64,000 nucleotides of DNA, taken from positions 248,001 to 312,000 of the forward strand of contig JAIOYF010000001.1 in NCBI GenBank assembly GCA_021741245.1. Direction: 5' to 3'. How positions within the stretch are numbered: position 1 is the stretch's first letter; every line of letters begins with the position of its first letter. This stretch comes from Paracoccaceae bacterium. GTDB lineage: Bacteria > Pseudomonadota > Alphaproteobacteria > Rhodobacterales > Rhodobacteraceae. The notes beneath the pieces were generated by a model that was not told where the DNA came from, ran no database searches, and saw only the letters and a list, made by a program, of their open reading frames with translations. Both the position numbers and the translations under genes were made by a program. Positions 1 to 64,000 of the stretch are shown piece by piece.

Positions 1-185
1 ATGGTGACTGCACTTCTCATATCTTGATCCGTTCGGCGCTGATCGGGGCAGGGCGGGCGGGAATCGTTGACCCAAGCGCGCTTGCCAAGGCCTGCGGTCT
101 GCCTGAAATCAGCCCCGCCTTGCCCGATTGGGTGGCAGCGTGGATCGCGGCGGATGCGCAGCGCCCTTGGCCACCAAAGGTCTAA
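1..185 (+). CDS. 3' end of an unrecognised gene (truncated by the window edge)
   Basis: A frame open from the first bases runs to a TAA at 183-185 and encodes about 60 residues, starting GDCTSHILIRSALIGAGRAG and ending RPWPPKV. Its composition and codon use look like real coding sequence, and it runs in the same direction as the transporter that follows. I do not recognise the family. Only the C-terminus is present, so no function is proposed. Confidence 0.5.
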   Translation, partial: GDCTSHILIRSALIGAGRAGIVDPSALAKACGLPEISPALPDWVAAWIAADAQRPWPPKV

Positions 186-266
186 CGCATGCCTTGCACG
201 CCGCGCCCTTTTGGGGCTTGATCGCCCCCAAGGCTGATCAAAGGCCGTAGCAAGGGAATGCAGGGC

Positions 267-1604
267 ATGGACGCGGCCAAGAAAAGAATATGGGGCTGGT
301 ACTTTTTTGATTGGGCCAGCCAACCCTATAACACCCTGCTTTTGACATTTATTTTCGGGCCTTACGTGGTTTCTGTCGTTGGCAATGGGTCTGCGGCGCA
401 AACAATCTGGGGATATGGGGTCGGGGCGGCAGGTCTGGTGATTGCAGTGCTGTCGCCATTGCTGGGGGCCATTGCCGACAAATCCGGTGGCCGCATGGCC
501 TTTATCTGGTTGTTCTCGGCGCTTTATGTGCTGGGTTCGTGGATGCTTTGGTATTCCGCGCCTGACAGTTTCAATGTGTGGGCGGTGATGATCTGGTTCA
601 GTGTCGGCCTGATCGGGATGGAGTTTGCCACAACCTTTACCAACGCCATGCTGCCCGACCTGGCCCCGCGTGAAGAGTTGGGCAAAGTCTCGGGCTCTGG
701 TTGGGCATTTGGTTATATCGGCGGGCTTTCGTCCCTGATCATCATGCTGTTGCTCTTGGCCGAGGGGCCGAGTGGCAAGACGATGCTGGGCATCCCGCCA
801 ATCCTTGGCCTTGACCCGGCCCCGCGAGAGGGAACCCGTGCCGTCGGCCCGCTGACGGCGATCTGGTACGCGGTTTTCATGATCCCCTTTTTCCTGTGGG
901 TGCGAGAGCCGCGCCGGACAGACAGGGTTGGCATCGGTGCCGCAATCGCCTCGGCTTGGCCCGAATTAAAGGGGACATTGTCGCGCCTGCCGTCCAACAA
1001 AAGCCTTTTTGCCTTCCTTGGCTCCTCCATGTTTTACCGCGATGCGCTAAACGGCATGTATGCCTTTGGTGGCATTTATTCGGCAGGCGTTCTGGGGTGG
1101 TCGGTCACGCAAGTCGGGATTTTTGGCATCCTCGCCGCCTTTACGGGCGCGGTATTTGCGTGGCTGGGCGGCAAGGCTGACAGCCGGTTTGGGCCAAAGC
1201 CTGTGATCATTCTGAATGTGATCGTGTTGACGGCCGTCGCGGCCTTCGTGTCGATGGTCAGCCGGACGTCGGTCTTGGGGATGCCCGTTGCACCGGACAG
1301 CGCGCTGCCCGATATCGCCTTTTATGTGCTTGGTGCATTGATCGGCGCGGGGGGCGGGTCGTTGCAATCGGCAAGCCGGACCATGATGGTGCGCCAAGCC
1401 CCTGCCGAAAAAATGACAGAGGCCTTTGGACTTTATGCGCTGTCGGGCAAGGCCACGTCGTTCATCGCCCCACTGTCCATCGGGGTTGCGACTGATTTGA
1501 CGGGCAGCCAACAACTTGGCGTGACCCCGCTCATCGGTCTTTTTCTTATCGGTCTTTTGCTGTTAATCTGGGTGAAACCAGATGGTGAAAGTGATTTAAG
1601 ATGA
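267..1604 (+). CDS. MFS transporter, UMF1/Atg22-like family
   Basis: This 445-residue inner-membrane protein has about 12 hydrophobic segments. It opens with the IWGWYFFDWASQPYNTLL signature typical of bacterial UMF1 transporters, which resemble yeast vacuolar Atg22. The loop GAIADKSGGR after the second or third segment fits the MFS motif A region. Family members are thought to export amino acids or small metabolites; the substrate here is unknown. I prefer the ATG at 267 to the one at 258, because AAGGGA lies at proper Shine-Dalgarno distance only from 267. The stop overlaps the mepA start by 4 bp, so the two are probably co-translated. Confidence 0.85.
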   Translation: MDAAKKRIWGWYFFDWASQPYNTLLLTFIFGPYVVSVVGNGSAAQTIWGYGVGAAGLVIAVLSPLLGAIADKSGGRMAFIWLFSALYVLGSWMLWYSAPDSFNVWAVMIWFSVGLIGMEFATTFTNAMLPDLAPREELGKVSGSGWAFGYIGGLSSLIIMLLLLAEGPSGKTMLGIPPILGLDPAPREGTRAVGPLTAIWYAVFMIPFFLWVREPRRTDRVGIGAAIASAWPELKGTLSRLPSNKSLFAFLGSSMFYRDALNGMYAFGGIYSAGVLGWSVTQVGIFGILAAFTGAVFAWLGGKADSRFGPKPVIILNVIVLTAVAAFVSMVSRTSVLGMPVAPDSALPDIAFYVLGALIGAGGGSLQSASRTMMVRQAPAEKMTEAFGLYALSGKATSFIAPLSIGVATDLTGSQQLGVTPLIGLFLIGLLLLIWVKPDGESDLR

Positions 1605-2488
1605 TCAAGGCATTTCTTCTGGCGACGCTTTTGCTTGCCCCGGTGGGGGCGCATGCCGAACAACTAGCCAATAAGCTTTTTGGTGCCAAAACGGCTGGCA
1701 GCCAGCAAGATCCGATGCCGATCGGCTCGTATGCCAAGGGCTGTGGGGCGGGCATGGTGCAACTTCCCGAAACCGGGCCAAGCTGGCAAGCGATGCGCCT
1801 GTCACGCGGGCGCAATTGGGGGCAGCCTGAATTGGTCGAGTTCCTGATGGACCTGAGCCGGACCGCACAAGACATCGGCTGGAATGGTCTTTACATCGGC
1901 GATATGAGCCAGCCGCGCGGTGGCCCAATGACCAGCGGCCATGCCAGCCATCAGATCGGCCTTGATGCCGATGTCTGGCAGCTTCCCCCCAAAAGCTTGA
2001 CGCTCAGCCGTTCCGAACGGGAAAAGATCTCATCCATCCCCGTCCGCTCTGCCGACCAACGTTCGGTCACCAAGAATTGGACAAGCCGCCATCTGGCACT
2101 GATGAAAGCCGCCGCTTCGGACCCGCGTGTTGACCGGATTTTTGTGGCTGCTGCGGTAAAGATCGAGATGTGCAAGACCGCCACCCGCAAAGACCGGGAC
2201 TGGCTGCAAAAGATCCGCCCGATCGAGGGGCACGATACCCATTTCCACGTGCGCCTGAAGTGCCCCAAAGGCGCGCGCTTGTGCCAGACCCAGAAGCCGA
2301 CCGTGGCAGAGTTGTCAAAGGGTGGGGATGGCTGTGATGCGACGTTGCAATGGTGGGTGACTGACTATCTTAATCCGCCCAAACCCACCAAAAAGCCAAA
2401 AGACCCACCCCCCAGAAAGCGCCACCCGCGCGAATACACGATGGCGGACCTTCCCAACCAATGCAAAGACGTCCTCGCCTCGCGCTGA
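1601..2488 (+). CDS. mepA: Penicillin-insensitive murein endopeptidase MepA
   Basis: The 295-residue precursor has a signal peptide (MIKAFLLATLLLAPVGAHA). It is a periplasmic LAS-type zinc metallopeptidase that cuts D-alanyl-meso-diaminopimelyl crosslinks in peptidoglycan. The metal-binding motifs are intact: GHASHQIGLDADVW around residues 112-125 supplies the first His and Asp, and HDTHFHVRLKCP near residue 208 supplies the last His. Conserved Cys residues near the C-terminal part fit the disulfide-bonded family. The C-terminus is a basic, proline-rich tail. The start overlaps the transporter stop (ATGA), and the 3' end overlaps the next gene by 28 bp, so the three form an operon. Confidence 0.93.
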   Translation: MIKAFLLATLLLAPVGAHAEQLANKLFGAKTAGSQQDPMPIGSYAKGCGAGMVQLPETGPSWQAMRLSRGRNWGQPELVEFLMDLSRTAQDIGWNGLYIGDMSQPRGGPMTSGHASHQIGLDADVWQLPPKSLTLSRSEREKISSIPVRSADQRSVTKNWTSRHLALMKAAASDPRVDRIFVAAAVKIEMCKTATRKDRDWLQKIRPIEGHDTHFHVRLKCPKGARLCQTQKPTVAELSKGGDGCDATLQWWVTDYLNPPKPTKKPKDPPPRKRHPREYTMADLPNQCKDVLASR

Positions 2489-3399
2489 TCGCGGCGGCAC
2501 TCCTGTCACTCTCGCTGGAGGGAAGCGCAAGCGCCCCTCCACCAGAAGGCTTCATGGGGGCCTTCCCCCTTGCCATGTCAGACCGCCTTTTCGGGGGGCT
2601 TTCCGGGATTGAAATCTCGGGCGATGGTCTTGGTTTCGTGGCTTTGTCGGATGGCGGCGCCTTCTTGGTCGGCAGGGTCACGCGAGATGCCGCCGGGGCG
2701 ATTGCCTCGGTATCCATGACCCGCCCGGTCCTGCTCAAATCCAGAACGGATGCGCCCCTGCTGCCCGAACGCAACGACAGCGAAGGTCTGGCAATCGGGG
2801 CGGATGGCACGACCTTTATCTCGTTTGAGGGCGCGGCGCGGGTGTTGCGCTACGACCGTATCGATGGGTTTGCCCAGAACTTGCCCAGCCCGCGCGAATT
2901 TTCCGCCTTTCCGCAAAATGCGGCGCTGGAGGCGCTTGCCATTGACAGCAACGGCGACCTCTACACCTTTCCCGAAGAGTTGAAGGGCAGCAAAAAGATC
3001 CGGCTTCTGACAGGCCAGCCGGGCAATCCGAATGGCAAGAACTTTCCGGTTTGGCGGTTTTCAAAGGGAAAGTGGAGCCAACCCTTCAACCTGCCACGCA
3101 ATGGAAGCTATCTGCCTGTGGGGGCAGATTTTGGCCCCGATGGCCGCCTTTACGTGCTGGAACGCCAGTTCCGGGGTATTGCAGGCTTTGGCAGTCGCGT
3201 CCGATCCTTTGTCGTTGGGGCCAAGCGATTGAGTGATGAGAAGACTATACTGCAAACCCCGATTGGCCTGCATGACAACCTCGAAGGCATTGCCGTCTGG
3301 CGCGACGCAAGCGGCGATATCCGTCTGACCATGGTTTCGGACGATAATTTCCTTGCGATCCAGCGCACCGAGATTGTCGAATATCGCGTGGTCGACTGA
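2461..3399 (+). CDS. Secreted phytase-like / esterase-like beta-propeller protein
   Basis: This 312-residue protein has an N-terminal signal peptide (ALIAAALLSLSLEGSASA) and repeated propeller-like blades (LSGIEISGDG, ERNDSEGLAIGADG, NAALEALAIDSNGDLYTFPEE, GADFGPDGRLYVLERQF). These match the phytase-like family PF13449, often annotated 'esterase-like activity of phytase'. It probably acts in the periplasm. True enzymatic activity for this family is poorly established, so the substrate is unknown. The start lies 28 bp inside mepA, which implies coupled translation with the murein endopeptidase. Confidence 0.8.
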   Translation: MQRRPRLALIAAALLSLSLEGSASAPPPEGFMGAFPLAMSDRLFGGLSGIEISGDGLGFVALSDGGAFLVGRVTRDAAGAIASVSMTRPVLLKSRTDAPLLPERNDSEGLAIGADGTTFISFEGAARVLRYDRIDGFAQNLPSPREFSAFPQNAALEALAIDSNGDLYTFPEELKGSKKIRLLTGQPGNPNGKNFPVWRFSKGKWSQPFNLPRNGSYLPVGADFGPDGRLYVLERQFRGIAGFGSRVRSFVVGAKRLSDEKTILQTPIGLHDNLEGIAVWRDASGDIRLTMVSDDNFLAIQRTEIVEYRVVD

Positions 3400-3511
3400 G
3401 GCCAGACCGCTTGACAGGGCAAGGCTGCAGGCTTAGGCCAGCGCGTCCACACTGGGCCCCGGAGCGATCCGGGCAAGTCTCCGCGACCTTGCATAAAAAA
3501 CGGAACACAAA

Positions 3512-4132
3512 ATGCAAAAACTCCTCCCTGGCATTCTTGCCATGGCCGCCGTTGTGGTGGCCTCCAATATCCTCGTGCAGCATTTGTTTGGCCAATGGCT
3601 GACATGGGGGGCCTTTACCTATCCCTTTGCCTTTCTGGTCACTGACCTGACCAACCGCATCTATGGTGCCGCTGCCGCCCGAAAGGTCATTCTGGTGGGC
3701 TTTGTCACAGGTGCCCTGTGTTCATTTATCGGTACCCAGATCATGGGCGAGTTTGGCCCACTGGTGACATGGCGCATCGCCATCGGCTCTGGCATCGCCT
3801 TTTTGTCGGCGCAGCTCTTGGATGTGGCCGTGTTCAACCGGCTGCGTCAGGGCAGTTGGTGGCGCGCGCCGCTGATTTCCACGCTGATCGGCGCAAGTGT
3901 GGACACCACGCTGTTCTTTACCATCGCCTTCTCGGGCGCGCTTTCGTTTCTGGAGGCGGGCAATGACGTCGCATGGGCGAATGAGGCGTTGCCGCTGTTG
4001 GGCCATGGGCCGATGGCCCCACTTTGGGTGTCACTGGCGGTCGCCGATTGGGGCGTTAAACTTCTGCTCGCTTTAGTGGCACTGGTGCCATTCAGACTGA
4101 TTGTTGGAAAACTTGTAGCAAAGGTTGCGTAA
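3512..4132 (+). CDS. yhhQ: Queuosine precursor transporter (YhhQ/VUT family)
   Basis: The 206-residue integral membrane protein has about six segments and the VUT-family core AFLVTDLTNRIYG (residues 41-53), FIGTQIMGEFG and LLDVAVFNRLRQ. Characterised relatives such as E. coli YhhQ import 7-cyano-7-deazaguanine for tRNA queuosine synthesis, so this gene likely serves tRNA modification. It stands alone in a 112-bp upstream and ~300-bp downstream spacer. I looked for a preQ1 riboswitch upstream and did not find a convincing one. Confidence 0.88.
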   Translation: MQKLLPGILAMAAVVVASNILVQHLFGQWLTWGAFTYPFAFLVTDLTNRIYGAAAARKVILVGFVTGALCSFIGTQIMGEFGPLVTWRIAIGSGIAFLSAQLLDVAVFNRLRQGSWWRAPLISTLIGASVDTTLFFTIAFSGALSFLEAGNDVAWANEALPLLGHGPMAPLWVSLAVADWGVKLLLALVALVPFRLIVGKLVAKVA

Positions 4133-4138
4133 AAACTT

Positions 4139-4168
4139 TTGACAAACACAAAATCTGTGTCAACTTAC
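4139..4168 (+). promoter_or_regulatory. Putative promoter of a short transcription unit
   Basis: A perfect -35 hexamer TTGACA (4139-4144) begins just after the yhhQ stop. At 17-18 bp spacing there is a weak -10 (AACTTA/ACTTAC, 4162-4168). The spacer contains an inverted repeat, ACACA-5 bp-TGTGT (4146-4160), that could be an operator. It faces the 18-codon ORF at 4203. The -10 is poor, so confidence is moderate. Confidence 0.4.
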
Positions 4169-4202
4169 AGGTATCGGCAACATTTTGAAAGGAGGTGACC
4201 CA

Positions 4203-4259
4203 GTGTCTAGAGTGATGTTGGAGAGCGGTGTCGGGACAGTCGTGAGGTGTGTTTTCTAG
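4203..4259 (+). CDS. Possible 18-residue micropeptide or leader ORF with near-perfect Shine-Dalgarno
   Basis: A GTG-started frame encodes MSRVMLESGVGTVVRCVF. Directly upstream, GAAAGGAGGTGACCCAG (4186-4202) is complementary to the 3' end of alphaproteobacterial 16S rRNA with a single mismatch, far longer than a normal ribosome site. The frame ends at TAG inside a small hairpin (CTAGGGG...CCCTCTAG). A strong terminator-like hairpin follows at 4331. Promoter, SD, mini-ORF and terminator make a self-contained transcript of roughly 200 nt. It could be a translated micropeptide, a regulatory leader for arfB, or an sRNA that contacts ribosomes. No homologue is recalled with certainty. Confidence 0.4.
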   Translation: MSRVMLESGVGTVVRCVF

Positions 4260-4330
4260 GGGCAGCCCTCTAGCGAAATAACCTTAGATTGGGCTTTTGA
4301 TACCTAACTGGCCCATCTCCTTGATCTCGG

Positions 4331-4367
4331 AAAGGGTCGCCGCACACCGGCGATCCTTTCTCTGTTT
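4331..4367 (+). terminator. Strong hairpin, probable Rho-independent terminator
   Basis: AAAGGGTCGCCG (4331-4342) pairs with CGGCGATCCTTT (4348-4359) across a 5-nt loop, giving a 12-bp stem with one G-U pair. A pyrimidine-rich run with TTTT follows. It separates the mini-ORF unit from arfB. Confidence 0.65.
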
Positions 4368-4430
4368 TGGGGGCCTGCATCCCCGTTCTGCCTCTTTTCC
4401 GCCGTCGGCCTTTCGCCTAACGTAGCCCTC

Positions 4431-4853
4431 ATGTTGCGGATCAACGACACCCTTACATTGGCGGACTGGGAAATGTCCGAGTCCTTCACCCGCTCGCAAG
4501 GGCCGGGGGGCCAAAACGTCAACAAGGTTGAGACGGCCGTCGAACTGCGGTTTGAGGCCGAACGCTCCCCCCATCTGTCTGACTCTGTGAAAAACCGGCT
4601 GAAACGGTTGGCCGGGCGGCGCTGGACCTTGGATGGTGCCATTGTGATCCGGGCCGAGGAAACGCGTAGTCAGGCGCGCAACCGGGAATTGGCCCGCGAA
4701 CGGTTGATTGAGTTGATCCAGCAGGCATTGATTGCGCCCAAGCGGCGGGTCGCAACGAAACCCACTTACGGCAGCCAACTGCGGCGGCTCAAGGCAAAGA
4801 CCGTGCGCGGTGAAGTCAAATCCGCCCGTGGCAAACCAGAAGTTGAAGAATGA
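4431..4853 (+). CDS. arfB: Alternative ribosome-rescue factor ArfB (peptidyl-tRNA hydrolase)
   Basis: The 140-residue protein is class-I release-factor-like but lacks codon-recognition domains. The catalytic GGQ sits in SQGPGGQNVNKVET near residue 26. A basic C-terminal tail (KAKTVRGEVKSARGKP) fits the part of ArfB that enters the empty mRNA channel of stalled ribosomes. It releases nascent chains on non-stop mRNAs. Length matches the family (about 140). The stop overlaps the following aminotransferase start by 4 bp. Confidence 0.92.
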   Translation: MLRINDTLTLADWEMSESFTRSQGPGGQNVNKVETAVELRFEAERSPHLSDSVKNRLKRLAGRRWTLDGAIVIRAEETRSQARNRELARERLIELIQQALIAPKRRVATKPTYGSQLRRLKAKTVRGEVKSARGKPEVEE

Positions 4854-6109
4854 CACAAAGTTTTGCCGAACGCCGCGCGCGGTTGATGGGGCCGAATGTT
4901 CCGACCTTTTACGAAACGCCAGTTCATCTTGTCAGGGGCGAGGGGGCGTGGCTTTGGGATGCATCGGGCAAGCGCTATCTTGATTGCTATAACAACGTGG
5001 CGCATGTCGGTCATTGCCACCCTCATGTGGTGCAGGCCATCGCCACACAGGCGGCCACCCTCAACACCCATACCCGCTATTACCATGACCTTGTGCTGGA
5101 CTATATCGAGCGTCTGACCGCCACGCTGAACCACGGGATTTCGCAGGCCATCATGGTTTGCACCGGGTCCGAGGCAAATGATCTCGCCTTGCGCATGGCG
5201 CAGGCGGTGACGGGAAAGACCGGGATCATCGCCACCGACAACACCTATCACGGCAATACCGCCGCCGTCAGCCAATTGTCCACCCGCCGCCCGCCCATCG
5301 GGGGGCGCGCGCCAAACGTGCGGCTTGTGCCCGCGCCGGATGTTCTGCGTCCCTTGGGGGGAAGCCTTGCCGCACAGCCGCAAGCCTTTGCCGACAATGT
5401 GGCCGCCGCCATTGCAGAGTTGGAGGCGGCTGGTTTTGGATTCTCTGGCATCATGCTGTGCCCGGTTTTTGCCAATGAAGGGCTTTTGCCGCCCGAAAAG
5501 GGCTTTCTGGACCCGACCGTGGCCGTGGTGCGTCGTGACGGTGGCCTGATTTTGTGTGATGAGGTGCAGCCCGGTTTTGGACGGGTTGGCAGCCATTTCT
5601 GGGGCCATGATGCACTTGGCTTTGCCCCTGATGTGGTGACGATTGGCAAGCCCATGGCCAACGGCCACCCCGTTGCGGCCTGCCTTGCGCGGCCCGATGT
5701 CATGGCCGCGTTTCGTGAGGCGTTTGGTTATTTCAACACCTTTGGTGGCAATCCGGTTTCTGCCGCCGCATGCCTTGCCACGCTGGACGTGATTGAGGGG
5801 GAGGGGCTTCAGTCCCGCGCCGCCGAAACCTCGGCCTATCTGATGGACCGCTTGCGCGCCTTGCGCCATCCGCTGATCGCTGATGTGCGGACCGCTGGCA
5901 TGTTCTTTGGGGTGGAGTTTGTCCAAGGCGATCTGCCCGCCACGGCCTTTGTGGCCGAGCTGGTCGAGGATATGGTCGCGCGCGGGTTCATCCTGAACCG
6001 CATCGGGCGTGGGGCCAACACCTTGAAGATGCGCCCGCCGATGGTTTTTGGCATTGCCGAGGCCGATCTTTTGGCCGACGCGCTCCAAGCGGCCTTGTCC
6101 ACGAGATGA
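4850..6109 (+). CDS. Class-III PLP aminotransferase / phospho-lyase-like enzyme
   Basis: This 419-residue cytoplasmic fold-type I PLP enzyme has CTGSEANDLALRMA for phosphate binding, LILCDEVQPGFGRVG with the pyridine-binding Asp, and TIGKPMANGHPVAA with the Schiff-base lysine. The sequence style (TPVHLVRGEGAWLWDASGKRYLD, YNNVAHVGHCHP) resembles the AGXT2L subgroup, which includes phosphoethanolamine and phosphohydroxylysine phospho-lyases. The next gene, overlapping by 4 bp, is an APH-type small-molecule kinase. Kinase plus lyase is the logic of hydroxylysine or ethanolamine breakdown in that subgroup, so an amino-alcohol phospho-lyase role is a reasonable inference. A plain omega-aminotransferase remains possible. 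Confidence 0.82.
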   Translation: MTQSFAERRARLMGPNVPTFYETPVHLVRGEGAWLWDASGKRYLDCYNNVAHVGHCHPHVVQAIATQAATLNTHTRYYHDLVLDYIERLTATLNHGISQAIMVCTGSEANDLALRMAQAVTGKTGIIATDNTYHGNTAAVSQLSTRRPPIGGRAPNVRLVPAPDVLRPLGGSLAAQPQAFADNVAAAIAELEAAGFGFSGIMLCPVFANEGLLPPEKGFLDPTVAVVRRDGGLILCDEVQPGFGRVGSHFWGHDALGFAPDVVTIGKPMANGHPVAACLARPDVMAAFREAFGYFNTFGGNPVSAAACLATLDVIEGEGLQSRAAETSAYLMDRLRALRHPLIADVRTAGMFFGVEFVQGDLPATAFVAELVEDMVARGFILNRIGRGANTLKMRPPMVFGIAEADLLADALQAALSTR

Positions 6110-7029
6110 GCGCGGATGCCATCGCCGCAGCGGCCTTGTGGGGCGGCACCGTCACGCGCCCCCTGACCCTGCGCGAGAATGAGGTGTTTGAGGTCGCGAT
6201 CCCACAGGGCCGCGCCGCCCTGCGCCTTCATCGTATGGGCTATCAAACGGCTGTGGCTATTCGTTCGGAACTGTGGTGGTGCGGGGAACTTGGGCGGGCA
6301 GGGCTGCCCGTTCCGACGCCTTTGGCGCTGCCGGATGGCAGCCTTTTGGCGCGCCTGCCCTCGGGCCGTCACGCCTCTGTCGTCTCATGGGTGGCCGGTG
6401 AGGCTTTGGGGGCGGCCGGTATTTCGCTGCCGGGACCGATTGGGGAACAGCTTGCGCGGCACCACGCCTTGGGGCGGTTGGTCGCAGAAATCCACCGTGC
6501 GACGGATGCAATGACCCTGCCCAAGGATTTTGATCGTCCGGCGTGGGATCACGCGGGCTTGGTGGGCGAGCAACCGTTCTGGGGGCGGTTCTGGGAACAT
6601 CCTGCCCTGACCAAGGACGAGGCGGAGCGCCTGCTTGCCGCGCGGGAATGGTTGGCACAGAGGTTGTCGGCAACGGCTTCACCCCAAGGGCTTATCCACG
6701 CCGATGTGCTGCGCGAGAATGTTTTTGTGAACGATGGCGGCCTGTCGATCATAGATTTTGATGACAGCGGATTTGGCTATCGCTGGTATGATCTTGGCAC
6801 GGTCTTGTCGCAAAACCTGTATGAACCCGGCTACCGCGACATTCGCGCCGCATTGATTGGCGGCTATTCCAGCGTCTTGCCCCTGAACGCGGATGAGGTT
6901 GACAGCTTTACACTGGCCCGCACATTGGCGTCCGTTGGCTGGACCGCGCCGCGCCTTCCGAAAGACAGCCCGGTTCACCGCAGCCACATTGAGCGCGCCT
7001 TGATGATGGCCGCGCGCTGCATGGCATAG
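6106..7029 (+). CDS. APH-family small-molecule kinase (hydroxylysine/choline kinase-like)
   Basis: This 307-residue protein has the aminoglycoside-phosphotransferase fold. The catalytic loop is HADVLRENVF (H-x-D-x4-N) near residue 198, and the metal-binding DFDDSGFGYRWYDLG follows near residue 217. It phosphorylates a hydroxyl group on a small molecule using a nucleoside triphosphate; the substrate is not readable from sequence. Its start overlaps the stop of the upstream PLP enzyme (ATGA). The pairing parallels hydroxylysine kinase with phosphohydroxylysine lyase. Confidence 0.8.
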   Translation: MSADAIAAAALWGGTVTRPLTLRENEVFEVAIPQGRAALRLHRMGYQTAVAIRSELWWCGELGRAGLPVPTPLALPDGSLLARLPSGRHASVVSWVAGEALGAAGISLPGPIGEQLARHHALGRLVAEIHRATDAMTLPKDFDRPAWDHAGLVGEQPFWGRFWEHPALTKDEAERLLAAREWLAQRLSATASPQGLIHADVLRENVFVNDGGLSIIDFDDSGFGYRWYDLGTVLSQNLYEPGYRDIRAALIGGYSSVLPLNADEVDSFTLARTLASVGWTAPRLPKDSPVHRSHIERALMMAARCMA

Positions 7030-7074
7030 GTTGGCCTTTGTGATCGCGGGATCACAAACGGCAAATTTCAGATC

Positions 7075-8367
7075 TTAGACGACCACATCCACAGCTGATT
7101 GTGCGCCCACGCCAAACACGCGCTTATAACGCGCGATTTCATCAGCTGGCCCCATCGCCTTGTTCGGATTGTCCGACAACTTGACGGTCGGGTGCCCGTC
7201 TGCCGACACGGCTTTGCACACAAGGCTGAACGGGGCGAGACCATCATTCGGGGCAAGGCCATTGAAATCATTGGTCAAAAGCGTGCCCCAGCCAAAGGAT
7301 GCCTTGACCCTTCCCTGAAACTGCCGATGCAGTTTTTCGATCTGCTCCACATCCAGCCCGTCCGAGAAAATCACGAGCTTGGTCCGTGGGTCTTCGCCGT
7401 GCTTTTGCCACCAGCGTATGGCCACCTCTGCGCCCGCTGCTGGATCGCCACTGTCAACGCGGATTCCGGTCCATTTTGCCAACCAATCGGGGGCGCGGGC
7501 CAGAAAACCTTCGGTGCCATAGGTATCGGGCAGGATAATGCGCAGATTGCCGTCATGCTCTTCATGCCAATCGGCCAAGACCTGATAGGGTGCTTGCGCC
7601 AATTCTTCATCGTCACGCGCCAACGCGGAATACACCATGGGCAATTCATGCGCGTTGGTGCCAATCGCCTCAACCTCGCGGCGCATGGCGATCAGGCAGT
7701 TTGAGGTGCCGATGAACTTGTCACCCAGCCCTTCCCGCATTGCCTGCACCGCCCAATCTTGCCAAAGGAACGAGTGGCGACGCCTTGTCCCAAAATCCGC
7801 GATCCGCAGGCCCTCAATGGCGCGCAGACGCTCAAGCTTTTCCCACAGTTTGGTCATGGCACGGGCGTAAAGCACCTGAATTTCGAACCGACCCATGGTC
7901 TTCAGCACGGCCCGAGAGCGCAGTTCCATCAAAACGGAAAGCGCGGGAATCTCCCACAGCATCACCTCGGGCCACTTACCCTCAAACGTCAGCTCATACT
8001 GCCCGTCGCGCTTTTCAAGGTGGTAGGGCGGAAGTCGCAGGCCTTCGAACCATTCCATGAAATCAGGGCGAAACATTTGTCGTTTGCCGTAAAAGGTATT
8101 TCCCCGCAGCCACGTGCTTTCCCCCCGGCTAAGGGACAGGCTGCGAATATGGTCCAGTTGCTCGCGCAACTCGGCCTCATCGACCAGTTCGGCCAAGCGG
8201 ACCGATTTGCTTCGGTTGATCAGGCTGAAGGTCACCATCGTGTCGGGCTTGTTTCGAAAAATCGACTGACACATCAAAAGCTTGTAAAAATCAGTGTCGA
8301 TCAGGGACCGAACGATCGGGTCGATCTTCCACTTATGATTGTAAACGCGGGTGGCAATATCGACCAT
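7075..8367 (-). CDS. pncB: Nicotinate phosphoribosyltransferase
   Basis: The 430-residue cytoplasmic enzyme makes nicotinate mononucleotide from nicotinate and PRPP in the Preiss-Handler NAD salvage route. The N-terminus [17 protein letters not shown], the block [16 protein letters not shown] (the His is the site phosphorylated during the ATP-coupled cycle) and the C-terminal IRVDSGDP and VIFSDGLDV motifs are all typical. Length matches the family. It lies 70 bp downstream of pncA on the same strand, which supplies its substrate. Confidence 0.95.
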
Positions 8368-8437
8368 GGCAGTCTCCTCTGGCCCCTTCGTGCCAGATTT
8401 GTACTATGAAGGGCAAGGGCACGTGATTTGCCAACCT

Positions 8438-9046
8438 TTACGCGGCCAAGACAACACCCGCCGCTTGTAAGTCATGACGTGACTGCACAAGGGAGCCGTT
8501 CAGATCAATGGCGCGGCAGGCCCCTTGCAACAGCGTGACCGCAAAGCCCAGATTGGCCGCATCTATCGCCGAATAGGCCACACAGAAATCTTCAGCCAAA
8601 CCAACCACCGTCAGCGCCGTGATCCCGCGGTCGCGCAAGTAGCCTTCCAGCCCAGTCGCGGTTGTCTTGTCATTTTCAAAGAACGCCGAATAGCTGTCGA
8701 TCTGCGGGCGAAAGCCCTTGCGGATGATCATCTGTGCGGGATCGGTCCGCAAATCGGGGTGAAAGGCTGCCCCTTGGCTTCCTTGGACGCAATGTGTGGG
8801 CCAAAGAACCTGCGGTCCATAGGGCATCTCGATAAGGCTATAGGGGGCGGCCCCGGAGTGGTTGGCGGCAAAGGAGGAATGATCCGCAGGGTGCCAGTCT
8901 TGGGTCAGGACCACGCAGCCAAACTCGGCCATCAGGGCATTGATCCGCCCGATCACCTCATCACCACCGGGAACCGCCAATGCGCCGCCGGGGCAAAAAT
9001 CATTCTGCATGTCGATGACGATCAGAGCTTCGGTTTCCGGGCGCAT
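8438..9046 (-). CDS. pncA: Nicotinamidase / pyrazinamidase
   Basis: The 202-residue isochorismatase-fold hydrolase deamidates nicotinamide to nicotinate. The catalytic Asp is in VIDMQNDFCPGGAL (residues 10-23), metal ligands lie in TQDWHPADHSSF, and the nucleophilic Cys is in VVGLAEDFCVAYSAIDA near residue 160. It is the first gene of a pncA-pncB salvage operon on the minus strand. Confidence 0.94.
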   Translation of the reverse strand: MRPETEALIVIDMQNDFCPGGALAVPGGDEVIGRINALMAEFGCVVLTQDWHPADHSSFAANHSGAAPYSLIEMPYGPQVLWPTHCVQGSQGAAFHPDLRTDPAQMIIRKGFRPQIDSYSAFFENDKTTATGLEGYLRDRGITALTVVGLAEDFCVAYSAIDAANLGFAVTLLQGACRAIDLNGSLVQSRHDLQAAGVVLAA

Positions 9047-9323
9047 GACGACTTCCTTTTGTCGGGCAGAATCAGAGGTAAAGTCCCCGCCTTGGCCACG
9101 TCAACGCAAATCCCGCATATCAGGCTGATTCTCCACAGGCCGGGCCAACTTGGGCCAAGAAACGGTGCAGTTGGGCCCACAAGGGGACGCAAACAGCGGT
9201 TCACCAAAGGGTATGCGGCCAAAGATCCGCGTGAAGGGGGTGGAACCGCTCAAGAAAAGATGGATTGGTAAAGCATGTTTTGTCGATCTTGCCCCGCGTC
9301 GCGCAATCCCCTATCCCGCGCTT

Positions 9324-10226
9324 ATGATCACCATTGCCGCCCTTTACCACTTTACCCGTTTTGCAGATCCGGCCGCTTTGCAGGCCCCTCTGCGGTTGCT
9401 GTGCGCACAACAGGGGGTCAAAGGGTCCTTGCTCTTGGCCGGAGAGGGGATCAACGGCACGATTGCGGGCAGCAAAGACGGGATCGCCGCCGTTCTGGGC
9501 CATATCCGGTCTTTGCCCGGCTGTGCGGATCTGGAGTGGAAAGAAAGCTTCGCCCAAACCATGCCGTTTGGCCGCATGAAGGTGCGCCTCAAGCGCGAGA
9601 TTGTGACGATGGGTCTGCCCGATATTGATCCAAAGGCGCGGGTTGGTCATTACGTTCCGCCCGCGGACTGGAACGATCTGATTTCGCAGCCCGATGTTGC
9701 GGTGATTGACACCCGAAACGATTATGAGGTCGCCATCGGCACCTTTGAGGGGGCGGTTGATCCCGGCACCCGCAGCTTTGGGGAGTTCCCGGCGTGGTGG
9801 GAGGCGAACAAGGATCGGTTCCACAACAAGCGCATCGCGATGTTTTGCACGGGCGGAATTCGCTGTGAAAAGTCGACGAACTTCTTGCTGTCGCAGGGGG
9901 TGCAGGATGTGTTTCACCTGCGCGGCGGAATTCTGAAATATCTGGAAGAGGTGCCCGCCGAGCAAAGCCTTTGGCAGGGCGAATGCTTTGTGTTTGATGC
10001 CCGTGTTTCGGTCGGCCATGGCCTGCAGCCGGGCCAGAACGAAAGCTGCGGCGCGTGCCGCAGGCCTGTCACGCCAGAGGATCGGTCACACCCGTCCTAT
10101 GAAAAGGGTGTGTCCTGCCCGGCCTGTGCGCAAGAATACGACGCTCAGGACCGCGCGCGCTTTCGCGAACGGCAAAAGCAGATGGACCTTGCCGCCGCCC
10201 GTGGGGCTGTTCACCTCGGGGGTTAA
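9324..10226 (+). CDS. trhO: tRNA uridine-34 hydroxylase TrhO (rhodanese family)
   Basis: This 300-residue protein (YceA family) carries out oxygen-dependent hydroxylation of U34 in certain tRNAs, the first step towards mo5U/cmo5U. The order is an N-terminal UPF0176 domain ([16 protein letters not shown]), a rhodanese domain with VIDTRNDYE and the active-site loop [11 protein letters not shown] (Cys near residue 178), and a C-terminal Cys-rich segment ([16 protein letters not shown]) that may bind metal. ATG 9324 is chosen because the conserved domain starts there; an open frame extends upstream without homology. Its stop overlaps the mbfA stop tail to tail. Confidence 0.92.
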
Positions 10227-11200
10227 CCCCCACCGATCAAAGCACCTGCCGCAAAGACAAGCGCGCCGCCCAAGACCACCTGCAAGGCGGCCCGGATGAA
10301 CGGCGTTTCCATGAATTTGTTCTGAATCCAAGCAATGGCCCACAGCTCGATAAAGACCACGATCATGGCAATGGTCGTTGCCGTCCAGAAGTCAGGGATC
10401 AGATAGGGCAGGGCATGGCCCATCCCGCCAAGGGTCGTCATCACCCCCGAGGCAAGGCCCCGCTTCCATGGGCTGCCACGGCCGGACAGAACGCCGTCGT
10501 CATGGGCCGCTTCGGTAAAGCCCATCGAGATACCAGCCCCGACCGAGGCGGCGGTCCCGACCAGAAAGGTCGTCCAAGTGTCTTGCGTGGCAAAGGCGGT
10601 GGCGAAAATCGGCGCAAGGGTGGACACAGAGCCATCCATCAAGCCTGCTAGCCCCGGTTGCACCCATGTCAGGATGAACTGCCGCTTTGCGGCGCGGGCC
10701 TCTTCTTCTTCGGATTCGGAATCGACATGTTCGGAAACCAGATCGGTCGCCCGTGTCTTGTGCCCAGCCTCTGCCGCCGCCAGATCACCCAGCAGTTTAC
10801 GGGTCCCGGCATCCGTGGTGGATTGTGCCGCGCGCAGATAGAACGCTTCGGCTTGCCGTTCCATCGCCTCGGCCTCGGCGCGGATTGTCTCCAGCGGCAG
10901 GTTCTTTACCAACCAGACAGGGCGGCGGGCATAGAACCCGGCGACATGCTCGCGACGGATCAAGGGGATCACCTCGCCAAACCTTGTGCGATGCAATTCG
11001 ATCAGGCGTTTGCGATGGCCGTCTTCTTCCAGTGCCATTCCGTCAAACACGGCGGATGACGCAGCATAGTCTGCCCGCAACTGTTCGGCATAGCTGCGGT
11101 AGATCTGGGCGTCATCCTCTTCGGATGAGATGGCAAGGGCGAGGATTTCTTGTTCTGACAGGTCCGAAAACCGCCGACGATTGGTTAGGGAAGAAAGCAT
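10223..11200 (-). CDS. mbfA: Membrane-bound ferritin-like iron exporter MbfA
   Basis: This 325-residue two-part protein has an N-terminal ferritin/rubrerythrin-like four-helix domain with carboxylate-rich iron ligands ([39 protein letters not shown]). It is followed by a C-terminal VIT1/CCC1 membrane domain ([21 protein letters not shown] onwards, about five segments). In Bradyrhizobium and Agrobacterium MbfA exports iron and protects against iron and peroxide stress under Irr control. Start 11200 is chosen because the upstream alternative at 11221 falls inside the Irr box. Confidence 0.92.
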
Positions 11201-11210
11201 AGGACACCTA

Positions 11211-11227
11211 TTTGGAATCATTCTAAA
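11211..11227. promoter_or_regulatory. Irr-binding iron control element (ICE) of mbfA
   Basis: TTTGGAATCATTCTAAA is a 17-bp near-palindrome that fits the published ICE consensus TTTRGAAYNRTTCYAAA at every position. It begins 10 bp upstream of the mbfA start, where bound Irr would block the promoter in low iron and release it when iron and heme are plentiful. Confidence 0.85.
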
Positions 11228-11278
11228 CTAGCCAGCAACGGAAGAATGGCAAGAGGGCAGATCAAGAAACCATGAAAG

Positions 11279-11351
11279 TGAACTGATCGGTTCAAATACT
11301 GCTTGAAAAAGTAAACCAATCGGTTCAAATTAATCTGAACCAACCAGTTCA
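11279..11351. promoter_or_regulatory. Three tandem TetR-type operators
   Basis: Three related 16-bp near-palindromes occur: TGAACTGATCGGTTCA (11279-11294), TAAACCAATCGGTTCA (11312-11327) and TGAACCAACCAGTTCA (11336-11351). The shared form is TGAACY-RRYC-GGTTCA. They lie between the divergent mbfA and the small secreted-protein gene, and the tetR gene is just downstream. Autorepression by that TetR is the simplest reading. The TGAACCGA-type half-sites resemble operators of many alphaproteobacterial TetR proteins that control multidrug efflux. Confidence 0.7.
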
Positions 11352-11368
11352 CCTTTTGGGAGTATGCC

Positions 11369-11548
11369 ATGCGTGCCGCCACCCTCACTCTTGCCCTTAT
11401 GTTGACCGCCATGCCCGCGCTTGCGGGCGGAATGGGGTTTGACCTGCCCAACCTGACTTGGCCGCAGCAAGACACTGCAACCACGTCCACCAAAGGCTGT
11501 GAGCTGGAAGTTCAGACGCCCAAGGCCGACCCGCCCGCCTGCAAATAG
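11369..11548 (+). CDS. Small secreted protein, 59 residues, unknown role
   Basis: ATG 11369 opens a 59-residue frame with a clear signal peptide (MRAATLTLALMLTAMPALAGG). A short mature part contains GFDLPNLTWP, and its two Cys residues (CELEV, PPACK) could form a disulfide. It starts 18 bp after the third TetR operator and 65 bp upstream of tetR, so it is probably the first gene of the autoregulated unit. It looks like a conserved small periplasmic protein of roseobacters, but I cannot assign a function. Confidence 0.65.
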   Translation: MRAATLTLALMLTAMPALAGGMGFDLPNLTWPQQDTATTSTKGCELEVQTPKADPPACK

Positions 11549-11613
11549 GCGCTTTGCGCTGTCCGCTTGCCGCTGGCCCCAAACCTGCCATATGCTTGCC
11601 CGATGGAGGGACC

Positions 11614-12246
11614 ATGGCAGCTGTGGCAGAGCAAACGGTTCGCAAGGGCCGCAAGTATGATCAGGTTCTTGACGGCGCGCGCATGATCTTTTTGCGGGAC
11701 GGCTTTGATGGCGCATCGGTCGATGACATCGCACGCGCCGCTGGCGTCAGCAAAGCCACGCTTTATAGCTATTTCCCGGACAAGCGCCTTTTGTTCATGG
11801 AGGTCGCAAAGGCCGAGTGTCGGCGGCAGGCCGATGAGGCCGAGGCCTTGATCGACGACAAGGCCCCCGCGGCGGATGTGCTGCGCCTTGCCGCGACCCG
11901 GATCGTTGATTTCATGCTGTCAGATTTCGGCCAGCGGGTGTTTCGCATCTGTGTGGCCGAAAGTGACCGCTTTCCCGGCTTGGGGCATGAGTTCTATCAT
12001 TCCGGCCCGCTTTTGATCCGTGACAGGCTTGCCGAGTTTTTGCGCAAGGCAATCGCACGGGGCGAGTTGCAGATTGATGACGTCAATCTGGCCGCCGAAC
12101 AGTTTCAGCAATTGTGCAAGGTCGATCTGCATGATCGCATGATCTTTGGCATGGCAGGGTGTTGCACGCCGACGGATCGCAAACGGGTGATCGACGCCGC
12201 CGTGCAGATGTTCATGGCCCGTTACCGGACCCCGGACCAGACCTAG
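11614..12246 (+). CDS. TetR/AcrR family transcriptional repressor
   Basis: This 210-residue regulator has an N-terminal helix-turn-helix (GASVDDIARAAGVSKATLYSYFPDKRLLF, residues 34-62). It has a C-terminal ligand domain of the TetR_C type (RVFRICVAESDRFPGLGHEFY). GGAGGG lies 7 bp before ATG 11614. The three palindromes at 11279-11351 are the likely binding sites, making this an autoregulated pair with the small secreted protein. The inducer is unknown. The stop overlaps the convergent folC stop. Confidence 0.88.
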   Translation: MAAVAEQTVRKGRKYDQVLDGARMIFLRDGFDGASVDDIARAAGVSKATLYSYFPDKRLLFMEVAKAECRRQADEAEALIDDKAPAADVLRLAATRIVDFMLSDFGQRVFRICVAESDRFPGLGHEFYHSGPLLIRDRLAEFLRKAIARGELQIDDVNLAAEQFQQLCKVDLHDRMIFGMAGCCTPTDRKRVIDAAVQMFMARYRTPDQT

Positions 12247-13514
12247 CCGTTCTCGCGCAAGATCGTGCCAGCAAGATAGAGCGAGCCACAGATCAAGACC
12301 CGCGCAGCCGGGTTGCGTTGCACCACAGCGGCAAGGGCCTCTGCGACGCTGGGCGCGGTCTGTGCGACAATGCCCACGTCAAGGGCGGCATCGCGCGTCT
12401 CTTCTGCCGGAAGGGTGCTTTTTTCGCCCGGAATCGATACGGCATAAAGGTCGGCCGCGTGCCCAGCCAAGGGGCGCATATAGCCCCGCACATCCTTGGT
12501 ATTCAGCATCCCGCAAATCAGATGGGTTTCCCGCTGCGGCAGGCGCGCTAGGGTGGCCGCCAGTGCCTCGCCGCCCGCCGGGTTATGGCCGCCATCCAGC
12601 CACAACTCCACATGCGGGGCCATATCGATCAGGGGGCCATGGCGAAGCCGCTGCATCCGGGCGGGCCAATAGGCTTGGGTCACGGCGGCCTCAAAGGCAG
12701 CCTCGCCCATTCCCATCAGCCGCAGGGCTGCCAGCGCCGCGCCAGCATTGTGCACCTGATGCGGACCGGGCAGGTTGGGCAAGGGCAGATCCAAAAGCCC
12801 GTTCTCATCCTGAAACACAAGGCGACCGCGTTCTTCCCAGACAGTCCAGTGCTGACCAAAGGCCAGAACCGGTGCCCCCATGCGGGCAGCCTTGGCCTCG
12901 ATCACCGCAAGCCCCTCTGGCGTCTGCGGGCCGACAATCACGGGAACGCCCCGCTTTATGATCCCGGCCTTTTCGCCTGCAATTTCGGGCAAAGTCTCGC
13001 CAAGGTATTGCTGATGGTCCACACTGACCGGCGTGATGATGGTCAGAAGGGGTCTCTCCACAACATTCGTGGCATCCAAACGCCCCCCAAGGCCAACTTC
13101 AAGCAAGGTGAAATCGGCTTGCGTTCTGGCAAAGGCCAAAAAGGCGGCGCAGGTTGTGATCTCAAAGAACGTGATCTCATCTGGCCCGTTTGCCGTGACA
13201 CATTCGTCCAAAAGCGCGCTTAGGGCGGGTTCGCTGATCAATGTCCCGGCAAGGCGAATACGCTCATGAAAGCGCGCCAGATGCGGCGAGGTATAGGCGT
13301 GAACGGCTTTCCCCTCGGCCTCCAGCCCGGCCCGGATCATGGCCTGAGTGCTGCCCTTGCCATTGGTGCCCGCAATATGAACCACAGGCGGCAGGCGCTG
13401 TTCGGGATGGCCAAGGGCTTCCAGCAAACGATGCACGCGCGCCAAGGTCAGATCAATGATCTTGGGGTGCAAGGTCATCATGCGTTCCAGCACGGCATCC
13501 GACGTCAAGGCCAC
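12243..13514 (-). CDS. folC: Bifunctional folylpolyglutamate / dihydrofolate synthase
   Basis: The 423-residue Mur-ligase-family enzyme adds glutamate to dihydropteroate and folates. The P-loop HIAGTNGKGSTQAMI lies near residues 43-57, then YTSPHLARFHERIRLAG and the DGGHNPAGGEALAATL motif of the C-terminal domain. I chose GTG 13514 (VALTSDAVLERMM), since homology begins there; the frame is open further upstream. It follows accD by 34 bp, the usual accD-folC arrangement in Alphaproteobacteria. Confidence 0.92.
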   Translation of the reverse strand: MALTSDAVLERMMTLHPKIIDLTLARVHRLLEALGHPEQRLPPVVHIAGTNGKGSTQAMIRAGLEAEGKAVHAYTSPHLARFHERIRLAGTLISEPALSALLDECVTANGPDEITFFEITTCAAFLAFARTQADFTLLEVGLGGRLDATNVVERPLLTIITPVSVDHQQYLGETLPEIAGEKAGIIKRGVPVIVGPQTPEGLAVIEAKAARMGAPVLAFGQHWTVWEERGRLVFQDENGLLDLPLPNLPGPHQVHNAGAALAALRLMGMGEAAFEAAVTQAYWPARMQRLRHGPLIDMAPHVELWLDGGHNPAGGEALAATLARLPQRETHLICGMLNTKDVRGYMRPLAGHAADLYAVSIPGEKSTLPAEETRDAALDVGIVAQTAPSVAEALAAVVQRNPAARVLICGSLYLAGTILRENG

Positions 13515-13548
13515 GGTTAGACCCTTTCCTGAAGAGTTTTGGGGCGGA

Positions 13549-14496
13549 TCATGCCTTTGGCGCTTGGGCCTTCGGTGCATCGGCTGTTGGAGCAGCGGCT
13601 GCTGCCGTCGGCTCTGTCGGAGCGGGCAAATCACCTTTTACCGCAGGGGGCATACCGGTCAGCATGCGAACAATGGTGATCAACTCATCCCGCAGAGATT
13701 TGCGATGCGTCACCCGGTCAAGCATGCCGTGATCCAGCAGATATTCGGCCCGTTGGAACCCTTCGGGCAATTTCTCGCGGATCGTTTGTTCGATCACACG
13801 CGGCCCGGCAAAGCAGATCAGCGCATTAGGTTCTGAAAGCTGCACGTCACCCAACATGGCATAAGAGGCGGTCACACCGCCAGTCGTGGGATGCGTCAAC
13901 ACAACGATATAGGGAAGGCGGGCTTCCTTTAGCATCTGAACGGCAACGGTGGTCCGGGGCATCTGCATCAGGGACAGAATCCCCTCTTGCATCCGCGCGC
14001 CGCCGGCGGCTGAAAACAAGATCATCGGGCGCTTCAGTTTCACTGCGCGCTCTGCGGCACTGATGATGGCATTGCCAACATACATGCCCATGGAGCCGGC
14101 CATAAAGCTGAAATCTTGCGCCACGGCGACGATGGGGGTACGGCCCATCTCACCCTCGGCGACCAGCATCGCCTCTTTTTCGCCCGTTACCTTTTGCGCG
14201 CCTTTCAGACGTTCGGGGTATTTCTTCTGATCCTTGAACTGCAACGGATCAGCCACAGGCTCTGGCACCTTGATTTCTGTAAAGATGCCGCCGTCAAACA
14301 GGGCCTTGAAGCGATCACGCGGGCTGATCGCCATATGATGATCACAGGTCGTGCAGACGTTCAGATTGTCAGAAAGCTCACGGTGGAACAGCATCGTTCC
14401 GCATTCCGGGCACTTCGTCCAAAGGTTCTCGGGCACTTCCCGGCGTGAGAAGAGCGAATTGATCTTGGGGCGGACGTAGTTCGAAATCCAGTTCAT
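13549..14496 (-). CDS. accD: Acetyl-CoA carboxylase carboxyltransferase subunit beta
   Basis: The 315-residue protein has an N-terminal zinc ribbon (CPECGTML...CTTCDHH, residues 34-56) and the carboxyltransferase crotonase-like fold with FSAAGGARMQEG and HPTTGGVTASYAMLGD. With AccA it transfers carboxyl from biotin to acetyl-CoA to make malonyl-CoA. The C-terminus ends in an Ala/Pro-rich tail (PTEPTAAAAAPTADAPK), probably disordered. It is the first gene of accD-folC. Confidence 0.95.
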   Translation of the reverse strand: MNWISNYVRPKINSLFSRREVPENLWTKCPECGTMLFHRELSDNLNVCTTCDHHMAISPRDRFKALFDGGIFTEIKVPEPVADPLQFKDQKKYPERLKGAQKVTGEKEAMLVAEGEMGRTPIVAVAQDFSFMAGSMGMYVGNAIISAAERAVKLKRPMILFSAAGGARMQEGILSLMQMPRTTVAVQMLKEARLPYIVVLTHPTTGGVTASYAMLGDVQLSEPNALICFAGPRVIEQTIREKLPEGFQRAEYLLDHGMLDRVTHRKSLRDELITIVRMLTGMPPAVKGDLPAPTEPTAAAAAPTADAPKAQAPKA

Positions 14497-14570
14497 GCGG
14501 GCAGGCCTTTCGGGTTCCGGCAGTTGACTTCAGATAGTCGGGCCAAAGACGAATTGCAATCCACGCGACC

Positions 14571-15434
14571 TCAGACTTCAAACGCACTGGCGGGCAGTCG
14601 CAAGATAAGGTTGGGATCGGGGCAAATGCTCTGCCAGACATCCCACAGGCTGTTATGCCCGACCCCAAAGAAATTGCCGTCCTTTTGCTCAAGCATATCC
14701 GTCATGATCTGAAAGTGGATATGCGGGGCCCAGCTGCCGTTTTCGTGCCAATCGCCCAGATGAGCAATCAACTGTCCCGGTGTGACAGCATCACCTTGTT
14801 GCAACAGGCCGGGCAAACTGCCGCCCAAGTGACCGTAAAGCGTAAAGAACGCAACGCCACCCGCATCATGTTCAAGGATCAGGGTGTTTCCATAATCCAA
14901 CGGGTCTGCGTTATAGGTGACATGCTTTACGCGCCCGGCCAGTGGGGCAAAGACCTGCGTTCCTGCCGGGGCAAAAACGTCGATGCCAAGGTGCCGCGTC
15001 CGCCGCTCGGGGCTGGCTGCATCGGCAAACTGGGCTGTAAGGTAAACGTGGCGATCCTCGCCATAGGTTCCGATCCCATAGGGCACCCCCTTTGCCGCAA
15101 ACCATCCATCAAACGCGGGGTCCGAAAATGCGGGCATGTCTGGATGCTCGCCATTGGTCAAAAGGGTCAGTGTGGGGCTTTTGGCGACGTCTGGTTGGAA
15201 AAGGGGGGCAGGGGTGGCCGAGGCCAGATGCGCCAGAATTCTTGCAGCGTTGGGGATGGCAACCCCACTTTGCCCCGCCCGCAAGACCGCCTTCAACAGC
15301 CCTTGATCAACGCGGCCCAACCGTTCGGCCACCGGTGCGGGGCTGGCGGCCAAAAGTGCGGGCAGGTCTTCGGGGTGGGCGCCGCTGACACGTAGGGCAG
15401 CGTAAAGATCGGGTTGATCGGCAAGCGGTGTCAT
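14571..15434 (-). CDS. Cytosolic-looking M23 metallopeptidase-fold protein
   Basis: This 287-residue protein has a C-terminal LytM/M23 domain: HLGIDVFAPAGTQVFAPL (first His and Asp), TLYGHLG, and PHIHFQIM (HxH). All zinc ligands are present. There is no signal peptide or membrane anchor, which is unusual for a peptidoglycan hydrolase. The N-terminal ~90 residues are helical and unassigned. A similar leaderless M23 domain occurs inside kinase-M23-aminotransferase fusion proteins, so a non-murein role is conceivable. It runs 12 bp downstream of the acyltransferase gene. Confidence 0.7.
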   Translation of the reverse strand: MTPLADQPDLYAALRVSGAHPEDLPALLAASPAPVAERLGRVDQGLLKAVLRAGQSGVAIPNAARILAHLASATPAPLFQPDVAKSPTLTLLTNGEHPDMPAFSDPAFDGWFAAKGVPYGIGTYGEDRHVYLTAQFADAASPERRTRHLGIDVFAPAGTQVFAPLAGRVKHVTYNADPLDYGNTLILEHDAGGVAFFTLYGHLGGSLPGLLQQGDAVTPGQLIAHLGDWHENGSWAPHIHFQIMTDMLEQKDGNFFGVGHNSLWDVWQSICPDPNLILRLPASAFEV

Positions 15435-15446
15435 GGTGGCCCCAGT

Positions 15447-16226
15447 TCAGGAAAGATAAAGCGTATAGGCCCAGACAAGGCCGAACAAGACCGGCTGATG
15501 GATCAGGTAAATGGCAAGACTATGCCGCCCCGGCCAGCACAGCGCGCGCATCACCGCACCGGGTTGCCACAGCCGTAGCCAGTCCCACAGCCGCGCCCGC
15601 CCCATAAGCCGCGCCACGACGATCCCCAGGAACACGGGGCAAAGCCACGGCAACAACGGCTCATAATCCATCATCGGGGGGGTATCAGTCGACAGCCCAA
15701 GCCAGAGCATCCAAGGGGTGTCAAACACCTCGGAGCGCAAATGATGCGGGGCCAGATATGCGCCCAAGGCAAGGGCGAGCGTGACAAGACTGGGCAGGCG
15801 CAGAACCAACAGCCCGATCAAGGACCCCGCAGCAATGGCGTGCAAGATACCCCAGCGGATGAATTGCGCGCCCATTGCGAAATAGGTCCCGGCGGTGACA
15901 AGGGCGGCCGCGGCACAGATCATAGCAAACCTTCGCCAGAACGCAGCCCAGCGGATTCCATTCGTTGCGGCCTGACCGTGGGCCAGCCACAGGGATACAC
16001 CGGCGAGAAACAAGAAACTGCTGGCGATCCCCCGGGCGAAATAGGGCCAAAAGCCCATGAAGACCGTTCCCTCTGGCAGATGGCCAAACATCATCAGGTC
16101 AAAGGTGAAGTGAAAAATCGCCATACAGACCAGCGCCAGACTGCGGGTCAGGTCCAATGCCGCAATGCGAACAGGGGCTGTCTGGGTTTGTACGGATTGG
16201 TGGGTGATTTCTATGCGCGTCGGCAT
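15447..16226 (-). CDS. DUF1624 membrane acyltransferase (heparan-glucosaminide N-acetyltransferase-like)
   Basis: This integral membrane protein of about 259 residues has roughly seven or eight hydrophobic segments. It begins with the family signature IAALDLTRSLALVCMAIFHFTFDLMMFG and ends LAIYLIHQPVLFGLVWAY. DUF1624/HGSNAT relatives move acyl groups across membranes, but bacterial substrates are mostly unknown. ATG 16226 (MPTRIE) is preferred over 16244, without strong evidence. Downstream it is close to the M23-like gene and probably co-transcribed. Confidence 0.82.
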   Translation of the reverse strand: MPTRIEITHQSVQTQTAPVRIAALDLTRSLALVCMAIFHFTFDLMMFGHLPEGTVFMGFWPYFARGIASSFLFLAGVSLWLAHGQAATNGIRWAAFWRRFAMICAAAALVTAGTYFAMGAQFIRWGILHAIAAGSLIGLLVLRLPSLVTLALALGAYLAPHHLRSEVFDTPWMLWLGLSTDTPPMMDYEPLLPWLCPVFLGIVVARLMGRARLWDWLRLWQPGAVMRALCWPGRHSLAIYLIHQPVLFGLVWAYTLYLS

Positions 16227-16414
16227 GCGACCCCTGTCAGGCAAAACTCAATGCGCCGACCATACGCGGCACAGGGGCGATTGAAAGCCCCCACGGATCG
16301 GCCGCCCAGGCGGGGTGTGATGCAAATGGGGCAGCCTTCTTTTGTATTCCCGGCTTGCCCCCGCGTGTTTGGCCCTTTATCCCAATGCAAACATGTTTTC
16401 CGGGAGGATGCCCA

Positions 16415-18148
16415 ATGACAAATCAACGTTTCGACAAATCGAAACTTCCCAGCCGCCATGTGACCGAAGGGCCTGCCCGCGCGCCACATCGCAGCTATTT
16501 TTACGCCATGGGCATCACCGAGGAAGAAATCCACCAGCCTTGGGTCGGTGTCGCGACCTGCTGGAACGAAGCCGCGCCGTGCAACATCGCGCTGAACCGC
16601 CAGGCACAGATCGTCAAGCATGGCGTGAAAAAGGGCGGCGGCACCCCGCGTGAGTTCACGACCATCACTGTGACCGACGGGATCGCCATGGGGCATGAGG
16701 GCATGCGCTCCTCCCTCGCCAGCCGTGACGCAATCGCCGATACGGTGGAACTGACGATGCGCGGGCATTGCTATGACGCGCTCGTGGGTCTTGCGGGATG
16801 TGATAAATCGCTGCCGGGCATGATGATGGCCATGGTGCGTCTGAACGTGCCGTCCGTGTTCATCTACGGCGGGTCGATCCTGCCGGGCCGTTACAAAGGC
16901 GAAGATATCACCGTTCAAGACATGTTCGAGGCCGTTGGTCAGCATCAATCGGGCAATATGTCGGATGCGGAACTTGCCATCATGGAACGCGTGGCTTGCC
17001 CATCCTCGGGCGCCTGCGGTGCGCAGTATACCGCCAACACAATGGCCTGTGTGTCCGAGGCAATTGGTCTTGCGCTGATGAATTCGTCGGGCGCCCCCGC
17101 GCCATACGAATCCCGCGACCAATATGGCGAGGCCTCGGGCGTGGCCGTGATGAACCTGATCGAGAAAAACATCCGTGCCCGCGATATCGTCACGCTGAAA
17201 TCCTTGCAAAACGCGGCGCGCGTTGTGGCGTGCACCGGTGGCAGCACAAATGCGGCGCTTCACTTGCCTGCAATTGCGCACGAGGCGGGCATTGATTTCG
17301 ACCTCTTTGACGTGGCCGATATCATGCGTGACACCCCCTATTTCGTCGACTTGCGCCCCGGCGGCAAATATGTCGCCAAGGACCTCTATGAGGTGGGCGG
17401 CGTTCCGGTTGTGATGAAGGAACTGGCCAAGATCGGCCTGATGCACCTTGATTGCATCACGGCCTCGGGCCGCAGCATGGGCGAAGAGTTGGAACTGATC
17501 ACGGGCGAGGCTGATGGCCGCGTGATCTATCCGGCGGCGACTCCGCTGACGGCAACGGGCGGTGTTGTCGGCCTGCGCGGCAACTTGGCCCCCGATGGTG
17601 CCATCGTGAAGGTTGCGGGGATAGCGACGCAGCACCAGCGCTTTGTCGGCCCAGCCCGCGTTTTTGAATGCGAGGAAGAGGCTTTTGCCGCCGTTCAGGC
17701 CCGCACCTACAAAGAGGGTGAGGTCATCGTGATCCGCAACGAAGGTCCCGCTGGTGGGCCGGGCATGCGTGAGATGCTGTCGACCACCGCCGCACTTTCC
17801 GGTCAGGGTATGGGAAAGAAAGTGGCACTGATCACGGATGGCCGCTTCTCCGGTGCGACGCGCGGTTTCTGTGTGGGCCACGTCGGCCCAGAGGCCGCAC
17901 ACGGCGGCCCGATTGCGCTGATCCAGACCGGCGATATCATCACCATCGACGCCATCAACGGCGAATTGTCAGTGAACTTGACCGATGAAGAACTGGCCAG
18001 CCGCAAGGCACAGTGGAAAGGGCCACGTCCGACAGAGTATACATCCGGTGCGATTTACAAGTTTGCCAAGCTTGTCGGCAGCGCCCGGTATGGTGCGGTT
18101 TCGCATCCGGGTGCCAAGGGCGAGCGTCATGTCTACATGGACCAGTAA
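16415..18148 (+). CDS. ilvD: Dihydroxy-acid dehydratase
   Basis: The 577-residue Fe-S enzyme converts 2,3-dihydroxy-3-methylbutanoate to 2-ketoisovalerate (and the isoleucine counterpart) in branched-chain amino acid synthesis. Cluster and metal residues are visible in VATCWNEAAPCN, GLAGCDKSLPGMMMAM and ACTGGSTNAALHLPAIAHEAG. The C-terminal GRFSGATRGFCVGHVGPEAA is diagnostic. GGGAGG precedes ATG 16415. Its 3' end overlaps the next lipoprotein gene by 20 bp. Confidence 0.96.
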   Translation: MTNQRFDKSKLPSRHVTEGPARAPHRSYFYAMGITEEEIHQPWVGVATCWNEAAPCNIALNRQAQIVKHGVKKGGGTPREFTTITVTDGIAMGHEGMRSSLASRDAIADTVELTMRGHCYDALVGLAGCDKSLPGMMMAMVRLNVPSVFIYGGSILPGRYKGEDITVQDMFEAVGQHQSGNMSDAELAIMERVACPSSGACGAQYTANTMACVSEAIGLALMNSSGAPAPYESRDQYGEASGVAVMNLIEKNIRARDIVTLKSLQNAARVVACTGGSTNAALHLPAIAHEAGIDFDLFDVADIMRDTPYFVDLRPGGKYVAKDLYEVGGVPVVMKELAKIGLMHLDCITASGRSMGEELELITGEADGRVIYPAATPLTATGGVVGLRGNLAPDGAIVKVAGIATQHQRFVGPARVFECEEEAFAAVQARTYKEGEVIVIRNEGPAGGPGMREMLSTTAALSGQGMGKKVALITDGRFSGATRGFCVGHVGPEAAHGGPIALIQTGDIITIDAINGELSVNLTDEELASRKAQWKGPRPTEYTSGAIYKFAKLVGSARYGAVSHPGAKGERHVYMDQ

Positions 18149-18722
18149 GCTGGTTTCTGCGATCTTGCTGACAGGCCTTGCGGCCTGTCAGCCGGTGGCT
18201 GGGCTGCCGAAATTATCCGGTTTGAATTTGCTGGTCTCATCCAAGACCTCGGTCGACGTTCTGGATGGCGCTGTTACGATTACTGGCCCCAAAGGCTATT
18301 GTCCCGATCCTGATACTGTACATAGCGCAGATGACAGTGCTGTCGTCCTGCTTGGGCGGTGTTTTTCTGATAGCAAGGTGGCCCCCGCCCTTTTGTCGGT
18401 GACCGTCGGGCAATCCGGAACCGCGCAAGATGCCATCGCGACAGAGCTTGCAGAATTCTTTGCATCGTCAGCCGGCCGCGCGACTCTAAGCCCACGCGGA
18501 CGGGCAAAAGACATCAAAATTCTATCGGCACTTTCATCAAAAGGGATTTTTTTGATTCAGGTGCGGGATCGCACTGATCTGCCCTATTGGCGTGCCATGA
18601 CGGGAATGGCCGGACGAATGGTGTCTGTAAGGGCCAATGGGCCGGATCTTTCACCCGAGGATGGCCGCAAACTTGTTGAGGCAACCGTGGGCGCACTCAA
18701 ACGCGCGAACGGAAAGTCATAG
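18129..18722 (+). CDS. Predicted lipoprotein, unknown function
   Basis: The 197-residue protein has a type-II signal peptide and lipobox LTGLAAC (Cys near residue 20), so it should be membrane-anchored in the periplasm. The rest is a small alpha/beta protein with two further Cys (GYCPDP, GRCFSD) that may pair. Translation starts 20 bp inside ilvD, suggesting coupling to it. I do not recognise a characterised family. Confidence 0.75.
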   Translation: MSTWTSKLVSAILLTGLAACQPVAGLPKLSGLNLLVSSKTSVDVLDGAVTITGPKGYCPDPDTVHSADDSAVVLLGRCFSDSKVAPALLSVTVGQSGTAQDAIATELAEFFASSAGRATLSPRGRAKDIKILSALSSKGIFLIQVRDRTDLPYWRAMTGMAGRMVSVRANGPDLSPEDGRKLVEATVGALKRANGKS

Positions 18723-18844
18723 GCCTATTGGGCACTGTCATGGCTGCATAAGGGTGGCGTTTTTAGCCTTTTGCGGCAATAAAGAATCGTTTCCACGCGT
18801 TCAACAATACGCATGGATGTGCTGGTATTGTTTGTGGAACCAAG

Positions 18845-19618
18845 ATGGCAGGACGTTTGGACGACTTTATTGACCGGTTGCTTCAGCGCAGGGCGCAGCG
18901 CAAATGGGGCGCGCTTGCCGACAATGCGCAGGCTCTTGATCTGGAAACATTGCGGGGTGTCAGGGGCCGTGCACGAAGCCTTCGCCGGCAACTTGACCGG
19001 GTGATCCACGAGGCGGAGCACCGCCTTGCCCTTCCTGTGATCGGTTCCAATGCGATGCGAAAGCCATTGGGCACAGACTGGTCTTGGCGGCCGATGCTGT
19101 GGAAAGGCCCGATCCCAACCCCCGGCTTTTCCAGTGTTCCGGGGCGGTCCCTTGTCTGTGACGGGGCGACGGTTTTTCACGATTGCAGGCGCAGTGAACT
19201 GACGGTGCGCCAGATCAGGAACACGCGCGAATCTGACCTTGCGCCTTTTGGCTTTCGGATGGACGTGTTCCGCTTTGATGGCTCGTTCTTGTCCCTCGTC
19301 CTCGATCTTCCGTCTGAGGCGGCGCAAGGATTGAAGTTGCGCCACTTGATCCGGCTGGACGTGATTGTCGAGATGGAAAAGCCATTGGAAATTTTTGCCC
19401 GTCTGAACATCAAGCACGGGCCAAACGTGGAACAGATCGTCCGCGAATTGCCACTTGGGGATGAGGAAGTGATGGTCGAGTTCGACCTTGCCTATACAAA
19501 GGTCAATGAAAAACGGGTGGAGCGTTTGTGGGTGGACCTTATCTTTGAAGGGCCCGAGATGAATCAGATCATCTTGCGTGATGTGACGCTTAGCCGTCGC
19601 CCGCGCGCTGAACTCTAG
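18845..19618 (+). CDS. DUF6478 family protein
   Basis: This 257-residue soluble protein matches what I recall of a Rhodobacteraceae-restricted family. It has an N-terminal basic helical region, then GTDWSWRPMLWKGPI, TVFHDCRRSELTVRQIRN, and a conserved C-terminal half with NIKHGPNVEQIVRELPLG and LWVDLIFEGPEMNQIILRD. The C-terminal part looks beta-rich. No function is known. It is followed 14 bp later by another conserved small gene, so they may act together. Confidence 0.75.
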   Translation: MAGRLDDFIDRLLQRRAQRKWGALADNAQALDLETLRGVRGRARSLRRQLDRVIHEAEHRLALPVIGSNAMRKPLGTDWSWRPMLWKGPIPTPGFSSVPGRSLVCDGATVFHDCRRSELTVRQIRNTRESDLAPFGFRMDVFRFDGSFLSLVLDLPSEAAQGLKLRHLIRLDVIVEMEKPLEIFARLNIKHGPNVEQIVRELPLGDEEVMVEFDLAYTKVNEKRVERLWVDLIFEGPEMNQIILRDVTLSRRPRAEL

Positions 19619-19632
19619 GGGATGGTGCGAGT

Positions 19633-20007
19633 ATGATCGAAACACGGCTGACGAAAACACGGATCCGTGGTGGCCTTTGGGAAGGGGTTTTCAGCGGGGC
19701 GCAGGAAAAGCCCGCGATAGAGGTGACTTTGCTGGAAAAGCCGATCGCGGGAGTGATCGTTGAGGCCGTGCCAGAGCGGAGCGGCGAATGGGCTGTGCGC
19801 GTGCCCATCCCTGCTGATGCCCTGAGCGAAGGCGTTCAGACCTTTTTGATCCGCGAGATGGGCGGGACAGAGACCTTGGCGCATTTCACGATCATCACAG
19901 GTGTCGCGATGGAAGACGACATGCGCGCCGAGGTTGATTTGCTGCGGCAGGAATTGGACATGCTGAAGCGGGCCTTTCGCAGGCACTGCCTTGAAACCAT
20001 GGTCTAG
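19633..20007 (+). CDS. Conserved small protein, unknown function
   Basis: The 124-residue protein has no signal peptide or membrane segment. The first ~90 residues look like a beta-sandwich (IRGGLWEGVFSG, PAIEVTLLEKPIAGVIVE). The C-terminal 35 residues form an acidic-basic helix (DDMRAEVDLLRQELDMLKRAFRR) with heptad spacing, possibly a short coiled coil for oligomerisation. It lies 14 bp downstream of the DUF6478 gene and is probably in the same operon. Confidence 0.7.
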   Translation: MIETRLTKTRIRGGLWEGVFSGAQEKPAIEVTLLEKPIAGVIVEAVPERSGEWAVRVPIPADALSEGVQTFLIREMGGTETLAHFTIITGVAMEDDMRAEVDLLRQELDMLKRAFRRHCLETMV

Positions 20008-20106
20008 ACTGCCAAAACTTTTTTCGTCGCCGCGTCATCATGCCTTTGGCTTGAAACCCGCCTGCATCCGTGAAACGGTCGCGCTGATCCTGTTTGCGGA
20101 CGTCAA

Positions 20107-21036
20107 ATGCTGCCCATCCTTCTGAAAACACTTCCCTTCTTTGCTCTGATCGGAGTCGGTTACTTGGCCGGGCGTGCCCGGTTTTTTGGCGCCGAGGCCA
20201 CGGCAGCCCTGACAAAGTTTGTCTTTTACTTCGCTCTTTCGGCGATGCTGTTTCGCTTTGCCGCGAACCTGTCACTGGGTGAGGTTTTCAGTTGGAATTT
20301 CGTCTTTGCCTATCTTTGGGGCTGTCTTGTGGTCTATGCCATTGCCACCGGCGTGGCCTTTTGGCGCGGTGTCAGCATCGAAGAGGCAGCGATCGAGGCG
20401 CAATGCGCCGTGATCGGCAACGTTGGCTTTCTGGGCGTGCCGATGCTTGTGCTTTTGCTGGGCGAGGCGGCTGCGGGGCCGGTGCTTTTGGTGCTGGCGA
20501 TTGATCTGATCGTGTTTTCATCGGCCATTACCCTGATCATCACCGCCGCCCGCGAGGGACGGATGAGCCTTGGGATTTTTCGCATTCTCGCCATGGGATT
20601 GCTGAAGAACCCGATGATTGTCGCAATCGTGCTGGGGCTGGCTTGGGGGGCAACGGGATGGGCGGTTCCTGCACCTGCGAATGAGTTTTTGGCCCTTCTG
20701 GGGGCTGCGGCGACGCCGGGGGCGCTGTTCGCCATCGGGGCCTCTTTGGCGGGCCGAAATCCGGAGCGGATCGAGGTGGCGGCATGGCTTGCCTTTGCAA
20801 AACTGATCTTGCATCCGGCCGCTGTGGCCTTTGGCGCCCTTGTGGTTTTCCCCGTTGAACCCTATGCCGCTGGGGTGATGATTGCAGCCGCCTCGCTGCC
20901 GGTTGCGGGCAATGTCTACATTCTTGCGGCGCATTACGGTGTGGCGCCACAACGGGTTTCAACGGCGATCTTGGTGTCGACGGCCACTTCGGTGCTGACC
21001 GTGACGGCAATGATCGCCATGGTGACAGGAGGATAG
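20107..21036 (+). CDS. AEC family transporter (auxin efflux carrier-like permease)
   Basis: This 309-residue inner-membrane protein has about ten segments in two halves. It contains the characteristic IGNVGFLGVPML (residues 100-111) in the first half and AASLPVAGNVYILAAHYG near the C-terminus. Bacterial AEC members carry malonate, malate or other organic acids; the substrate is not predictable here. It is 1 bp upstream of fghA, so they are likely co-transcribed. Confidence 0.85.
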   Translation: MLPILLKTLPFFALIGVGYLAGRARFFGAEATAALTKFVFYFALSAMLFRFAANLSLGEVFSWNFVFAYLWGCLVVYAIATGVAFWRGVSIEEAAIEAQCAVIGNVGFLGVPMLVLLLGEAAAGPVLLVLAIDLIVFSSAITLIITAAREGRMSLGIFRILAMGLLKNPMIVAIVLGLAWGATGWAVPAPANEFLALLGAAATPGALFAIGASLAGRNPERIEVAAWLAFAKLILHPAAVAFGALVVFPVEPYAAGVMIAAASLPVAGNVYILAAHYGVAPQRVSTAILVSTATSVLTVTAMIAMVTGG

Positions 21037-21037
21037 T

Positions 21038-21868
21038 ATGAAAACGATATCCGAAAACCGCGCCTTTGGGGGCGTGCAGGGGGTTTACAGCCATAATTCG
21101 GCAGCCACGGGAACCGAAATGACCTTTGGTCTGTTCCTGCCCGAGGCGTCCGAGGAAGGGGCGGTGCCCTTGGTTTGGTATCTGTCGGGCCTGACCTGCA
21201 CCCATGAGAATGCGATGGTCAAAGCGGGTGCACAACGCTGGGCCGCCGAGGCGGGCATCGCGGTCGTCTTCCCAGATACGTCACCACGCGGGACGGGCGT
21301 TGCCAATGATGATGCCTTTGATCTGGGGCAGGGGGCTGGCTTTTACGTGAATGCCACCCAAAAGCCCTGGGCCCCGCATTTCCGCATGTGGGACTATGTG
21401 ACCGAAGAATTGCCGCGCGTCTTGTTCGGTGCCTTTCCCCTTGCCGAAGAGGCGCAGGCCATCATGGGCCATTCCATGGGCGGGCATGGTGCCTTGACCA
21501 TTGGTATGAGCTTTCCGGGCCGTTTCAAATCCGTCTCTGCCTTTGCGCCGATTTGCAATCCAACCGCAAGCGATTGGGGACGCAAACAATTTGCCGCCTA
21601 TCTGGGCACGGATGAGGCGGCATGGGCCCCGCATGACGCGACGTTGCTGATGAAGAAGCGAGGATTTGACGGGCCGATCCTGATTGATCAAGGAACCCAA
21701 GATCAGTTCCTTGATCTGCTCAAGCCCGAAGCCTTGGCCGAGGCCATGGCCACCACCCGCCAAGGCGGCGCCTTCCGCATGCAAAAGGGCTATGACCACA
21801 GCTATTTCTTCGTCAGCAGCTTTATGGAAGAGCACATGGCCTTTCACGCCAAAGCGATCTACGGCTAG
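21038..21868 (+). CDS. fghA: S-formylglutathione hydrolase
   Basis: The 276-residue esterase-D-family serine hydrolase cleaves S-formylglutathione to formate and glutathione in formaldehyde oxidation. Motifs are PLVWYLSGLTCTHENAM (oxyanion-hole region), the nucleophile elbow GHSMGGHGAL (Ser near residue 148), an Asp in IDQGTQDQFLD, and a His in GYDHSYFFVSSF. Start ATG 21038 follows AGGAGGATAGT. Roseobacters use this route in one-carbon metabolism. Confidence 0.93.
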   Translation: MKTISENRAFGGVQGVYSHNSAATGTEMTFGLFLPEASEEGAVPLVWYLSGLTCTHENAMVKAGAQRWAAEAGIAVVFPDTSPRGTGVANDDAFDLGQGAGFYVNATQKPWAPHFRMWDYVTEELPRVLFGAFPLAEEAQAIMGHSMGGHGALTIGMSFPGRFKSVSAFAPICNPTASDWGRKQFAAYLGTDEAAWAPHDATLLMKKRGFDGPILIDQGTQDQFLDLLKPEALAEAMATTRQGGAFRMQKGYDHSYFFVSSFMEEHMAFHAKAIYG

Positions 21869-21871
21869 GCC

Positions 21872-22339
21872 ATGGGCAGCAGGGTGTTCATCGACGCCGA
21901 TGCCTGCCCCGTCAAGGCCGAGGCAGAGCGCGTCGTGACGCGCCATGCGGTGCGCATGGTTCTGGTCTCAAACGGGGGCATCCGCCCCTCTGCCAACCCC
22001 TTGGTGGACAGCGTCTTTGTCTCGGATGGGCCGGATGAGGCCGACAAATGGATCGCGGCCGAATGTGGGCCGGGGGATGTTGTCGTGACCGGGGACATCC
22101 CCTTGGCCGCGAAATGCGTCGAGGCAGGCGCCTTGGTGATCAAACACAATGGCGAGGAATTGACGCGCGCCAATATCGGCATGGCGCTGGCCACCCGCGA
22201 TCTGATGCAAGATCTTCGCAGTGCAGATCCCTTCAGGCAGGGCGGCGGACGGCCGTTTTCCAAAGCGGACCGCTCGCGCTTTCTTGACGTGCTGGACCGG
22301 GTTTTGCGCCGGGCCATACAATCTGTGGCGAAGGGATAA
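21872..22339 (+). CDS. YaiI/YqxD family protein (DUF188, PIN-like)
   Basis: The 155-residue protein has the family opening [16 protein letters not shown] and the later [21 protein letters not shown] and [11 protein letters not shown] blocks. Conserved Asp residues resemble a PIN nuclease active site, but no activity is established for the family. It starts 3 bp after fghA on the same strand. Confidence 0.87.
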
Positions 22340-22402
22340 ACCCGCCATCTTTGCGTCGGGGCTGGAACAGACCGCGCGCGGGCAAGGGCCTCTTTTGGGG
22401 CC

Positions 22403-23377
22403 ATGACGTCGCACATCACTGCCCCGCCCAATCTTGCCCTGAACGGAATTCTTCTGGCCCTTGGTGGGTCGGTCACGCTGTCGATCAATGATGTGGCGAT
22501 CAAGTTCCTGTCTGGCGCCTATCCTCTTCATCAGGTGATCTTGATCCGCGCCACGATCGGGATCTTGTTTCTGGTGCTGCTGATCCGCATTTCTGGAACC
22601 GGGTTCGCCCAGTTGCGCACGACCCGACCGCTTGACCACCTGATCCGTGTGTCGATTGTCATGGTGTCCAACGTCACATATTTTCTGGGACTGGCGGCGC
22701 TGCCCTTGGCAGATGCGGTTGCGGTTGCCTTTGTAAGCCCACTTTTCGTCACGCTTTTGTCTGTCATCACGCTGAGGGAAACGGTAGGGCCGCGCCGTTG
22801 GGCGGCCGTGATCGCGGGGATGATCGGGGTGGTGATCATGCTGCGCCCCGGCTCTGGCGTGATCCAACCTGCGGCGATTCTGGTGCTGATTTCAGCGTTT
22901 TGCTACGCCTCCAGCCATATGATGACCCGGCGCATGCGGCTGACGGAAAGCGCCATAACCCTGTCTTTCTTTGTGCAGATCGGCTTTGTTCTGGTCAGTT
23001 GCACCATGGGGCTGATCGCGGGTGACGGCAAATTTTCCGGCAGCACGAATGCCTCTCTTACGTTTTTGCTGCGTCCGTGGACTTGGCCCCCGATGCACGA
23101 TTGGCCCGCCTTTCTGGCGACGGGACTTGCTGTTTCCATCGGTGGTCTGATGATCAGCCAGGCCTATCGCACCTGCGAGGCTGGCTTGATCGCGCCCTTT
23201 GAATATGCGGGCATGCCCATGGCCATTTTGTGGGGCGTGGTCATTTTTGGGACCTGGCCTGATGCGACGGCCTGGATTGGGATTGCACTTATTTGCGGCG
23301 CGGGGCTTTATACGCTCTGGCGGGAAACCATCCGCAGGCAGGAGAGCAAATTTGACACCCGAAGCGGTCGTATTTGA
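22403..23377 (+). CDS. DMT-superfamily EamA transporter
   Basis: The 324-residue protein has ten predicted membrane segments in two EamA repeats. Repeat 1 includes NDVAIKFLSGAYPLHQVILIRATIG, and repeat 2 begins ILVLISAFCYASSHMMTRRM. S-adenosylmethionine or metabolite exporters share this pattern; the cargo is unknown. The 3' end overlaps the HAD gene by 26 bp. It is related in style to the DMT protein at 42085-43050, across the phage element. Confidence 0.87.
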   Translation: MTSHITAPPNLALNGILLALGGSVTLSINDVAIKFLSGAYPLHQVILIRATIGILFLVLLIRISGTGFAQLRTTRPLDHLIRVSIVMVSNVTYFLGLAALPLADAVAVAFVSPLFVTLLSVITLRETVGPRRWAAVIAGMIGVVIMLRPGSGVIQPAAILVLISAFCYASSHMMTRRMRLTESAITLSFFVQIGFVLVSCTMGLIAGDGKFSGSTNASLTFLLRPWTWPPMHDWPAFLATGLAVSIGGLMISQAYRTCEAGLIAPFEYAGMPMAILWGVVIFGTWPDATAWIGIALICGAGLYTLWRETIRRQESKFDTRSGRI

Positions 23378-23975
23378 TATTGGGAACGTGCTGATCGGCT
23401 GGGATCCTGAGGGGTTCTATGATGGCCGTCTGGGGGAGGACCGTCGCAAGGCGCTGTTTGCCGAAGCCGGGTTGGAAGAGATGAACCTGCGCGTCGATGC
23501 AGGCGCACCCTTTCGAGCAACGGTCGAGGCGCAGGCCGCCATGCACCCTGACTGGGCCGAACAGATCCTGTGGTGGTATGATCATTGGATCGAAATGGCG
23601 AGTCCAAGGATCGAAGGGTCAATTGCGCTGCTGCGGGCCTTGCGCGCCAAGGGAATTCCGGTTTTTGCGCTGTCAAATTTCGGCGATGACAGTTTTGCCT
23701 ATGCGCAAACCCAATATGATTTTCTGGCGGAATTTGACCGCTATTACGTCTCGGGGCGGATCGGCGCGATCAAGCCTGATCCGGCCATCTATGCAGCCGT
23801 TGAACACGATTCAGGCCTTGCGCCACAGGCTTTGATCTTTGCGGATGATCGGCCCCTGAATATCGACGCCGCCCTTTCGCGCGGATGGAAGGCGCATCTT
23901 TTCACCGATTGGACCGGTTGGGCCCAGCGTTTGGTGGACGAAGGCCTGCTGACACAAAAGGAGGCCGGGCTATAG
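23352..23975 (+). CDS. HAD-IA family hydrolase (TTG start)
   Basis: The 207-residue haloacid-dehalogenase-like phosphatase has motif I FDIGNVLIGWDP (nucleophile Asp near residue 9), motif II FALSNFGDD, the motif III Lys in RIGAIKPDPAIY, and motif IV FADDRPLNIDAA. I place the start at TTG 23352, since AGGAG lies 6-10 bp upstream and the conserved domain begins six codons later. The gene overlaps the DMT transporter by 26 bp and the next gene by 4 bp, pointing to a tightly coupled operon. The substrate is unknown. Confidence 0.83.
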   Translation: MTPEAVVFDIGNVLIGWDPEGFYDGRLGEDRRKALFAEAGLEEMNLRVDAGAPFRATVEAQAAMHPDWAEQILWWYDHWIEMASPRIEGSIALLRALRAKGIPVFALSNFGDDSFAYAQTQYDFLAEFDRYYVSGRIGAIKPDPAIYAAVEHDSGLAPQALIFADDRPLNIDAALSRGWKAHLFTDWTGWAQRLVDEGLLTQKEAGL

Positions 23976-24883
23976 GTATCGAGGTCATCAGCCAAGAGGC
24001 AGAGGCATTGCTGTCATGGCAAGGACTGTGCGCGGCGCTAGAAGCGGGTCATCGTCTGCCACGCGCAGAGATCAAGGATATGCTGCTTTATCGCGGGCGC
24101 GATACGATCCTGAACCGGGCGGCATGGATCGACGGTCTGGCGCAACTGGTCAAGATCGCCACGATTTTTCCGGGCAATGCAGATCTGGGCAGGCCATCGG
24201 TAAACGGGGCCGTCACCTTGTTTGACGACAAGACAGGGGTTTTGACCAATCTTGTGGATTTCCATCTGGTGACAAAGTGGAAGACCGCCGGGGATAGCCT
24301 GCTGTCAGCAAAACGGCTGGCGCGCCCGGCGTCCAGAAACATCCTCTTGGTGGGGGCGGGCACGGTGGCGCGGTCGATGATCTCGGCCTATGGCAGTGCC
24401 TTTCCCGAGGCCCGCTTTACCGTCTGGAGCAGGAACCCCGCATCGGCGCACGCGCTGGCCGATCCCTTGGACATTGCCGTGGCGGGGGATTTGGAACGGG
24501 CGGTGGCAGAGGCCGATATCATCTGCACCGCCACGATGGCCCGTGAACCCCTGATCAAAGGGGCTTGGCTGCAACAGGGCCAGCACCTTGATCTGATCGG
24601 CGCCTATACCCCGGCGATGCGAGAAGTGGATGATGAGGCGATGGCGCGGGCACGGGTCTTTGTCGACTCGCGGGCAACAACGATCCACCACATCGGCGAG
24701 TTGATCGAGCCGATCAAATCTGGCGCGATCAGTGAAGGGGACGTGATCGCCGATTTCTACGATGATCCCGCCGCTTATGCCCGCAGGTCAGAAACGGAAA
24801 TCACGATCGCCAAGAACGGAGGCGGCGCGCATTTGGACCTGATGACGGCAGATTACATCGCCCGCGCATGGGCCGCGCGTTAG
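23972..24883 (+). CDS. Ornithine cyclodeaminase / mu-crystallin family protein (apparent ATA start)
   Basis: The ~303-residue NAD(P)-binding protein has a Rossmann glycine motif NILLVGAGTVARSM near residue 125, a substrate lysine region HLVTKWKTAGDSLLSAK, and GAYTPAMREVDDE. Members are ornithine cyclodeaminases, ketimine reductases or alanine dehydrogenases, so the reaction is not certain. No ATG/GTG/TTG lies at the expected N-terminus. A perfect AGGAGG (23959-23964) sits 7 bp before ATA 23972, which overlaps the HAD stop TAG. TTG 24008 would drop conserved residues. This was the last host gene before the phage element. Confidence 0.82.
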   Translation: MGIEVISQEAEALLSWQGLCAALEAGHRLPRAEIKDMLLYRGRDTILNRAAWIDGLAQLVKIATIFPGNADLGRPSVNGAVTLFDDKTGVLTNLVDFHLVTKWKTAGDSLLSAKRLARPASRNILLVGAGTVARSMISAYGSAFPEARFTVWSRNPASAHALADPLDIAVAGDLERAVAEADIICTATMAREPLIKGAWLQQGQHLDLIGAYTPAMREVDDEAMARARVFVDSRATTIHHIGELIEPIKSGAISEGDVIADFYDDPAAYARRSETEITIAKNGGGAHLDLMTADYIARAWAAR

Positions 24884-24944
24884 GTTGTCAAAGACCACTT
24901 CTCCCCATCTGACTGGGCGGGAACATGATGTCATTTTTGAAAAC

Positions 24945-24962
24945 TTGGTCGGAGCGAGAGGA
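24945..24962. repeat. attL core: 18-bp direct repeat (tRNA-Pro 3' end remnant)
   Basis: TTGGTCGGAGCGAGAGGA is identical to 41956-41973, where it forms the 3' end of tRNA-Pro. No tRNA body accompanies this copy. It marks the left boundary of the element, 118 bp before the integrase start. Confidence 0.9.
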
Positions 24963-25035
24963 ACATAAACCGTTATTATGTAAGCTCCTGATTTCTGGCA
25001 AACATCTGTAAAAGCTTGCAAATATCAGTCAGAAC

Positions 25036-25061
25036 TGTAACACATGACTGTAACACGCGAC
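25036..25061. repeat. Possible integrase arm-type sites, left end
   Basis: TGTAACACA (25036-25044) and TGTAACACGCGAC (25049-25061) are repeated just upstream of the integrase gene. The right end of the element has TGTAACACACGAC at 41897-41909. Matching 12-of-13-bp sequences near both ends, outside the core, fit arm-type binding sites of a tyrosine integrase or sites for an accessory protein. Confidence 0.45.
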
Positions 25062-25080
25062 CCTTACACATGGTGCAGCT

Positions 25081-26910
25081 ATGGCTCTTCCCAGTCACCT
25101 TTTCCGGCGCGGTGCAGCCTATTCCGCGAGGATGAGAGTGCCACTGGATTTAGTCGAAATCATGGGCAAGAAAGAACTGGTGAGGTCGCTTGGAACGTCC
25201 GATCTGGCCGAGGCCAAGAGTCGCCTGTATCCGGTCACAGCAAGCTGGCAACGTGAGTTCGATGATCTTCGCGCCCGTCGCGTCCTAACCAAAGATGATC
25301 AGGCTCATGCGGTGTGGGATCACTACAGAGATGCAACAGAGCGCGATGAGGCGGCGCGTGGGCAGGTGCCATCAGGCGATGAAGTTGCATCTCTTCGGCG
25401 AGATGTAGTTGATGCTGTGCGGCGGGGTGAGGTTGATACGTCAGACCCCGAAGCGGTCATGATCGCTTCGCTTGACTTCATGGTTGCACGGGACGCCCCG
25501 AAGATCGCTGCTGATCATCGTGCGGCAAAGCTTGCGGAACTGCGCCTGCATCTAACCAAGGGTGAAACCGCCCTGATCGCCGATGAGGTTGATGAGTATC
25601 TGCGCACTAACCGCCTCTTGGTTAAACGTGGTTCGCCGGACTGGATCAGTCTCGCCCGATCGATGATGCGGGCAGAGATAGAGGCGCTACAGCGCGGCCA
25701 AGAGCGTGATCGTGGAGACTACACCGGCCATCCGGCAGACCCTATCGTAAAGCCTGCAACCGGACAGCGCCGCGCAACCCCAGAGGCCGCAACGCCCGGT
25801 GAAAGCGTTGCCGATGCTCTTGCGGCCTTCAAGGCTGAGAACCCGAACAATGTTTCGAAGAGCCGCATAGAGGAAGCTTGTCGTGATGTGGGCATCTTCA
25901 TTGATATGAACGGGATCGGCGCAGCCTTTCCCGTCGCCAAGATCAGCAAGACGCATGTCCGGGACTGGAAGGTGCTTCTGATGAAGTATCCGCTGCGCGC
26001 TACAGAGGTTGTTGAATTTCGGGAACTGAACATAAACGCCGCTGTCTCACTGAACGAAAAGCATAACCGTCCTACCTTGTCAGACAGGACGGTGAACCGC
26101 TACCTTTCCAGTCTTTCCGCGTTCCTCTCATGGGCAAACCAGAACGGCTACATCATAAGTAACCCTTGTTCCGGCATGTCATTGCGCAAGGAAAAGCGTT
26201 CAAAGACCCTGACCTTTTCCACCGATCAGATGAACACTCTTTTCAAGTCACCGCTGTTTTCCGGTGCGCAAAGCGCATCTGAATGGCGGCTGATATCACG
26301 TCCCGGCGAAGTGAAGATACGTGACGCGCGCTTTTGGGTTCCTCTAGTGATGCTCTACAGCGGTGCGCGTCCCGGCGAGATTGCTCAGCTTGCCATCAGT
26401 GACGTCCGGCAAGAGCATGGTCACTGGATCATGCATATCACCGATGAAGGGGAAGCGACCGAAGAAGGTAAGTCTGTGAAAACTGAAGGATCAATGCGGA
26501 TTGTGCCGATTCATCCGGAACTGATCAGGCTTGGTTTTCTGAAACACCATGCAGACCGGGTGCAGGCGAAGGATGGATCGCAGCTTTTTCCTGATGCCAC
26601 TCGAAACGAGCGCGGTCAGATGATGGCTGACTTTTCGCGCGAGTTCGGAAAGTATCTCACCCGGATTGGCTTAAAGAACGGCAGGGGCTTATCCCTCTAC
26701 AGTTTTCGCCATGGTGCGATCGACGCCTTTCGTCGCGCTGGGTATCTGGACGACCAATTCAGATTCCTGATCGGACACGGCAAGGGAACCATGACCGGGC
26801 GCTATGGCACCTTGCCACAAGGTATGCTGGATCACCGCGTCGAACTGGTGAACGCCATCGCTTATCCCGGCCTCACGATCGATCATCTTGCATCAAGTGT
26901 TATAATATAA
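25081..26910 (+). CDS. int: Site-specific tyrosine integrase (large, DUF6538 N-terminus)
   Basis: The 609-residue integrase opens with a DUF6538-like arm-binding region (SHLFRRGAAYSARMRVPLDLVEIMGKKELVRSLGTSDLAEAK). A core-binding domain spans about 240-360 (RTVNRYLSSLSAFLSWANQNG). The catalytic domain has LYSGARPGEIAQL (first Arg), SLYSFRHGAIDAFRRAG (box II) and LIGHGKGTMTGRYG with the likely nucleophilic Tyr. It lies next to attL and points into the element. It should recombine the 18-bp core at tRNA-Pro. No excisionase is apparent. Confidence 0.93.
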   Translation: MALPSHLFRRGAAYSARMRVPLDLVEIMGKKELVRSLGTSDLAEAKSRLYPVTASWQREFDDLRARRVLTKDDQAHAVWDHYRDATERDEAARGQVPSGDEVASLRRDVVDAVRRGEVDTSDPEAVMIASLDFMVARDAPKIAADHRAAKLAELRLHLTKGETALIADEVDEYLRTNRLLVKRGSPDWISLARSMMRAEIEALQRGQERDRGDYTGHPADPIVKPATGQRRATPEAATPGESVADALAAFKAENPNNVSKSRIEEACRDVGIFIDMNGIGAAFPVAKISKTHVRDWKVLLMKYPLRATEVVEFRELNINAAVSLNEKHNRPTLSDRTVNRYLSSLSAFLSWANQNGYIISNPCSGMSLRKEKRSKTLTFSTDQMNTLFKSPLFSGAQSASEWRLISRPGEVKIRDARFWVPLVMLYSGARPGEIAQLAISDVRQEHGHWIMHITDEGEATEEGKSVKTEGSMRIVPIHPELIRLGFLKHHADRVQAKDGSQLFPDATRNERGQMMADFSREFGKYLTRIGLKNGRGLSLYSFRHGAIDAFRRAGYLDDQFRFLIGHGKGTMTGRYGTLPQGMLDHRVELVNAIAYPGLTIDHLASSVII

Positions 26911-26984
26911 CAAATCTCTTGCCCTAGCTATCACACTGTGTCATTTTAGCATCAGTAACGAGTATCCCTGTTTCTGGTGCCGTA

Positions 26985-28202
26985 GTGAGTTCTCTGTTTT
27001 CCCGGTTCAAGACTGCTTTGGGCGGCAAGGGTGAGGCGAAAGCCTTTGCCCTTTCCGACCCGGAAGCCTTCGCACTGTTCGGGGGTGCGCCATCTATCAC
27101 AGGGCAGCATGTCGGACCCCTGAGCGCCATGCAGGTTCCCGCCGTTATGTGCGCGGTGTCCCTGATCAGCGAAACCGTTGGAACGCTTCCCGCCAAGCTG
27201 TTCGATCGGCAGACCCGCCAAGCCCTTACTGATCATCCGGCTTATCGCCTGATGCACGGTGAGGCGAACGAATGGACAAGCGCCGAAGCCTTGCGCACCG
27301 CTCTTACCGCCGATGCCCTGTTGCATGACAAGGGCGGCTTCGCGGTGGTTGTGCGCAATGGTGCCGGTGAGCCGCTGGAACTGCACCGCGTTCCGCCGCC
27401 CGCTGTCACGATCTACACAGAACCAGATGGTGAACCGTTCTATACAGTCCAGACCGATCGGGGGCATGTGCGCTATGGGTTCCGCGACGTGCTGCACGTG
27501 CAAGCCTTTGGGGGCCGTGCGCCGATCACCTTGGCAAAGAACGCCATCGCACTTGCCGCCGCGTTTGAGTCCCATATCGGCAAGGTCTTTGCCAACGGTG
27601 CACAACCCGGCGGGATCATCACTTCCCCCAAACGCCTTGATGAGACGGCAAAGCAGAACCTTAAGGCCGCTTGGACCGATACCCATTCCGGACCGAAGGC
27701 GGGTGGTGTCGCGCTGCTGGATGAGGGCATGCTGTATCAGCAAGTCGTGATGACCCTGAGCGATGCACAGTTTGCAGAGAACCGCCTTGAGCAAATCCGC
27801 GAGATTGCTCGCGCTTTCCGTGTCCCACCCACCATGCTGTTCGAACTGTCGCGCGGCACGTGGTCAAACACCGAAGAAATGGCGCGGCAGTTCCTGCAAG
27901 TGACCTTGCAGCCATGGCTTCGGTCTTGGGAATGGTCCTATTCCCGCTGCCTGCTGACCCCCGAAGAGCGCCGCGAAGTTTACGTGGAATTCGTGATCGA
28001 TGATCTGCTTTCCACAAGCCATGCCGCCCGTGCCGCTGCCTATGGGCAGTATCGCAGCATGGGTGCGATGACCGCCAACGAAGTTCGGGCAGGTCTGAAC
28101 CTCACCCCGATGACCGGCGGTGATGTTCTGCAAAACCCCTACACCACGACCGGTGAAGTGCCCGAAACAGCACCGGAACCCAAGGATTCCCCAAATGAAT
28201 GA
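26985..28202 (+). CDS. Phage portal protein, HK97 family
   Basis: The 405-residue protein starts at GTG 26985. It contains the portal signature PAVMCAVSLISETVGTLPAKLF, then DHPAYRLMHGEANEWTSAEALRTAL and FRVPPTMLFELSRGTWSNTEEMARQFLQVTLQPWLRSWEW. It forms the dodecameric DNA channel at the capsid vertex. It is first in the gene block after the integrase, separated from the terminases by about 7 kb, whereas the canonical order places it right after TerL. Its end overlaps the next gene by 8 bp. Confidence 0.93.
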   Translation: MSSLFSRFKTALGGKGEAKAFALSDPEAFALFGGAPSITGQHVGPLSAMQVPAVMCAVSLISETVGTLPAKLFDRQTRQALTDHPAYRLMHGEANEWTSAEALRTALTADALLHDKGGFAVVVRNGAGEPLELHRVPPPAVTIYTEPDGEPFYTVQTDRGHVRYGFRDVLHVQAFGGRAPITLAKNAIALAAAFESHIGKVFANGAQPGGIITSPKRLDETAKQNLKAAWTDTHSGPKAGGVALLDEGMLYQQVVMTLSDAQFAENRLEQIREIARAFRVPPTMLFELSRGTWSNTEEMARQFLQVTLQPWLRSWEWSYSRCLLTPEERREVYVEFVIDDLLSTSHAARAAAYGQYRSMGAMTANEVRAGLNLTPMTGGDVLQNPYTTTGEVPETAPEPKDSPNE

Positions 28203-28581
28203 CCTGATCACGTGCCGCGCCTTTCTTGGCGACGGTGAACATGACTTCTGTCTGACCGATGCCATGATCATCGAACTTGAGCGCCTGACCGGGCAGGGCA
28301 TCGGTGCATTGAACATGGCTCTGATGCAGCTGCAATTCAAAGCCGATCATCTGCCCCAGATCATCCGGCTTGGTCTGATTGGTGCCGGAATGAACCCAGA
28401 GACGGCGCACCGCTTGATTGAAACCTATGCGCGCAACCGTCCCTTGGGTGAGGTCTTCCCGCTGGCCTTGGATATCCTTGATGCGAGGTGGAACGGGAAG
28501 GGTGCTGTAGAGACGCCCGAAGATATCGCGCGCAATGCCGCCGAAGACTATGCCCGCTTCATTGCTGAGGTAGAGGCATGA
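28195..28581 (+). CDS. GTA gp10-like tail assembly chaperone (TAC_11-like)
   Basis: The 128-residue protein FLGDGEHDFCLTDAMIIELERLTG...IIRLGLIGAGMNPETAHRLIETYARNRPL fits the 'gene transfer agent family protein' pattern. Members are thought to chaperone tape-measure assembly. It overlaps portal by 8 bp and the capsid fusion by 4 bp. This position, between portal and capsid, is odd: in related phages it follows the major tail protein, which is not found here. Confidence 0.75.
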   Translation: MNDLITCRAFLGDGEHDFCLTDAMIIELERLTGQGIGALNMALMQLQFKADHLPQIIRLGLIGAGMNPETAHRLIETYARNRPLGEVFPLALDILDARWNGKGAVETPEDIARNAAEDYARFIAEVEA

Positions 28582-30089
28582 CCGATCGGATTGAAATCAA
28601 GGCACAGCTTTCTGTCACCGAACAGGGCGAGATCACCGGCCTTGCTTGGCCGTTCTCTGGACCTGATCGCGTTGGCGATGTGATCGAAAAAGGTGCCTTC
28701 ACCGATGCACCTGCTTCCCTGCCGATGCTGTTTGCCCATGATCAGGGGCAAGTGATTGGCGTCTGGGATGAGATCGCCGAAAGCACTGATGGCTTGACCG
28801 TAAAGGGCAAGCTCTTGGTGGATTACGTAGAGCGCGCCCGCGAGGTCCGCGCCATGATCCGCGCCGGTGCCGTGTCCGGCCTGTCGATCGGCTTTGTAAC
28901 CAAGCAAGCCAAACGCAATGCCAAGGGGCGCACGATCAGCGCCCTTGATCTGCATGAAATCTCTGTTGTCGCGGTCCCGGCACATCCGGGCGCACAGATC
29001 ACCTCAATTAAATCCGTTGTAACGAGTGAGAACCCTATGGAAAACGAGAACCAAACCCCGGCCAATGCGCCGCAAATCGATACCAAAACCTTCGATGCCA
29101 TCCGCGACCGGCTGGATAAGTTGGAAGCCAAACAGAACCGCCCCGGAATGGTGATGACCGGCGCGAAATCCCCGGTGATGGGTGCTGATGAGGTCAAAGC
29201 CTTCACGCACTTCCTGCGCACCGGTGACGCATCCGAAGTCAAATCCCTTGCCTATGGTTCGCCTTCGACTGGTGGCATCCTTGCCCCTGAAACCGTATCG
29301 GCAACCATTCTTGAAAAAGTCGCGGAATTCTCGCCTGTGCGCACCCTTGCCCAAGTGATCGGCATGAATGGTCCGCTGTTGCAACTGCCCCGGCTGGTCA
29401 ACGAAGTGAACCCGGCACCCGTTGCTGAAGGTGCAGCCAAGCCCGAAAGCGAACCGACTTTCGAACAGATCGATCTGAAACCGTTTGAAATCGGTGTTGT
29501 GGTTCCCGTCACGAAAATCTTGTTGGAAGATGCACAGATCGACCTGTCGTCCTATCTGGCAAACCACGTTGCGCGCCGGTTCGGGCAGCGTGAAGCTGCA
29601 TGGTTCGTGAATGGCAACGGCACCACGCAAGCCGAAGGCATCCTGACGTCTGCCGAAGTTGCTGAGACCGAAGTCGCGGTCATCACCGGTGATGTGCTGA
29701 TCGATCACTTCTATTCTGTGAAGACTGCTTACAGCGTCAACGGCGCATGGCTGATGAACCGCTCCACCATGGCGATTGTGCGCAAGCTGAAGGACACTGA
29801 CGGTGCCTATCTGTGGCAGGGTGGGATTGCTGCTGGTCAACCGGCAACCCTGCTTGGCCGTCCGGTCTATGAGGCGGTTGACATGCCGAACCCGACCGCA
29901 GGTAATTCCCCGATCATCTTCGGTGACTTCGCTTCGGGCTATGCCGTTGCCGATCGTGTCGGCTTTGAAATCCTGCGCGATGACTACACCGGCGCTGCAA
30001 CCGGCATCGTCAAACTGATTGCACGCCGCCGTGTTGGTGGTCGTGTGATCATGGGTGAAGCGCTGTCGAAGCTGTCGCTGGCAGCCTGA
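28578..30089 (+). CDS. Fused prohead protease - major capsid protein (HK97 type)
   Basis: The 503-residue polyprotein has residues ~1-150 as the S78 prohead protease: GLAWPFSGPDRVGDVIEKGAF, LFAHDQGQVIG with the catalytic His and VSGLSIGF with the catalytic Ser. A short helical linker (ENQTPANAPQIDTKTFDAIRDRLDKLEAKQ) resembles the scaffold delta-domain. From about residue 215 the HK97 capsid fold follows (GSPSTGGILAPETVSATILEKV, VPVTKILLEDAQIDLSSYL, DFASGYAVADRVGFEILRDDYT). The fusion would self-cleave during maturation. It is the only capsid gene in the element. Confidence 0.93.
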   Translation: MTDRIEIKAQLSVTEQGEITGLAWPFSGPDRVGDVIEKGAFTDAPASLPMLFAHDQGQVIGVWDEIAESTDGLTVKGKLLVDYVERAREVRAMIRAGAVSGLSIGFVTKQAKRNAKGRTISALDLHEISVVAVPAHPGAQITSIKSVVTSENPMENENQTPANAPQIDTKTFDAIRDRLDKLEAKQNRPGMVMTGAKSPVMGADEVKAFTHFLRTGDASEVKSLAYGSPSTGGILAPETVSATILEKVAEFSPVRTLAQVIGMNGPLLQLPRLVNEVNPAPVAEGAAKPESEPTFEQIDLKPFEIGVVVPVTKILLEDAQIDLSSYLANHVARRFGQREAAWFVNGNGTTQAEGILTSAEVAETEVAVITGDVLIDHFYSVKTAYSVNGAWLMNRSTMAIVRKLKDTDGAYLWQGGIAAGQPATLLGRPVYEAVDMPNPTAGNSPIIFGDFASGYAVADRVGFEILRDDYTGAATGIVKLIARRRVGGRVIMGEALSKLSLAA

Positions 30090-30093
30090 TGCC

Positions 30094-30387
30094 ATGCAAA
30101 CCACGCTGAACATCCTGCCGAAAACATTCATCGCCGCCACCAGTGTGGCGGTAACGGCCCTTCGTTTGCAAAACATATCGCCGCACTATCATGTGTTCCT
30201 GCAAATGACCCTGACCAATAATCAACCCGAGAATCTTGAGGGTGCGTTACTGTTTAGTGCAGGTGCCACGCTCACTAGTGATTTGTCCCTGCATAACCTT
30301 TTCCCGGCGATCGTCGGGGAAGGCGGTGCCGGTTTCCTCTGGCTTTGGGCAGACGAAGGCGGGATCGTCAGCGTTTCGCATGCCTAA
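30094..30387 (+). CDS. Small phage protein, unknown (possible head decoration)
   Basis: This 97-residue protein (MQTTLNILPKTFIAATSVAV...) starts 4 bp after the capsid gene. It is hydrophobic and beta-prone, with HVFLQMTLTNNQPENLEGALLFSAGATL and GEGGAGFLWLWADEGG. Its position after the capsid suggests a decoration or stabilising protein, but I have no family match. The end overlaps the next gene by 8 bp. Confidence 0.55.
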   Translation: MQTTLNILPKTFIAATSVAVTALRLQNISPHYHVFLQMTLTNNQPENLEGALLFSAGATLTSDLSLHNLFPAIVGEGGAGFLWLWADEGGIVSVSHA

Positions 30388-30997
30388 TGCCATGCTTGCC
30401 CCCAAGGATATCAGGCTTGTGCACGGTTTTTATACCGTGCGCTTGCGCCCGTCCTTGCGGGCAGCAATGCAGCTTGAGCGCCTGCATGATGGCTTTGCCC
30501 CGCTGTTCGATCGGCTATCCGCGTTCAATCTCGCCACGGTGCAACAGATCATCCTTGCCACGGCAACGGACCCAGACCAAGCCGAACGCTTCCTTGCAAG
30601 CTTCGCCACAACGCCCTTGCAACGCCTTGCCGAGATCACCCAAGCACCATTGGCAGACCTGATCACCGGCTTCCTGCCAAGGTCACCCAAGGGCGACACA
30701 GCACAAGGCAGGGCGGTGCCATGGTCAGACGCCTATGCCCAACTTTATCGCTTCGGCACCGGCTGGTTGCAATGGACCCCGGAACAGACCTGGGCTGCAA
30801 CACCCGCCGAAATCCTTGAAGCCGTTGAGGGCCATATCGGCAAGCTGAAGGCCATGAATGGCAGGACCGAAGATAACGGTGATTTAGTCCAGGGTGATGA
30901 AATCTACACCGCCGATCGGCTGCACCAAATCGCCGAACAGGGCTTCGATCCTGAGTTCGATCGGGCAGGGCTGCATGCCCTGAAAGGCAAGCTCTGA
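30380..30997 (+). CDS. Phage tail-chaperone-like protein (GTA-related)
   Basis: The 205-residue protein starts at ATG 30380. The N-terminal half VRLRPSLRAAMQLERLHDGFAPL resembles TAC_11-type chaperones. The C-terminal segment LQWTPEQTWAATPAEILEAVEGHI resembles the conserved W-x-P...W-x-x-TP-x-E block of GTA/phage tail assembly chaperones. Such proteins normally sit just upstream of the tape measure gene; here the tape measure is 6 kb away. It overlaps its upstream neighbour by 8 bp and the HNH gene by 1 bp. Confidence 0.65.
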   Translation: MPNAMLAPKDIRLVHGFYTVRLRPSLRAAMQLERLHDGFAPLFDRLSAFNLATVQQIILATATDPDQAERFLASFATTPLQRLAEITQAPLADLITGFLPRSPKGDTAQGRAVPWSDAYAQLYRFGTGWLQWTPEQTWAATPAEILEAVEGHIGKLKAMNGRTEDNGDLVQGDEIYTADRLHQIAEQGFDPEFDRAGLHALKGKL

Positions 30998-31338
30998 TGC
31001 CCCGCCCGCCGCATTTATGCCAGTGCGGCAAGCTTGTGCCGCGTGGTGCCCTGTGCGCTTGCCAGATCGCAAGCCATCGCGCCCGCAATGCACGGCATGA
31101 CGCCAAGCGCCCAACGGCACGGCGACGCGGTTACACCGCCGAATGGGAAACAGAGCGCAAAGCCTTCCTGATCCGTCATCCGCACTGCACCCTGTGCAAT
31201 GCACCCGCAACGGTGGTTGATCACATCATTCCGCACAGGGGTAACAAGGTGCTGTTCTGGGATCGTGCTAACTGGCAACCGCTGTGCAAGCCTTGCCACG
31301 ATCGGCACAAGCAACGGCAAGAGCGCCATGTTCGATGA
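30997..31338 (+). CDS. HNH endonuclease
   Basis: The 113-residue protein has two zinc-type Cys pairs at the N-terminus (CQCGKLVPRGALCAC). The classical HNH core is CTLCNAPATVVDHIIPHRGN...NWQPLCKPCHDRHKQRQE. Phage HNH proteins of this kind sit beside terminases and help genome cleavage during packaging. Here it is separated from TerS/TerL by about 3.5 kb and a reversed cassette. It starts on the A of the upstream TGA. Confidence 0.9.
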   Translation: MPRPPHLCQCGKLVPRGALCACQIASHRARNARHDAKRPTARRRGYTAEWETERKAFLIRHPHCTLCNAPATVVDHIIPHRGNKVLFWDRANWQPLCKPCHDRHKQRQERHVR

Positions 31339-32071
31339 TCATTCGCATGGCCGAAGCCCTGAGCAAGACCTATGGCAGAGCGTATTGCTCGCTATTGTCG
31401 AAGATGCCCTTTTCGGTAGCTTGCGCCGCGTGACCCCGCGCCAAGGGGCAGAAGAACGGAACGCTATAGCACGCACTACCGACTGCCAAACCGCCCGCGA
31501 CTACCTTACCCGGCCAAGCCGCGACCTTGCGACGGTCTGCGCCCTTGGTGGTCTGGATATGTGGGCCGTGATCGAACACATGACGCGCCAGATCGCCGCC
31601 GCACCCTCACCGGAAGAACTGGCCCGTTCCACCAACCGCCGAGCCACCAAGCCGAAGCAACCAAAGCCAGTGAAGCCAGCCAAGACCGGCCCGAAGCAAA
31701 TCCCCTTCGAAGGGGAGTGCTTGACCATCGCAGAATGGGCTGAGCGCACAGGCTTGCCGCAAACCACAATCAAGACCCGGCTTGCAGCGGGATGGCCGAT
31801 CGATCGCATCTTGACCGAACCCAGAGGCTTGAAGGTGAAGCGCCCGCGCAAGGATCAGCTCAGACCCGCAAAGGCTGGCACACCCGCAAGAACCCTCACC
31901 CATGCAGGCGAGACCCTTACCATCCGGCAATGGTCAGAGCGCATAGGGCTGTCAAAGGGTGCAATTGAGAGGCGCCTGCGCTTTGGCTGGCATATCGATC
32001 AGGTTCTGTCATCGCAGAACATGCGCGGGAAGAGCTTTGCAGGGCAAAACTTAAGCGGCAATCAACCTTGA
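31328..32071 (+). CDS. Protein with two tandem helix-turn-helix repeats, unknown function
   Basis: This 247-residue protein has a duplicated ~40-residue module: IPFEGECLTIAEWAERTGLP (continuing QTTIKTRLAAGWPIDRIL) and THAGETLTIRQWSERIGLSK (continuing GAIERRLRFGWHIDQVL). Each looks like a helix-turn-helix of the kind found in homing nucleases and phage DNA-binding proteins. A basic Lys/Pro-rich linker (KPKQPKPVKPAKTGPK) precedes the first. The N-terminal ~90 residues are helical. It overlaps HNH by 11 bp, so the two may cooperate. Its 3' end overlaps the convergent DUF4325 gene by 21 bp. Confidence 0.65.
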   Translation: MFDDHSHGRSPEQDLWQSVLLAIVEDALFGSLRRVTPRQGAEERNAIARTTDCQTARDYLTRPSRDLATVCALGGLDMWAVIEHMTRQIAAAPSPEELARSTNRRATKPKQPKPVKPAKTGPKQIPFEGECLTIAEWAERTGLPQTTIKTRLAAGWPIDRILTEPRGLKVKRPRKDQLRPAKAGTPARTLTHAGETLTIRQWSERIGLSKGAIERRLRFGWHIDQVLSSQNMRGKSFAGQNLSGNQP

Positions 32072-32344
32072 GCTTTCGCTGTCCAGCCTGTCGCGGATCG
32101 TTCTGACAATCTGCTTGTTCGCGCCCCTGATCTGAATTCGCGACTTGATGGCCGCGTAACCGATACGGGACAAAAGTGGGACGAAAGCAGAATTTACGAA
32201 TGAGGAGGTGACACAGTTTATGCCCGTGAAATCAACTGTCACTTGCGTCTCAGCACGCAGCGCGGATGTGATCGCTTCGATCACTAATTCACCCTGCACG
32301 TTCGTGTCGCATCCGGAGATTAGGTTTCCTACCATCAGTCCCAT
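32051..32344 (-). CDS. STAS-like DUF4325 protein
   Basis: The 97-residue protein has the core TQVTVDFTGINCVTSSFVNSAFVPLLSRIG, matching the DUF4325 STAS-like pattern. It keeps serines where STAS anti-anti-sigma factors are phosphorylated (TSS). It is the second gene of a reversed cassette, and its start lies 10 bp inside the 3' end of the GHKL ATPase gene, implying coupled synthesis. By analogy with SpoIIAA/SpoIIAB it may be the switching partner of that ATPase. The actual role is unknown. Confidence 0.75.
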   Translation of the reverse strand: MGLMVGNLISGCDTNVQGELVIEAITSALRAETQVTVDFTGINCVTSSFVNSAFVPLLSRIGYAAIKSRIQIRGANKQIVRTIRDRLDSESSRLIAA

Positions 32345-33225
32345 ATTGCTTCGCTCCCGTTTCCATCATCATCATCTTCGATCGCCGCCGTAGGGATACG
32401 GATATTGATCAACGTTCCATTATAGCCATGGTTCCCTAAGACGAAGTTACCTGAACGCAGTCCTTTTTCCAAATCACAAAGAGCAATCCCGCCGCCGGAC
32501 ACAACGTTGATGGTGCCGTGCAGGTTTGTCACCACGTTCTGACGAAGTAGATACAAGCCAGCGCCTCGGTTCGTCGGCTTGCTCTTGGTCGAAAAGCCGT
32601 CTTCGAAAGCTTGAATGATACACTCTGCCGGAGAAAGCTCCGGTAGAACTTCCCTGACGTTTGCAGGTATGCCACGACCAAAGTCGGAGATTGCGATATC
32701 GACAAATTCTTGCTTCGGATACCACTGAGCAAAGATACTTCCAATCTCAAGTCCTGCATGATCTTGAATGTTATTGAAAATTTCCTTGATGCACATTTCG
32801 ACTTCGGCAAGTTCGGTCAGGGATCGGTTGCTGCATTGTGACAGCCAAGGTAAAAATGTGCGGCTTGCCCAGAAGTGACAGTCTTGGTGCTTAACTTCCT
32901 TGAGCGTGCTGCTTGTCTTGCGGGGTGTTGAACCAGCGAACTGATACTCACCGAACTTGTCTTGGAAGAACCCTATTGAGTCCAGATAACGCATGGCTCT
33001 GCTGTCTGGTCGCTTAAAGTGACTGTAATAAACCTTACACCCAGCACCGTGCAGGTGCTTTGTAACATTGTGAACGAAGACAACGCCCGTTGCCCTGACT
33101 GCCGTCACTTGAGAAAAATCAAAGTTGATTCGCTCAGGTTTTGGTTCTGCTGACAGACACTCAAATTCTGATAATTTCCTTAATATATCAATAACTTGAA
33201 GCTTATGAGGTAAAACTATGTCCAT
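32335..33225 (-). CDS. STAS-like domain fused to GHKL (HATPase_c) ATPase
   Basis: The 296-residue protein has residues 1-100 as a STAS-like fold (INFDFSQVTAVRATGVVFVHN). Residues 130-285 are a GHKL ATP-binding domain: N box EVEMCIKEIFNNIQDHAG, G1 SDFGRGIPANV, G2 NRGAGLYLLRQNV, and a closing NGTLINIRIPT. The ATP-binding motifs are intact; no dimerisation/phosphoacceptor His box is seen, so it is not a classical sensor kinase. The tail is acidic (EDDDDGNGSEA). It lies antisense in the late region and looks AT-richer than its neighbours, so it is probably acquired cargo. Confidence 0.8.
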   Translation of the reverse strand: MDIVLPHKLQVIDILRKLSEFECLSAEPKPERINFDFSQVTAVRATGVVFVHNVTKHLHGAGCKVYYSHFKRPDSRAMRYLDSIGFFQDKFGEYQFAGSTPRKTSSTLKEVKHQDCHFWASRTFLPWLSQCSNRSLTELAEVEMCIKEIFNNIQDHAGLEIGSIFAQWYPKQEFVDIAISDFGRGIPANVREVLPELSPAECIIQAFEDGFSTKSKPTNRGAGLYLLRQNVVTNLHGTINVVSGGGIALCDLEKGLRSGNFVLGNHGYNGTLINIRIPTAAIEDDDDGNGSEAIWD

Positions 33226-33431
33226 TGTCGCTCTTTTCTGCGGCGCTTACCATTTATCGGCATGACCTTAGATAACGAAATGCAAAGGAACAACAGGACA
33301 CGCCCACAACTTCAGACTGACCTTTATTGCGGGGAGGGTGGTTCACGTCTTGGAACGCGCCGTAGGGACCGGCGGGGGGAGGGTCACGCAAGAGACCCGC
33401 AATATAACTTTTCCTCATGACTCGGATGTGA
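33226..33431. other. Divergent spacer upstream of the reversed cassette
   Basis: No gene is seen here. The stretch must hold the leftward promoter for the GHKL cassette, though I cannot pick one with confidence. A G-rich patch (GGCGGGGGGAGGG) lies at 33371-33383. Confidence 0.4.
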
Positions 33432-33437
33432 TATAAT
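33432..33437 (+). promoter_or_regulatory. Consensus -10 box for the second phage gene block
   Basis: TATAAT lies 31 bp before ATG 33468 of the connector gene. The -35 region around 33409-33414 (TTTTCC) is poor, so an activator may be required. It would restart transcription of connector-to-tape-measure genes beyond the reversed cassette. Confidence 0.45.
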
Positions 33438-33467
33438 TGCAACATTGATGTGTTGCGAGTATCGAGT

Positions 33468-33740
33468 ATGTCTGTTTCCAGTATCCTAGATCACCTGAAT
33501 CTTCCCGATCAGGACGGCTTTCTACTGCAAGACCTTGCCGCTGCGGCTTGGGCTTACACTGAGAACGTCATCGGTGCACCCATTCCAGAGCCAACGCCGC
33601 TGCCATTGGTGCAGGCCGTTTCGATGCTGATCGGGCATTGGTATGAGTGCCGCGAGGCCACCATGATCGAAGGTGCAGCCCGTCAGGTGCCATATGGCTT
33701 CGATGAGCTTGTGCAATCTTACCGCCGGTGGGTGGTTTGA
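33468..33740 (+). CDS. Head-tail connector protein, gp6-like
   Basis: The 90-residue helical protein has SILDHLNLPDQDGFLLQDLAAAAWAYTENVIGAPIP...AVSMLIGHWYECREA...VPYGFDELVQSYRRW. This is the standard phage gp6-like (phage_connect_1) pattern forming the ring beneath the portal. ATG 33468 is chosen over GTG 33450 by fit to the family N-terminus. It adjoins the gp10 gene directly. Confidence 0.85.
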   Translation: MSVSSILDHLNLPDQDGFLLQDLAAAAWAYTENVIGAPIPEPTPLPLVQAVSMLIGHWYECREATMIEGAARQVPYGFDELVQSYRRWVV

Positions 33741-34157
33741 ATGTCAGACCTGATGCGACAATCTGCCAAACTGTCGGCACGCCTGAACGCCATCCCGCAA
33801 GAGGTGGTAAAGCACTTGCGCCCTGCCTTGATCGCTTCAGCCGAAAACACCGCCGGTGTAATGCGTTCCCTTGTCCCGGTGGATGAGGGTGACCTGAAGG
33901 CGTCGATTGAAGTCACACCGCCGGGTGCCACCACGCCTGCTTATGCCGCTGGTGGTGGCCGTCGAATGGCAGGGGAGAACCAAGCCCTTGTGACTGCCGG
34001 AAACCCTGATGTTCGGCATGGACACTTGCAAGAGTTCGGCACTGTCGATCATCCTGCACAACCATTCCTGCGCCCTGCTGAGCGCCTGACCCGTGATCAG
34101 AACCGCCGCCGCATTGGCCGTGCTGTGGGTCAGGCTATAAGAAAGGCGGGTGTGTGA
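33741..34157 (+). CDS. HK97 gp10-like tail-completion protein
   Basis: The 138-residue protein has LRPALIASAENTAGVMRSLVPVDEGDLKASIEVTPPG and EFGTVDHPAQPFLRPAERLTRD, the HK97-gp10 signature. It acts at the neck, where head joins tail. It shares TGATG with the next gene. Confidence 0.87.
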   Translation: MSDLMRQSAKLSARLNAIPQEVVKHLRPALIASAENTAGVMRSLVPVDEGDLKASIEVTPPGATTPAYAAGGGRRMAGENQALVTAGNPDVRHGHLQEFGTVDHPAQPFLRPAERLTRDQNRRRIGRAVGQAIRKAGV

Positions 34158-34576
34158 TGTTCGAACCATCGCTTGCCCTTCAAACCGCTATCCGTGCCGC
34201 GCTGATCGCTGCGCCTGCTGTGACTGCCCTTGTCCCTGCCGATCGCATCCGCGCGGGTGCTTCGCGCCCTGACTTGTTCCCCACCATCATTCTTGCACCC
34301 GGCCAAACGCTCTTCCTTGGCCGTGCCAGTGGCGGACAACTGTGTGCACGGGTGGTTCTGGACCTGCATATCTGGGCGCTTGAAGACGGCGCTGATACGG
34401 CCCGCGCGATCGGGGGGGCCGCGCAGCAATCCCTGATCGATGCGCCCGAAGCCGAAGGCTTTGGCATCGATGAATGGGGCAAGCCGCAAACTCAATGGAT
34501 GCGAGACCCCAAGCCCGAGCTGATTGCGTGTCACGGCGTCATCCAACTTTCAGGCGTTCTGCGGTGGAGGGTGTGA
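34157..34576 (+). CDS. DUF3168 tail terminator/completion protein
   Basis: The 139-residue protein has the DUF3168 pattern: LQTAIRAALIAAPAVTALVPADRIRAGA, FPTIILAPGQTLFLG, CARVVLDLHIWA and CHGVIQLSGVLRWRV. This family ends the tail tube and joins it to the neck. ATG 34157 overlaps the upstream stop by 1 nt. In canonical gene order the major tail protein would follow; here it does not. Confidence 0.85.
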   Translation: MFEPSLALQTAIRAALIAAPAVTALVPADRIRAGASRPDLFPTIILAPGQTLFLGRASGGQLCARVVLDLHIWALEDGADTARAIGGAAQQSLIDAPEAEGFGIDEWGKPQTQWMRDPKPELIACHGVIQLSGVLRWRV

Positions 34577-34578
34577 CC

Positions 34579-34890
34579 ATGCGTGCCGGATTGCTACGCC
34601 ATGAAATTGAGCTTGAGCGCGAAGTCGAAACCGTCGCTGACTCTGGTGCGGTGGTAAAGGCATGGCAGCACTACGCCGATCGCCGTGCAGAGCTTCGCCA
34701 AAGCACCGCCGATGAGTTCCTGAATGGCACTGTTGAGGGTGCCAGTCAGAAAGCGGTGTTTGTTATCCGTTGGACCGAGGGTGTCAAAGTCGGTGATCGG
34801 CTTTTGCATGCTGGTAAGGCATGGCAGATCGTTGGGCTTGTGGAGATCGGCGTTCAACGCGGGCTTGAGCTTATGGTGATAGGCTCATGA
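34579..34890 (+). CDS. Head-tail adaptor (Phage_H_T_join)
   Basis: The 103-residue protein MRAGLLRHEIELEREVETVADSGAVVKAWQHYADRRAELRQ...VFVIRWTEGVKVGDRLLHAGKAWQIVGLVEIG is typical of the SPP1 gp16-like adaptor family. ATG 34579 starts 2 bp after the DUF3168 stop. The end overlaps terS by 4 bp. Confidence 0.88.
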   Translation: MRAGLLRHEIELEREVETVADSGAVVKAWQHYADRRAELRQSTADEFLNGTVEGASQKAVFVIRWTEGVKVGDRLLHAGKAWQIVGLVEIGVQRGLELMVIGS

Positions 34891-35279
34891 GCAAGCACCT
34901 TCGCGGTGTGAAGCCGCCGATCAGACTTGATCAGGAACCCCTGACCAAAGCACCCAAGGCACCGGCCTATTTTTCTTCCTATGCTGTCGGGGAGTGGAAG
35001 CGGGTTCTGCCGGTTCTAGTGCAGCGTCGGGTAATCTGTGTCGCTGATCTGGCACAAGTCGAGACTTACTGCTGCATGGCAGGGCTGGTGCGCCAGATCG
35101 AAACAGAGCGTTGTGCCGCCGGTGGTGTGATCGATGTTCGAATGTTTGGGGTGCAAAATCGTGCTGCACAAACAGCGCGCCAGCTTGCGGCGTCCCTTGG
35201 CCTTGATCCGGTGTCCCGTGCGCGGCTTGGCAGCGCTGCACCTGATGCTGATGACGATGACAACCCGCTTGCGGTGTAA
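34887..35279 (+). CDS. terS: Terminase small subunit, P27 family
   Basis: The 130-residue protein PAYFSSYAVGEWKRVLPVLVQRRVICVADLAQVETYCCMAGLVRQIE fits phage P27-type small terminases. A C-terminal block LAASLGLDPVSRARLG and an acidic tail follow. It recognises pac or cos DNA and recruits TerL, located 2 bp downstream. Confidence 0.88.
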   Translation: MSKHLRGVKPPIRLDQEPLTKAPKAPAYFSSYAVGEWKRVLPVLVQRRVICVADLAQVETYCCMAGLVRQIETERCAAGGVIDVRMFGVQNRAAQTARQLAASLGLDPVSRARLGSAAPDADDDDNPLAV

Positions 35280-35281
35280 TC

Positions 35282-36886
35282 ATGGCAGGCACGTTCCCGG
35301 CTTGGATTTATGACGGTTCGCCGATCGATGACCCGTTAGGCCATGGTGACCGCGCGGTGCAGTTCTTGCGCCGCTTGAAACACCCTGCAAGCACAGCGCC
35401 GGGAAACCTGTTTCAACTGACCTCATGGCAAGAGCGCATTGTCAGGCGCATCTATGGACCCCGGCACCCGGATGGCCGCCGGATCGTCAAGGAAGTCTTC
35501 CTTATGATTCCGCGTGGCAACAGAAAGACCAGTTTGGCGGCTGCACTTGCCTTGCTGCACCTGTTCGGCCCTGAGCGCATGCCTGCTGGTCAGATCATTT
35601 TTGCCGCGTCCGATCGTGAACAAGCCGGAATTGGATTCAGGGAAGCTGCTGAGATCGTGCGCCAAGACCGCCGACTTGAACGTGTCACCCGGATTTATGA
35701 TGCGCACAATTCTGCAAAGATGATCCGAAGCACGATTGACGGTTCAACCCTCAAGGCGGTTCCGGCGGATGGCAAAGGCCAGCACGGGACAACACCAACA
35801 TTTATCTTGGCCGATGAAATCCACGTTTGGCGGGGTAGAGAGCTATGGGAAGCGCTACGAACCGGCATGGCAAAACGTCCCGGCGGTTTGGTGGTTATCG
35901 CTACAACCGCCGGAAGGGGTAGGGAAGGGCTTGCCGCTGAACGCTATGACTATGCCCGCAAGCTTGCCTTGGGCGACATTGTGAATGAGGAATACTTGCC
36001 GATCTTGTTTGAGCCGCAAGAGGGTGATGACTGGCAAGACGAAGCAATGTGGCATCGGGCGAACCCTGGCCTGAGCCATGGCTTCCCCGACATTGACGGC
36101 TTGCGCACCCTTGCCCGTGAGGCGGTTGATAGTCCTTCTGAAATGTATGCCTTCCGGCAATTTCATCTTAACGAATGGATGGGGAACAGCCATGACCCTC
36201 TGTTCAATTTTGAGACCTATGACGCCCGCCGGTTCGATGACGATGAGGCAGACCTAGCAGAATTGCCGTGCTGGATCGGTGTAGACCTTTCCCGATCGGG
36301 TGACCTGACTGCCGTTGTCGTGGCGTTTTTGTGGCCGGATGGTCAAATCACTTTGCGCCCGAAGCTCTTTGTGCCGGGTGAGGATTTGAAGGCGCGTTCT
36401 GATCGGGATGGTGTGCCGTATCAGGCTTGGGCAGATCAGGGGCTTATCAAGCTTTGCCCCGGCCCGATTATCGATGAAGAAGCCGTTGAGGCGGAAATCA
36501 GGGAAATCTGTGCCGCCTATGACGTGCAAGAGATCGCTTTTGATCCGCATCTTGCCGCCCGCCTGATGCAGCGCCTGTATGATGACGGCTTGCAGGTGGT
36601 GGAGTTTCGGCAGACCCCGCTGAACATGGGTGCCGCCGGTGCTGATCTTGAGCGTGTCGTGAATGGCAGACTTGTTCGGCATGACGGCAACCCGATCTTG
36701 AGGCATCACCTTTCTTCGGTGGTCGCGGTGCGCACCGATAGCGGCCTGACCCGGATGGTGAAGGGCCGAAAGAATGATCGCATAGACGGTGCTATTGCCG
36801 CTGCGATGGCTGTTAGCCGTGCCTGTGCCGGTCAATCGAACCTGAGTGCCTACAACGACCCCGCCTCTTCTCTGTTCTGTTTCTGA
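35282..36886 (+). CDS. terL: Terminase large subunit
   Basis: The 534-residue packaging motor has an ATPase domain with Walker A-like FLMIPRGNRKTSLAAAL (near residue 77) and Walker B TFILADEIHVWRG. The nuclease domain has WIGVDLSRSGDLTAVVVAF (first Asp), AYDVQEIAFDP and KNDRIDGAIAAAMA (last Asp). Both activities look intact. Placement between terS and the tape measure gene is unusual, since portal normally follows. Confidence 0.94.
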   Translation: MAGTFPAWIYDGSPIDDPLGHGDRAVQFLRRLKHPASTAPGNLFQLTSWQERIVRRIYGPRHPDGRRIVKEVFLMIPRGNRKTSLAAALALLHLFGPERMPAGQIIFAASDREQAGIGFREAAEIVRQDRRLERVTRIYDAHNSAKMIRSTIDGSTLKAVPADGKGQHGTTPTFILADEIHVWRGRELWEALRTGMAKRPGGLVVIATTAGRGREGLAAERYDYARKLALGDIVNEEYLPILFEPQEGDDWQDEAMWHRANPGLSHGFPDIDGLRTLAREAVDSPSEMYAFRQFHLNEWMGNSHDPLFNFETYDARRFDDDEADLAELPCWIGVDLSRSGDLTAVVVAFLWPDGQITLRPKLFVPGEDLKARSDRDGVPYQAWADQGLIKLCPGPIIDEEAVEAEIREICAAYDVQEIAFDPHLAARLMQRLYDDGLQVVEFRQTPLNMGAAGADLERVVNGRLVRHDGNPILRHHLSSVVAVRTDSGLTRMVKGRKNDRIDGAIAAAMAVSRACAGQSNLSAYNDPASSLFCF

Positions 36887-36902
36887 TTTGTGAGTGAAAA
36901 CG

Positions 36903-39200
36903 ATGAATGATGTTTCCCTTCCCGGCCTGATTGTTCCGATCGAAGCCCGTATCGATAAGTTAGAAAAGGGCTTGAAGCGCGCCGCGCAGGTGCAGGCCCG
37001 ATCGGCTGCGACAATGGAACAGCGCGCCAAACAATCAGCAACCCGCATGGCGCAGAGCTATGAACAGGCCGGTTCTGGAATTGCGACTGCTATGGCGCGA
37101 TTTGCTGCACCCCTTGCTGGTGTCTTGGTGGCTGACACGCTGATCAATATCGGGCGGGCCGCGCGCCAGACCGTCGGTGCCATGGCACGTGTCGGTGATG
37201 AGGCGAAACGGGCAGGTGTCGGGGTGCAGGCGTTCCAAGAATGGAGTTTCGTCGCTGATCAGAACCGGATCAGTGTTGATGCCCTGATTGACGGTATGAA
37301 GGAACTGAACCTTCGTGCCGATGAGTTCATCGTCACCGGTGCAGGCAGTGGTGCCGAAGCCTTTGTGCGCCTTGGGTTCTCTGCAACTGATCTTGAAGCC
37401 AAGTTGAAAGACCCATCCGAACTTTTGCTTGAAATCATGGGGCGGCTAGAGGAACTGGACCGGGCCGCGCAAATCCGTGTTGCCGATGAAATCTTCGGGG
37501 GCACTGGCGGTGAGCGCTTCGTTGAGCTTATCAGCCAAGGTGAAGCAGGGCTTCGCCAGACGATTGCACGTGCCCATGAAGTTGGCGCGGTGATGGATTC
37601 GGCAATTATCGAAAAGGCGAGTGAACTTGATCGAAAGTTCAACGAGCTTGGCTCCCGCCTGCAAGCCTTGTGGCGCGGGCAGATCGTGGAAGTTGGCGAG
37701 TTCTTCGGGCTGATAGAACGCGAGCGCGCGAAGTTGGAGTTCGTGCCGCAACAGGTTGGCCGTGTTGTCGGTAACGATTTGGCACGGCAACTTGAGGCAC
37801 AAGGCGCTGCTGGTCAGGAAGCACTTGGCGTCGTGCGATCGATGGAAGCCGAATATAGGAATCTTGGCCGCGAAGCACAGGCCCTTGCCATGCAGCTTGC
37901 AGACGCCAGCAATATGCTTCGCGGGTTGGGGCAGGTGGCACAGGCCGATGCCTTGCAAAGCTTGGCGCAACGCATGGCCAAAGCTGCCGGTGAGTTTGAC
38001 GCTGGTGTAATCAGCGGTGAACAGTTCGCCGAAACCTTGGGCGATGTGACAACTGAAGCCGATACTACGATCAGCGCAATGGATGATCTGGACAAGGCTA
38101 GCCTGTCAGGTGTCATCGGACAGGTGCAGGGGTTGTTGTCATGGATTCAGGCACTGCCCGCCGCCGTTGCGGCTGCACGTTCTGAGATCAGCACGCTTGA
38201 GGCACCGGGCATGACGTCCGGCACACCCTTGAGTGGCTCAGCCGATGGCCTTATGCCGCCGACTGCACCAACCGTAACCACGTCACCGCGACCACGCCCT
38301 GCACCTGCCATGCTTGGCGAGCCTGTTCGCGCCTCTAGTGGCGGTGGTGGTGGTGGTGGTGGTCGCGATGAGTGGGGCAGTGCTGTTGAATCCATCCAAG
38401 CTGAGACGCAAGCCCTTCAAGCCGAAGCCGCTGCGCTGATCGCAGTTGCCACATCTGGTGAACGCTATTCAGGTGCAATCGAGTTCGCGCGCCAGAAAGC
38501 TGAGCTGCTTGTCGCTGCCCAACGCGCCGGGGTGCAAATCACGCCAGAATTGACCGCGAAGATTGATGCTTTGGCGCGCGCGAATGTAACGGCGGGCGCA
38601 TCTGCGGAAGCCGCTGCAAAAAAATTGCAGTCAATCGAAGACTTCGGCAAACAAAGCGCAGATACAATGGCGGATCTGTTCACCGGCATTGTGACCGGAT
38701 CAATGACGGCAGAAGACGCTTTGAAACAACTGATTGCACAACTGATCAAAATGGCTGCGCAAAAGTTCTTCCTGAAATTGTTCGGCGGATCAATCGGATT
38801 CGCATCCGGTGGATATACTGGTGACGGGGGCACCTTCCAACCCGCTGGCATTGTGCATAAAGGCGAGTTCGTCTTGAGCAAGAAAGCAACTTCGAGGCTT
38901 GGCGTTGACAATTTGAACGCTTTGCACGCAAGCGCATTGCGCGGATACTCAGGCGGTGGTGCCGTTGGTGATGTTCCGAGAATGCATTTTAGCGCGAGTG
39001 AATCAGGTAAAGCGCAAAGTATCGCGCAGACTGTAACAGTCAGTGCGCCGGTGACAGTTTCCGGAAGCGCAGGAACGCCAGATCAAAATGACGATCTTGC
39101 GCGCAAAATTGCGTCGCAGATGGAAAATCAAATGAAACTGGTCTTTGGCAATGAACTGCGCAAGCAAATGCGACCCGGTGCGATGCTGAACCGGGGATAA
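36903..39200 (+). CDS. Tail tape measure protein
   Basis: The protein has about 765 residues. Long helical stretches (IEARIDKLEKGLKRAAQVQA, ELDRKFNELGSRLQALW) lead to a Gly-rich spacer (SGGGGGGGGR near 480). The lambda-gpH-like C-terminus is MADLFTGIVTGSMTAEDALKQLIAQLIKMAAQKFFLKLFGG, FASGGYTGDGGTFQPAGIVHKGEFVLSKKAT. It sets tail length and is injected with DNA. ATG 36903 has a better upstream site than GTG 36894. It is the last structural gene; no tail-tip genes follow. Confidence 0.9.
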   Translation: MNDVSLPGLIVPIEARIDKLEKGLKRAAQVQARSAATMEQRAKQSATRMAQSYEQAGSGIATAMARFAAPLAGVLVADTLINIGRAARQTVGAMARVGDEAKRAGVGVQAFQEWSFVADQNRISVDALIDGMKELNLRADEFIVTGAGSGAEAFVRLGFSATDLEAKLKDPSELLLEIMGRLEELDRAAQIRVADEIFGGTGGERFVELISQGEAGLRQTIARAHEVGAVMDSAIIEKASELDRKFNELGSRLQALWRGQIVEVGEFFGLIERERAKLEFVPQQVGRVVGNDLARQLEAQGAAGQEALGVVRSMEAEYRNLGREAQALAMQLADASNMLRGLGQVAQADALQSLAQRMAKAAGEFDAGVISGEQFAETLGDVTTEADTTISAMDDLDKASLSGVIGQVQGLLSWIQALPAAVAAARSEISTLEAPGMTSGTPLSGSADGLMPPTAPTVTTSPRPRPAPAMLGEPVRASSGGGGGGGGRDEWGSAVESIQAETQALQAEAAALIAVATSGERYSGAIEFARQKAELLVAAQRAGVQITPELTAKIDALARANVTAGASAEAAAKKLQSIEDFGKQSADTMADLFTGIVTGSMTAEDALKQLIAQLIKMAAQKFFLKLFGGSIGFASGGYTGDGGTFQPAGIVHKGEFVLSKKATSRLGVDNLNALHASALRGYSGGGAVGDVPRMHFSASESGKAQSIAQTVTVSAPVTVSGSAGTPDQNDDLARKIASQMENQMKLVFGNELRKQMRPGAMLNRG

Positions 39201-39435
39201 AAGCCTTGGAATGCGAACGGGCTTAAAATAGGGCCATAGGATCGCCTCTGAGGGTTTGCGCATTGGTGTTAATATCCGGACCCGTTAGAAGCGCTGTAAG
39301 TGGCCTGCCAGATCGGCGTGTATGTGCAACACATGCAAAAGGTGCGGCAAAGGTGCATCTCACCTCTGGGCATGCGAGGGGCGCGCAAGCGCCCTGAGCG
39401 CCCGGTGGTGTGTTTGGTCAGGCGCGGGCCGGTGC
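39201..39435. other. Spacer after the tape measure gene
   Basis: There is no supportable gene. It contains GC-rich short inverted segments around 39375-39400 (GGCGCGCAAGCGCC), perhaps part of a terminator for the late transcript, but no T-run follows. Confidence 0.4.
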
Positions 39436-39605
39436 TTCTGAGCCGGAAGGGTTCAGCGGAGTTTCTGTGCTTTTGCGCGTAATCTTTCTTCTTCTTACTT
39501 TCTTACTTCTTCTTTACTTTCTTACTCAATCTTTCTTAATACGTGCAAAAGCACAGAAATTTGTGGGCAAAAGCACAGAGCTTTTCATACCCTTCCGGCT
39601 CAGAA
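39436..39605. repeat. Long imperfect inverted repeat around a pyrimidine tract
   Basis: The outer arms are perfect over 17 bp: TTCTGAGCCGGAAGGGT (39436-39452) against its complement at 39589-39605. The inner arms are perfect over 12 bp: CTGTGCTTTTGC (39465-39476) against 39567-39578. Between them lies an almost pure pyrimidine stretch of TTTCTTACT-like units (39483-39538). This could be an origin, a packaging or regulatory locus, or a structured RNA. Confidence 0.75.
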
Positions 39606-39709
39606 TAACCCTTCCGGGCGGGCAAAAGCACAGAAGTCTTCAAGCCTCTTTCGTCAAGACACCGGTGGTCTCGATTCCATCCGGCTGGGCGGGTGGGCAA
39701 AAGCACAGA
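39464..39709. repeat. Iteron-like 13-bp repeat family GCAAAAGCACAGA
   Basis: Four direct copies occur at 39545-39557, 39567-39579, 39622-39634 and 39697-39709, and one inverted copy at 39464-39476. Three of the direct copies are preceded by GG. Copies on either side of a pyrimidine-rich, easily melted tract resemble theta-type replication origins or multi-site operators. A ribbon-helix-helix-like gene starts 100 bp further on. Confidence 0.75.
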
Positions 39710-39752
39710 AACGCCACTAACCAGAAGTTTGCAAAAATGCAACACATGGTGC

Positions 39753-39781
39753 TTGAAAGACACGTATATGTGTGCCATATA
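39753..39781 (+). promoter_or_regulatory. Promoter with embedded palindrome before the RHH-like gene
   Basis: TTGAAA (39753-39758), a 17-bp spacer and CATATA (39776-39781) form a fair sigma-70 promoter. The spacer carries ACACGTATATGTGT (39760-39773), a near-palindrome that would serve as an operator. GGAG lies at 39800-39803, before ATG 39810. Confidence 0.55.
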
Positions 39782-39809
39782 TGATGCGCAAGCCAATTAG
39801 GAGAGCCCA

Positions 39810-40268
39810 ATGTCCACTAATATCCGCCTCGCACCCCAACGCATCGAACAGCTTCGCATCCTTGCCGAGTCCGAAGGTAAAACCATTCCGGAAGTCATTT
39901 CGGGGTTTATCGCTGGTGCCGTTTCCGAGGGCCGTCTTAATCCTGATCTTCCCGGCGTAGCAATTCGGATCGATGATGACGTTCTCACGATGGAAGCGGG
40001 TAAGTTCAAGGCATCGATGCCCGCCAATTCAGCGCAGGCATTTTCTGCCGGCCTTCGTGCTACTCTGATAGCGTCAAGCGAATCCGACAAGCGCCGCGTT
40101 TCCAATTTGCTCACGGATATGTTGAGCGCATTTGGCGGAACTGAAATCATTCGCGCTGGAAATCATATCTCTCTTGCCAGTCCGATCGCAGCTAAAGACC
40201 TCATTGTGCCGAAGTCTGTTGTGGTTGATCTTGCAGACCAGATCGACCGTGCCGCCAAGGCATCGTGA
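39810..40268 (+). CDS. Ribbon-helix-helix-like DNA-binding protein (putative)
   Basis: The 152-residue protein starts with NIRLAPQRIEQLRILAESEGKTIPEVISGFIAGAV, which looks like a ribbon-helix-helix: a short strand, then two helices. The remainder has a beta segment (VAIRIDDDVLTMEAGKFKASM) and a C-terminal helix. Its location just after the iteron cluster and an operator-bearing promoter suggests it regulates the element or acts at the repeats. No family is firmly recognised. Confidence 0.6.
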   Translation: MSTNIRLAPQRIEQLRILAESEGKTIPEVISGFIAGAVSEGRLNPDLPGVAIRIDDDVLTMEAGKFKASMPANSAQAFSAGLRATLIASSESDKRRVSNLLTDMLSAFGGTEIIRAGNHISLASPIAAKDLIVPKSVVVDLADQIDRAAKAS

Positions 40269-40323
40269 AAAAGGAAGAAAGCGCGGGGTGGTGGAACACG
40301 CCGCGCCTTTAGGTAGTCTGTCA

Positions 40324-40941
40324 ATGCGAAGTCAGTATATGCGAAATTCAAATCCAATCCAAGAGTCAGATGCTGATCCTTCTGAAATTGATCCGGCCGA
40401 GTTAGACCGAATTCTAAGCGGCCTTGATGAAGACTTGCCCCACTATATTCCATGTCAGCGCGTTCCTGTTTCGATAGACGACGAGACCGCCGAAGTGAAC
40501 CTTCAGGCTTTCGAAGCCATTGACGACGACGAACCCGAAGCCGTTAAAATCTATGACGAACCCCACGTGACGGCTTGGGACCGCGCCCGCGAAAAAGAAC
40601 GTATCGCCGAAGAGCGCCTGTCCAGAACTGAAGAGGGAACAACGGCGCATGCAATCGCAAAACGCCAATATGACGAAGCCGTGAAGATTCGTAGGATCGA
40701 AGATGAACGGGACAGTGATCCGGAATGGCGCAAGCGACGGGCTGCCGATGTCTGGCGGACTGGTGAGGGCAGGGAAGAATACAACGCTGATAGACGCAAG
40801 GTCCGCGAACAGCCGAACATGGACCTTTCGGGGATGACGGATGTAGCAAAGCGTGAGCACAAGTTGTCCCAGAAAAGGAAGCGTGCTGCTGAGGCGTATG
40901 CGCTTAAGAAGGCGGCGAAACTTGACAGTGAGGCGCAATAG
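40324..40941 (+). CDS. Highly charged helical protein, unknown function
   Basis: The 205-residue protein starts at ATG 40324. The N-terminal third is acidic (SDADPSEIDPAELDRILSGLDEDLP). The C-terminal two-thirds are Lys/Arg/Glu-rich and helical (WDRAREKERIAEERLSR, KRAAEAYALKKAAK), likely coiled-coil. There are no membrane segments. It lies 55 bp after the RHH-like gene. I do not recognise it. Confidence 0.6.
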   Translation: MRSQYMRNSNPIQESDADPSEIDPAELDRILSGLDEDLPHYIPCQRVPVSIDDETAEVNLQAFEAIDDDEPEAVKIYDEPHVTAWDRAREKERIAEERLSRTEEGTTAHAIAKRQYDEAVKIRRIEDERDSDPEWRKRRAADVWRTGEGREEYNADRRKVREQPNMDLSGMTDVAKREHKLSQKRKRAAEAYALKKAAKLDSEAQ

Positions 40942-41023
40942 ATCGCCGAGATGAAAAAGAGTCCCGACTACGGGCGGTTCTAGGTCTGCCGGTGCTTAGT
41001 GGCGCGGTGCGCAGAGAAGTGAT

Positions 41024-41128
41024 CAAGCACTTAAGTATATAAAAATAAACGAAAATAGATGAGATTGTGCTTGCCTCTGAGATTCCAGCGGCACTAGAAT
41101 CCGATGATCTAAACCCATAGACAAGCAC
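41024..41128. repeat. CAAGCAC repeats around an AT-rich patch
   Basis: CAAGCAC occurs at 41024-41030 and 41122-41128, with the inverted GTGCTTG at 41067-41073. The first two flank an AT-rich stretch (41031-41060, TTAAGTATATAAAAATAAAC). It may be a regulatory region for the downstream mini-ORF; this is weak evidence. Confidence 0.35.
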
Positions 41129-41129
41129 C

Positions 41130-41285
41130 ATGCAAGAACAGACAGTCTACCTTCCCGACACAGCCTTCGTCGTCATTGTCGATTAGCTTTTGCACCCTGC
41201 GCCATCGCTGGACCCGCGCGGGCAGATCGTTGAGATTCTGATTAATGCAGGATTAGCGCCCGAAGTCTGCCTTCGTGACCGGTAA
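41130..41285 (+). pseudogene. Small ORF interrupted by an in-frame TAG
   Basis: ATG 41130 begins MQEQTVYLPDTAFVVIVD, then TAG at 41184-41186. The same frame continues LLHPAPSLDPRGQIVEILIN and AGLAPEVCLRDR to TAA at 41283. Composition on both sides looks coding, so this may be a 51-codon phage gene with a nonsense mutation or one read by amber suppression. It is too short to be sure. Confidence 0.35.
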
Positions 41286-41312
41286 GACGAAGCGGCATAA
41301 TGCTAGTCAATT

Positions 41313-41330
41313 GATCACGAGATCGTGATC
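41313..41330. promoter_or_regulatory. Perfect palindrome, probable operator
   Basis: GATCACGA-GA-TCGTGATC has 8-bp perfect arms and a 2-bp centre. It lies 126 bp before the ATG of the last phage gene. The binding protein is unknown; the RHH-like protein or a host regulator are candidates. Confidence 0.5.
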
Positions 41331-41456
41331 GGAGTCGGCGCTGGCCAATCTCTGAAACGCTATAAAGCCCTCAGTAACGATTGTTTTGGTTCGCCTGTGT
41401 GTGGGGCGTGGAGGCCGCTGGGCCTGTGTATGAAGAGTAACCATAAGGAAATTGGT

Positions 41457-41789
41457 ATGACACCTAACACGACTATTAAGATTACGAGGGCAATCGCTCT
41501 TGTTCGTGCCGACTTTTGCAACCCTGTCGTTCTGCCGGAAAAGGGGCGGAAAGAGTTCAACGGCTTCCTACATAGACAGTTCGGCTGTCCTGAGGATGAA
41601 GCGTGGAAGACACCTGCTGTTGTGGAGTATCTGGAGAACGATCCAGACTTCGACTTTGTTGAATACTTCATCACGCCCGCCGGACCCATGATGGCTGCGC
41701 ACATTAACGAGTATCCGAACCCTGTTATTGTGGTCATGAACGGTGAGGCGACACGGAAGATGTCAGAAGTTGAGTGCGTCCCGGCCTGA
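41457..41789 (+). CDS. Small protein at the right end of the element, unknown function
   Basis: The 110-residue protein starts at ATG 41457, preceded by AAGGAA. It is mildly acidic with FNGFLHRQFGCPEDEAWKTPAVVEYLENDPDFDFVEYFITPAG. No signal peptide, membrane segment or known motif is present. It is isolated between the palindrome and attR, a common site for accessory phage genes. I do not recognise it. Confidence 0.55.
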   Translation: MTPNTTIKITRAIALVRADFCNPVVLPEKGRKEFNGFLHRQFGCPEDEAWKTPAVVEYLENDPDFDFVEYFITPAGPMMAAHINEYPNPVIVVMNGEATRKMSEVECVPA

Positions 41790-41896
41790 GACGACCATCA
41801 TCAGGAATCATCGTAAGGGCGGGGGAAACCTCGCCCGTCACCGGATCTGATCACACCCAAATCGACCGATAGCGCCATGTGCAACACACATACGGA

Positions 41897-41909
41897 TGTA
41901 ACACACGAC
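41897..41909. repeat. Possible integrase arm-type site, right end
   Basis: TGTAACACACGAC matches the left-end copy TGTAACACGCGAC (25049-25061) at 12 of 13 positions. It lies 47 bp inside attR. Confidence 0.45.
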
Positions 41910-41955
41910 ACGAAAATTTTTCGACTAAGTTCTTAATTTTACGGGATATTTTTTA

Positions 41956-41973
41956 TTGGTCGGAGCGAGAGGA
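41956..41973. repeat. attR core, 18-bp repeat within tRNA-Pro
   Basis: This is identical to 24945-24962. All but its first base belong to the 3' end of the tRNA-Pro gene, including the encoded CCA. Integration therefore left the tRNA intact. Confidence 0.9.
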
Positions 41974-42033
41974 TTCGAACCTCCGACCCCCTGCTCCCGA
42001 AGCAGGTGCGCTACCAGACTGCGCTACGCTCCG
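41957..42033 (-). tRNA. tRNA-Pro (anticodon CGG)
   Basis: The 77-nt gene on the minus strand has acceptor arms CGGAGCG/CGCTCCG, D-arm AGCGCAGTCTGGTAGCGCA, anticodon stem CCTGC/GCAGG with loop TTCGGGA (anticodon CGG), T-arm GGAGGTTCGAATCCTC, discriminator A and an encoded CCA. The phage element is joined at its 3' end. Confidence 0.97.
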
Positions 42034-42084
42034 ACCGTGCCGTTTGGATTAATCCCTTCGCCCGCGATTGGCAAGAGGGGGGCG

Positions 42085-43050
42085 CTATTGGCCGTGCCGT
42101 TCATCGCGCCGCAACAGCAGGCTGATGCGCGGCATAAGCCCGGTTTCGGCACGTGATTTATTGGACAAGACAGGGCTGTTCTTGGACACTTCTGCCGTAC
42201 CTTCGCGCAGCACGATATAAATGCCTGAACAGATGATGATTGTTGTGCCTGCGACCGTCCAGCTGTCGACGGATTCGTTGAAGAACAGGGTTCCATACAC
42301 GGCGGCCCAAATGATCTGCGAATATTGCATCGGCGCGACAATGACGGCCGGCGCTGTGCGATAGGCGCGGATGATCAGCAGCGCCGCGATAAAGCCAAGC
42401 CCTGCGATCACGCCCATCAGGCCCAGATGCTCGATTGGCATGGGCACGTAGACAAATGGCATCATCGCACCTGTCGCAAACACGCTGGCAAGCATGGGGT
42501 AAAGCATCAAGACAACGGCCCGCTCTTCGCTGCCGATCTTGCGCACGATCAATGAGTTGATGGCCCCCGTCACGGCCGCGCCCAAAGCGGCCAGATGGCC
42601 CAAAGACAGATCGGCAGACCCCGGACGCAGCACGATCAAGACGCCGACCATGCCAATAAAAACCGCAATACCCCGACGGATGCCAACCTTTTCCCCCAAC
42701 ATCGGAATGGCAAGGATCGTGATCAGCAAAGGCATCGCGAACAAGATTGCATAGGTTTGGGCAAGGGGCAGAACGGAAAACGCATAGAATCCGGCAGCCC
42801 CGGTCGTCACGGCCGTGACCGATCTCAAAAGCGACCACCACGGGTGTCGGGGGATCAGATTGCCATCGGAACGGTCACTCATCAGCATCAGCGAAACGAG
42901 TGGAAATCCCAGCAAACCCGAGAAGAAGATGATCTGAAACGAGGTGTAGTCAGAGCCAAGAAATTTGATGACAACATCATGCGTGGCGTAAATGCCAAAG
43001 GCAGCAAGCGCAAAGACTGCCCCGCGCAGGTTAGAAGGATGAACAGCCAT
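42085..43050 (-). CDS. DMT-superfamily EamA transporter
   Basis: The 321-residue protein has ten membrane segments in two EamA repeats (GAVFALAAFGIYATHDVVIKFLGSDYTSFQIIFFSGLLG; LAALGAAVTGAINSLIVRKIG). ATG 43050 (MAVHPSNLRG) fits the family start better than 43068. It resembles the DMT protein at 22403-23377 in layout but is a distinct paralogue. The substrate is unknown. Confidence 0.87.
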   Translation of the reverse strand: MAVHPSNLRGAVFALAAFGIYATHDVVIKFLGSDYTSFQIIFFSGLLGFPLVSLMLMSDRSDGNLIPRHPWWSLLRSVTAVTTGAAGFYAFSVLPLAQTYAILFAMPLLITILAIPMLGEKVGIRRGIAVFIGMVGVLIVLRPGSADLSLGHLAALGAAVTGAINSLIVRKIGSEERAVVLMLYPMLASVFATGAMMPFVYVPMPIEHLGLMGVIAGLGFIAALLIIRAYRTAPAVIVAPMQYSQIIWAAVYGTLFFNESVDSWTVAGTTIIICSGIYIVLREGTAEVSKNSPVLSNKSRAETGLMPRISLLLRRDERHGQ

Positions 43051-43342
43051 ATCTTGAAATCCACCCATGGAGGAACGCGCCCCGTATCGCGCTAAAGCCT
43101 TGGCTGTGCAAGGGCGGTTGGTGCTTGACTCGACTTAGTTGGCGCGATCTTGCTTTGCCCGCTTTGACATAACAGGCATGGCGCGGGAAGTGCGGTCTTG
43201 TGAAAGCCATTGGTCCAAGGCCGGCGCGATGTCTACGGGGTGGACCGGGCCGGGCGTCAATCATCTGCGCAAGATGCGACGCCTGAATCATGCGTGGAAG
43301 GCTGCCCCGCCATGTTCAATTCATGGCGGGGGCAGGGAATGT

Positions 43343-44449
43343 TTACAGGCTGGCGTCCAGTGCGGCAACGATGGCGTCGCCCATCTGGCTGGTCGAAACC
43401 GGTGAGCCGCCCTCTGGCCCCATCAGGTCTGCTGTCCGCAGGCCATCCGCCAGAACCTTTTCGACCGCCTTTTCAACGCGTGTCGCCTCATCCAGCATGC
43501 TGAACGAATAGCGCAGCGCCATGGCGAACGACAGGACGCAAGCAATCGGGTTGGCCTTGCCTTGACCCGCGATATCGGGGGCAGAACCGTGGACGGGCTC
43601 ATACAATGCCTTTGGCCGACCATTGGCCATGGGGAGGCCAAGGCTGGCCGACGGCAACATGCCCAACGAACCGGTCAGCATCGCGGCCATATCCGACAAC
43701 AGATCCCCAAACAGGTTATCGGTGACGATCACGTCAAACTGCTTGGGCCAGCGGCACAGCTGCATGGCGCCTGCGTCGGCGTACATATGGCTGAGTTCGA
43801 CATCGGGGTATTCCTTGTCGTGAATCTCTTGTACGACATCACGCCACAAGATGCCCGACTCCATCACATTGGCCTTCTCCATCGAGCAGACCTTGTTGCT
43901 GCGCTTGCGGGCCAGTTCAAATGCCGAGCGGGCCACGCGAGCAATCTCGGATTCGGTGTAACGCTGGGTGTTGATGCCGACGCGCTCGTTGCCCTCGACG
44001 AAAATCCCACGAGGTTCGCCGAAGTAGACGCCGCTCGTCAGTTCGCGGACGATAACGATATCAAGGCCCGCAACCACGTCTTTTTTCAAAGACGAGAAAT
44101 CGGCCAGCGCGTCAAAGCATTGTGCGGGGCGCAGGTTGGAAAACAGGTCCATTTCCTTGCGCAGGCGCAGCAGGCCGCGCTCTGGCTTTACGCTGAAATC
44201 CAGCTTGTCGTATTTCGGTCCGCCAACAGCACCAAGCAAGACGGCGTCAACCTCTTGGGCCCTTGCCATTGTGGCGTCCGTCAGCGGGGTGCCATGCGCA
44301 TCATAAGCGCAGCCCCCCACGAGGTCTTCGGACACGTCAAAGGTGATGCCGCGCTTGGTATCAAACCAGCCAATGATCTTTTTGACTTCGGCCATGACTT
44401 CAGGACCGATGCCGTCGCCGGCGAGGATAAGCAGGGAAGGATTGGCCAT
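43343..44449 (-). CDS. leuB: 3-isopropylmalate dehydrogenase
   Basis: The 368-residue enzyme oxidatively decarboxylates 3-isopropylmalate in leucine synthesis. [13 protein letters not shown] at the N-terminus, [13 protein letters not shown], the Asp-rich [29 protein letters not shown] and the NAD-binding [18 protein letters not shown] are all present. It is the last of the minus-strand leu genes and is separated from leuD by two unrelated genes. Confidence 0.96.
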
Positions 44450-44613
44450 GTTCGGCTCCGTGGTTGAAGGGTTGCGCGAGGCCTAGCCAATGGGGGGGCA
44501 AGGGTCAAGCCGCCCATCCGGTTTCAGGGGGTGGAAACTGCTGATGTGGGTGTCAAACACACAGCGAATGGGTCTGGCGTCGCCTTTTTCCGAAGAGCCC
44601 GGCACCTGGGGGA

Positions 44614-45591
44614 CTAAGGGCGGATATCGATCCAGATGGGCCAGTGCCGAGACGCCTCATTTGGGGCGGCAAGACCAGAGCCAATAACCGTTAGGGATGT
44701 CGATGGCAGAATATAGGCAACGCGCAGGGGGCCAATGGGTCCGCCGTAATCCACGGTATCCTTTTGTCCCAGTGCATCTTGCAACAGCGGGCTTGCCAAA
44801 AGGGCCCGGATCGCGTCGGGCCGTCCATCCCCCTTGATCGGATCGGCATTGGCCTGCCCGATCAGAACATAAGGTGCCAATGGTGGAGGAAGTTGGAGTT
44901 TGGCAGACAAAAGGGCCAACCAAAAGGCGGTTTCATCGTAATTGCGGCGACCATTGCGGTCGTCTGGCCCATCAAAAGCGGGTGTGGTTGCGTGCCATGT
45001 CAGCAGCCGTAGGGTTTGGCCATCTTGCAAGGTAACAGCGGTGTCATGATGCCCGGTGGTGGACAGGGGCAATGTGGCGGGCATATTCGACGGCCGCAGA
45101 TTGCCGGGCAAATCCTGCCAAAGGTAAGTGTTGAAATCGCGGCTCTGACCCTCGTCAATGGGCAGGGTCGACAGCAAGGCCATGCCGCCTTGGCCGGGAA
45201 AGGTGCCAAACCCGATGGCATCGCGCGCTTCATCCCGCCGTCCATTGCCATCCAGATCAAAGCCGCTGGGCAGGCCCGTATTTGGCCGCAAAGGGCGCAG
45301 ATGGGCAAACGGCTTGGCCAGTTGCGCGTTCAGGGCGGCCAGCGCAAGGCCCTCGGCATCAAAATCAATCCCGGCAAGCACAAGCAAATCCGCGTTCAGC
45401 GAGTCGATGGTTTTGGCGATCGTTGCAACCTGCGGGTCGGACTGCCGCAGTATGTCACGCAATAAAAGTCCCGGACCTTTTCGAGTCAACTCTACGTTCC
45501 AAAAGGCGATGCGCAAGCCTTCGGCACGGGCCGTTTGGCCAGACAGCACAACAAGGCATAGCGTCAAAAACTTGAAAAGCGTCGCCCTCAA
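44614..45591 (-). CDS. Secreted endonuclease/exonuclease/phosphatase-family protein
   Basis: The 325-residue precursor has a TTG start at 45591 overlapping the upstream stop (TTGA) and a signal peptide (LFKFLTLCLVVLSGQTARA). The EEP fold appears as LRIAFWNVELTRKG, LNADLLVLAGIDFDAEG, LRLLTWHATTPAF and YVLIGQANADPIKGDGRPDAI. Some catalytic positions differ from the usual form (a D/N pair replaced by QANADP), so activity is uncertain. It is probably periplasmic and co-transcribed with the membrane protein before it. Confidence 0.75.
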   Translation of the reverse strand: MRATLFKFLTLCLVVLSGQTARAEGLRIAFWNVELTRKGPGLLLRDILRQSDPQVATIAKTIDSLNADLLVLAGIDFDAEGLALAALNAQLAKPFAHLRPLRPNTGLPSGFDLDGNGRRDEARDAIGFGTFPGQGGMALLSTLPIDEGQSRDFNTYLWQDLPGNLRPSNMPATLPLSTTGHHDTAVTLQDGQTLRLLTWHATTPAFDGPDDRNGRRNYDETAFWLALLSAKLQLPPPLAPYVLIGQANADPIKGDGRPDAIRALLASPLLQDALGQKDTVDYGGPIGPLRVAYILPSTSLTVIGSGLAAPNEASRHWPIWIDIRP

Positions 45592-46421
45592 GCGGCGGCC
45601 AAGCGGCCCTCTTCGGTGTTCCGGGCGCGGCGAATGTCGCGGATCATCTCGGCTATCCGCCCCAGAGCGATCCCGCGCATGAACAGGCTTGCAGGAAGAA
45701 AAGACCATAGTGCCATTGCCCAGATAAGCGTTTGTGGCGAGGTGATGTTGATCGGGTTCAACCCGCTGAACCCAAGGCTTACCACAAACGGGATCACAAA
45801 GGGCAACAAGAAGCCCAAGGCGATGTTGATACGGCCATCGCGTTCCAGACGTTCGATCACATCGCCACCTGCGGAGGGATCAAAGGTCGGCAGGTTGATC
45901 CAGACGTTAAAGGCGCGCCCATGCAAGGGCCAAGCCCCCATTTTGAGCATGATCACAAAGACGCTCAGGCAGATCAGCGATGTAAGATAGGCCACGCCCG
46001 CCGCATCCCGCAGCGCAGCAACTTGGTCTTGTGAGGCCCCGACGGCCAACATCAGGGTCGCCAATCGAACCGGCGAGTAGGGAAAATCCATCGACATGCC
46101 AATCAACTGCCCGATGGCATGGACGAATTCTGAAAGGCTGGTGGGGTCTGTCCGGCCGCGTTCGATCAACGAAAGGCTGAAAAGTGTTGCAAACAGCATC
46201 ACAAAGCGCAGCCGGTTGAATGGGGGCGCATCGCGGAACTCGATCAGGCTGGGGTATTCGGCATTGTATTCGACAAAGACGAGCAGGCCAGCAAACAGCG
46301 ATGCAAGCGCCACCATTTGTCGCGTATCACCCGAGATATCGGACAAAAGCACGGAAGGTGTGGCAACAACCACCGCAACGAGCAACGCTCGAACTATAGC
46401 CCCGGTAAGCCGTGACGCCAC
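45588..46421 (-). CDS. Conserved membrane protein, unknown function
   Basis: The 277-residue protein has about seven hydrophobic segments. I use GTG 46421 (VASRLTGAIVRALL), which has AAGGTAG 9 bp upstream; the open frame continues to 46520 without hydrophobic or conserved sequence. Conserved-looking blocks are EYPSLIEFRDAPPFNRLRFV and MSMDFPYSPVRLATLMLA. It is 4 bp overlapped with the downstream EEP protein. The family is seen in roseobacters but has no known function. Confidence 0.7.
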   Translation of the reverse strand: MASRLTGAIVRALLVAVVVATPSVLLSDISGDTRQMVALASLFAGLLVFVEYNAEYPSLIEFRDAPPFNRLRFVMLFATLFSLSLIERGRTDPTSLSEFVHAIGQLIGMSMDFPYSPVRLATLMLAVGASQDQVAALRDAAGVAYLTSLICLSVFVIMLKMGAWPLHGRAFNVWINLPTFDPSAGGDVIERLERDGRINIALGFLLPFVIPFVVSLGFSGLNPINITSPQTLIWAMALWSFLPASLFMRGIALGRIAEMIRDIRRARNTEEGRLAAA

Positions 46422-46628
46422 TGCGTTTCTACCTTCAAATCGGTCAGGCCCGGTACTTTGCCGCGCCTTTGTGCCGTTATTTTTCCACCATTTATGGCGG
46501 ACTGCCTCAATCTCGCCCAATTTGTGCCTGCTTTCGTCTGTTGCCGCAATCCCTTGGTATGGTTTGATTTATCATTATGGCGCTTTCAGGGAGCATGTGT
46601 CGCCCGATTGCATCAAGATTGCGCCAAG

Positions 46629-46653
46629 AAAAAGGCCGCCCACAGGGGCGGCC
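46629..46653 (-). terminator. Rho-independent terminator downstream of leuD
   Basis: On the minus strand GGCCGCCC, a 4-nt loop and GGGCGGCC form an 8-bp GC stem followed by at least five T. It lies 25 bp after the leuD stop and ends that transcript. Confidence 0.8.
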
Positions 46654-46677
46654 CAAGATGTTGTGGTTGAAGGGAAT

Positions 46678-47283
46678 TCAGGCCCAAGGGCGGCTCAGCG
46701 CGGCCTTTGCCTCATATCCATCAATAGATGCCGCTTTTTCCAGCGTCAGGCCAATATCGTCCAGGCCGTTCATCAAGCAGTGCTTGCGGTGGCTATCGAC
46801 GTCAAAGGCAAAGCTCTGCCCCTCTGACGTGGTCACGGTCTGGTTTTCCAGATCAACGGTGATGCGGGCATTGGCCCCTTTCCGCGCGTCCGCCATCAGG
46901 GCGTCTACGACGTCTTGCGGCATGACGATTGGCAAGATGCCGTTCTTGAAGCAGTTGTTATAGAAGATATCGGCAAAGCTGGTCGAGATCACGCAGCGGA
47001 TGCCGAAATCCAACAGCGCCCAAGGTGCGTGTTCACGGCTTGACCCGCAGCCAAAGTTATCACCTGCGACCAGAATCTCGGCGGTCCGATAGGCCGGTTG
47101 GTTCAGCACGAAATCTTCGATTTCAGTGCCATCCAAGGTGTAACGCATCTCGTCAAACAGGTTTACCCCAAGACCCGAACGCTTGATGGTTTTCAAAAAC
47201 TGCTTTGGAATGATCATATCTGTGTCGATATTGACCAGCGGCATGGGGGCCGCGATGCCGGTGAGGGTGGTGAACTTATCCAT
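46678..47283 (-). CDS. leuD: 3-isopropylmalate dehydratase small subunit
   Basis: The 201-residue protein pairs with LeuC to isomerise 2- to 3-isopropylmalate. The swivel domain motifs are [16 protein letters not shown] (residues 18-33), [21 protein letters not shown] and [21 protein letters not shown] 47283 (MDKFTTLTG) is chosen by homology over the longer frame. It has its own terminator. leuC lies 0.7 kb upstream on the same strand, with an opposite-strand gene between. Confidence 0.95.
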
Positions 47284-47389
47284 GGTATCCTGGCTTTCTG
47301 TGGCTGCGACGTGTCGAGTACAGTGCAGCAGTGTCTGAAATGGTCCCGTGCAGATCGGGGGGTGTGGCAGAATGTTTGAAGGTGTCGAC

Positions 47390-47977
47390 ATGGCTGGCCT
47401 TTTGGCCTGCGTATCGAGACGTTGGTCGCCAGCGATTGGCGACCCTAACTTGGCTGGCTGGCTGACCGTTCTTGACTATGGCCTTTGTGCCGTCCTTGCA
47501 GGTGCAGTTCTGCGGCAGGCGGCGCAGGAGGGGCGCGAACGACGCTTTTGGCTGTTGTTGTGTGGCCTGATGCTGTTTTTTGCCGTCAACAAGCAGTTGG
47601 ACTTGCAGTCGGCGCTGACGGCCGCCGGGCGATGCGTGGCGCAGGCGCAGGGGTGGTATGAAGACCGGCGCGGTTTCCAGCGGCATTTCATCGAAGCTTT
47701 GCTTGCCGCTACGGCCCTGTGTTTTGCCCTTGGCCTTTACCTGATGCGCAAAAACCTGCGCCGCAACGGTCTGGCCATTCTGGGCCTGACCATTGTTGCC
47801 GGTTTCGTTGCGACACGGGCGGTTGGGTTTCATCACTTTGATGCCTTGATCAACAAACGGTTCTTTGATGTTAGGGTCAACTTCATCTTTGAGAATACAG
47901 GCCTGATCCTGATCGCCGTGAACAGCCTGACCTTGATGGCCACGACCCGAGGGTCAGCGGCACGCTCTGGCCACTGA
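47390..47977 (+). CDS. Membrane protein, unknown function
   Basis: The 195-residue protein has four or five hydrophobic segments ([66 protein letters not shown]). GAAGG precedes ATG 47390. It lies between leuD and leuC on the opposite strand, ending 16 bp from the leuC stop. I recognise no family. Confidence 0.65.
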
Positions 47978-47992
47978 CCCCCGCAGCATTCG

Positions 47993-49399
47993 TCACATCA
48001 TCTCGCGCACATCGGTCAGGTGGCCGGTAAGGGCCGCAGCCGCTGCCATCGCGGGAGAGAGCAGGTGGGTGCGCCCCCCTCGGCCCTGACGGCCCTCGAA
48101 GTTGCGGTTTGAGGTTGCGGCACAGCGTTCGCCCGGCGCCAGTTGGTCGGGGTTCATCGCCAAGCACATCGAGCAGCCTGCCAGACGCCATTCAAAGCCT
48201 GCGTCGATGAAGATCTGGGCCAGACCCTCTTCCTCCGCCTGTGCGCGCACAAGGCCCGAACCGGGTACGACCATAGCGCGCAGGCCGTCCTTTTTCTTCT
48301 TGCCCTTCAGGATGGCTGCGGCGGCGCGCAGATCCTCAATTCGGCCATTGGTGCACGATCCGATGAAGACGGTGTCGATCTTGATGTCCGACAGCTTCAT
48401 CCCCGGTGTCAGGCCCATATAGTCGAGCGAGCGTTGAACAGCCTCGACCTTGCCGCCGGTGAAATCGGATGGGCTGGGCACCATGCCGGTGATGGGCAGC
48501 ACGTCTTCGGGCGATGTGCCCCAAGTGACGACGGGGGCAATATCTTCGCCCTTCAGGGTGATGGCCTTGTCCCAATGGGCATCGTCATCCGAGAAGAGGG
48601 TTTTCCAATAGCTGACGGCAGCCTCCCACGCGGCCCCCTTGGGGGCATGTGGCCGGCCCATGCAATAGGCAAAGGTCTTTTCATCCGGCGCGATCAGGCC
48701 CGCACGGGCGCCGCCCTCGATGGCCATGTTGCACACAGTCATGCGGCCTTCCATCGACAGTTCGCGGATGGCTTGGCCACAGTATTCGATGACATAGCCG
48801 GTGCCGCCTGCGGTGCCTGTGGCGCCGATGACGGAAAGGGTGATGTCTTTGGCCGTAACGCCGGGGCGCAGAGAGCCGGTGATCTCAACCTTGAAGTTCT
48901 TGGCTTTGCGCTGAATCAGCGTTTGTGTGGCAAGAACGTGTTCGACCTCTGACGTGCCGATGCCATGCGCAAGCGATCCGAACGCGCCATGGGTTGCCGT
49001 GTGGCTGTCCCCACAAACCACGGTCATGCCCGGCAGTGTCCAGCCCTGTTCGGGGCCGACGATGTGGACGATTCCTTGGCGCACATCTGATACAGGGTAA
49101 TAGTGGATGCCGAAATCGCGGGCGTTTTGGTCAAGGGCGGCCACCTGAATGCGGCTGTCTTCGGTCATCGTGGCCGCATTTGCACGGTCCAGCGTCGTGG
49201 GCACGTTGTGGTCCGGCACGGCAATGGTTTTTTCGGGCGCACGGACCTTGCGGTTGGTCATGCGCAGCCCTTCAAACGCTTGCGGGCTTGTCACCTCATG
49301 CACGAGGTGGCGGTCGATATACAGCAAGCAAGTGCCGTCCTCGGCCTGATGGACGACGTGGTCATCCCAGATTTTGTCATAAAGGGTACGAGCGGTCAT
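47993..49399 (-). CDS. leuC: 3-isopropylmalate dehydratase large subunit
   Basis: The 468-residue aconitase-family [4Fe-4S] enzyme has cluster Cys residues in [16 protein letters not shown] and [39 protein letters not shown] and [14 protein letters not shown] (substrate loop) are standard. ATG 49399 ([16 protein letters not shown]) is the family start. It works with LeuD. Confidence 0.96.
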
Positions 49400-49618
49400 G
49401 GCGCAACTTTCCGTATTGGGCGATGGGAATGGGAAGGGCGGGTGCGCAAGGCTGCGCAACGGACGTTAGCGAAGTCGCGCGAGGACAGACCGATTTTCAC
49501 GGGTAAAGCGCCAAGGCATGCGCGCGTGGTCGGCCATGTCAAAAAAGCGGATCATGGGGAGGGTTCATAGCCTCGAATCCCCTGTCAGGCAAGCTGTGTG
49601 ATAAGGGGATCGGGGGAT

Positions 49619-50200
49619 ATGATGCGCAATCTGGTTCGGGCGGTGGCGATGGGGATGATGATGGCACAAACGGCAGGGGCAGACACGTTCAAGGGTTATG
49701 AAATGCCACCCTACCGGGTCGAGGCCCAAGACGGCGCGCGCGAAGTCCGGGTGTATGGCCCGCATGTTGTGGCAGAAGTTATGGTCGCAGGCGACCGTGC
49801 CACGGCCATCAGCAGGGGCTTTTCGGCTCTGGCGGGCTATATCTTTGGCGGGAATGATCAAGGCGCCAAGGTCGCGATGACCGTTCCCGTGGCACAAGAG
49901 CTGCAAGGCGCGAACTGGCATGTGCGGTTCATGATGCCATCGGAATATACGGTGGATAGCCTGCCAAAGCCCAATGACAGCCGGATCCGCTTTGTGCAAA
50001 TGCCCGGTGATCGTCAGGTGGTGGAACGGTTTTCGGGCATGCCCGGCAATGCCGATATGGGCGGGCGGGCTGATGCTTTGCGGGCATGGGCTGCCGCGCG
50101 GGGCCTGACTGTCGTGGGCGCGCCAAAGTACTACTTCTACGACGCCCCCATGACACTGCCATGGAAGCGGCGCAATGAAGTTGCCCTGACGGTGAAATAG
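49619..50200 (+). CDS. SOUL family heme-binding protein, secreted
   Basis: The 193-residue precursor has a signal peptide (LVRAVAMGMMMAQTAGA). The SOUL/HBP domain follows: YEMPPYRVEAQDGAREVRVYGPHVVAEV, FSALAGYIFGGNDQGAKVAMTVPV and VRFMMPSEYTVDSLPKPND. Members bind heme or tetrapyrroles. It is likely periplasmic. ATG 49619 and 49622 are both possible. It is monocistronic. Confidence 0.87.
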   Translation: MMRNLVRAVAMGMMMAQTAGADTFKGYEMPPYRVEAQDGAREVRVYGPHVVAEVMVAGDRATAISRGFSALAGYIFGGNDQGAKVAMTVPVAQELQGANWHVRFMMPSEYTVDSLPKPNDSRIRFVQMPGDRQVVERFSGMPGNADMGGRADALRAWAAARGLTVVGAPKYYFYDAPMTLPWKRRNEVALTVK

Positions 50201-50671
50201 CCACCGCCCGCAGATCCGCCAGCCGGGGACACCGCCCTTGGTAATTTTGGCGAGGGTTTCGAATCGGGTGCCGTGTCCCTTGCCCGCATGGCCCCTTTGG
50301 GTGCTGATCCCGCTATTTGCAGGGTGGGAAAGGCCGTGTCTTGCGGGCCTTGGGCTTCCTGCACGACGACAGAATAGAAAATGGTCGGTCCCCTTCACTT
50401 GCGGTTGCCCTGATCGTGGAGGCTTGGTTGCGCGATGTGCCGGGGCAAGCGGTGTTTGATGCCATCTTGCCTTGCGAAGGGGCGCGATAGGCGATAAGGC
50501 CACGGGCTTGTCCCGCATTTGTTGAGATTGCGCCCGTGTGGTGCTAGTCTTTGGGAGAGCCCGGCGCCGGGGCATGGTCGGGCGTGACTTTTGGAGGACG
50601 ATGTCCTGTCTCATTCAGACCCAGCCACCGGCCTGCCGGTCGGCCCCCGCGAGCAACGGCGTGCAGATCGC
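50201..50671 (+). other. Long spacer with a possible decayed ORF
   Basis: There is no intact recognisable gene. A 57-residue frame at 50317-50490 (TTG start) reads GRVLRALGFLHDDRIENGRS then PSLAVALIVEAWLRD, with natural-looking composition. A neighbouring frame just upstream reads GNFGEGFESGAVSLARMAPL. The two could be pieces of a frameshifted gene. The promoter of rsfS must also lie here. Confidence 0.3.
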
Positions 50672-51040
50672 ATGACCGCCCCCGATTATACATCCGAGCA
50701 GCTGCTGGAAGCTGTCATGTCTTCGGTTGATGACGACAAGGCCGAAGAAATCGTGCAGATTGATCTGCGCGGTCGGTCGGACGTTGCCGATTACATGGTG
50801 ATCTGCTCTGGCCGATCATCGCGTCAGGTCGCCTCGATCTCGGAAAAGCTTGCCGAACGCTTGAAAGTCGCCTTTGGCATTCAATCTCGGATGGAAGGCA
50901 AAGAGACCGGCGATTGGGTCTTGATCGATGCAGGCGATGTGATCGTCCATGTGTTCCGGCCCGAAGTGCGCGATTTCTATCAGCTTGAAAAAATGTGGCT
51001 GCCTTCGGGGGCCTCGCCGGCGCGCAGCTCGCAAATCTGA
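50672..51040 (+). CDS. rsfS: Ribosomal silencing factor RsfS
   Basis: The 122-residue protein (from ATG 50672) has DDDKAEEIVQIDLRGRSDVADYMVICSGRSSRQVASISEKLAERLK and GDWVLIDAGDVIVHVFRPEVRDFYQLEKMW, the RsfS/Iojap signature. It binds L14 and blocks subunit joining in starvation. The frame is open to 50591, so an N-terminal extension is possible. The stop overlaps rlmH by 1 nt, the usual rsfS-rlmH pairing. Confidence 0.93.
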   Translation: MTAPDYTSEQLLEAVMSSVDDDKAEEIVQIDLRGRSDVADYMVICSGRSSRQVASISEKLAERLKVAFGIQSRMEGKETGDWVLIDAGDVIVHVFRPEVRDFYQLEKMWLPSGASPARSSQI

Positions 51041-51510
51041 TGCGTGTGCATCTTTGTGCCGTGGGGCGTTTGCGCCACGGCCCCGAGCGCGATCTGTGGG
51101 ACGATTATACGACGCGCTTTGATCGAACCGGGCGCGCGCTGTTCCTTGGCCCGCTGGACTTGCACGAAGTCGAAGACAAAAAGAATGCTGGAATGGCAGC
51201 CGAGGCAGAACTTCTGTCGCGGGCCATTCCGTCGGGCGCGCAAGTGGTGACCTTGGATGAACGCGGCCAGGTTCTCAGCAGCCCGGAGTTTGCGCAAAGT
51301 CTGGCCAAGTGGCGCGACGATGGCAGGCAAGATCTTGCCTTTGTGATTGGCGGTGCGGATGGCATTGATCCAAGCCTGCGGTCACGTGCGCATAGTTCGA
51401 TCAGTTTTGGAAAAATGGTCTGGCCTCATATGCTGGTCCGGGTCATGCTGGCCGAGCAATTGTATCGGGCGGCATCCATTTTGGCCGGATTGCCCTATCA
51501 CCGCGCCTGA
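51040..51510 (+). CDS. rlmH: 23S rRNA pseudouridine-1915 N3-methyltransferase
   Basis: The 156-residue SPOUT-class enzyme methylates pseudouridine 1915 in helix 69. The knotted SAM-binding region is FVIGGADGIDPSLRSRAHSSISFGKMVWPHMLVRVMLAEQLYRAASILAGLPYHR. It begins at ATG 51040 within TGATG, coupled to rsfS. Confidence 0.95.
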   Translation: MRVHLCAVGRLRHGPERDLWDDYTTRFDRTGRALFLGPLDLHEVEDKKNAGMAAEAELLSRAIPSGAQVVTLDERGQVLSSPEFAQSLAKWRDDGRQDLAFVIGGADGIDPSLRSRAHSSISFGKMVWPHMLVRVMLAEQLYRAASILAGLPYHRA

Positions 51511-51608
51511 GGGGGCTTATTGTTCTAAAGGTGTCGGAAAGCGCCGTGTCTGGGTGGACGTTGGCCCCGCTGCACCTTAGTTTGGGTGGGTAAGCGATGG
51601 GAAGTGCA

Positions 51609-53351
51609 ATGTCTGATACCCAAGAAAAGGCCTATCAGGTTCTTGCCCGGAAATACCGGCCAGAGACATTTGTCGATCTGGTCGGACAAGATGCCATGGT
51701 GCGCACCCTGAAAAACGCCTTTGCGGCGGATCGGATCGCGCAGGCCTTTATCATGACGGGTATTCGCGGCACCGGCAAAACCACCACCGCCCGCATCATT
51801 GCCAAGGGTTTGAACTGCGTGGGCCCCGATGGAACCGGCGGACCAACGACGGAGCCTTGTGGCAAATGTGATCAATGCGTTTCGATCATGGAGGGGCGCC
51901 ATGTCGATGTGATGGAGATGGACGCCGCCTCGCGCACAGGTGTGGGTGATATCCGTGAGATCATCGATTCCGTCCATTACCGGGCGGCCTCGGCGCGCTA
52001 CAAGATCTACATCATCGACGAAGTGCACATGCTGTCGACCAGCGCGTTCAATGCGCTGCTCAAAACGTTGGAGGAGCCGCCCTCCCATGTGAAGTTCATC
52101 TTTGCGACGACCGAAATCCGCAAGGTGCCAGTCACCGTTCTGTCGCGTTGTCAGCGCTTTGACCTGCGCCGGATCGAACCCGAGGTGATGCTGGCCCTAT
52201 TGCGTCGCATTGCCGGTGCCGAGGGCGCGAATATCACCGACGATGCGCTGGCCCTGATCACGCGGGCGGCCGAAGGCTCTGCCCGGGATGCGACCAGCCT
52301 ACTGGATCAGGCCATCAGCCATGGCGCAGGCGAAACCACGGCCGAGCAGGTGCGGGCCATGCTTGGCCTTGCCGATCGCGGGCGGGTGCTGGACCTGTTC
52401 GATCTGATCATGAAGGGCGATGCTGCGGCGGCGTTGACCGAAGTGGCGGGGCAATATGCCGATGGGGCCGATCCCATGGCCGTGTTGCGCGATCTGGCAG
52501 AAATCACGCATTGGATTTCGGTGATCAAGATCACCCCCCAAGCGGCCGATGATCCGACAACACCCCCCGATGAGCGCGCGCGCGGTTTGGATATGGCCGA
52601 GCGTTTGCCGATGCGGGTGCTGAGCCGGATGTGGCAGATGTTGCTCAAGGCGATTGAAGAGGTTGGTCTTGCCCCCAACGCCATGATGGCGGCCGAGATG
52701 GCGATCATCCGCCTGACCCATGTGGCCGACCTGCCCGACCCAGAGACGCTGATCAAGCGTTTGCAATCGCAACCATCGCCGGGGCCAATGCCGGGCGGTG
52801 CGCCTGCGGGTGGCGGTGGCACGGTGCATGGGTCGGTGATGCGCGCCCCCTCAGCCCCCATGCGAGGGCCATTGATGAACGGGGCCGGTCAGGTCATGGC
52901 CCTTGCCGCGCAAGAGCCGGTCTATGCCACATTCGAGGCCGTGATCGAGTTGATCCGCGCGCGACGGGATATGAAGCTGCTGTATGAGGTGGAAGAGGGG
53001 CTGCGTCTTGTCCGCTATTCGCCGGGGCGGATCGAATTTGAACCCTCTCCCACGGCGGCCAGCGACCTTGCCGCACGATTGGGCCAAAGTTTGCAGGGCT
53101 GGACGGGGCAACGCTGGGGCGTTTCTGTCGTGGCTGCGGGCGGCGCCCCCACGATTGCCGAGGTCCGCAATGAGGGCAAACGCAAAGCCGAGGCCGAGGC
53201 AATGGCCAACCCCTTGGTGATGGCGGTGATGGCGGCCTTTCCGGGCGCAAAGATTGCCGAAATAAGATCGGCTGAAGACCTGGTTCAGGCCGCCGCGGTT
53301 GAGGCGCTGCCTGAAGTAGAGGATGAATGGGATCCGTTTGAGGATGATTGA
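51609..53351 (+). CDS. dnaX: DNA polymerase III subunits gamma/tau
   Basis: The 580-residue clamp-loader ATPase has ARKYRPETFVDLVGQDAMVRTL, Walker A GIRGTGKTTTARI (near residue 48), zinc Cys C-x13-C-x2-C-x2-C beginning at LNCVGPDG, Walker B YIIDEVHML, and LSRCQRFDLRRI (SRC). The tau C-terminus is Gly/Pro-rich, then a folded domain. ATG 51609 has GGAAG upstream; 51597 is an alternative. It is followed by ybaB and recR, a widely conserved trio. Confidence 0.96.
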   Translation: MSDTQEKAYQVLARKYRPETFVDLVGQDAMVRTLKNAFAADRIAQAFIMTGIRGTGKTTTARIIAKGLNCVGPDGTGGPTTEPCGKCDQCVSIMEGRHVDVMEMDAASRTGVGDIREIIDSVHYRAASARYKIYIIDEVHMLSTSAFNALLKTLEEPPSHVKFIFATTEIRKVPVTVLSRCQRFDLRRIEPEVMLALLRRIAGAEGANITDDALALITRAAEGSARDATSLLDQAISHGAGETTAEQVRAMLGLADRGRVLDLFDLIMKGDAAAALTEVAGQYADGADPMAVLRDLAEITHWISVIKITPQAADDPTTPPDERARGLDMAERLPMRVLSRMWQMLLKAIEEVGLAPNAMMAAEMAIIRLTHVADLPDPETLIKRLQSQPSPGPMPGGAPAGGGGTVHGSVMRAPSAPMRGPLMNGAGQVMALAAQEPVYATFEAVIELIRARRDMKLLYEVEEGLRLVRYSPGRIEFEPSPTAASDLAARLGQSLQGWTGQRWGVSVVAAGGAPTIAEVRNEGKRKAEAEAMANPLVMAVMAAFPGAKIAEIRSAEDLVQAAAVEALPEVEDEWDPFEDD

Positions 53352-53363
53352 GGGGATATTGCG

Positions 53364-53717
53364 ATGCTGAAGGGTCTTGGCGGTTTGGGTGGACTTGGCG
53401 ATATGGCCAAGATGATGAAGGCCGCGCAGGAAATGCAGACGAAAATGGCCGAAATGCAAGACGAGCTGGCCAGAATCGTCGTTTTGGGTGAATCCGGTGC
53501 GGGGCTGGTAAAGGCGCGCGCCACGGCCAAGGGGGAATTGACCGGATTGGATATCGATCCGTCGATCTTTGTGGCTAGCGAAAAGGAAGTGGTCGAAGAC
53601 CTTATCCTTGCCGCCATCAAGGACGCGCAATCCAAGGCGTCAGAGCGCAGCCAGTCCGAAATGGCAAAGCTGACCGAAGGGTTGGGCTTGCCCGCAGGCA
53701 TGAAACTGCCGTTCTGA
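53364..53717 (+). CDS. YbaB/EbfC nucleoid-associated protein
   Basis: The 117-residue protein [38 protein letters not shown]...[21 protein letters not shown] fits the YbaB family, a tweezers-shaped dimeric DNA-binding protein. It lies 12 bp after dnaX and 11 bp before recR. Confidence 0.93.
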
Positions 53718-53728
53718 CGGGGGAACAC

Positions 53729-54328
53729 GTGTCGCAAGCGCCGCCTGATATCGAAGCTTTGATCGACCTGATGGCGCGCTTGCCCGGCCTTGGCCCGCGA
53801 TCGGGCCGTCGTGCCGTTCTTGCGCTTTTGAAAAAGCGCGAGGCGCTGATGGCCCCATTGGCACAGGCCATGGCGTCGGTCGTGCTCAAGGCGCGCGATT
53901 GCCGGGTTTGCGGGAATATCAGCACCGAAGAGGTCTGTGCCATCTGCAACGATCCGCGCCGACAGACCGGAGAGGTTTGCGTTGTCGAAGATGTGGCCGA
54001 CTTGTGGGCGATGGAACGTGGCGGTGCCTTTCGGGGCCGCTACCATGTGCTTGGCGGCACGCTAAGTGCCCTTGATGCCATCGGCCCGGAGGAGTTGCAC
54101 ATTCCGCAACTGGTCACGCGGGTGGTTGACGAAGGGATGACAGAAGTCATCCTAGCCCTGAACGCCACTGTCGATGGCCAGACCACCGCCCATTATATTG
54201 CCGACGCGCTTGCCGGTTCGGACGTTCAGATCACGACATTGGCCCAGGGCGTGCCCATTGGTGGCGAATTGGACTATCTGGACGATGGGACCATCGGTGC
54301 GGCGCTCAGGGCGCGAAAACGGGTTTAG
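53729..54328 (+). CDS. recR: Recombination protein RecR
   Basis: The 199-residue protein has helix-hairpin-helix [21 protein letters not shown], a C4 zinc finger [16 protein letters not shown], and a Toprim domain [13 protein letters not shown] and [19 protein letters not shown]. It works with RecO/RecF to load RecA at gaps. It starts with GTG 53729. This is the third gene of dnaX-ybaB-recR. Confidence 0.95.
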
Positions 54329-54518
54329 ACCCCGCGCGTTATTTCGCGCTTTTTCCCATGTCTGCCAACTTGAGTTAAGATCAAGAAAGTGCACATTTGT
54401 TAGAAGAATCGGGTCGGTACAATTTAATCATTTACCATTTTGACGGGCGTATCGCCCACCGACCCTGATGGTAGGAAGTAAGTCGTTGTCGTTGCGGCAA
54501 CCACACCATTGGGATGAA

Positions 54519-55406
54519 ATGCGCATTCAATTCGTGAACGGCACCAAACTTGACCTTACTTGGCATGAAGTGCAGCGGATGTTTTGGCATCCATCCTTTG
54601 TGGCTTTGGTTTTGGTGATCAGCGCAATCATCATCTTGCTGCGCCCCTATGGTGATCTGGTCCAGTTCAACGCGATGAGCCTGACGCTGTTCTATGCAAA
54701 TGGGATCGTTACCTTCATGGCGCTGTTGGTCGCATTGGTTTACGCCCTTTACCGATTGGGAAAGACCATCATCACGGCGGTGATCATCAGCTTTGCTGTC
54801 ACATTGGCAACCCTGTGGGGGTTGGCGTTCGGCGTCTTGCTGGGTGCCGATGTGCCGCGTGCCATGGATTTCGTTCTGGTGGCGGGGTTCAATCTGACCT
54901 TTGTCCTTTTGGGCGAATTGGTGCTGTCCACTTTTCTGTTGCGCCGCATTCTGAAAGACATCCTCGCACCGGCGGCACGAACGCAGTTTGCGTCCTTTAT
55001 GACCGATACGGCGGGTGGCCTTCACATCCTCGCCCGCCCCCCACCTGTTCGCGAGGTGGACTTGCTGGGGCGGCGGTTCGCTGCCAATCAGATCATGTGC
55101 CTTCAGGCCGAGGAACACTATGTCCTGATCACCCTGAGGGATGCTCAAACCCAGTTGTTGCGCGGCAAGTTTTCAGATGCGGTGACGGTCCTCTCTGATG
55201 TGGATGGCAAACGCATTCATCGCAGTCATTGGATTGCGGCTGATGCCGTGGCCGGGTGGCGCGCTGATCGGTCGGGGCATATCATCGTGACGTGTTTTGG
55301 CAAGGATCTACCCGTGGCCCGCAATCGCCAGCAAGAGGTGCGGGCATGGGCCGAGGCCATCATGGATCGGCCGACAAATGAAAAGGCACCCGCAAAGGGT
55401 GCCTGA
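54519..55406 (+). CDS. Membrane-anchored LytTR DNA-binding regulator
   Basis: The ~295-residue protein has an N-terminal half with four membrane segments (FVALVLVISAIIILL, LYANGIVTFMALLVALVYALY, ITAVIISFAVTLATLWGLAFGVLL, FVLVAGFNLTFVLLGELVL). The C-terminal LytTR domain is ANQIMCLQAEEHYVLITLRDAQTQLLRGKFSDAVTVL and RIHRSHWIAADAVAGWR. It probably couples a membrane signal to transcription without a response-regulator receiver. ATG 54519 is preferred over 54468. Targets are unknown. Confidence 0.85.
   Translation: MRIQFVNGTKLDLTWHEVQRMFWHPSFVALVLVISAIIILLRPYGDLVQFNAMSLTLFYANGIVTFMALLVALVYALYRLGKTIITAVIISFAVTLATLWGLAFGVLLGADVPRAMDFVLVAGFNLTFVLLGELVLSTFLLRRILKDILAPAARTQFASFMTDTAGGLHILARPPPVREVDLLGRRFAANQIMCLQAEEHYVLITLRDAQTQLLRGKFSDAVTVLSDVDGKRIHRSHWIAADAVAGWRADRSGHIIVTCFGKDLPVARNRQQEVRAWAEAIMDRPTNEKAPAKGA
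55384..55404. terminator. Hairpin at the end of the LytTR gene
   Basis: AGGCACCC-GCAAA-GGGTGCCT forms an 8-bp stem overlapping the last codons (APAKGA-stop). The run after it is short (CATTT), so this is a weak or bidirectional terminator between the convergent LytTR and trcR genes. Confidence 0.5.
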
Positions 55407-55431
55407 TCATTTCGCCTGACTTGCGCGGGGA

Positions 55432-56187
55432 TCAGCGGCGTGGATCGTCGTCATCCTCGTCTTCATCATCGTCGCCATGTGGCAAGTTGAAGAAGCTGTC
55501 GGCATCAGAGAAATCGGCAGGCTTTTCCTCTTGCTCGGTGCGGGTGAAATTCTCCAGCCCAGCAAAGGAAGACGGCATCTTTGGCTCTGACGACATGCCA
55601 AGCGACTGCTCGGTCGAAACCAGCTTGCGGCGTTCGTCATCGCTCATCACGACGCCTTCTGCGGCGCGGCGACGGACAGCGGCCTGAACGGCGGCATCCA
55701 ATTCCGACTGCTTGCACAACCCAAGCGCCACAGGGTCAACTGGCGTGATATTGTTGATATTCCAGTGTGAGCGTTCACGGATCGACAGGATCGTCGGCTT
55801 GGTGGTGCCGACCAGTTTCCCGATTGCCCCATCTGACAGCTCCGGGTGGAATTTCACCAACCACAGGATTGATGCCGGGCGATCTTGCCGCTTGGACAAG
55901 GGTGTGTAACGCGGGCCGCGACGCTTTTCCTCACCAACAGCAGAGGCGATAAACTTCAGCTTCAGCTTGTAAAGTGGGTCTTTCTGGCCACGTTCGATTT
56001 CAATGGCATCCAACTGGTTGTTGCCAACCGGATCAAACCCCTTGACCCCGGGGGCCACATCCCCATCCGCAATGCCTTGAATTTCCAACTCGTGCATCCC
56101 GCAGAAATCCGCAATCTGCTTGAAGGAAAGCGTCGTGTTGTCCACCAACCAGACGGCAGTGGCCTTGGCCATGAGTGGTTTGTTCAT
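55432..56187 (-). CDS. trcR: Cell-cycle transcriptional regulator TrcR (DUF1013)
   Basis: The 251-residue protein MNKPLMAKATAVWLVDNTTLSFKQIADFCGMHELEIQGIADGD has a helix-turn-helix-like start. The core RPASILWLVKFHPELSDGAIGKLVGTTKPTILSIRERSHWN is diagnostic for DUF1013. The tail is strongly acidic (GDDDEDEDDDDPRR). It is characterised in alphaproteobacteria as an RNA-polymerase-associated regulator linked to the CtrA cell-cycle network. Confidence 0.9.
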   Translation of the reverse strand: MNKPLMAKATAVWLVDNTTLSFKQIADFCGMHELEIQGIADGDVAPGVKGFDPVGNNQLDAIEIERGQKDPLYKLKLKFIASAVGEEKRRGPRYTPLSKRQDRPASILWLVKFHPELSDGAIGKLVGTTKPTILSIRERSHWNINNITPVDPVALGLCKQSELDAAVQAAVRRRAAEGVVMSDDERRKLVSTEQSLGMSSEPKMPSSFAGLENFTRTEQEEKPADFSDADSFFNLPHGDDDEDEDDDDPRR

Positions 56188-56312
56188 GCCTCACTCCTTT
56201 ACAAATCTTTCCCGAGCCGGGAAAACGGCTGCGGGCCTTGGCCCGCGATTTCCACGATGTCGGGGAATTCAGTGTGGCATATAGTCAGTTTTTGGGTAAA
56301 GGGGAAGGGAAA

Positions 56313-56954
56313 ATGCGCATTCTGATGGCCGCCATTATGGCCTTTTGTCTGTTTGCTGGCACAGCCCGCGCCGATGGGGAGCCTGCCGGGGATTTTGATT
56401 ACTACGTGATGTCCTTGTCGTGGTCGTCAAATTGGTGTGCTTTGGAAGGGGACGCCCGGCGCGATCCCCAATGTGACACAGGGTCAGGGACGACCTTTGT
56501 TCTGCACGGGCTTTGGCCGCAATATGAAAACGGATGGCCAAGTTATTGTCGCACGGTCGCGCGTGACCCATCCCGCACAGAAACGGCCGCTATGGCAGAT
56601 GTTTTTGGTGGGGCGGGGGCCGCGTTTTACCAATGGAAAAAGCATGGTCGCTGTTCAGGTCTGGCGTCGCGAGATTATTTTGCCCTGGCGCGCAAAGCGT
56701 TTGGATCTTTCAAAATTGCGCCCGTTTTCTCAAAGATAAACAAGGATTTGAAGGTTCCAGCGGCCGTGGTCGAGGGCGCTTTCCTTGAGGCCAATCCCGG
56801 CCTGCTGCGCGATCAGGTGACGGTCACCTGTGCCCGTGGCATGATCCAAGAGGTGCGGATCTGCCTGACACCAGACCTGCAGCCCCGCCGCTGTGGTGCG
56901 GATGCCATTCGGGACTGCACGCTGCAAGACGCGGTTTTGGAGGCTGTTCGCTAA
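56313..56954 (+). CDS. Ribonuclease T2 family protein, secreted
   Basis: The 213-residue precursor has a signal peptide (MRILMAAIMAFCLFAGTARA). CAS I TFVLHGLWPQ carries the first catalytic His. CAS II reads FYQWKKHGRCSG: the second His and Lys are present, but the usual Glu (HEWxKHG) is Gln. Several Cys fit the disulfide set. It likely degrades periplasmic or external RNA, if still active. ATG 56313 follows GGGAAGGGAAA. Confidence 0.85.
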   Translation: MRILMAAIMAFCLFAGTARADGEPAGDFDYYVMSLSWSSNWCALEGDARRDPQCDTGSGTTFVLHGLWPQYENGWPSYCRTVARDPSRTETAAMADVFGGAGAAFYQWKKHGRCSGLASRDYFALARKAFGSFKIAPVFSKINKDLKVPAAVVEGAFLEANPGLLRDQVTVTCARGMIQEVRICLTPDLQPRRCGADAIRDCTLQDAVLEAVR

Positions 56955-57943
56955 CCCTCGACCTTCAAAACGATTTTGCCCGTGTGGCCCGAGCTTTCCA
57001 GGCGGCTGTGTGCAGCGGCGGCCTCAACCAACGGAAATTCACTGTCGATGACGGGCGCAAAGTGTCCGGCGGCAATCATCGGCCAGACATGCGCCTCAAC
57101 CTCGCGCGCGATCAGCGCCTTGGCTGCGTCCGATTGCGGGCGCAAGGTGGACCCGGTGATGGTCAGCCGGCGCATCATCACCTCGGCAAAGTTCACCTCG
57201 ACTTTCGGGCCCTGCAAGAAGGCGATCTGAACAAGCCGGCCATCATCGGCCAGCGTGCGGATGTTGCGGGGCAAATAGCTGCCACCGACCATATCCAGAA
57301 TCAGATTCGCACCCCCTTCGGCCTGTATGGCCGCGGCCCAATCTTCGGTCTTGTAATTGAACGCCTGTTCCGCCCCCAGCGCCTTGCAGGCCAGAACCTT
57401 TTCGTCGGTTCCAGCGGTGGTGAAAACACGCGCGCCAAGCGCCTTTGCAATCTGGATGGCCGTTGTACCGATCCCGGAGGAGCCGCCATGCACCAAGAAC
57501 CGCTCGCCCGCCTTCAACTGCCCGCGCATGACGATATTCGACCATACGGTAAAACATGTCTCAGGCAGGCAGGCCGCTGCTTGCAGCCCCATTCCGGCGG
57601 GAACGGGCAGGGCATGGGCCTCATGTGTGGCCACATATTCCGCATAGCCGCCACCGGGCAAAAGGGCGGTCACCTGATCGCCGATCTTCCATCGGGTGAC
57701 GTTGGGGCCAATCTCCACCACGGTGCCCGAGGCTTCCAGCCCCGGTAGGGGCGAGGCGCTGGGGGGCGGCGCATAAGAGCCCGCACGTTGCAGCGCATCG
57801 GGGCGGTTCACGCCAGCATAGGCCACACGGATGATGATCTGCCCATGGCGTGGCACGGGAACGGGGAGGGTAGCAGGGCGAAGAACCTCCGGGCCGCCGG
57901 GTTCCGAGATTTCGACGGCACTCATCGTATGGGACAGGGACAT
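56951..57943 (-). CDS. NAD(P)H-quinone oxidoreductase, PIG3-like
   Basis: The 330-residue medium-chain dehydrogenase has AYAGVNRPDALQRAGSY, LEASGTVVEIGPNV, ALLPGGGYAEYVATHE, NADPH-binding VHGGSSGIGTTAIQIAKALGARVFTTAGTDEK and a C-terminal HTGKIVLKV. No catalytic zinc Cys/His set is seen, fitting the zeta-crystallin/PIG3 quinone reductases. Its stop overlaps the RNase T2 stop tail to tail. Confidence 0.9.
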   Translation of the reverse strand: MSLSHTMSAVEISEPGGPEVLRPATLPVPVPRHGQIIIRVAYAGVNRPDALQRAGSYAPPPSASPLPGLEASGTVVEIGPNVTRWKIGDQVTALLPGGGYAEYVATHEAHALPVPAGMGLQAAACLPETCFTVWSNIVMRGQLKAGERFLVHGGSSGIGTTAIQIAKALGARVFTTAGTDEKVLACKALGAEQAFNYKTEDWAAAIQAEGGANLILDMVGGSYLPRNIRTLADDGRLVQIAFLQGPKVEVNFAEVMMRRLTITGSTLRPQSDAAKALIAREVEAHVWPMIAAGHFAPVIDSEFPLVEAAAAHSRLESSGHTGKIVLKVEG

Positions 57944-57958
57944 TCGGGGGGGGGCCTT

Positions 57959-58669
57959 TCAGCGAAAGCGGTCCATCATTTTGCCAGGCAGATCGTCGGG
58001 GACCATTGGCTTTCGAACCTTTTCCATCAGTTTCATCGGTCCGGCAAGTAGGGCCTTTGACAAAGGATTGTCCCGCAGGCCAGCTTTAATCTTTTCGATC
58101 TGCATCACATTGTCGATCCGGCGATCCAGAAAATCCCATGTGGCCTGATGATCGGTGCTGTCATCGCCCAGCCAAAACAGAACCGTCGCCGAATAGACGG
58201 CCGAAAGGGTTGTGCGCTTGGAGTACCAGTTGATATCGTCGCTGGTGTCACCAAGGGCAGACCAAATGGCGTCTGCCGTGCCCCAAATGGCACGCGCGCC
58301 CTCTGCGGCATGATGGGGCAGGGCAAACAGGGTTGTACCTCGGCGCACGGCCTCTTTGTCATCCACGGCCTCCAGCCTGTAGCGGATGGCGGTTGCGATG
58401 CGGTCCCGATACCGCAGGGCGGACAGATCGGACTGGGCCAGTCGTTCTTGCATCAGCCTGTCGCCGCGCCTGTGGTAGGCAAGCGCCAGATCCAGGCCCG
58501 CACGCGGATAGATCGCCTTTGCCAGTCCCGCGTCGATGCCCGAATCGGTCAGGGCAGCGCGAAAGGTTGTATCGGTCCATCCATCAAACGGCACGTGCAG
58601 CAAAGCGGCATCCAAAATGCGTTCAGCGGCCGTATGCATGGAATTGTCGGTATCCATCTGATGCTCCAT
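57959..58669 (-). CDS. COQ9 family ubiquinone biosynthesis protein
   Basis: The 236-residue helical protein has a TetR-like fold without DNA binding: AAERILDAALLHVPFDGWTDTTFRAALTDSGID, ALFALPHHAAEGARAIWGTADAIWSALGD, DINWYSKRTTLSAVYSATVLFWLGDDS. COQ9 binds lipids and supports the COQ7 hydroxylation step. It is divergent from rpsU, a common alphaproteobacterial arrangement. Confidence 0.92.
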   Translation of the reverse strand: MEHQMDTDNSMHTAAERILDAALLHVPFDGWTDTTFRAALTDSGIDAGLAKAIYPRAGLDLALAYHRRGDRLMQERLAQSDLSALRYRDRIATAIRYRLEAVDDKEAVRRGTTLFALPHHAAEGARAIWGTADAIWSALGDTSDDINWYSKRTTLSAVYSATVLFWLGDDSTDHQATWDFLDRRIDNVMQIEKIKAGLRDNPLSKALLAGPMKLMEKVRKPMVPDDLPGKMMDRFR

Positions 58670-58765
58670 TTGTCAGGGCGGTGGACAGGGGGGCCCGCCT
58701 TTGTTATAGCGCGTTTTGCCTGCACACATAGTGCAACTCTAACTTAGGAAGGTGGTGACAACCAC

Positions 58766-58972
58766 ATGCAGGTCAGTGTCCGCGACAATAACGTCGAACA
58801 GGCCCTTCGGGCCCTTAAGAAAAAGCTCCAGCGCGAAGGCGTTTTTCGGGAAATGAAGCTTAAGCAACATTTCGAAAAGCCCTCCGTTAAAAAAGCGCGC
58901 GAGCAAGCCGAAGCGGTCCGCCGTGCGCGCAAACTCGCGCGTAAAAAGGCGCAGCGCGAAGGCGCAGTCTAA
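58766..58972 (+). CDS. rpsU: 30S ribosomal protein S21
   Basis: The 68-residue basic protein [56 protein letters not shown] is a full-length S21. The upstream GGAAGGTGGTGA is a long Shine-Dalgarno sequence. A strong terminator follows. Confidence 0.97.
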
Positions 58973-59025
58973 GGCGTTAAAGCACGCATACTGGATGGGT
59001 GGCGCAAGTCGCCCGTCAGACGATC

Positions 59026-59056
59026 AACCCCCGCGCCACAGGCTCGGGGGTTTTTT
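59026..59056 (+). terminator. Rho-independent terminator of rpsU
   Basis: AACCCCCG (59026-59033) pairs with CGGGGGTT (59045-59052), and a run of six T follows from 59051. It lies 54 bp after the rpsU stop. Confidence 0.88.
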
Positions 59057-59073
59057 GTTGGTCCACAGGCTCG

Positions 59074-60795
59074 CTACGCCATCCGCCTGAATGTGAAATC
59101 TGGTCTGGCAGGGGCATGGCGTTGCGTCAGATTGAAATGCGACACAAGGTTGATCATGCCGAAGGTGACCTGATCAAGGGACTGGCATGCGGCCGTCGTC
59201 TCTTCGAACATCGAGGCATTTTGCTGGGTAACCCTATCAAGGTCAGCGATGGCTGCATTCATTTCGGACAAGGATTGCGCTTGATCCGTGGCTGTGGCCG
59301 CAATTGACGCGACTTGCTCGGCGGCGGCGGCGACGCTGTCGGTAATGCGGGTAAGCGCCTCACCGGTTTTGATGACCAGATCAACCCCATCCTTGACCTG
59401 TGACCCCGATTCCAGGATGAGCGAGGTAATTTCTTTAGCCGCGTCAGAGCAGCGTTGTGCCAAGGCGCGGACTTCCGAGGCCACAACCGCAAAGCCGCGA
59501 CCCGCCTCGCCCGCGCGGGCCGCTTCAACCCCTGCGTTCAGGGCCAACAGGTTTGTCTGAAAGGCAATTTCATCGATCACCGAATTGATATGGGCAATCT
59601 TTTTTGAGCTTTCAGCGATGCGTTGCATGGACAGCATGGCCTGTTGAACCACTGGCGCGCTTTCCATGGCATCAGCCCGCGCCCGCGACGTGCTGCTTTC
59701 GGCATTCGACGCGAGTTTTGCCGATTGCCTGACGCTTGTGGTGAATTCGGTCATGGCGGCCGATGTTTGTTCCAGGGTTGCGGCCTGTCGCTCGGTGCGG
59801 GTGGCCAAGTCACCGGCGGCGGCGTTTATGGCGCTGGCCTCGCCACGGATTTGTCCCGAGACATCGGCAACCTGACCAATGACCTCGCTCAGTTTGGAAA
59901 CGGCAGAGTTGAAATCGCGGCGCAGGTCCTCGTACCCCTCGGGGAAGGTTGTGGGCAAGGTGACCGACAGGTCCCCGCCAGACAGGCGCGCCAAGGCGCC
60001 ACGCAGGCTGGAGACCACGTCCATCTGAGCTTTGGCATGGGCGTCACGAATGGCCTGTTCCTCGGCCTGCGACTTGAGGGCTTGCGCATGTGCCATTGCA
60101 GCCCGGTGTTGTTCTTCATGCGCCCGCGCCTGCGCTGCCTCGGCCTTTTTTCGCATGTCATCGGCGTGTTGACGCTGGTCTTCGGCACTTTCCTGCGCCT
60201 CTTTCGCCTGCTTCAGGGCCGCTTCGGTGGAACGCTGCGCGTCCGCCAAAGCGGCTTCCCGCTCCAGCGCGGCGTTGGTCATGCGCTGTCGAATGAGGAC
60301 GGCGACGATAAGGGCGGCGGTTTCAACGGCGACGATCGCCCCATGAAACAGGGTCCGCATCACATTCCCGACAAGGTCGGTTGAGGGATAGATCAAACCG
60401 GGCATCAAAAGGCTTAGCGACAGGTGATGCAGCACGATCACCGCCGCGCCCAGAAGAATCGCGCGCACGTCCACAAGAATGACAAGGATGGCGAGGGTGG
60501 CAAAAAAGGTCATGTGCATGTCAACCTGCCATGGCTGCCCTGCAAGTGCCGCAGTGATGGCTATTGGCTGCCCCACAATGCCAAGGGAAACACCAATGCG
60601 CGCCGTAGGCCCATCCGAGCGACAGCCGAGCCAGCCAAGCGCGATAAAGACCGCAGAGAGGATCCCGGACAGCAAAAGCCCATTGCCGCACCACCATGAC
60701 AGCGCCATCGTAAGCGGCAAGAAAGCCGATGTGCAAACAAGCAAACCCCGGCAAATATTGGATGTATCGGCGTTATTTGCATTTTGGTCAGACAT
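59074..60795 (-). CDS. Methyl-accepting chemotaxis protein
   Basis: The 573-residue protein (ATG 60795, MSDQNANN) has an N-terminal membrane region with about six segments and no periplasmic ligand domain. A long helical linker rich in Ala/Gln/Glu (residues 190-260) and a HAMP-like segment ([29 protein letters not shown]) follow. The signalling hairpin is [42 protein letters not shown]. It probably senses something in or near the membrane. Confidence 0.92.
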
Positions 60796-61085
60796 CAGTT
60801 TGTTCCACAAAGTTGTGCGACGACGCTTCCATCCCGGACGGCCCAGATGCCACGGGCCAATAGATTCTCCGAAAACCCCGGATCGCCGCTTTCAGCCAGA
60901 ACCGCAAAGGGGCTTTGGAATGGGCCGATCAACCGGCCGCCCAAGGCGGTAATGATGCCTGCCGTATCCATCCAAGGGGGCGCGATCACGAGGGCAATCG
61001 GCCCGTTTGGTGGCCGGGCAAGTGCTGCCCCAAAAGGGGCAAGAAGGCCAAGGCCCAATCCGGCGAAAATCAGTAAGCGTCCCAT
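60795..61085 (-). CDS. Small secreted or membrane protein, unknown
   Basis: The 96-residue protein has an N-terminal signal or anchor ([20 protein letters not shown]). The mature part contains [35 protein letters not shown] and one Cys near the end. Its stop overlaps the chemoreceptor start, so the two are co-translated; it may be an accessory to that receptor. No family is recognised. Confidence 0.65.
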
Positions 61086-61153
61086 GTAAACCCCCAGATT
61101 GCGTCACTGCAGGGGTAACGGGATTCGATTAAGATTCAGAAAATCACAGCCGC

Positions 61154-61612
61154 TTACACAGACATTGCCGTGGTCTTGAACACGGTCCGTAGCGCGAAAG
61201 AGCTTTGCATTTGCCGCACTCCCGGCAAGCGCGATAGAAACTGGCGGTGGATACGGGCAAAATCCTCGGTGTCTTCGACCATGATTTTAAGCAAATAGTC
61301 CGCAGTTCCCGCCATGAGGTGACATTCAAGGATGTGGGGGATGCGCGCGACCTCGCGCTCAAAGGCATCAAGCAGTTCTTCGGCCTGACCTTCGAGTGTG
61401 ATTTCCACAAAGACTGTCGTTGCGCGCCCGAGTTTTCTTGCATCCAGAAGCGCAACGAAAGCCGCGATATACCCTTCTTCCTCCAGCCGCTGGGTCCGGC
61501 GATGACAGGCCGAGGGGGACAGGTTCACCCGCTCTGACAGATCGGCATTCGTGATCCGCCCTTCTTTTTGCAAGACATTCAAGATGCGACGGTCGGTTGC
61601 GTCAAGGTCCAT
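61154..61612 (-). CDS. Lrp/AsnC family regulator
   Basis: The 152-residue protein has helix-turn-helix DATDRRILNVLQKEGRITNADLSERVNLSPSACHRRTQRLEEEGYI and a RAM ligand domain (FVEITLEGQAEELLDAFEREVARIPHILECHLMAGTADYLLKIMVED). It is divergent from ald across ~145 bp. In related bacteria the adjacent Lrp (AldR-like) senses alanine and controls alanine dehydrogenase, so that is the likely job. Confidence 0.92.
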   Translation of the reverse strand: MDLDATDRRILNVLQKEGRITNADLSERVNLSPSACHRRTQRLEEEGYIAAFVALLDARKLGRATTVFVEITLEGQAEELLDAFEREVARIPHILECHLMAGTADYLLKIMVEDTEDFARIHRQFLSRLPGVRQMQSSFALRTVFKTTAMSV

Positions 61613-61756
61613 GGCGGCGGGAAAATCTGCTTTGTTTTCGGAGTTTGTGCGAAGATTCTACGCCATTTCGGCGGGAATGTCTGCAAGAATTCAAAGCATT
61701 TCGGTTCTGTCGGCGCGATCCTTGGGGAAGATCGACATTTGGTCGATGGGGAGAGC

Positions 61757-62878
61757 ATGATGAAAATCGGATGTCCGAAAGAGATCAAACCGCAAGAGTT
61801 TCGCGTCGGCATGACGCCCAATGCGGTGCGTGAGGCCGTGGCCCATGGCCATTCGGTGATGATCCAGACCGATGCCGGTGCTGGGTCTGGGTTTAGCGAT
61901 GCTGACTATATTGCGGCTGGTGCGTCGATCCAGCCCTCGGCGGAGGAGGTCTTTGCCAAGGCCGAGTTGATTGTGAAGGTAAAGGAACCCCAACCAGCTG
62001 AGCGCAAGCGCCTGCGGGAAGGGCAGGTGCTGTTCACCTATCTGCACTTGGCGCCAGACCCAGCGCAGACTGCGGATCTGTTGGACATCGGGGTCACGGC
62101 GATTGCCTATGAAACAGTCACGGACCGATCGGGCGGCTTGCCGCTTTTGGCTCCGATGTCCGAGGTCGCGGGGCGGCTGGCCCCACAGGTGGGTGCATGG
62201 ACGTTGCAAAAGGCCAATGGCGGGCGCGGTGTCTTGTTGGGTGGGGTGCCGGGGGTCATGCCTGCAAAAGTGGTGATCATCGGCGGCGGTGTCGTTGGCA
62301 CCCATGCCGCCAAAATTGCTGCCGGTATGGGGGCGGATGTCACCGTGCTTGACCGCAGCCTGCCGCGCCTGCGCTATCTGGACGATGTGTTTGGTCGCGC
62401 GTTCAAGAACGGCTATGCCAGCGCCGGTTTGACGGCGGAATTGGTCGCGCAGGCGGATCTGGTGATTGGGGCGGTTCTGATCCCCGGCGCGGCGGCACCA
62501 AAACTGGTCACACGCGCGCAGCTTGCCACGATGAAGCCGGGGGCGGCGATTGTGGATGTTGCAATCGATCAGGGCGGGTGTTTCGAAACCAGCCATGCCA
62601 CAACCCATCAGGACCCGATCTATGAGGTGGATGGGATATTGCACTACTGCGTGGCCAATATGCCCGGGGCCGTTGCACGCACATCCACCATCGCTTTGGG
62701 CAATGCCACGCTGCCCTTTCTTTTGGCCATCGCGGACAAGGGATGGAAAAGGGCCTGTGCCGAGGATCCTTGCCTGAAGGCGGGGTTGAACACCCATGCC
62801 GGGCACCTGACCTATGCGGCCGTTGGCCTTTCCCTGAACCTGCCCACACTGACGGCGGATGAGGCTTTGACACTCTAG
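61757..62878 (+). CDS. ald: Alanine dehydrogenase
   Basis: The 373-residue enzyme interconverts alanine and pyruvate plus ammonia with NAD. GCPKEIKPQEFRVGMTPNAVREAVAHGHSV, VKVKEPQPAERKRLREGQVLFTYLHLAPD (catalytic Lys and His), VVIIGGGVVGTHAAKIAAGMGADVTVLDR and HYCVANMPGAVARTST are diagnostic. ATG 61757 or 61760 follow GGGGAGAG. Control by the divergent Lrp is likely. Confidence 0.96.
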   Translation: MMKIGCPKEIKPQEFRVGMTPNAVREAVAHGHSVMIQTDAGAGSGFSDADYIAAGASIQPSAEEVFAKAELIVKVKEPQPAERKRLREGQVLFTYLHLAPDPAQTADLLDIGVTAIAYETVTDRSGGLPLLAPMSEVAGRLAPQVGAWTLQKANGGRGVLLGGVPGVMPAKVVIIGGGVVGTHAAKIAAGMGADVTVLDRSLPRLRYLDDVFGRAFKNGYASAGLTAELVAQADLVIGAVLIPGAAAPKLVTRAQLATMKPGAAIVDVAIDQGGCFETSHATTHQDPIYEVDGILHYCVANMPGAVARTSTIALGNATLPFLLAIADKGWKRACAEDPCLKAGLNTHAGHLTYAAVGLSLNLPTLTADEALTL

Positions 62879-62930
62879 CGACGGAAACGCCAAGCTTGCC
62901 CGTATCACCCAAAAACAAAGAGGTGATTAG

Positions 62931-63527
62931 ATGCTTTCACGGCTATCTCCCTATTGGCTATGGCTGGTTTTAGCGGTTCCAGCCATGGCCATGGTACCGA
63001 CGCTGACGGGGACGGATGCGAGGGCCTTTCACGGCTTGCTGCACCCGACGGGCGAGTTTGCGGCGCGGTTCATGATCGTTTCGCTGTTGGCAACACCGCT
63101 GTTGATCCTGACCAAAGGGGCGACTTGGGCGCGGTGGTTAAAGAGCAACCGGCGGTATTTCGGGGTCGCTGCGTTTTTCTATGCAGCACTGCACACCTAT
63201 GTCTATCTGGTTGGCGAAGGCTCGATTGACCGCATTCTGGCAGAGGCGACCGATTTCGACATGGCGACGGGCTGGATTGCGATGTTGATCTTCATTCCGC
63301 TTGCGGCGACCTCGATGGACTTTGCCGTGCGCAAGTTGGGGCGGGCCTGGAAACCCCTGCAAAGACTGACCTATGTTGCCGCGGTCTTTACTGCGTTGCA
63401 TTGGGCGTCGCTGCATGGATGGCACGGCTTGACACCAACGCTTGTGCACTTCTCACCCTTGATTGCGCTGACACTGTACCGGATGTGGTGGCTCTACTTG
63501 CGCGCCAGACCTGCCCATCCCGCATGA
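62931..63527 (+). CDS. MsrQ-like ferric reductase transmembrane protein
   Basis: The 198-residue protein has about six membrane segments and conserved heme-ligand His residues in AALHTYVYL and TALHWASLHGWHG. This is the ferric-reductase-like/MsrQ pattern; MsrQ feeds electrons to the periplasmic methionine sulfoxide reductase MsrP. No msrP gene is beside it, so its partner is unknown. AAGAGGTGATTAG precedes ATG 62931. Confidence 0.8.
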   Translation: MLSRLSPYWLWLVLAVPAMAMVPTLTGTDARAFHGLLHPTGEFAARFMIVSLLATPLLILTKGATWARWLKSNRRYFGVAAFFYAALHTYVYLVGEGSIDRILAEATDFDMATGWIAMLIFIPLAATSMDFAVRKLGRAWKPLQRLTYVAAVFTALHWASLHGWHGLTPTLVHFSPLIALTLYRMWWLYLRARPAHPA

Positions 63528-63554
63528 AAAAGGGCCCCTGCGGGGGCCCTTTTT
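63527..63554. terminator. Bidirectional Rho-independent terminator
   Basis: AAAAAGGGCCCC-TGCG-GGGGCCCTTTTT is a perfect 12-bp stem with an A-run on one side and a T-run on the other. It lies between the convergent MsrQ-like gene and mscL and serves both. Confidence 0.9.
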
Positions 63555-63561
63555 GCATCAC

Positions 63562-63951
63562 TTAAACCGATCTGCTTTTGAGGGTCGCCAGAATTTCCGT
63601 CAGAAGTTCTTCTTGGCTTGGCCCTGCAGGGGCAGCCGGGGCGGCCTCTTTCTTTTTGATCGCCGCGTCTTTCATGGAGTTCACGCCCTTGACCAGCAAG
63701 AAGACAACCCAAGCGATGATCAGGAATTTGATCACGGCATTGATGAAGTTGCCGTAGTTGAATGCGGCTTCCCCAACCAGAACGCTCAGCCCGCCAAAAT
63801 CGATGCCGCCGATGACCAGCCCAATCAACGGGTTGATCATGTCATCCACCAGCGAAGTCACGATCGCCGTGAACGCGGCACCCAAGATGATGCCAACAGC
63901 CATGTCCATGACATTGCCTTTGGCGATAAATTCTTTGAATTCGTTAAGCAT
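63562..63951 (-). CDS. mscL: Large-conductance mechanosensitive channel
   Basis: The 129-residue protein (ATG 63951) has [46 protein letters not shown] (amphipathic N-helix and pore helix TM1) and a second segment [23 protein letters not shown] cytoplasmic helix follows, with an Ala/Pro linker ([23 protein letters not shown]). It releases solutes upon osmotic downshock. Confidence 0.96.
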
Positions 63952-64000
63952 CACACAGTTCCCATGTTTGCCGCCGCCTTTCTGGCGGTCGGCCCCTTTA

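Follow-up and report, generated by a model that had tools for sequence, protein, structure and literature searches.

A two-gene STAS-GHKL kinase cassette without an adjacent effector in a defence-rich cargo slot of a satellite-like element

Results

A kinase-STAS gene pair inside a satellite-like element

The window, a 64,000-nucleotide stretch of DNA from a Paracoccaceae bacterium, contains two intact open reading frames on the minus strand, here termed K and S, which overlap by 10 nt (Table 1). The original prediction had described two overlapping genes that run against phage structural genes, separate an HNH gene from the connectors and encode a STAS-like protein with an intact GHKL domain and a small DUF4325 protein. 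This description held, with the addition that a conserved gene encoding HTH-like repeats lies between the HNH gene and the pair. The HTH gene and S are convergent and their 3' ends overlap by 21 bp.

Table 1. Features of the element and of the K/S cassette, in window coordinates.
Feature	Position	Strand	Basis
Satellite-like element, 17,029 bp, 18-nt direct repeat at both ends	24945..41973	+	repeat, gene content
attL-like 18-nt repeat	24945..24962	+	sequence
Integrase (within element)	25081-26910
Portal (within element)	26985-28202
Protease-MCP fusion (within element)	28578-30089
HNH endonuclease gene	30997..31338	+	PF01844 2.3e-6
Conserved gene with HTH-like repeats, left slot flank; start uncertain, 31199 or ~31337	31199..32071	+
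S, STAS-like DUF4325 protein, 97 aa, ATG	32051..32344	-	PF14213 5.7e-11; AlphaFold2 pLDDT 95
Cargo slot, 1378 bp, between HTH gene and connector; variable in sisters	32072..33449
S47 of S, candidate phospho-acceptor	32204-32206	-	alignment to VapS of PDB 9z7o
K, STAS-like + GHKL Ser/Thr-kinase-type, 296 aa, ATG	32335..33225	-	ORF, Pfam, phrog_3364, AlphaFold2, Foldseek
K/S overlap, 10 nt; S start codon within last K codons	32335..32344	-	sequence
N152 (N-box) of K	32770-32772	-	codon position
Ala42 of K, column mostly aromatic in relatives	33100-33102	-
Head-tail connector, right slot flank	33450..33740	+	phrog_40 7e-16; TIGR01560 1.3e-11
Connectors (within element)	33450-34890
TerS (within element)	34887-35279
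TerL (within element)	35282-36886
Tape-measure-like gene (within element)	36894-39200
attR-like 18-nt repeat, in 3' part of tRNA-Pro	41956..41973	+	sequence
tRNA-Pro	41957-42033	-

K passes the curated Pfam cut-offs for HATPase_c (2.1e-8) and HATPase_c_2 (2.5e-6), and the phage family phrog_3364 spans the whole protein (6.4e-41). Its N-terminal half scores weakly against STAS_2 (E 0.06, under the cut-off); a STAS-like assignment of this half is supported by phrog_3364 and by the AlphaFold2 model (mean pLDDT 89.8), in which secondary structure assigned by eye places the STAS-like half up to about residue 112 and the GHKL half up to about residue 281. The GHKL residues E148, N152 and H156 (N-box), D181, G183 and G185 (G1) and G221 and G223 (G2) do not vary across an alignment of 41 rows, and a near-terminal Trp is present and intact. 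The top solved-structure matches of K in Foldseek were four SpoIIAB chains, including the complex with sigma-F, in line with the ATP-dependent kinase/STAS switch class originally proposed, to which K may be assigned by sequence and fold. S passes the Pfam cut-off for DUF4325 and also matches phrog_9989; S47 starts a helix in its AlphaFold2 model, in the alignment this position is S or T in 20/20 rows, with no variation at S48, F49 and N51. Foldseek returned no match for S at E<=0.001. A second fold comparison gave the STAS domains of RsbS, RsfB and SpoIIAA at modest Z-scores of 5.0 to 6.2, with SLC26 STAS domains highest (Z up to 7.4) and unrelated aminopeptidases reaching 5.1; the absence of VapS and CapS from these fold-match lists carries little weight, given the structure release dates. 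The 10-nt type of K/S overlap is common to most two-gene relatives (see below), and the two genes are presumably translationally coupled.

The pair is also AT-richer than its surroundings, as first noted: the cassette has a GC content of 0.484 against 0.565 in the remaining element, and windows of cassette size with GC that low were found neither in the element outside the slot (0/266) nor in the whole window (0/1210). The deviation is due to K, with a GC3 of 0.492; S, at 0.633, resembles the portal, MCP and TerL genes of the element (0.60-0.66). Scans of the window for sigma-70 promoters and terminators gave no excess over shuffles and, taking the alphaproteobacterial SOS box as GTTC-N7-GTTC, 45 sites with at most one mismatch were found in the window where 46 were expected.

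The surroundings had been taken for the late region of a prophage, and here the proposal needs correction: they form a satellite-like element of 17 kb and no full prophage. Matches to PHROGs lysis or replication families were absent among the 17 of its open reading frames searched; tape-measure-like and 'tail tube' matches were present, and a tail terminator gene also lies inside the element. Starting from MCP, we found at least 88 loci with a common gene order, comprising the window, 7 loci from family genomes and at least 80 from IMG/VR. In the 88 loci listed, the recognized genes follow the order INT-POR-G3-MCP-TAC-HNH-(HTH)-CON-GP10-TT-HC-TERS-TERL-TMP, and the numbers of loci in which each was found, many contigs being partial, were 88 for MCP, 85 for HNH, 68 for CON, 61 for INT, 57 for TERL, 56 for HTH and 49 for TMP. 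The sisters from family genomes are the seven nearest (L122-L128) of 30 loci, plus the window's own. Among the 36 loci with integrase, MCP, TerL and TMP for which a size was listed, 34 lie on contigs of 12.7-22.1 kb. Some sister loci, for example L126 (by eye), may be tailed prophages.

Judged by its genes, the element resembles a capsid-forming satellite of 10-20 kb with its own capsid, connector and packaging genes. Like the cf-PICIs, it is small and integrated and carries portal, protease-MCP, connectors, HNH and TerS/TerL; unlike what is known of them, it has a conserved tape-measure-like gene and a 'tail tube' PHROG match. Because the tape-measure-like gene is kept and some sisters may be tailed prophages, we use the label 'cf-PICI-like' only, as a description of gene content. 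The genome gave a single TerL-like match and no second one, so no helper prophage with a similar terminase was seen.

The slot between HTH gene and connector is enriched in defence genes

The cassette occupies a position that varies among sister elements. Both flanks of this slot were readable in 67/88 listed loci, including the window, and unreadable in 21 (among them L128, since it is read on the minus strand). Of the 67 readable loci, 25 have a gap below 100 bp, 37 reach 300 bp or more and 29, the window included, reach 800 bp or more. Gaps of at least 500 bp were found in 16/45 HTH-CON intervals and in 21/22 HNH-CON intervals where no HTH gene was found, and elsewhere in 0/66 CON-GP10, 6/62 HC-TERS, 7/54 HNH-HTH and 10/61 INT-POR intervals. 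The 29 large slots hold 34 minus-strand and 16 plus-strand open reading frames of at least 90 aa.

We analyzed with PADLOC 40 of the 48 slot open reading frames (at least 90 aa) outside the window, chosen so that every one of the 28 other large slots was represented. Matches at E<=1e-9 were obtained for 14/40 open reading frames in 9/28 slots, and the open reading frames tested from 19/28 slots gave nothing at this threshold. The matches include a type II restriction enzyme with its methylase (L152), type IV restriction-like genes (L161, L205, L211, L215, L217), RT_UG13b with an RT-associated SLATT gene (L215), beta/PD-Lambda-2-like genes with a capP-like peptidase (L212), PDC-S15 (L172), PDC-M36A (L217) and a short nucleotidyltransferase match (L160). 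Pfam added NYN (L174), nSTAND1 (L193) and DUF6236 (L181, L208). As a control, 60 accessory open reading frames outside the slot were picked from sister loci and three were dropped as possible members of an unread slot (L195, L124 4027-4518, L128 238-723); none of the remaining 57 matched PADLOC at E<=1e-9. Both sets were picked mechanically, the controls with a minimum of 146 aa against 90 aa for the slot. The difference gives a Fisher p of ~8e-7, or 5e-6 if the untested slot open reading frames are counted as misses, for loci that are kin.

Overall, the slot is enriched in defence genes and holds exchangeable cargo in sister elements, a context that fits the anti-phage role considered among others in the original prediction. 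K and S themselves were not found in the other 87 sister loci, 66 of which have a readable slot and many of which are partial, and therefore constitute exchangeable cargo and no core part of the element. The description of the pair as moron-like foreign cargo is borne out by the GC of K, the position, the opposite strand and the patchy presence; the cassette was probably acquired horizontally. A similar arrangement, with a fixed slot and exchangeable defence cargo, is described for P2 prophages and P4-like satellites (PMC9122126); the present slot, in contrast, belongs to another element family and runs from HNH/HTH to the connector. It offers a fixed place in which to seek new defence genes, and several recurrent cargo families are still unnamed.

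Two-gene K/S cassettes form a separate clade

The original prediction suggested collecting the neighborhoods of such pairs, and the outcome was largely as hoped. Searches with a K profile returned 71 loci on viral contigs and 27 in genomes, covering all layouts and including many near-copies. K-S pairs numbered 99 in loci L001-L120 plus the window, of which 80 were distinct, with the window counted thrice among the 99. In a scan starting from S, K was found upstream in 49/50 loci with enough upstream DNA; the pairing is near-constant. Neither window K nor window S as single queries, nor VapS, gave a result against viral contigs. With VapS as the query, plasmids and phages each yielded a single match, and no Escherichia vapK was among them.

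A phylogeny built from 73 K proteins groups them by their five layouts, with 4 label changes, the minimum. The two-gene group comprises 49 rows (support 91/67) with a core of 48 (97/99), and the others are PIN-linked (8), Bacteroidota with a gap between K and S (10), fused K-S (4) and membrane-protein-linked (2). Layout labels were set ahead of the tree; L116 was labelled PIN by likeness and later confirmed with the PIN profile. Trees and alignments exclude short or broken K frames, and two-gene rows number 46, 47 or 49 depending on the length or identity filter, the 49 in the tree not being the 49 of the PIN search. The PIN profile matched 8/8 PIN-type loci and 0/49 two-gene, 0/14 gapped and 0/3 membrane-type loci. 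At least 500 bp of downstream DNA was available in 44/49 two-gene loci, and the only recurrent co-directional downstream open reading frame among the 49 was a CsbD-like one in two closely similar streptococcal prophages. Two-gene K/S cassettes thus stand apart as a clade in which no effector gene adjoins the pair.

These cassettes occur in streptococcal prophages and other viral contigs. Among 38 chosen two-gene viral-contig loci, the contig measures 25 kb or more in 30, and in 25 of these 30 the cassette is at most 6 kb from a contig end. Element genes were rare in the flanks fetched for other two-gene loci, with portal-/MCP-like genes in another order only in L025 and an HNH gene in L097. 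The type is sporadic, being found in 3/385 genomes sampled from the class (G000, G340 and G425, own genome included), and DUF4325 was found in 5/101 near relatives, own genome included. In the literature searched, preprints and most subscription papers aside, we found no report of the two-gene effector-less clade or of an HNH/HTH-connector slot as a defence hotspot; as far as that literature shows, the clade and the defence slot of this element family are new.

Relation to CapKS and vapKSC

The closest characterized systems, not foreseen in the original prediction, are CapK/CapS and VapK/VapS/VapC. According to Chambers et al. 2026 (PMC13373217), CapK is activated by ssDNA and phosphorylates a serine in the STAS domain of CapS, which derepresses immune operons. 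The VapK-VapS-VapC operon gives E. coli ~2-log protection against phage Bas42, and VapS S48A or VapK F54A abolishes it (PMC13373217). The same source predicts ssDNA activation of VapK and reports that these systems respond to DNA damage. We place K and S in this superfamily as a separate clade, and the window pair has the output parts of neither system.

Like vapKSC, the window pair consists of a STAS-GHKL kinase without HTH, opening with a STAS-like half, followed by a small STAS protein; VapS S48 aligns with S47 (PDB 9z7o), and both layouts occur on phage-derived contigs. Unlike it, the clade has no VapC/PIN gene (0/49 loci), and S ends at 97 aa without the VapC-inhibiting C-terminal region (VapS 94-116; PMC13373217), whereas PIN-linked S open reading frames measure 112-129 aa. 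The genome's one PF01850 match adjoins a Phd-like open reading frame (by eye), and VapC acting in trans was rejected. With CapKS the pair shares adjacent STAS-GHKL kinase and STAS substrate genes and a defence context; it differs in that K has no N-terminal HTH, S is STAS only and lacks a wHTH, and S faces the convergent, conserved HTH gene with no immune operon downstream. By the defining features of these two systems, the window pair is neither CapKS nor vapKSC.

A further difference concerns the candidate ssDNA-contact residue. The column of K residue 42, on a strand of the STAS-like half, is aromatic in 58/62 relatives outside the membrane-linked type (42/46 two-gene, 7/7 PIN-type and 9/9 Bacteroidota, against 0/2 membrane-type K), including Phe in the two nearest relatives of window K (L027 and L094), and Ala in the window. 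Its place, the F/W exchange and the number of the residue in L093 (F54) suggest that it may correspond to VapK F54 and CapK W68, but the VapK-type relative L232 has Arg there. With Ala42 in place of an aromatic residue, the window copy of K may sense something else or be impaired, a result that argues against a simple transfer of the relatives' mechanism to this pair.

Discussion

We favor the reading, at a probability of roughly 0.55, that K/S is an acquired, coupled kinase-substrate switch carried as defence-slot cargo, probably anti-phage and with an unlinked target. A trigger during infection or DNA damage would activate K, a CapK/VapK-superfamily GHKL kinase, and active K would phosphorylate S at Ser47. 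This step of K on S, taken alone, is the firmest part of the proposal and, by analogy with the relatives, very likely the one by which the window pair works. Phosphorylated S would then release a bound partner. In the relatives, S holds such a partner, VapS the VapC toxin and CapS an operator (PMC13373217). The clade has neither VapC nor the operator-binding part; the expected target of S, or of K once released from S, is therefore an unlinked protein of host or phage, and the probable outcome is that growth is arrested or a competing phage is blocked. The reverse orientation could mean, at a guess, that late transcription silences the cassette during particle making. If the clade acts without toxin or operon, such a switch can work alone or through a shared host target, and finding the target of K/S would reveal a new way to arrest phage.

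More tentatively, and with somewhat less confidence than an even bet would express, K/S may represent a third CapK/VapK branch, a stand-alone two-gene anti-phage switch with an unlinked target that rides in a defence hotspot of a widespread family of capsid-encoding elements; this wider reading takes in prophages from both Bacillota and Pseudomonadota as well as a satellite-like element.

Among the alternatives, K could be an anti-sigma or sequestering factor that is titrated by unphosphorylated S and freed by S phosphorylation to bind a sigma factor of host or phage or another regulator. This arrangement recalls SpoIIAB/SpoIIAA, RsbW/RsbV and UsfX/RsfB, with which the pair shares the GHKL fold of K, the STAS-type fold of S, intact N, G1 and G2 boxes and a serine (S47) that starts a helix; its location in a mobile element sets it apart from them. 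The SpoIIAB matches of K, including that to the sigma-F complex, SpoIIAA and RsfB among the STAS-type matches of S and the lack of a linked effector gene agree with it. However, the N-terminal STAS-like half of K has no counterpart in SpoIIAB, and the neighbors searched contained no sigma gene, only a sub-threshold region-4 likeness in the HTH gene (Sigma70_r4_2, 5e-4). As the published CapK and VapK relatives (PMC13373217) are moreover not anti-sigma factors, we regard sequestration as unlikely.

We consider it improbable that the cassette is cargo now decayed or idle, left from a switch that has lost the trigger residue and perhaps the partner as well. Ala42 is what such decay might look like, since alanine at CapK W68 or VapK F54 is reported to cause loss of function (PMC13373217), but the column assignment is itself an inference, and no damage is seen in either frame, in the GHKL motifs, at S47, in the overlap or at the Trp close to the end of K. 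Moreover, the adjacent effector is missing from the whole clade, so its absence here is no sign of decay, and for the same reason decay from vapKSC was rejected.

Control of the element by the pair, which would sense DNA damage and time excision or late-gene expression, had also been proposed and appears to us rather improbable. The DNA-damage response of the relatives (PMC13373217) would suit it, as would antisense transcription made or received by a reversed pair beside late genes, but sister loci keep the other gene order without K and S, their slots hold unrelated cargo or nothing, and two-gene relatives occur in streptococcal prophages and other viral contigs. Finally, the functions of morons near prophage ends are diverse and the cassettes on long contigs are often close to contig ends, but a counter-defence or fitness moron acting on host immunity and not on phage is very improbable next to slot mates that include defence genes.

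A last observation concerns the C-terminus of K. An aromatic residue lies within the last four positions in 46/47 non-identical two-gene K proteins, whose last 14 positions carry a mean of 5.9 acidic residues, and a like test on windows elsewhere in two-gene K proteins was passed by 264/12,726 (2%). Residues 290-296 are disordered in the AlphaFold2 model, and PMC13373217 yielded no mention of such a tail in a term search. The idea that the tail acts as an SSB-tip-like or autoinhibitory mimic of ssDNA was set aside as a lead only: most of the tail's coding DNA consists of a GAGGAG resembling a Shine-Dalgarno sequence, then a spacer and the start codon of S (GA-ATG-G), so that much of the tail may follow from translational coupling. 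A like tail was found in 4/8 PIN-type and 0/3 membrane-type K proteins. Speaking for a feature of the protein itself, 14/16 rows with a K-S gap are similarly acidic and 13/14 of these end in F; two of the 16 rows are broken K frames (L002 and L086).

Layouts of K-S relatives

Two-gene pairs of the window's type, a STAS-like GHKL kinase-type protein (K) with a small STAS-like DUF4325 protein (S), were located on alphaproteobacterial chromosomes at two short loci (L012, L013), where their flanks appeared non-phage by eye. Alphaproteobacterial genomes also host fused forms, single proteins of 406-425 aa in which K seems, by eye, to carry an S-like part at its C-terminal end (L014, L015, L016, L018). 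Paenibacillus ferrarius (L095) presents another S-like gene at ~11383, shortly downstream of its pair. In Bacteroidota (L101-L110, L112, L113, L115, L087), K and S are separated by 7-80 nt as measured by first start codon, and no third gene common to these pairs was seen.

In Streptococcus phage Javan172, the end of the S gene is overlapped by a PIN (VapC-like) ORF (Table). This streptococcal prophage thus carries an operon of the vapKSC type, with the integrase as its neighbour. L006, L007, L009 and L011 show a membrane-linked layout, in which the protein encoded after K and S has 155-185 aa and, by eye, a hydrophobic N-terminal segment. A passage on Francisella phage KIRK (PMC7924643) places genes for 293-aa, DUF4325 and TM proteins consecutively.

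Capsid-encoding elements and their cargo

The integrated capsid-encoding elements (window 24945-41973; L122-L128, L151-L230) constitute a widespread family whose genes keep the same order throughout. Among them is a conserved tape-measure-like gene, shortly downstream of which the window's element carries dense repeats (Table). Most full members lie on contigs of ~13-22 kb. Several unnamed cargo families recur in the slot between the HNH/HTH genes and the connector, namely a 351-aa family (L159/L163), a family of ~160-184 aa with members alike by eye (L165/L175/L204/L214) and DUF6236 (L181/L208), and are candidate new defence genes. One slot (L215:6103-9102) holds RT_UG13b, RT-associated SLATT and type IV restriction-like genes side by side.

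Table. Positions of the repeats and the PIN ORF
Feature	Location	Strand	Source
Closely packed repeats around GCAAAAGCACAGAA, in direct and inverted orientation	window 39409-39718		
PIN (VapC-like) ORF, unannotated	L003:5143-5673	+	Streptococcus phage Javan172 MK448860
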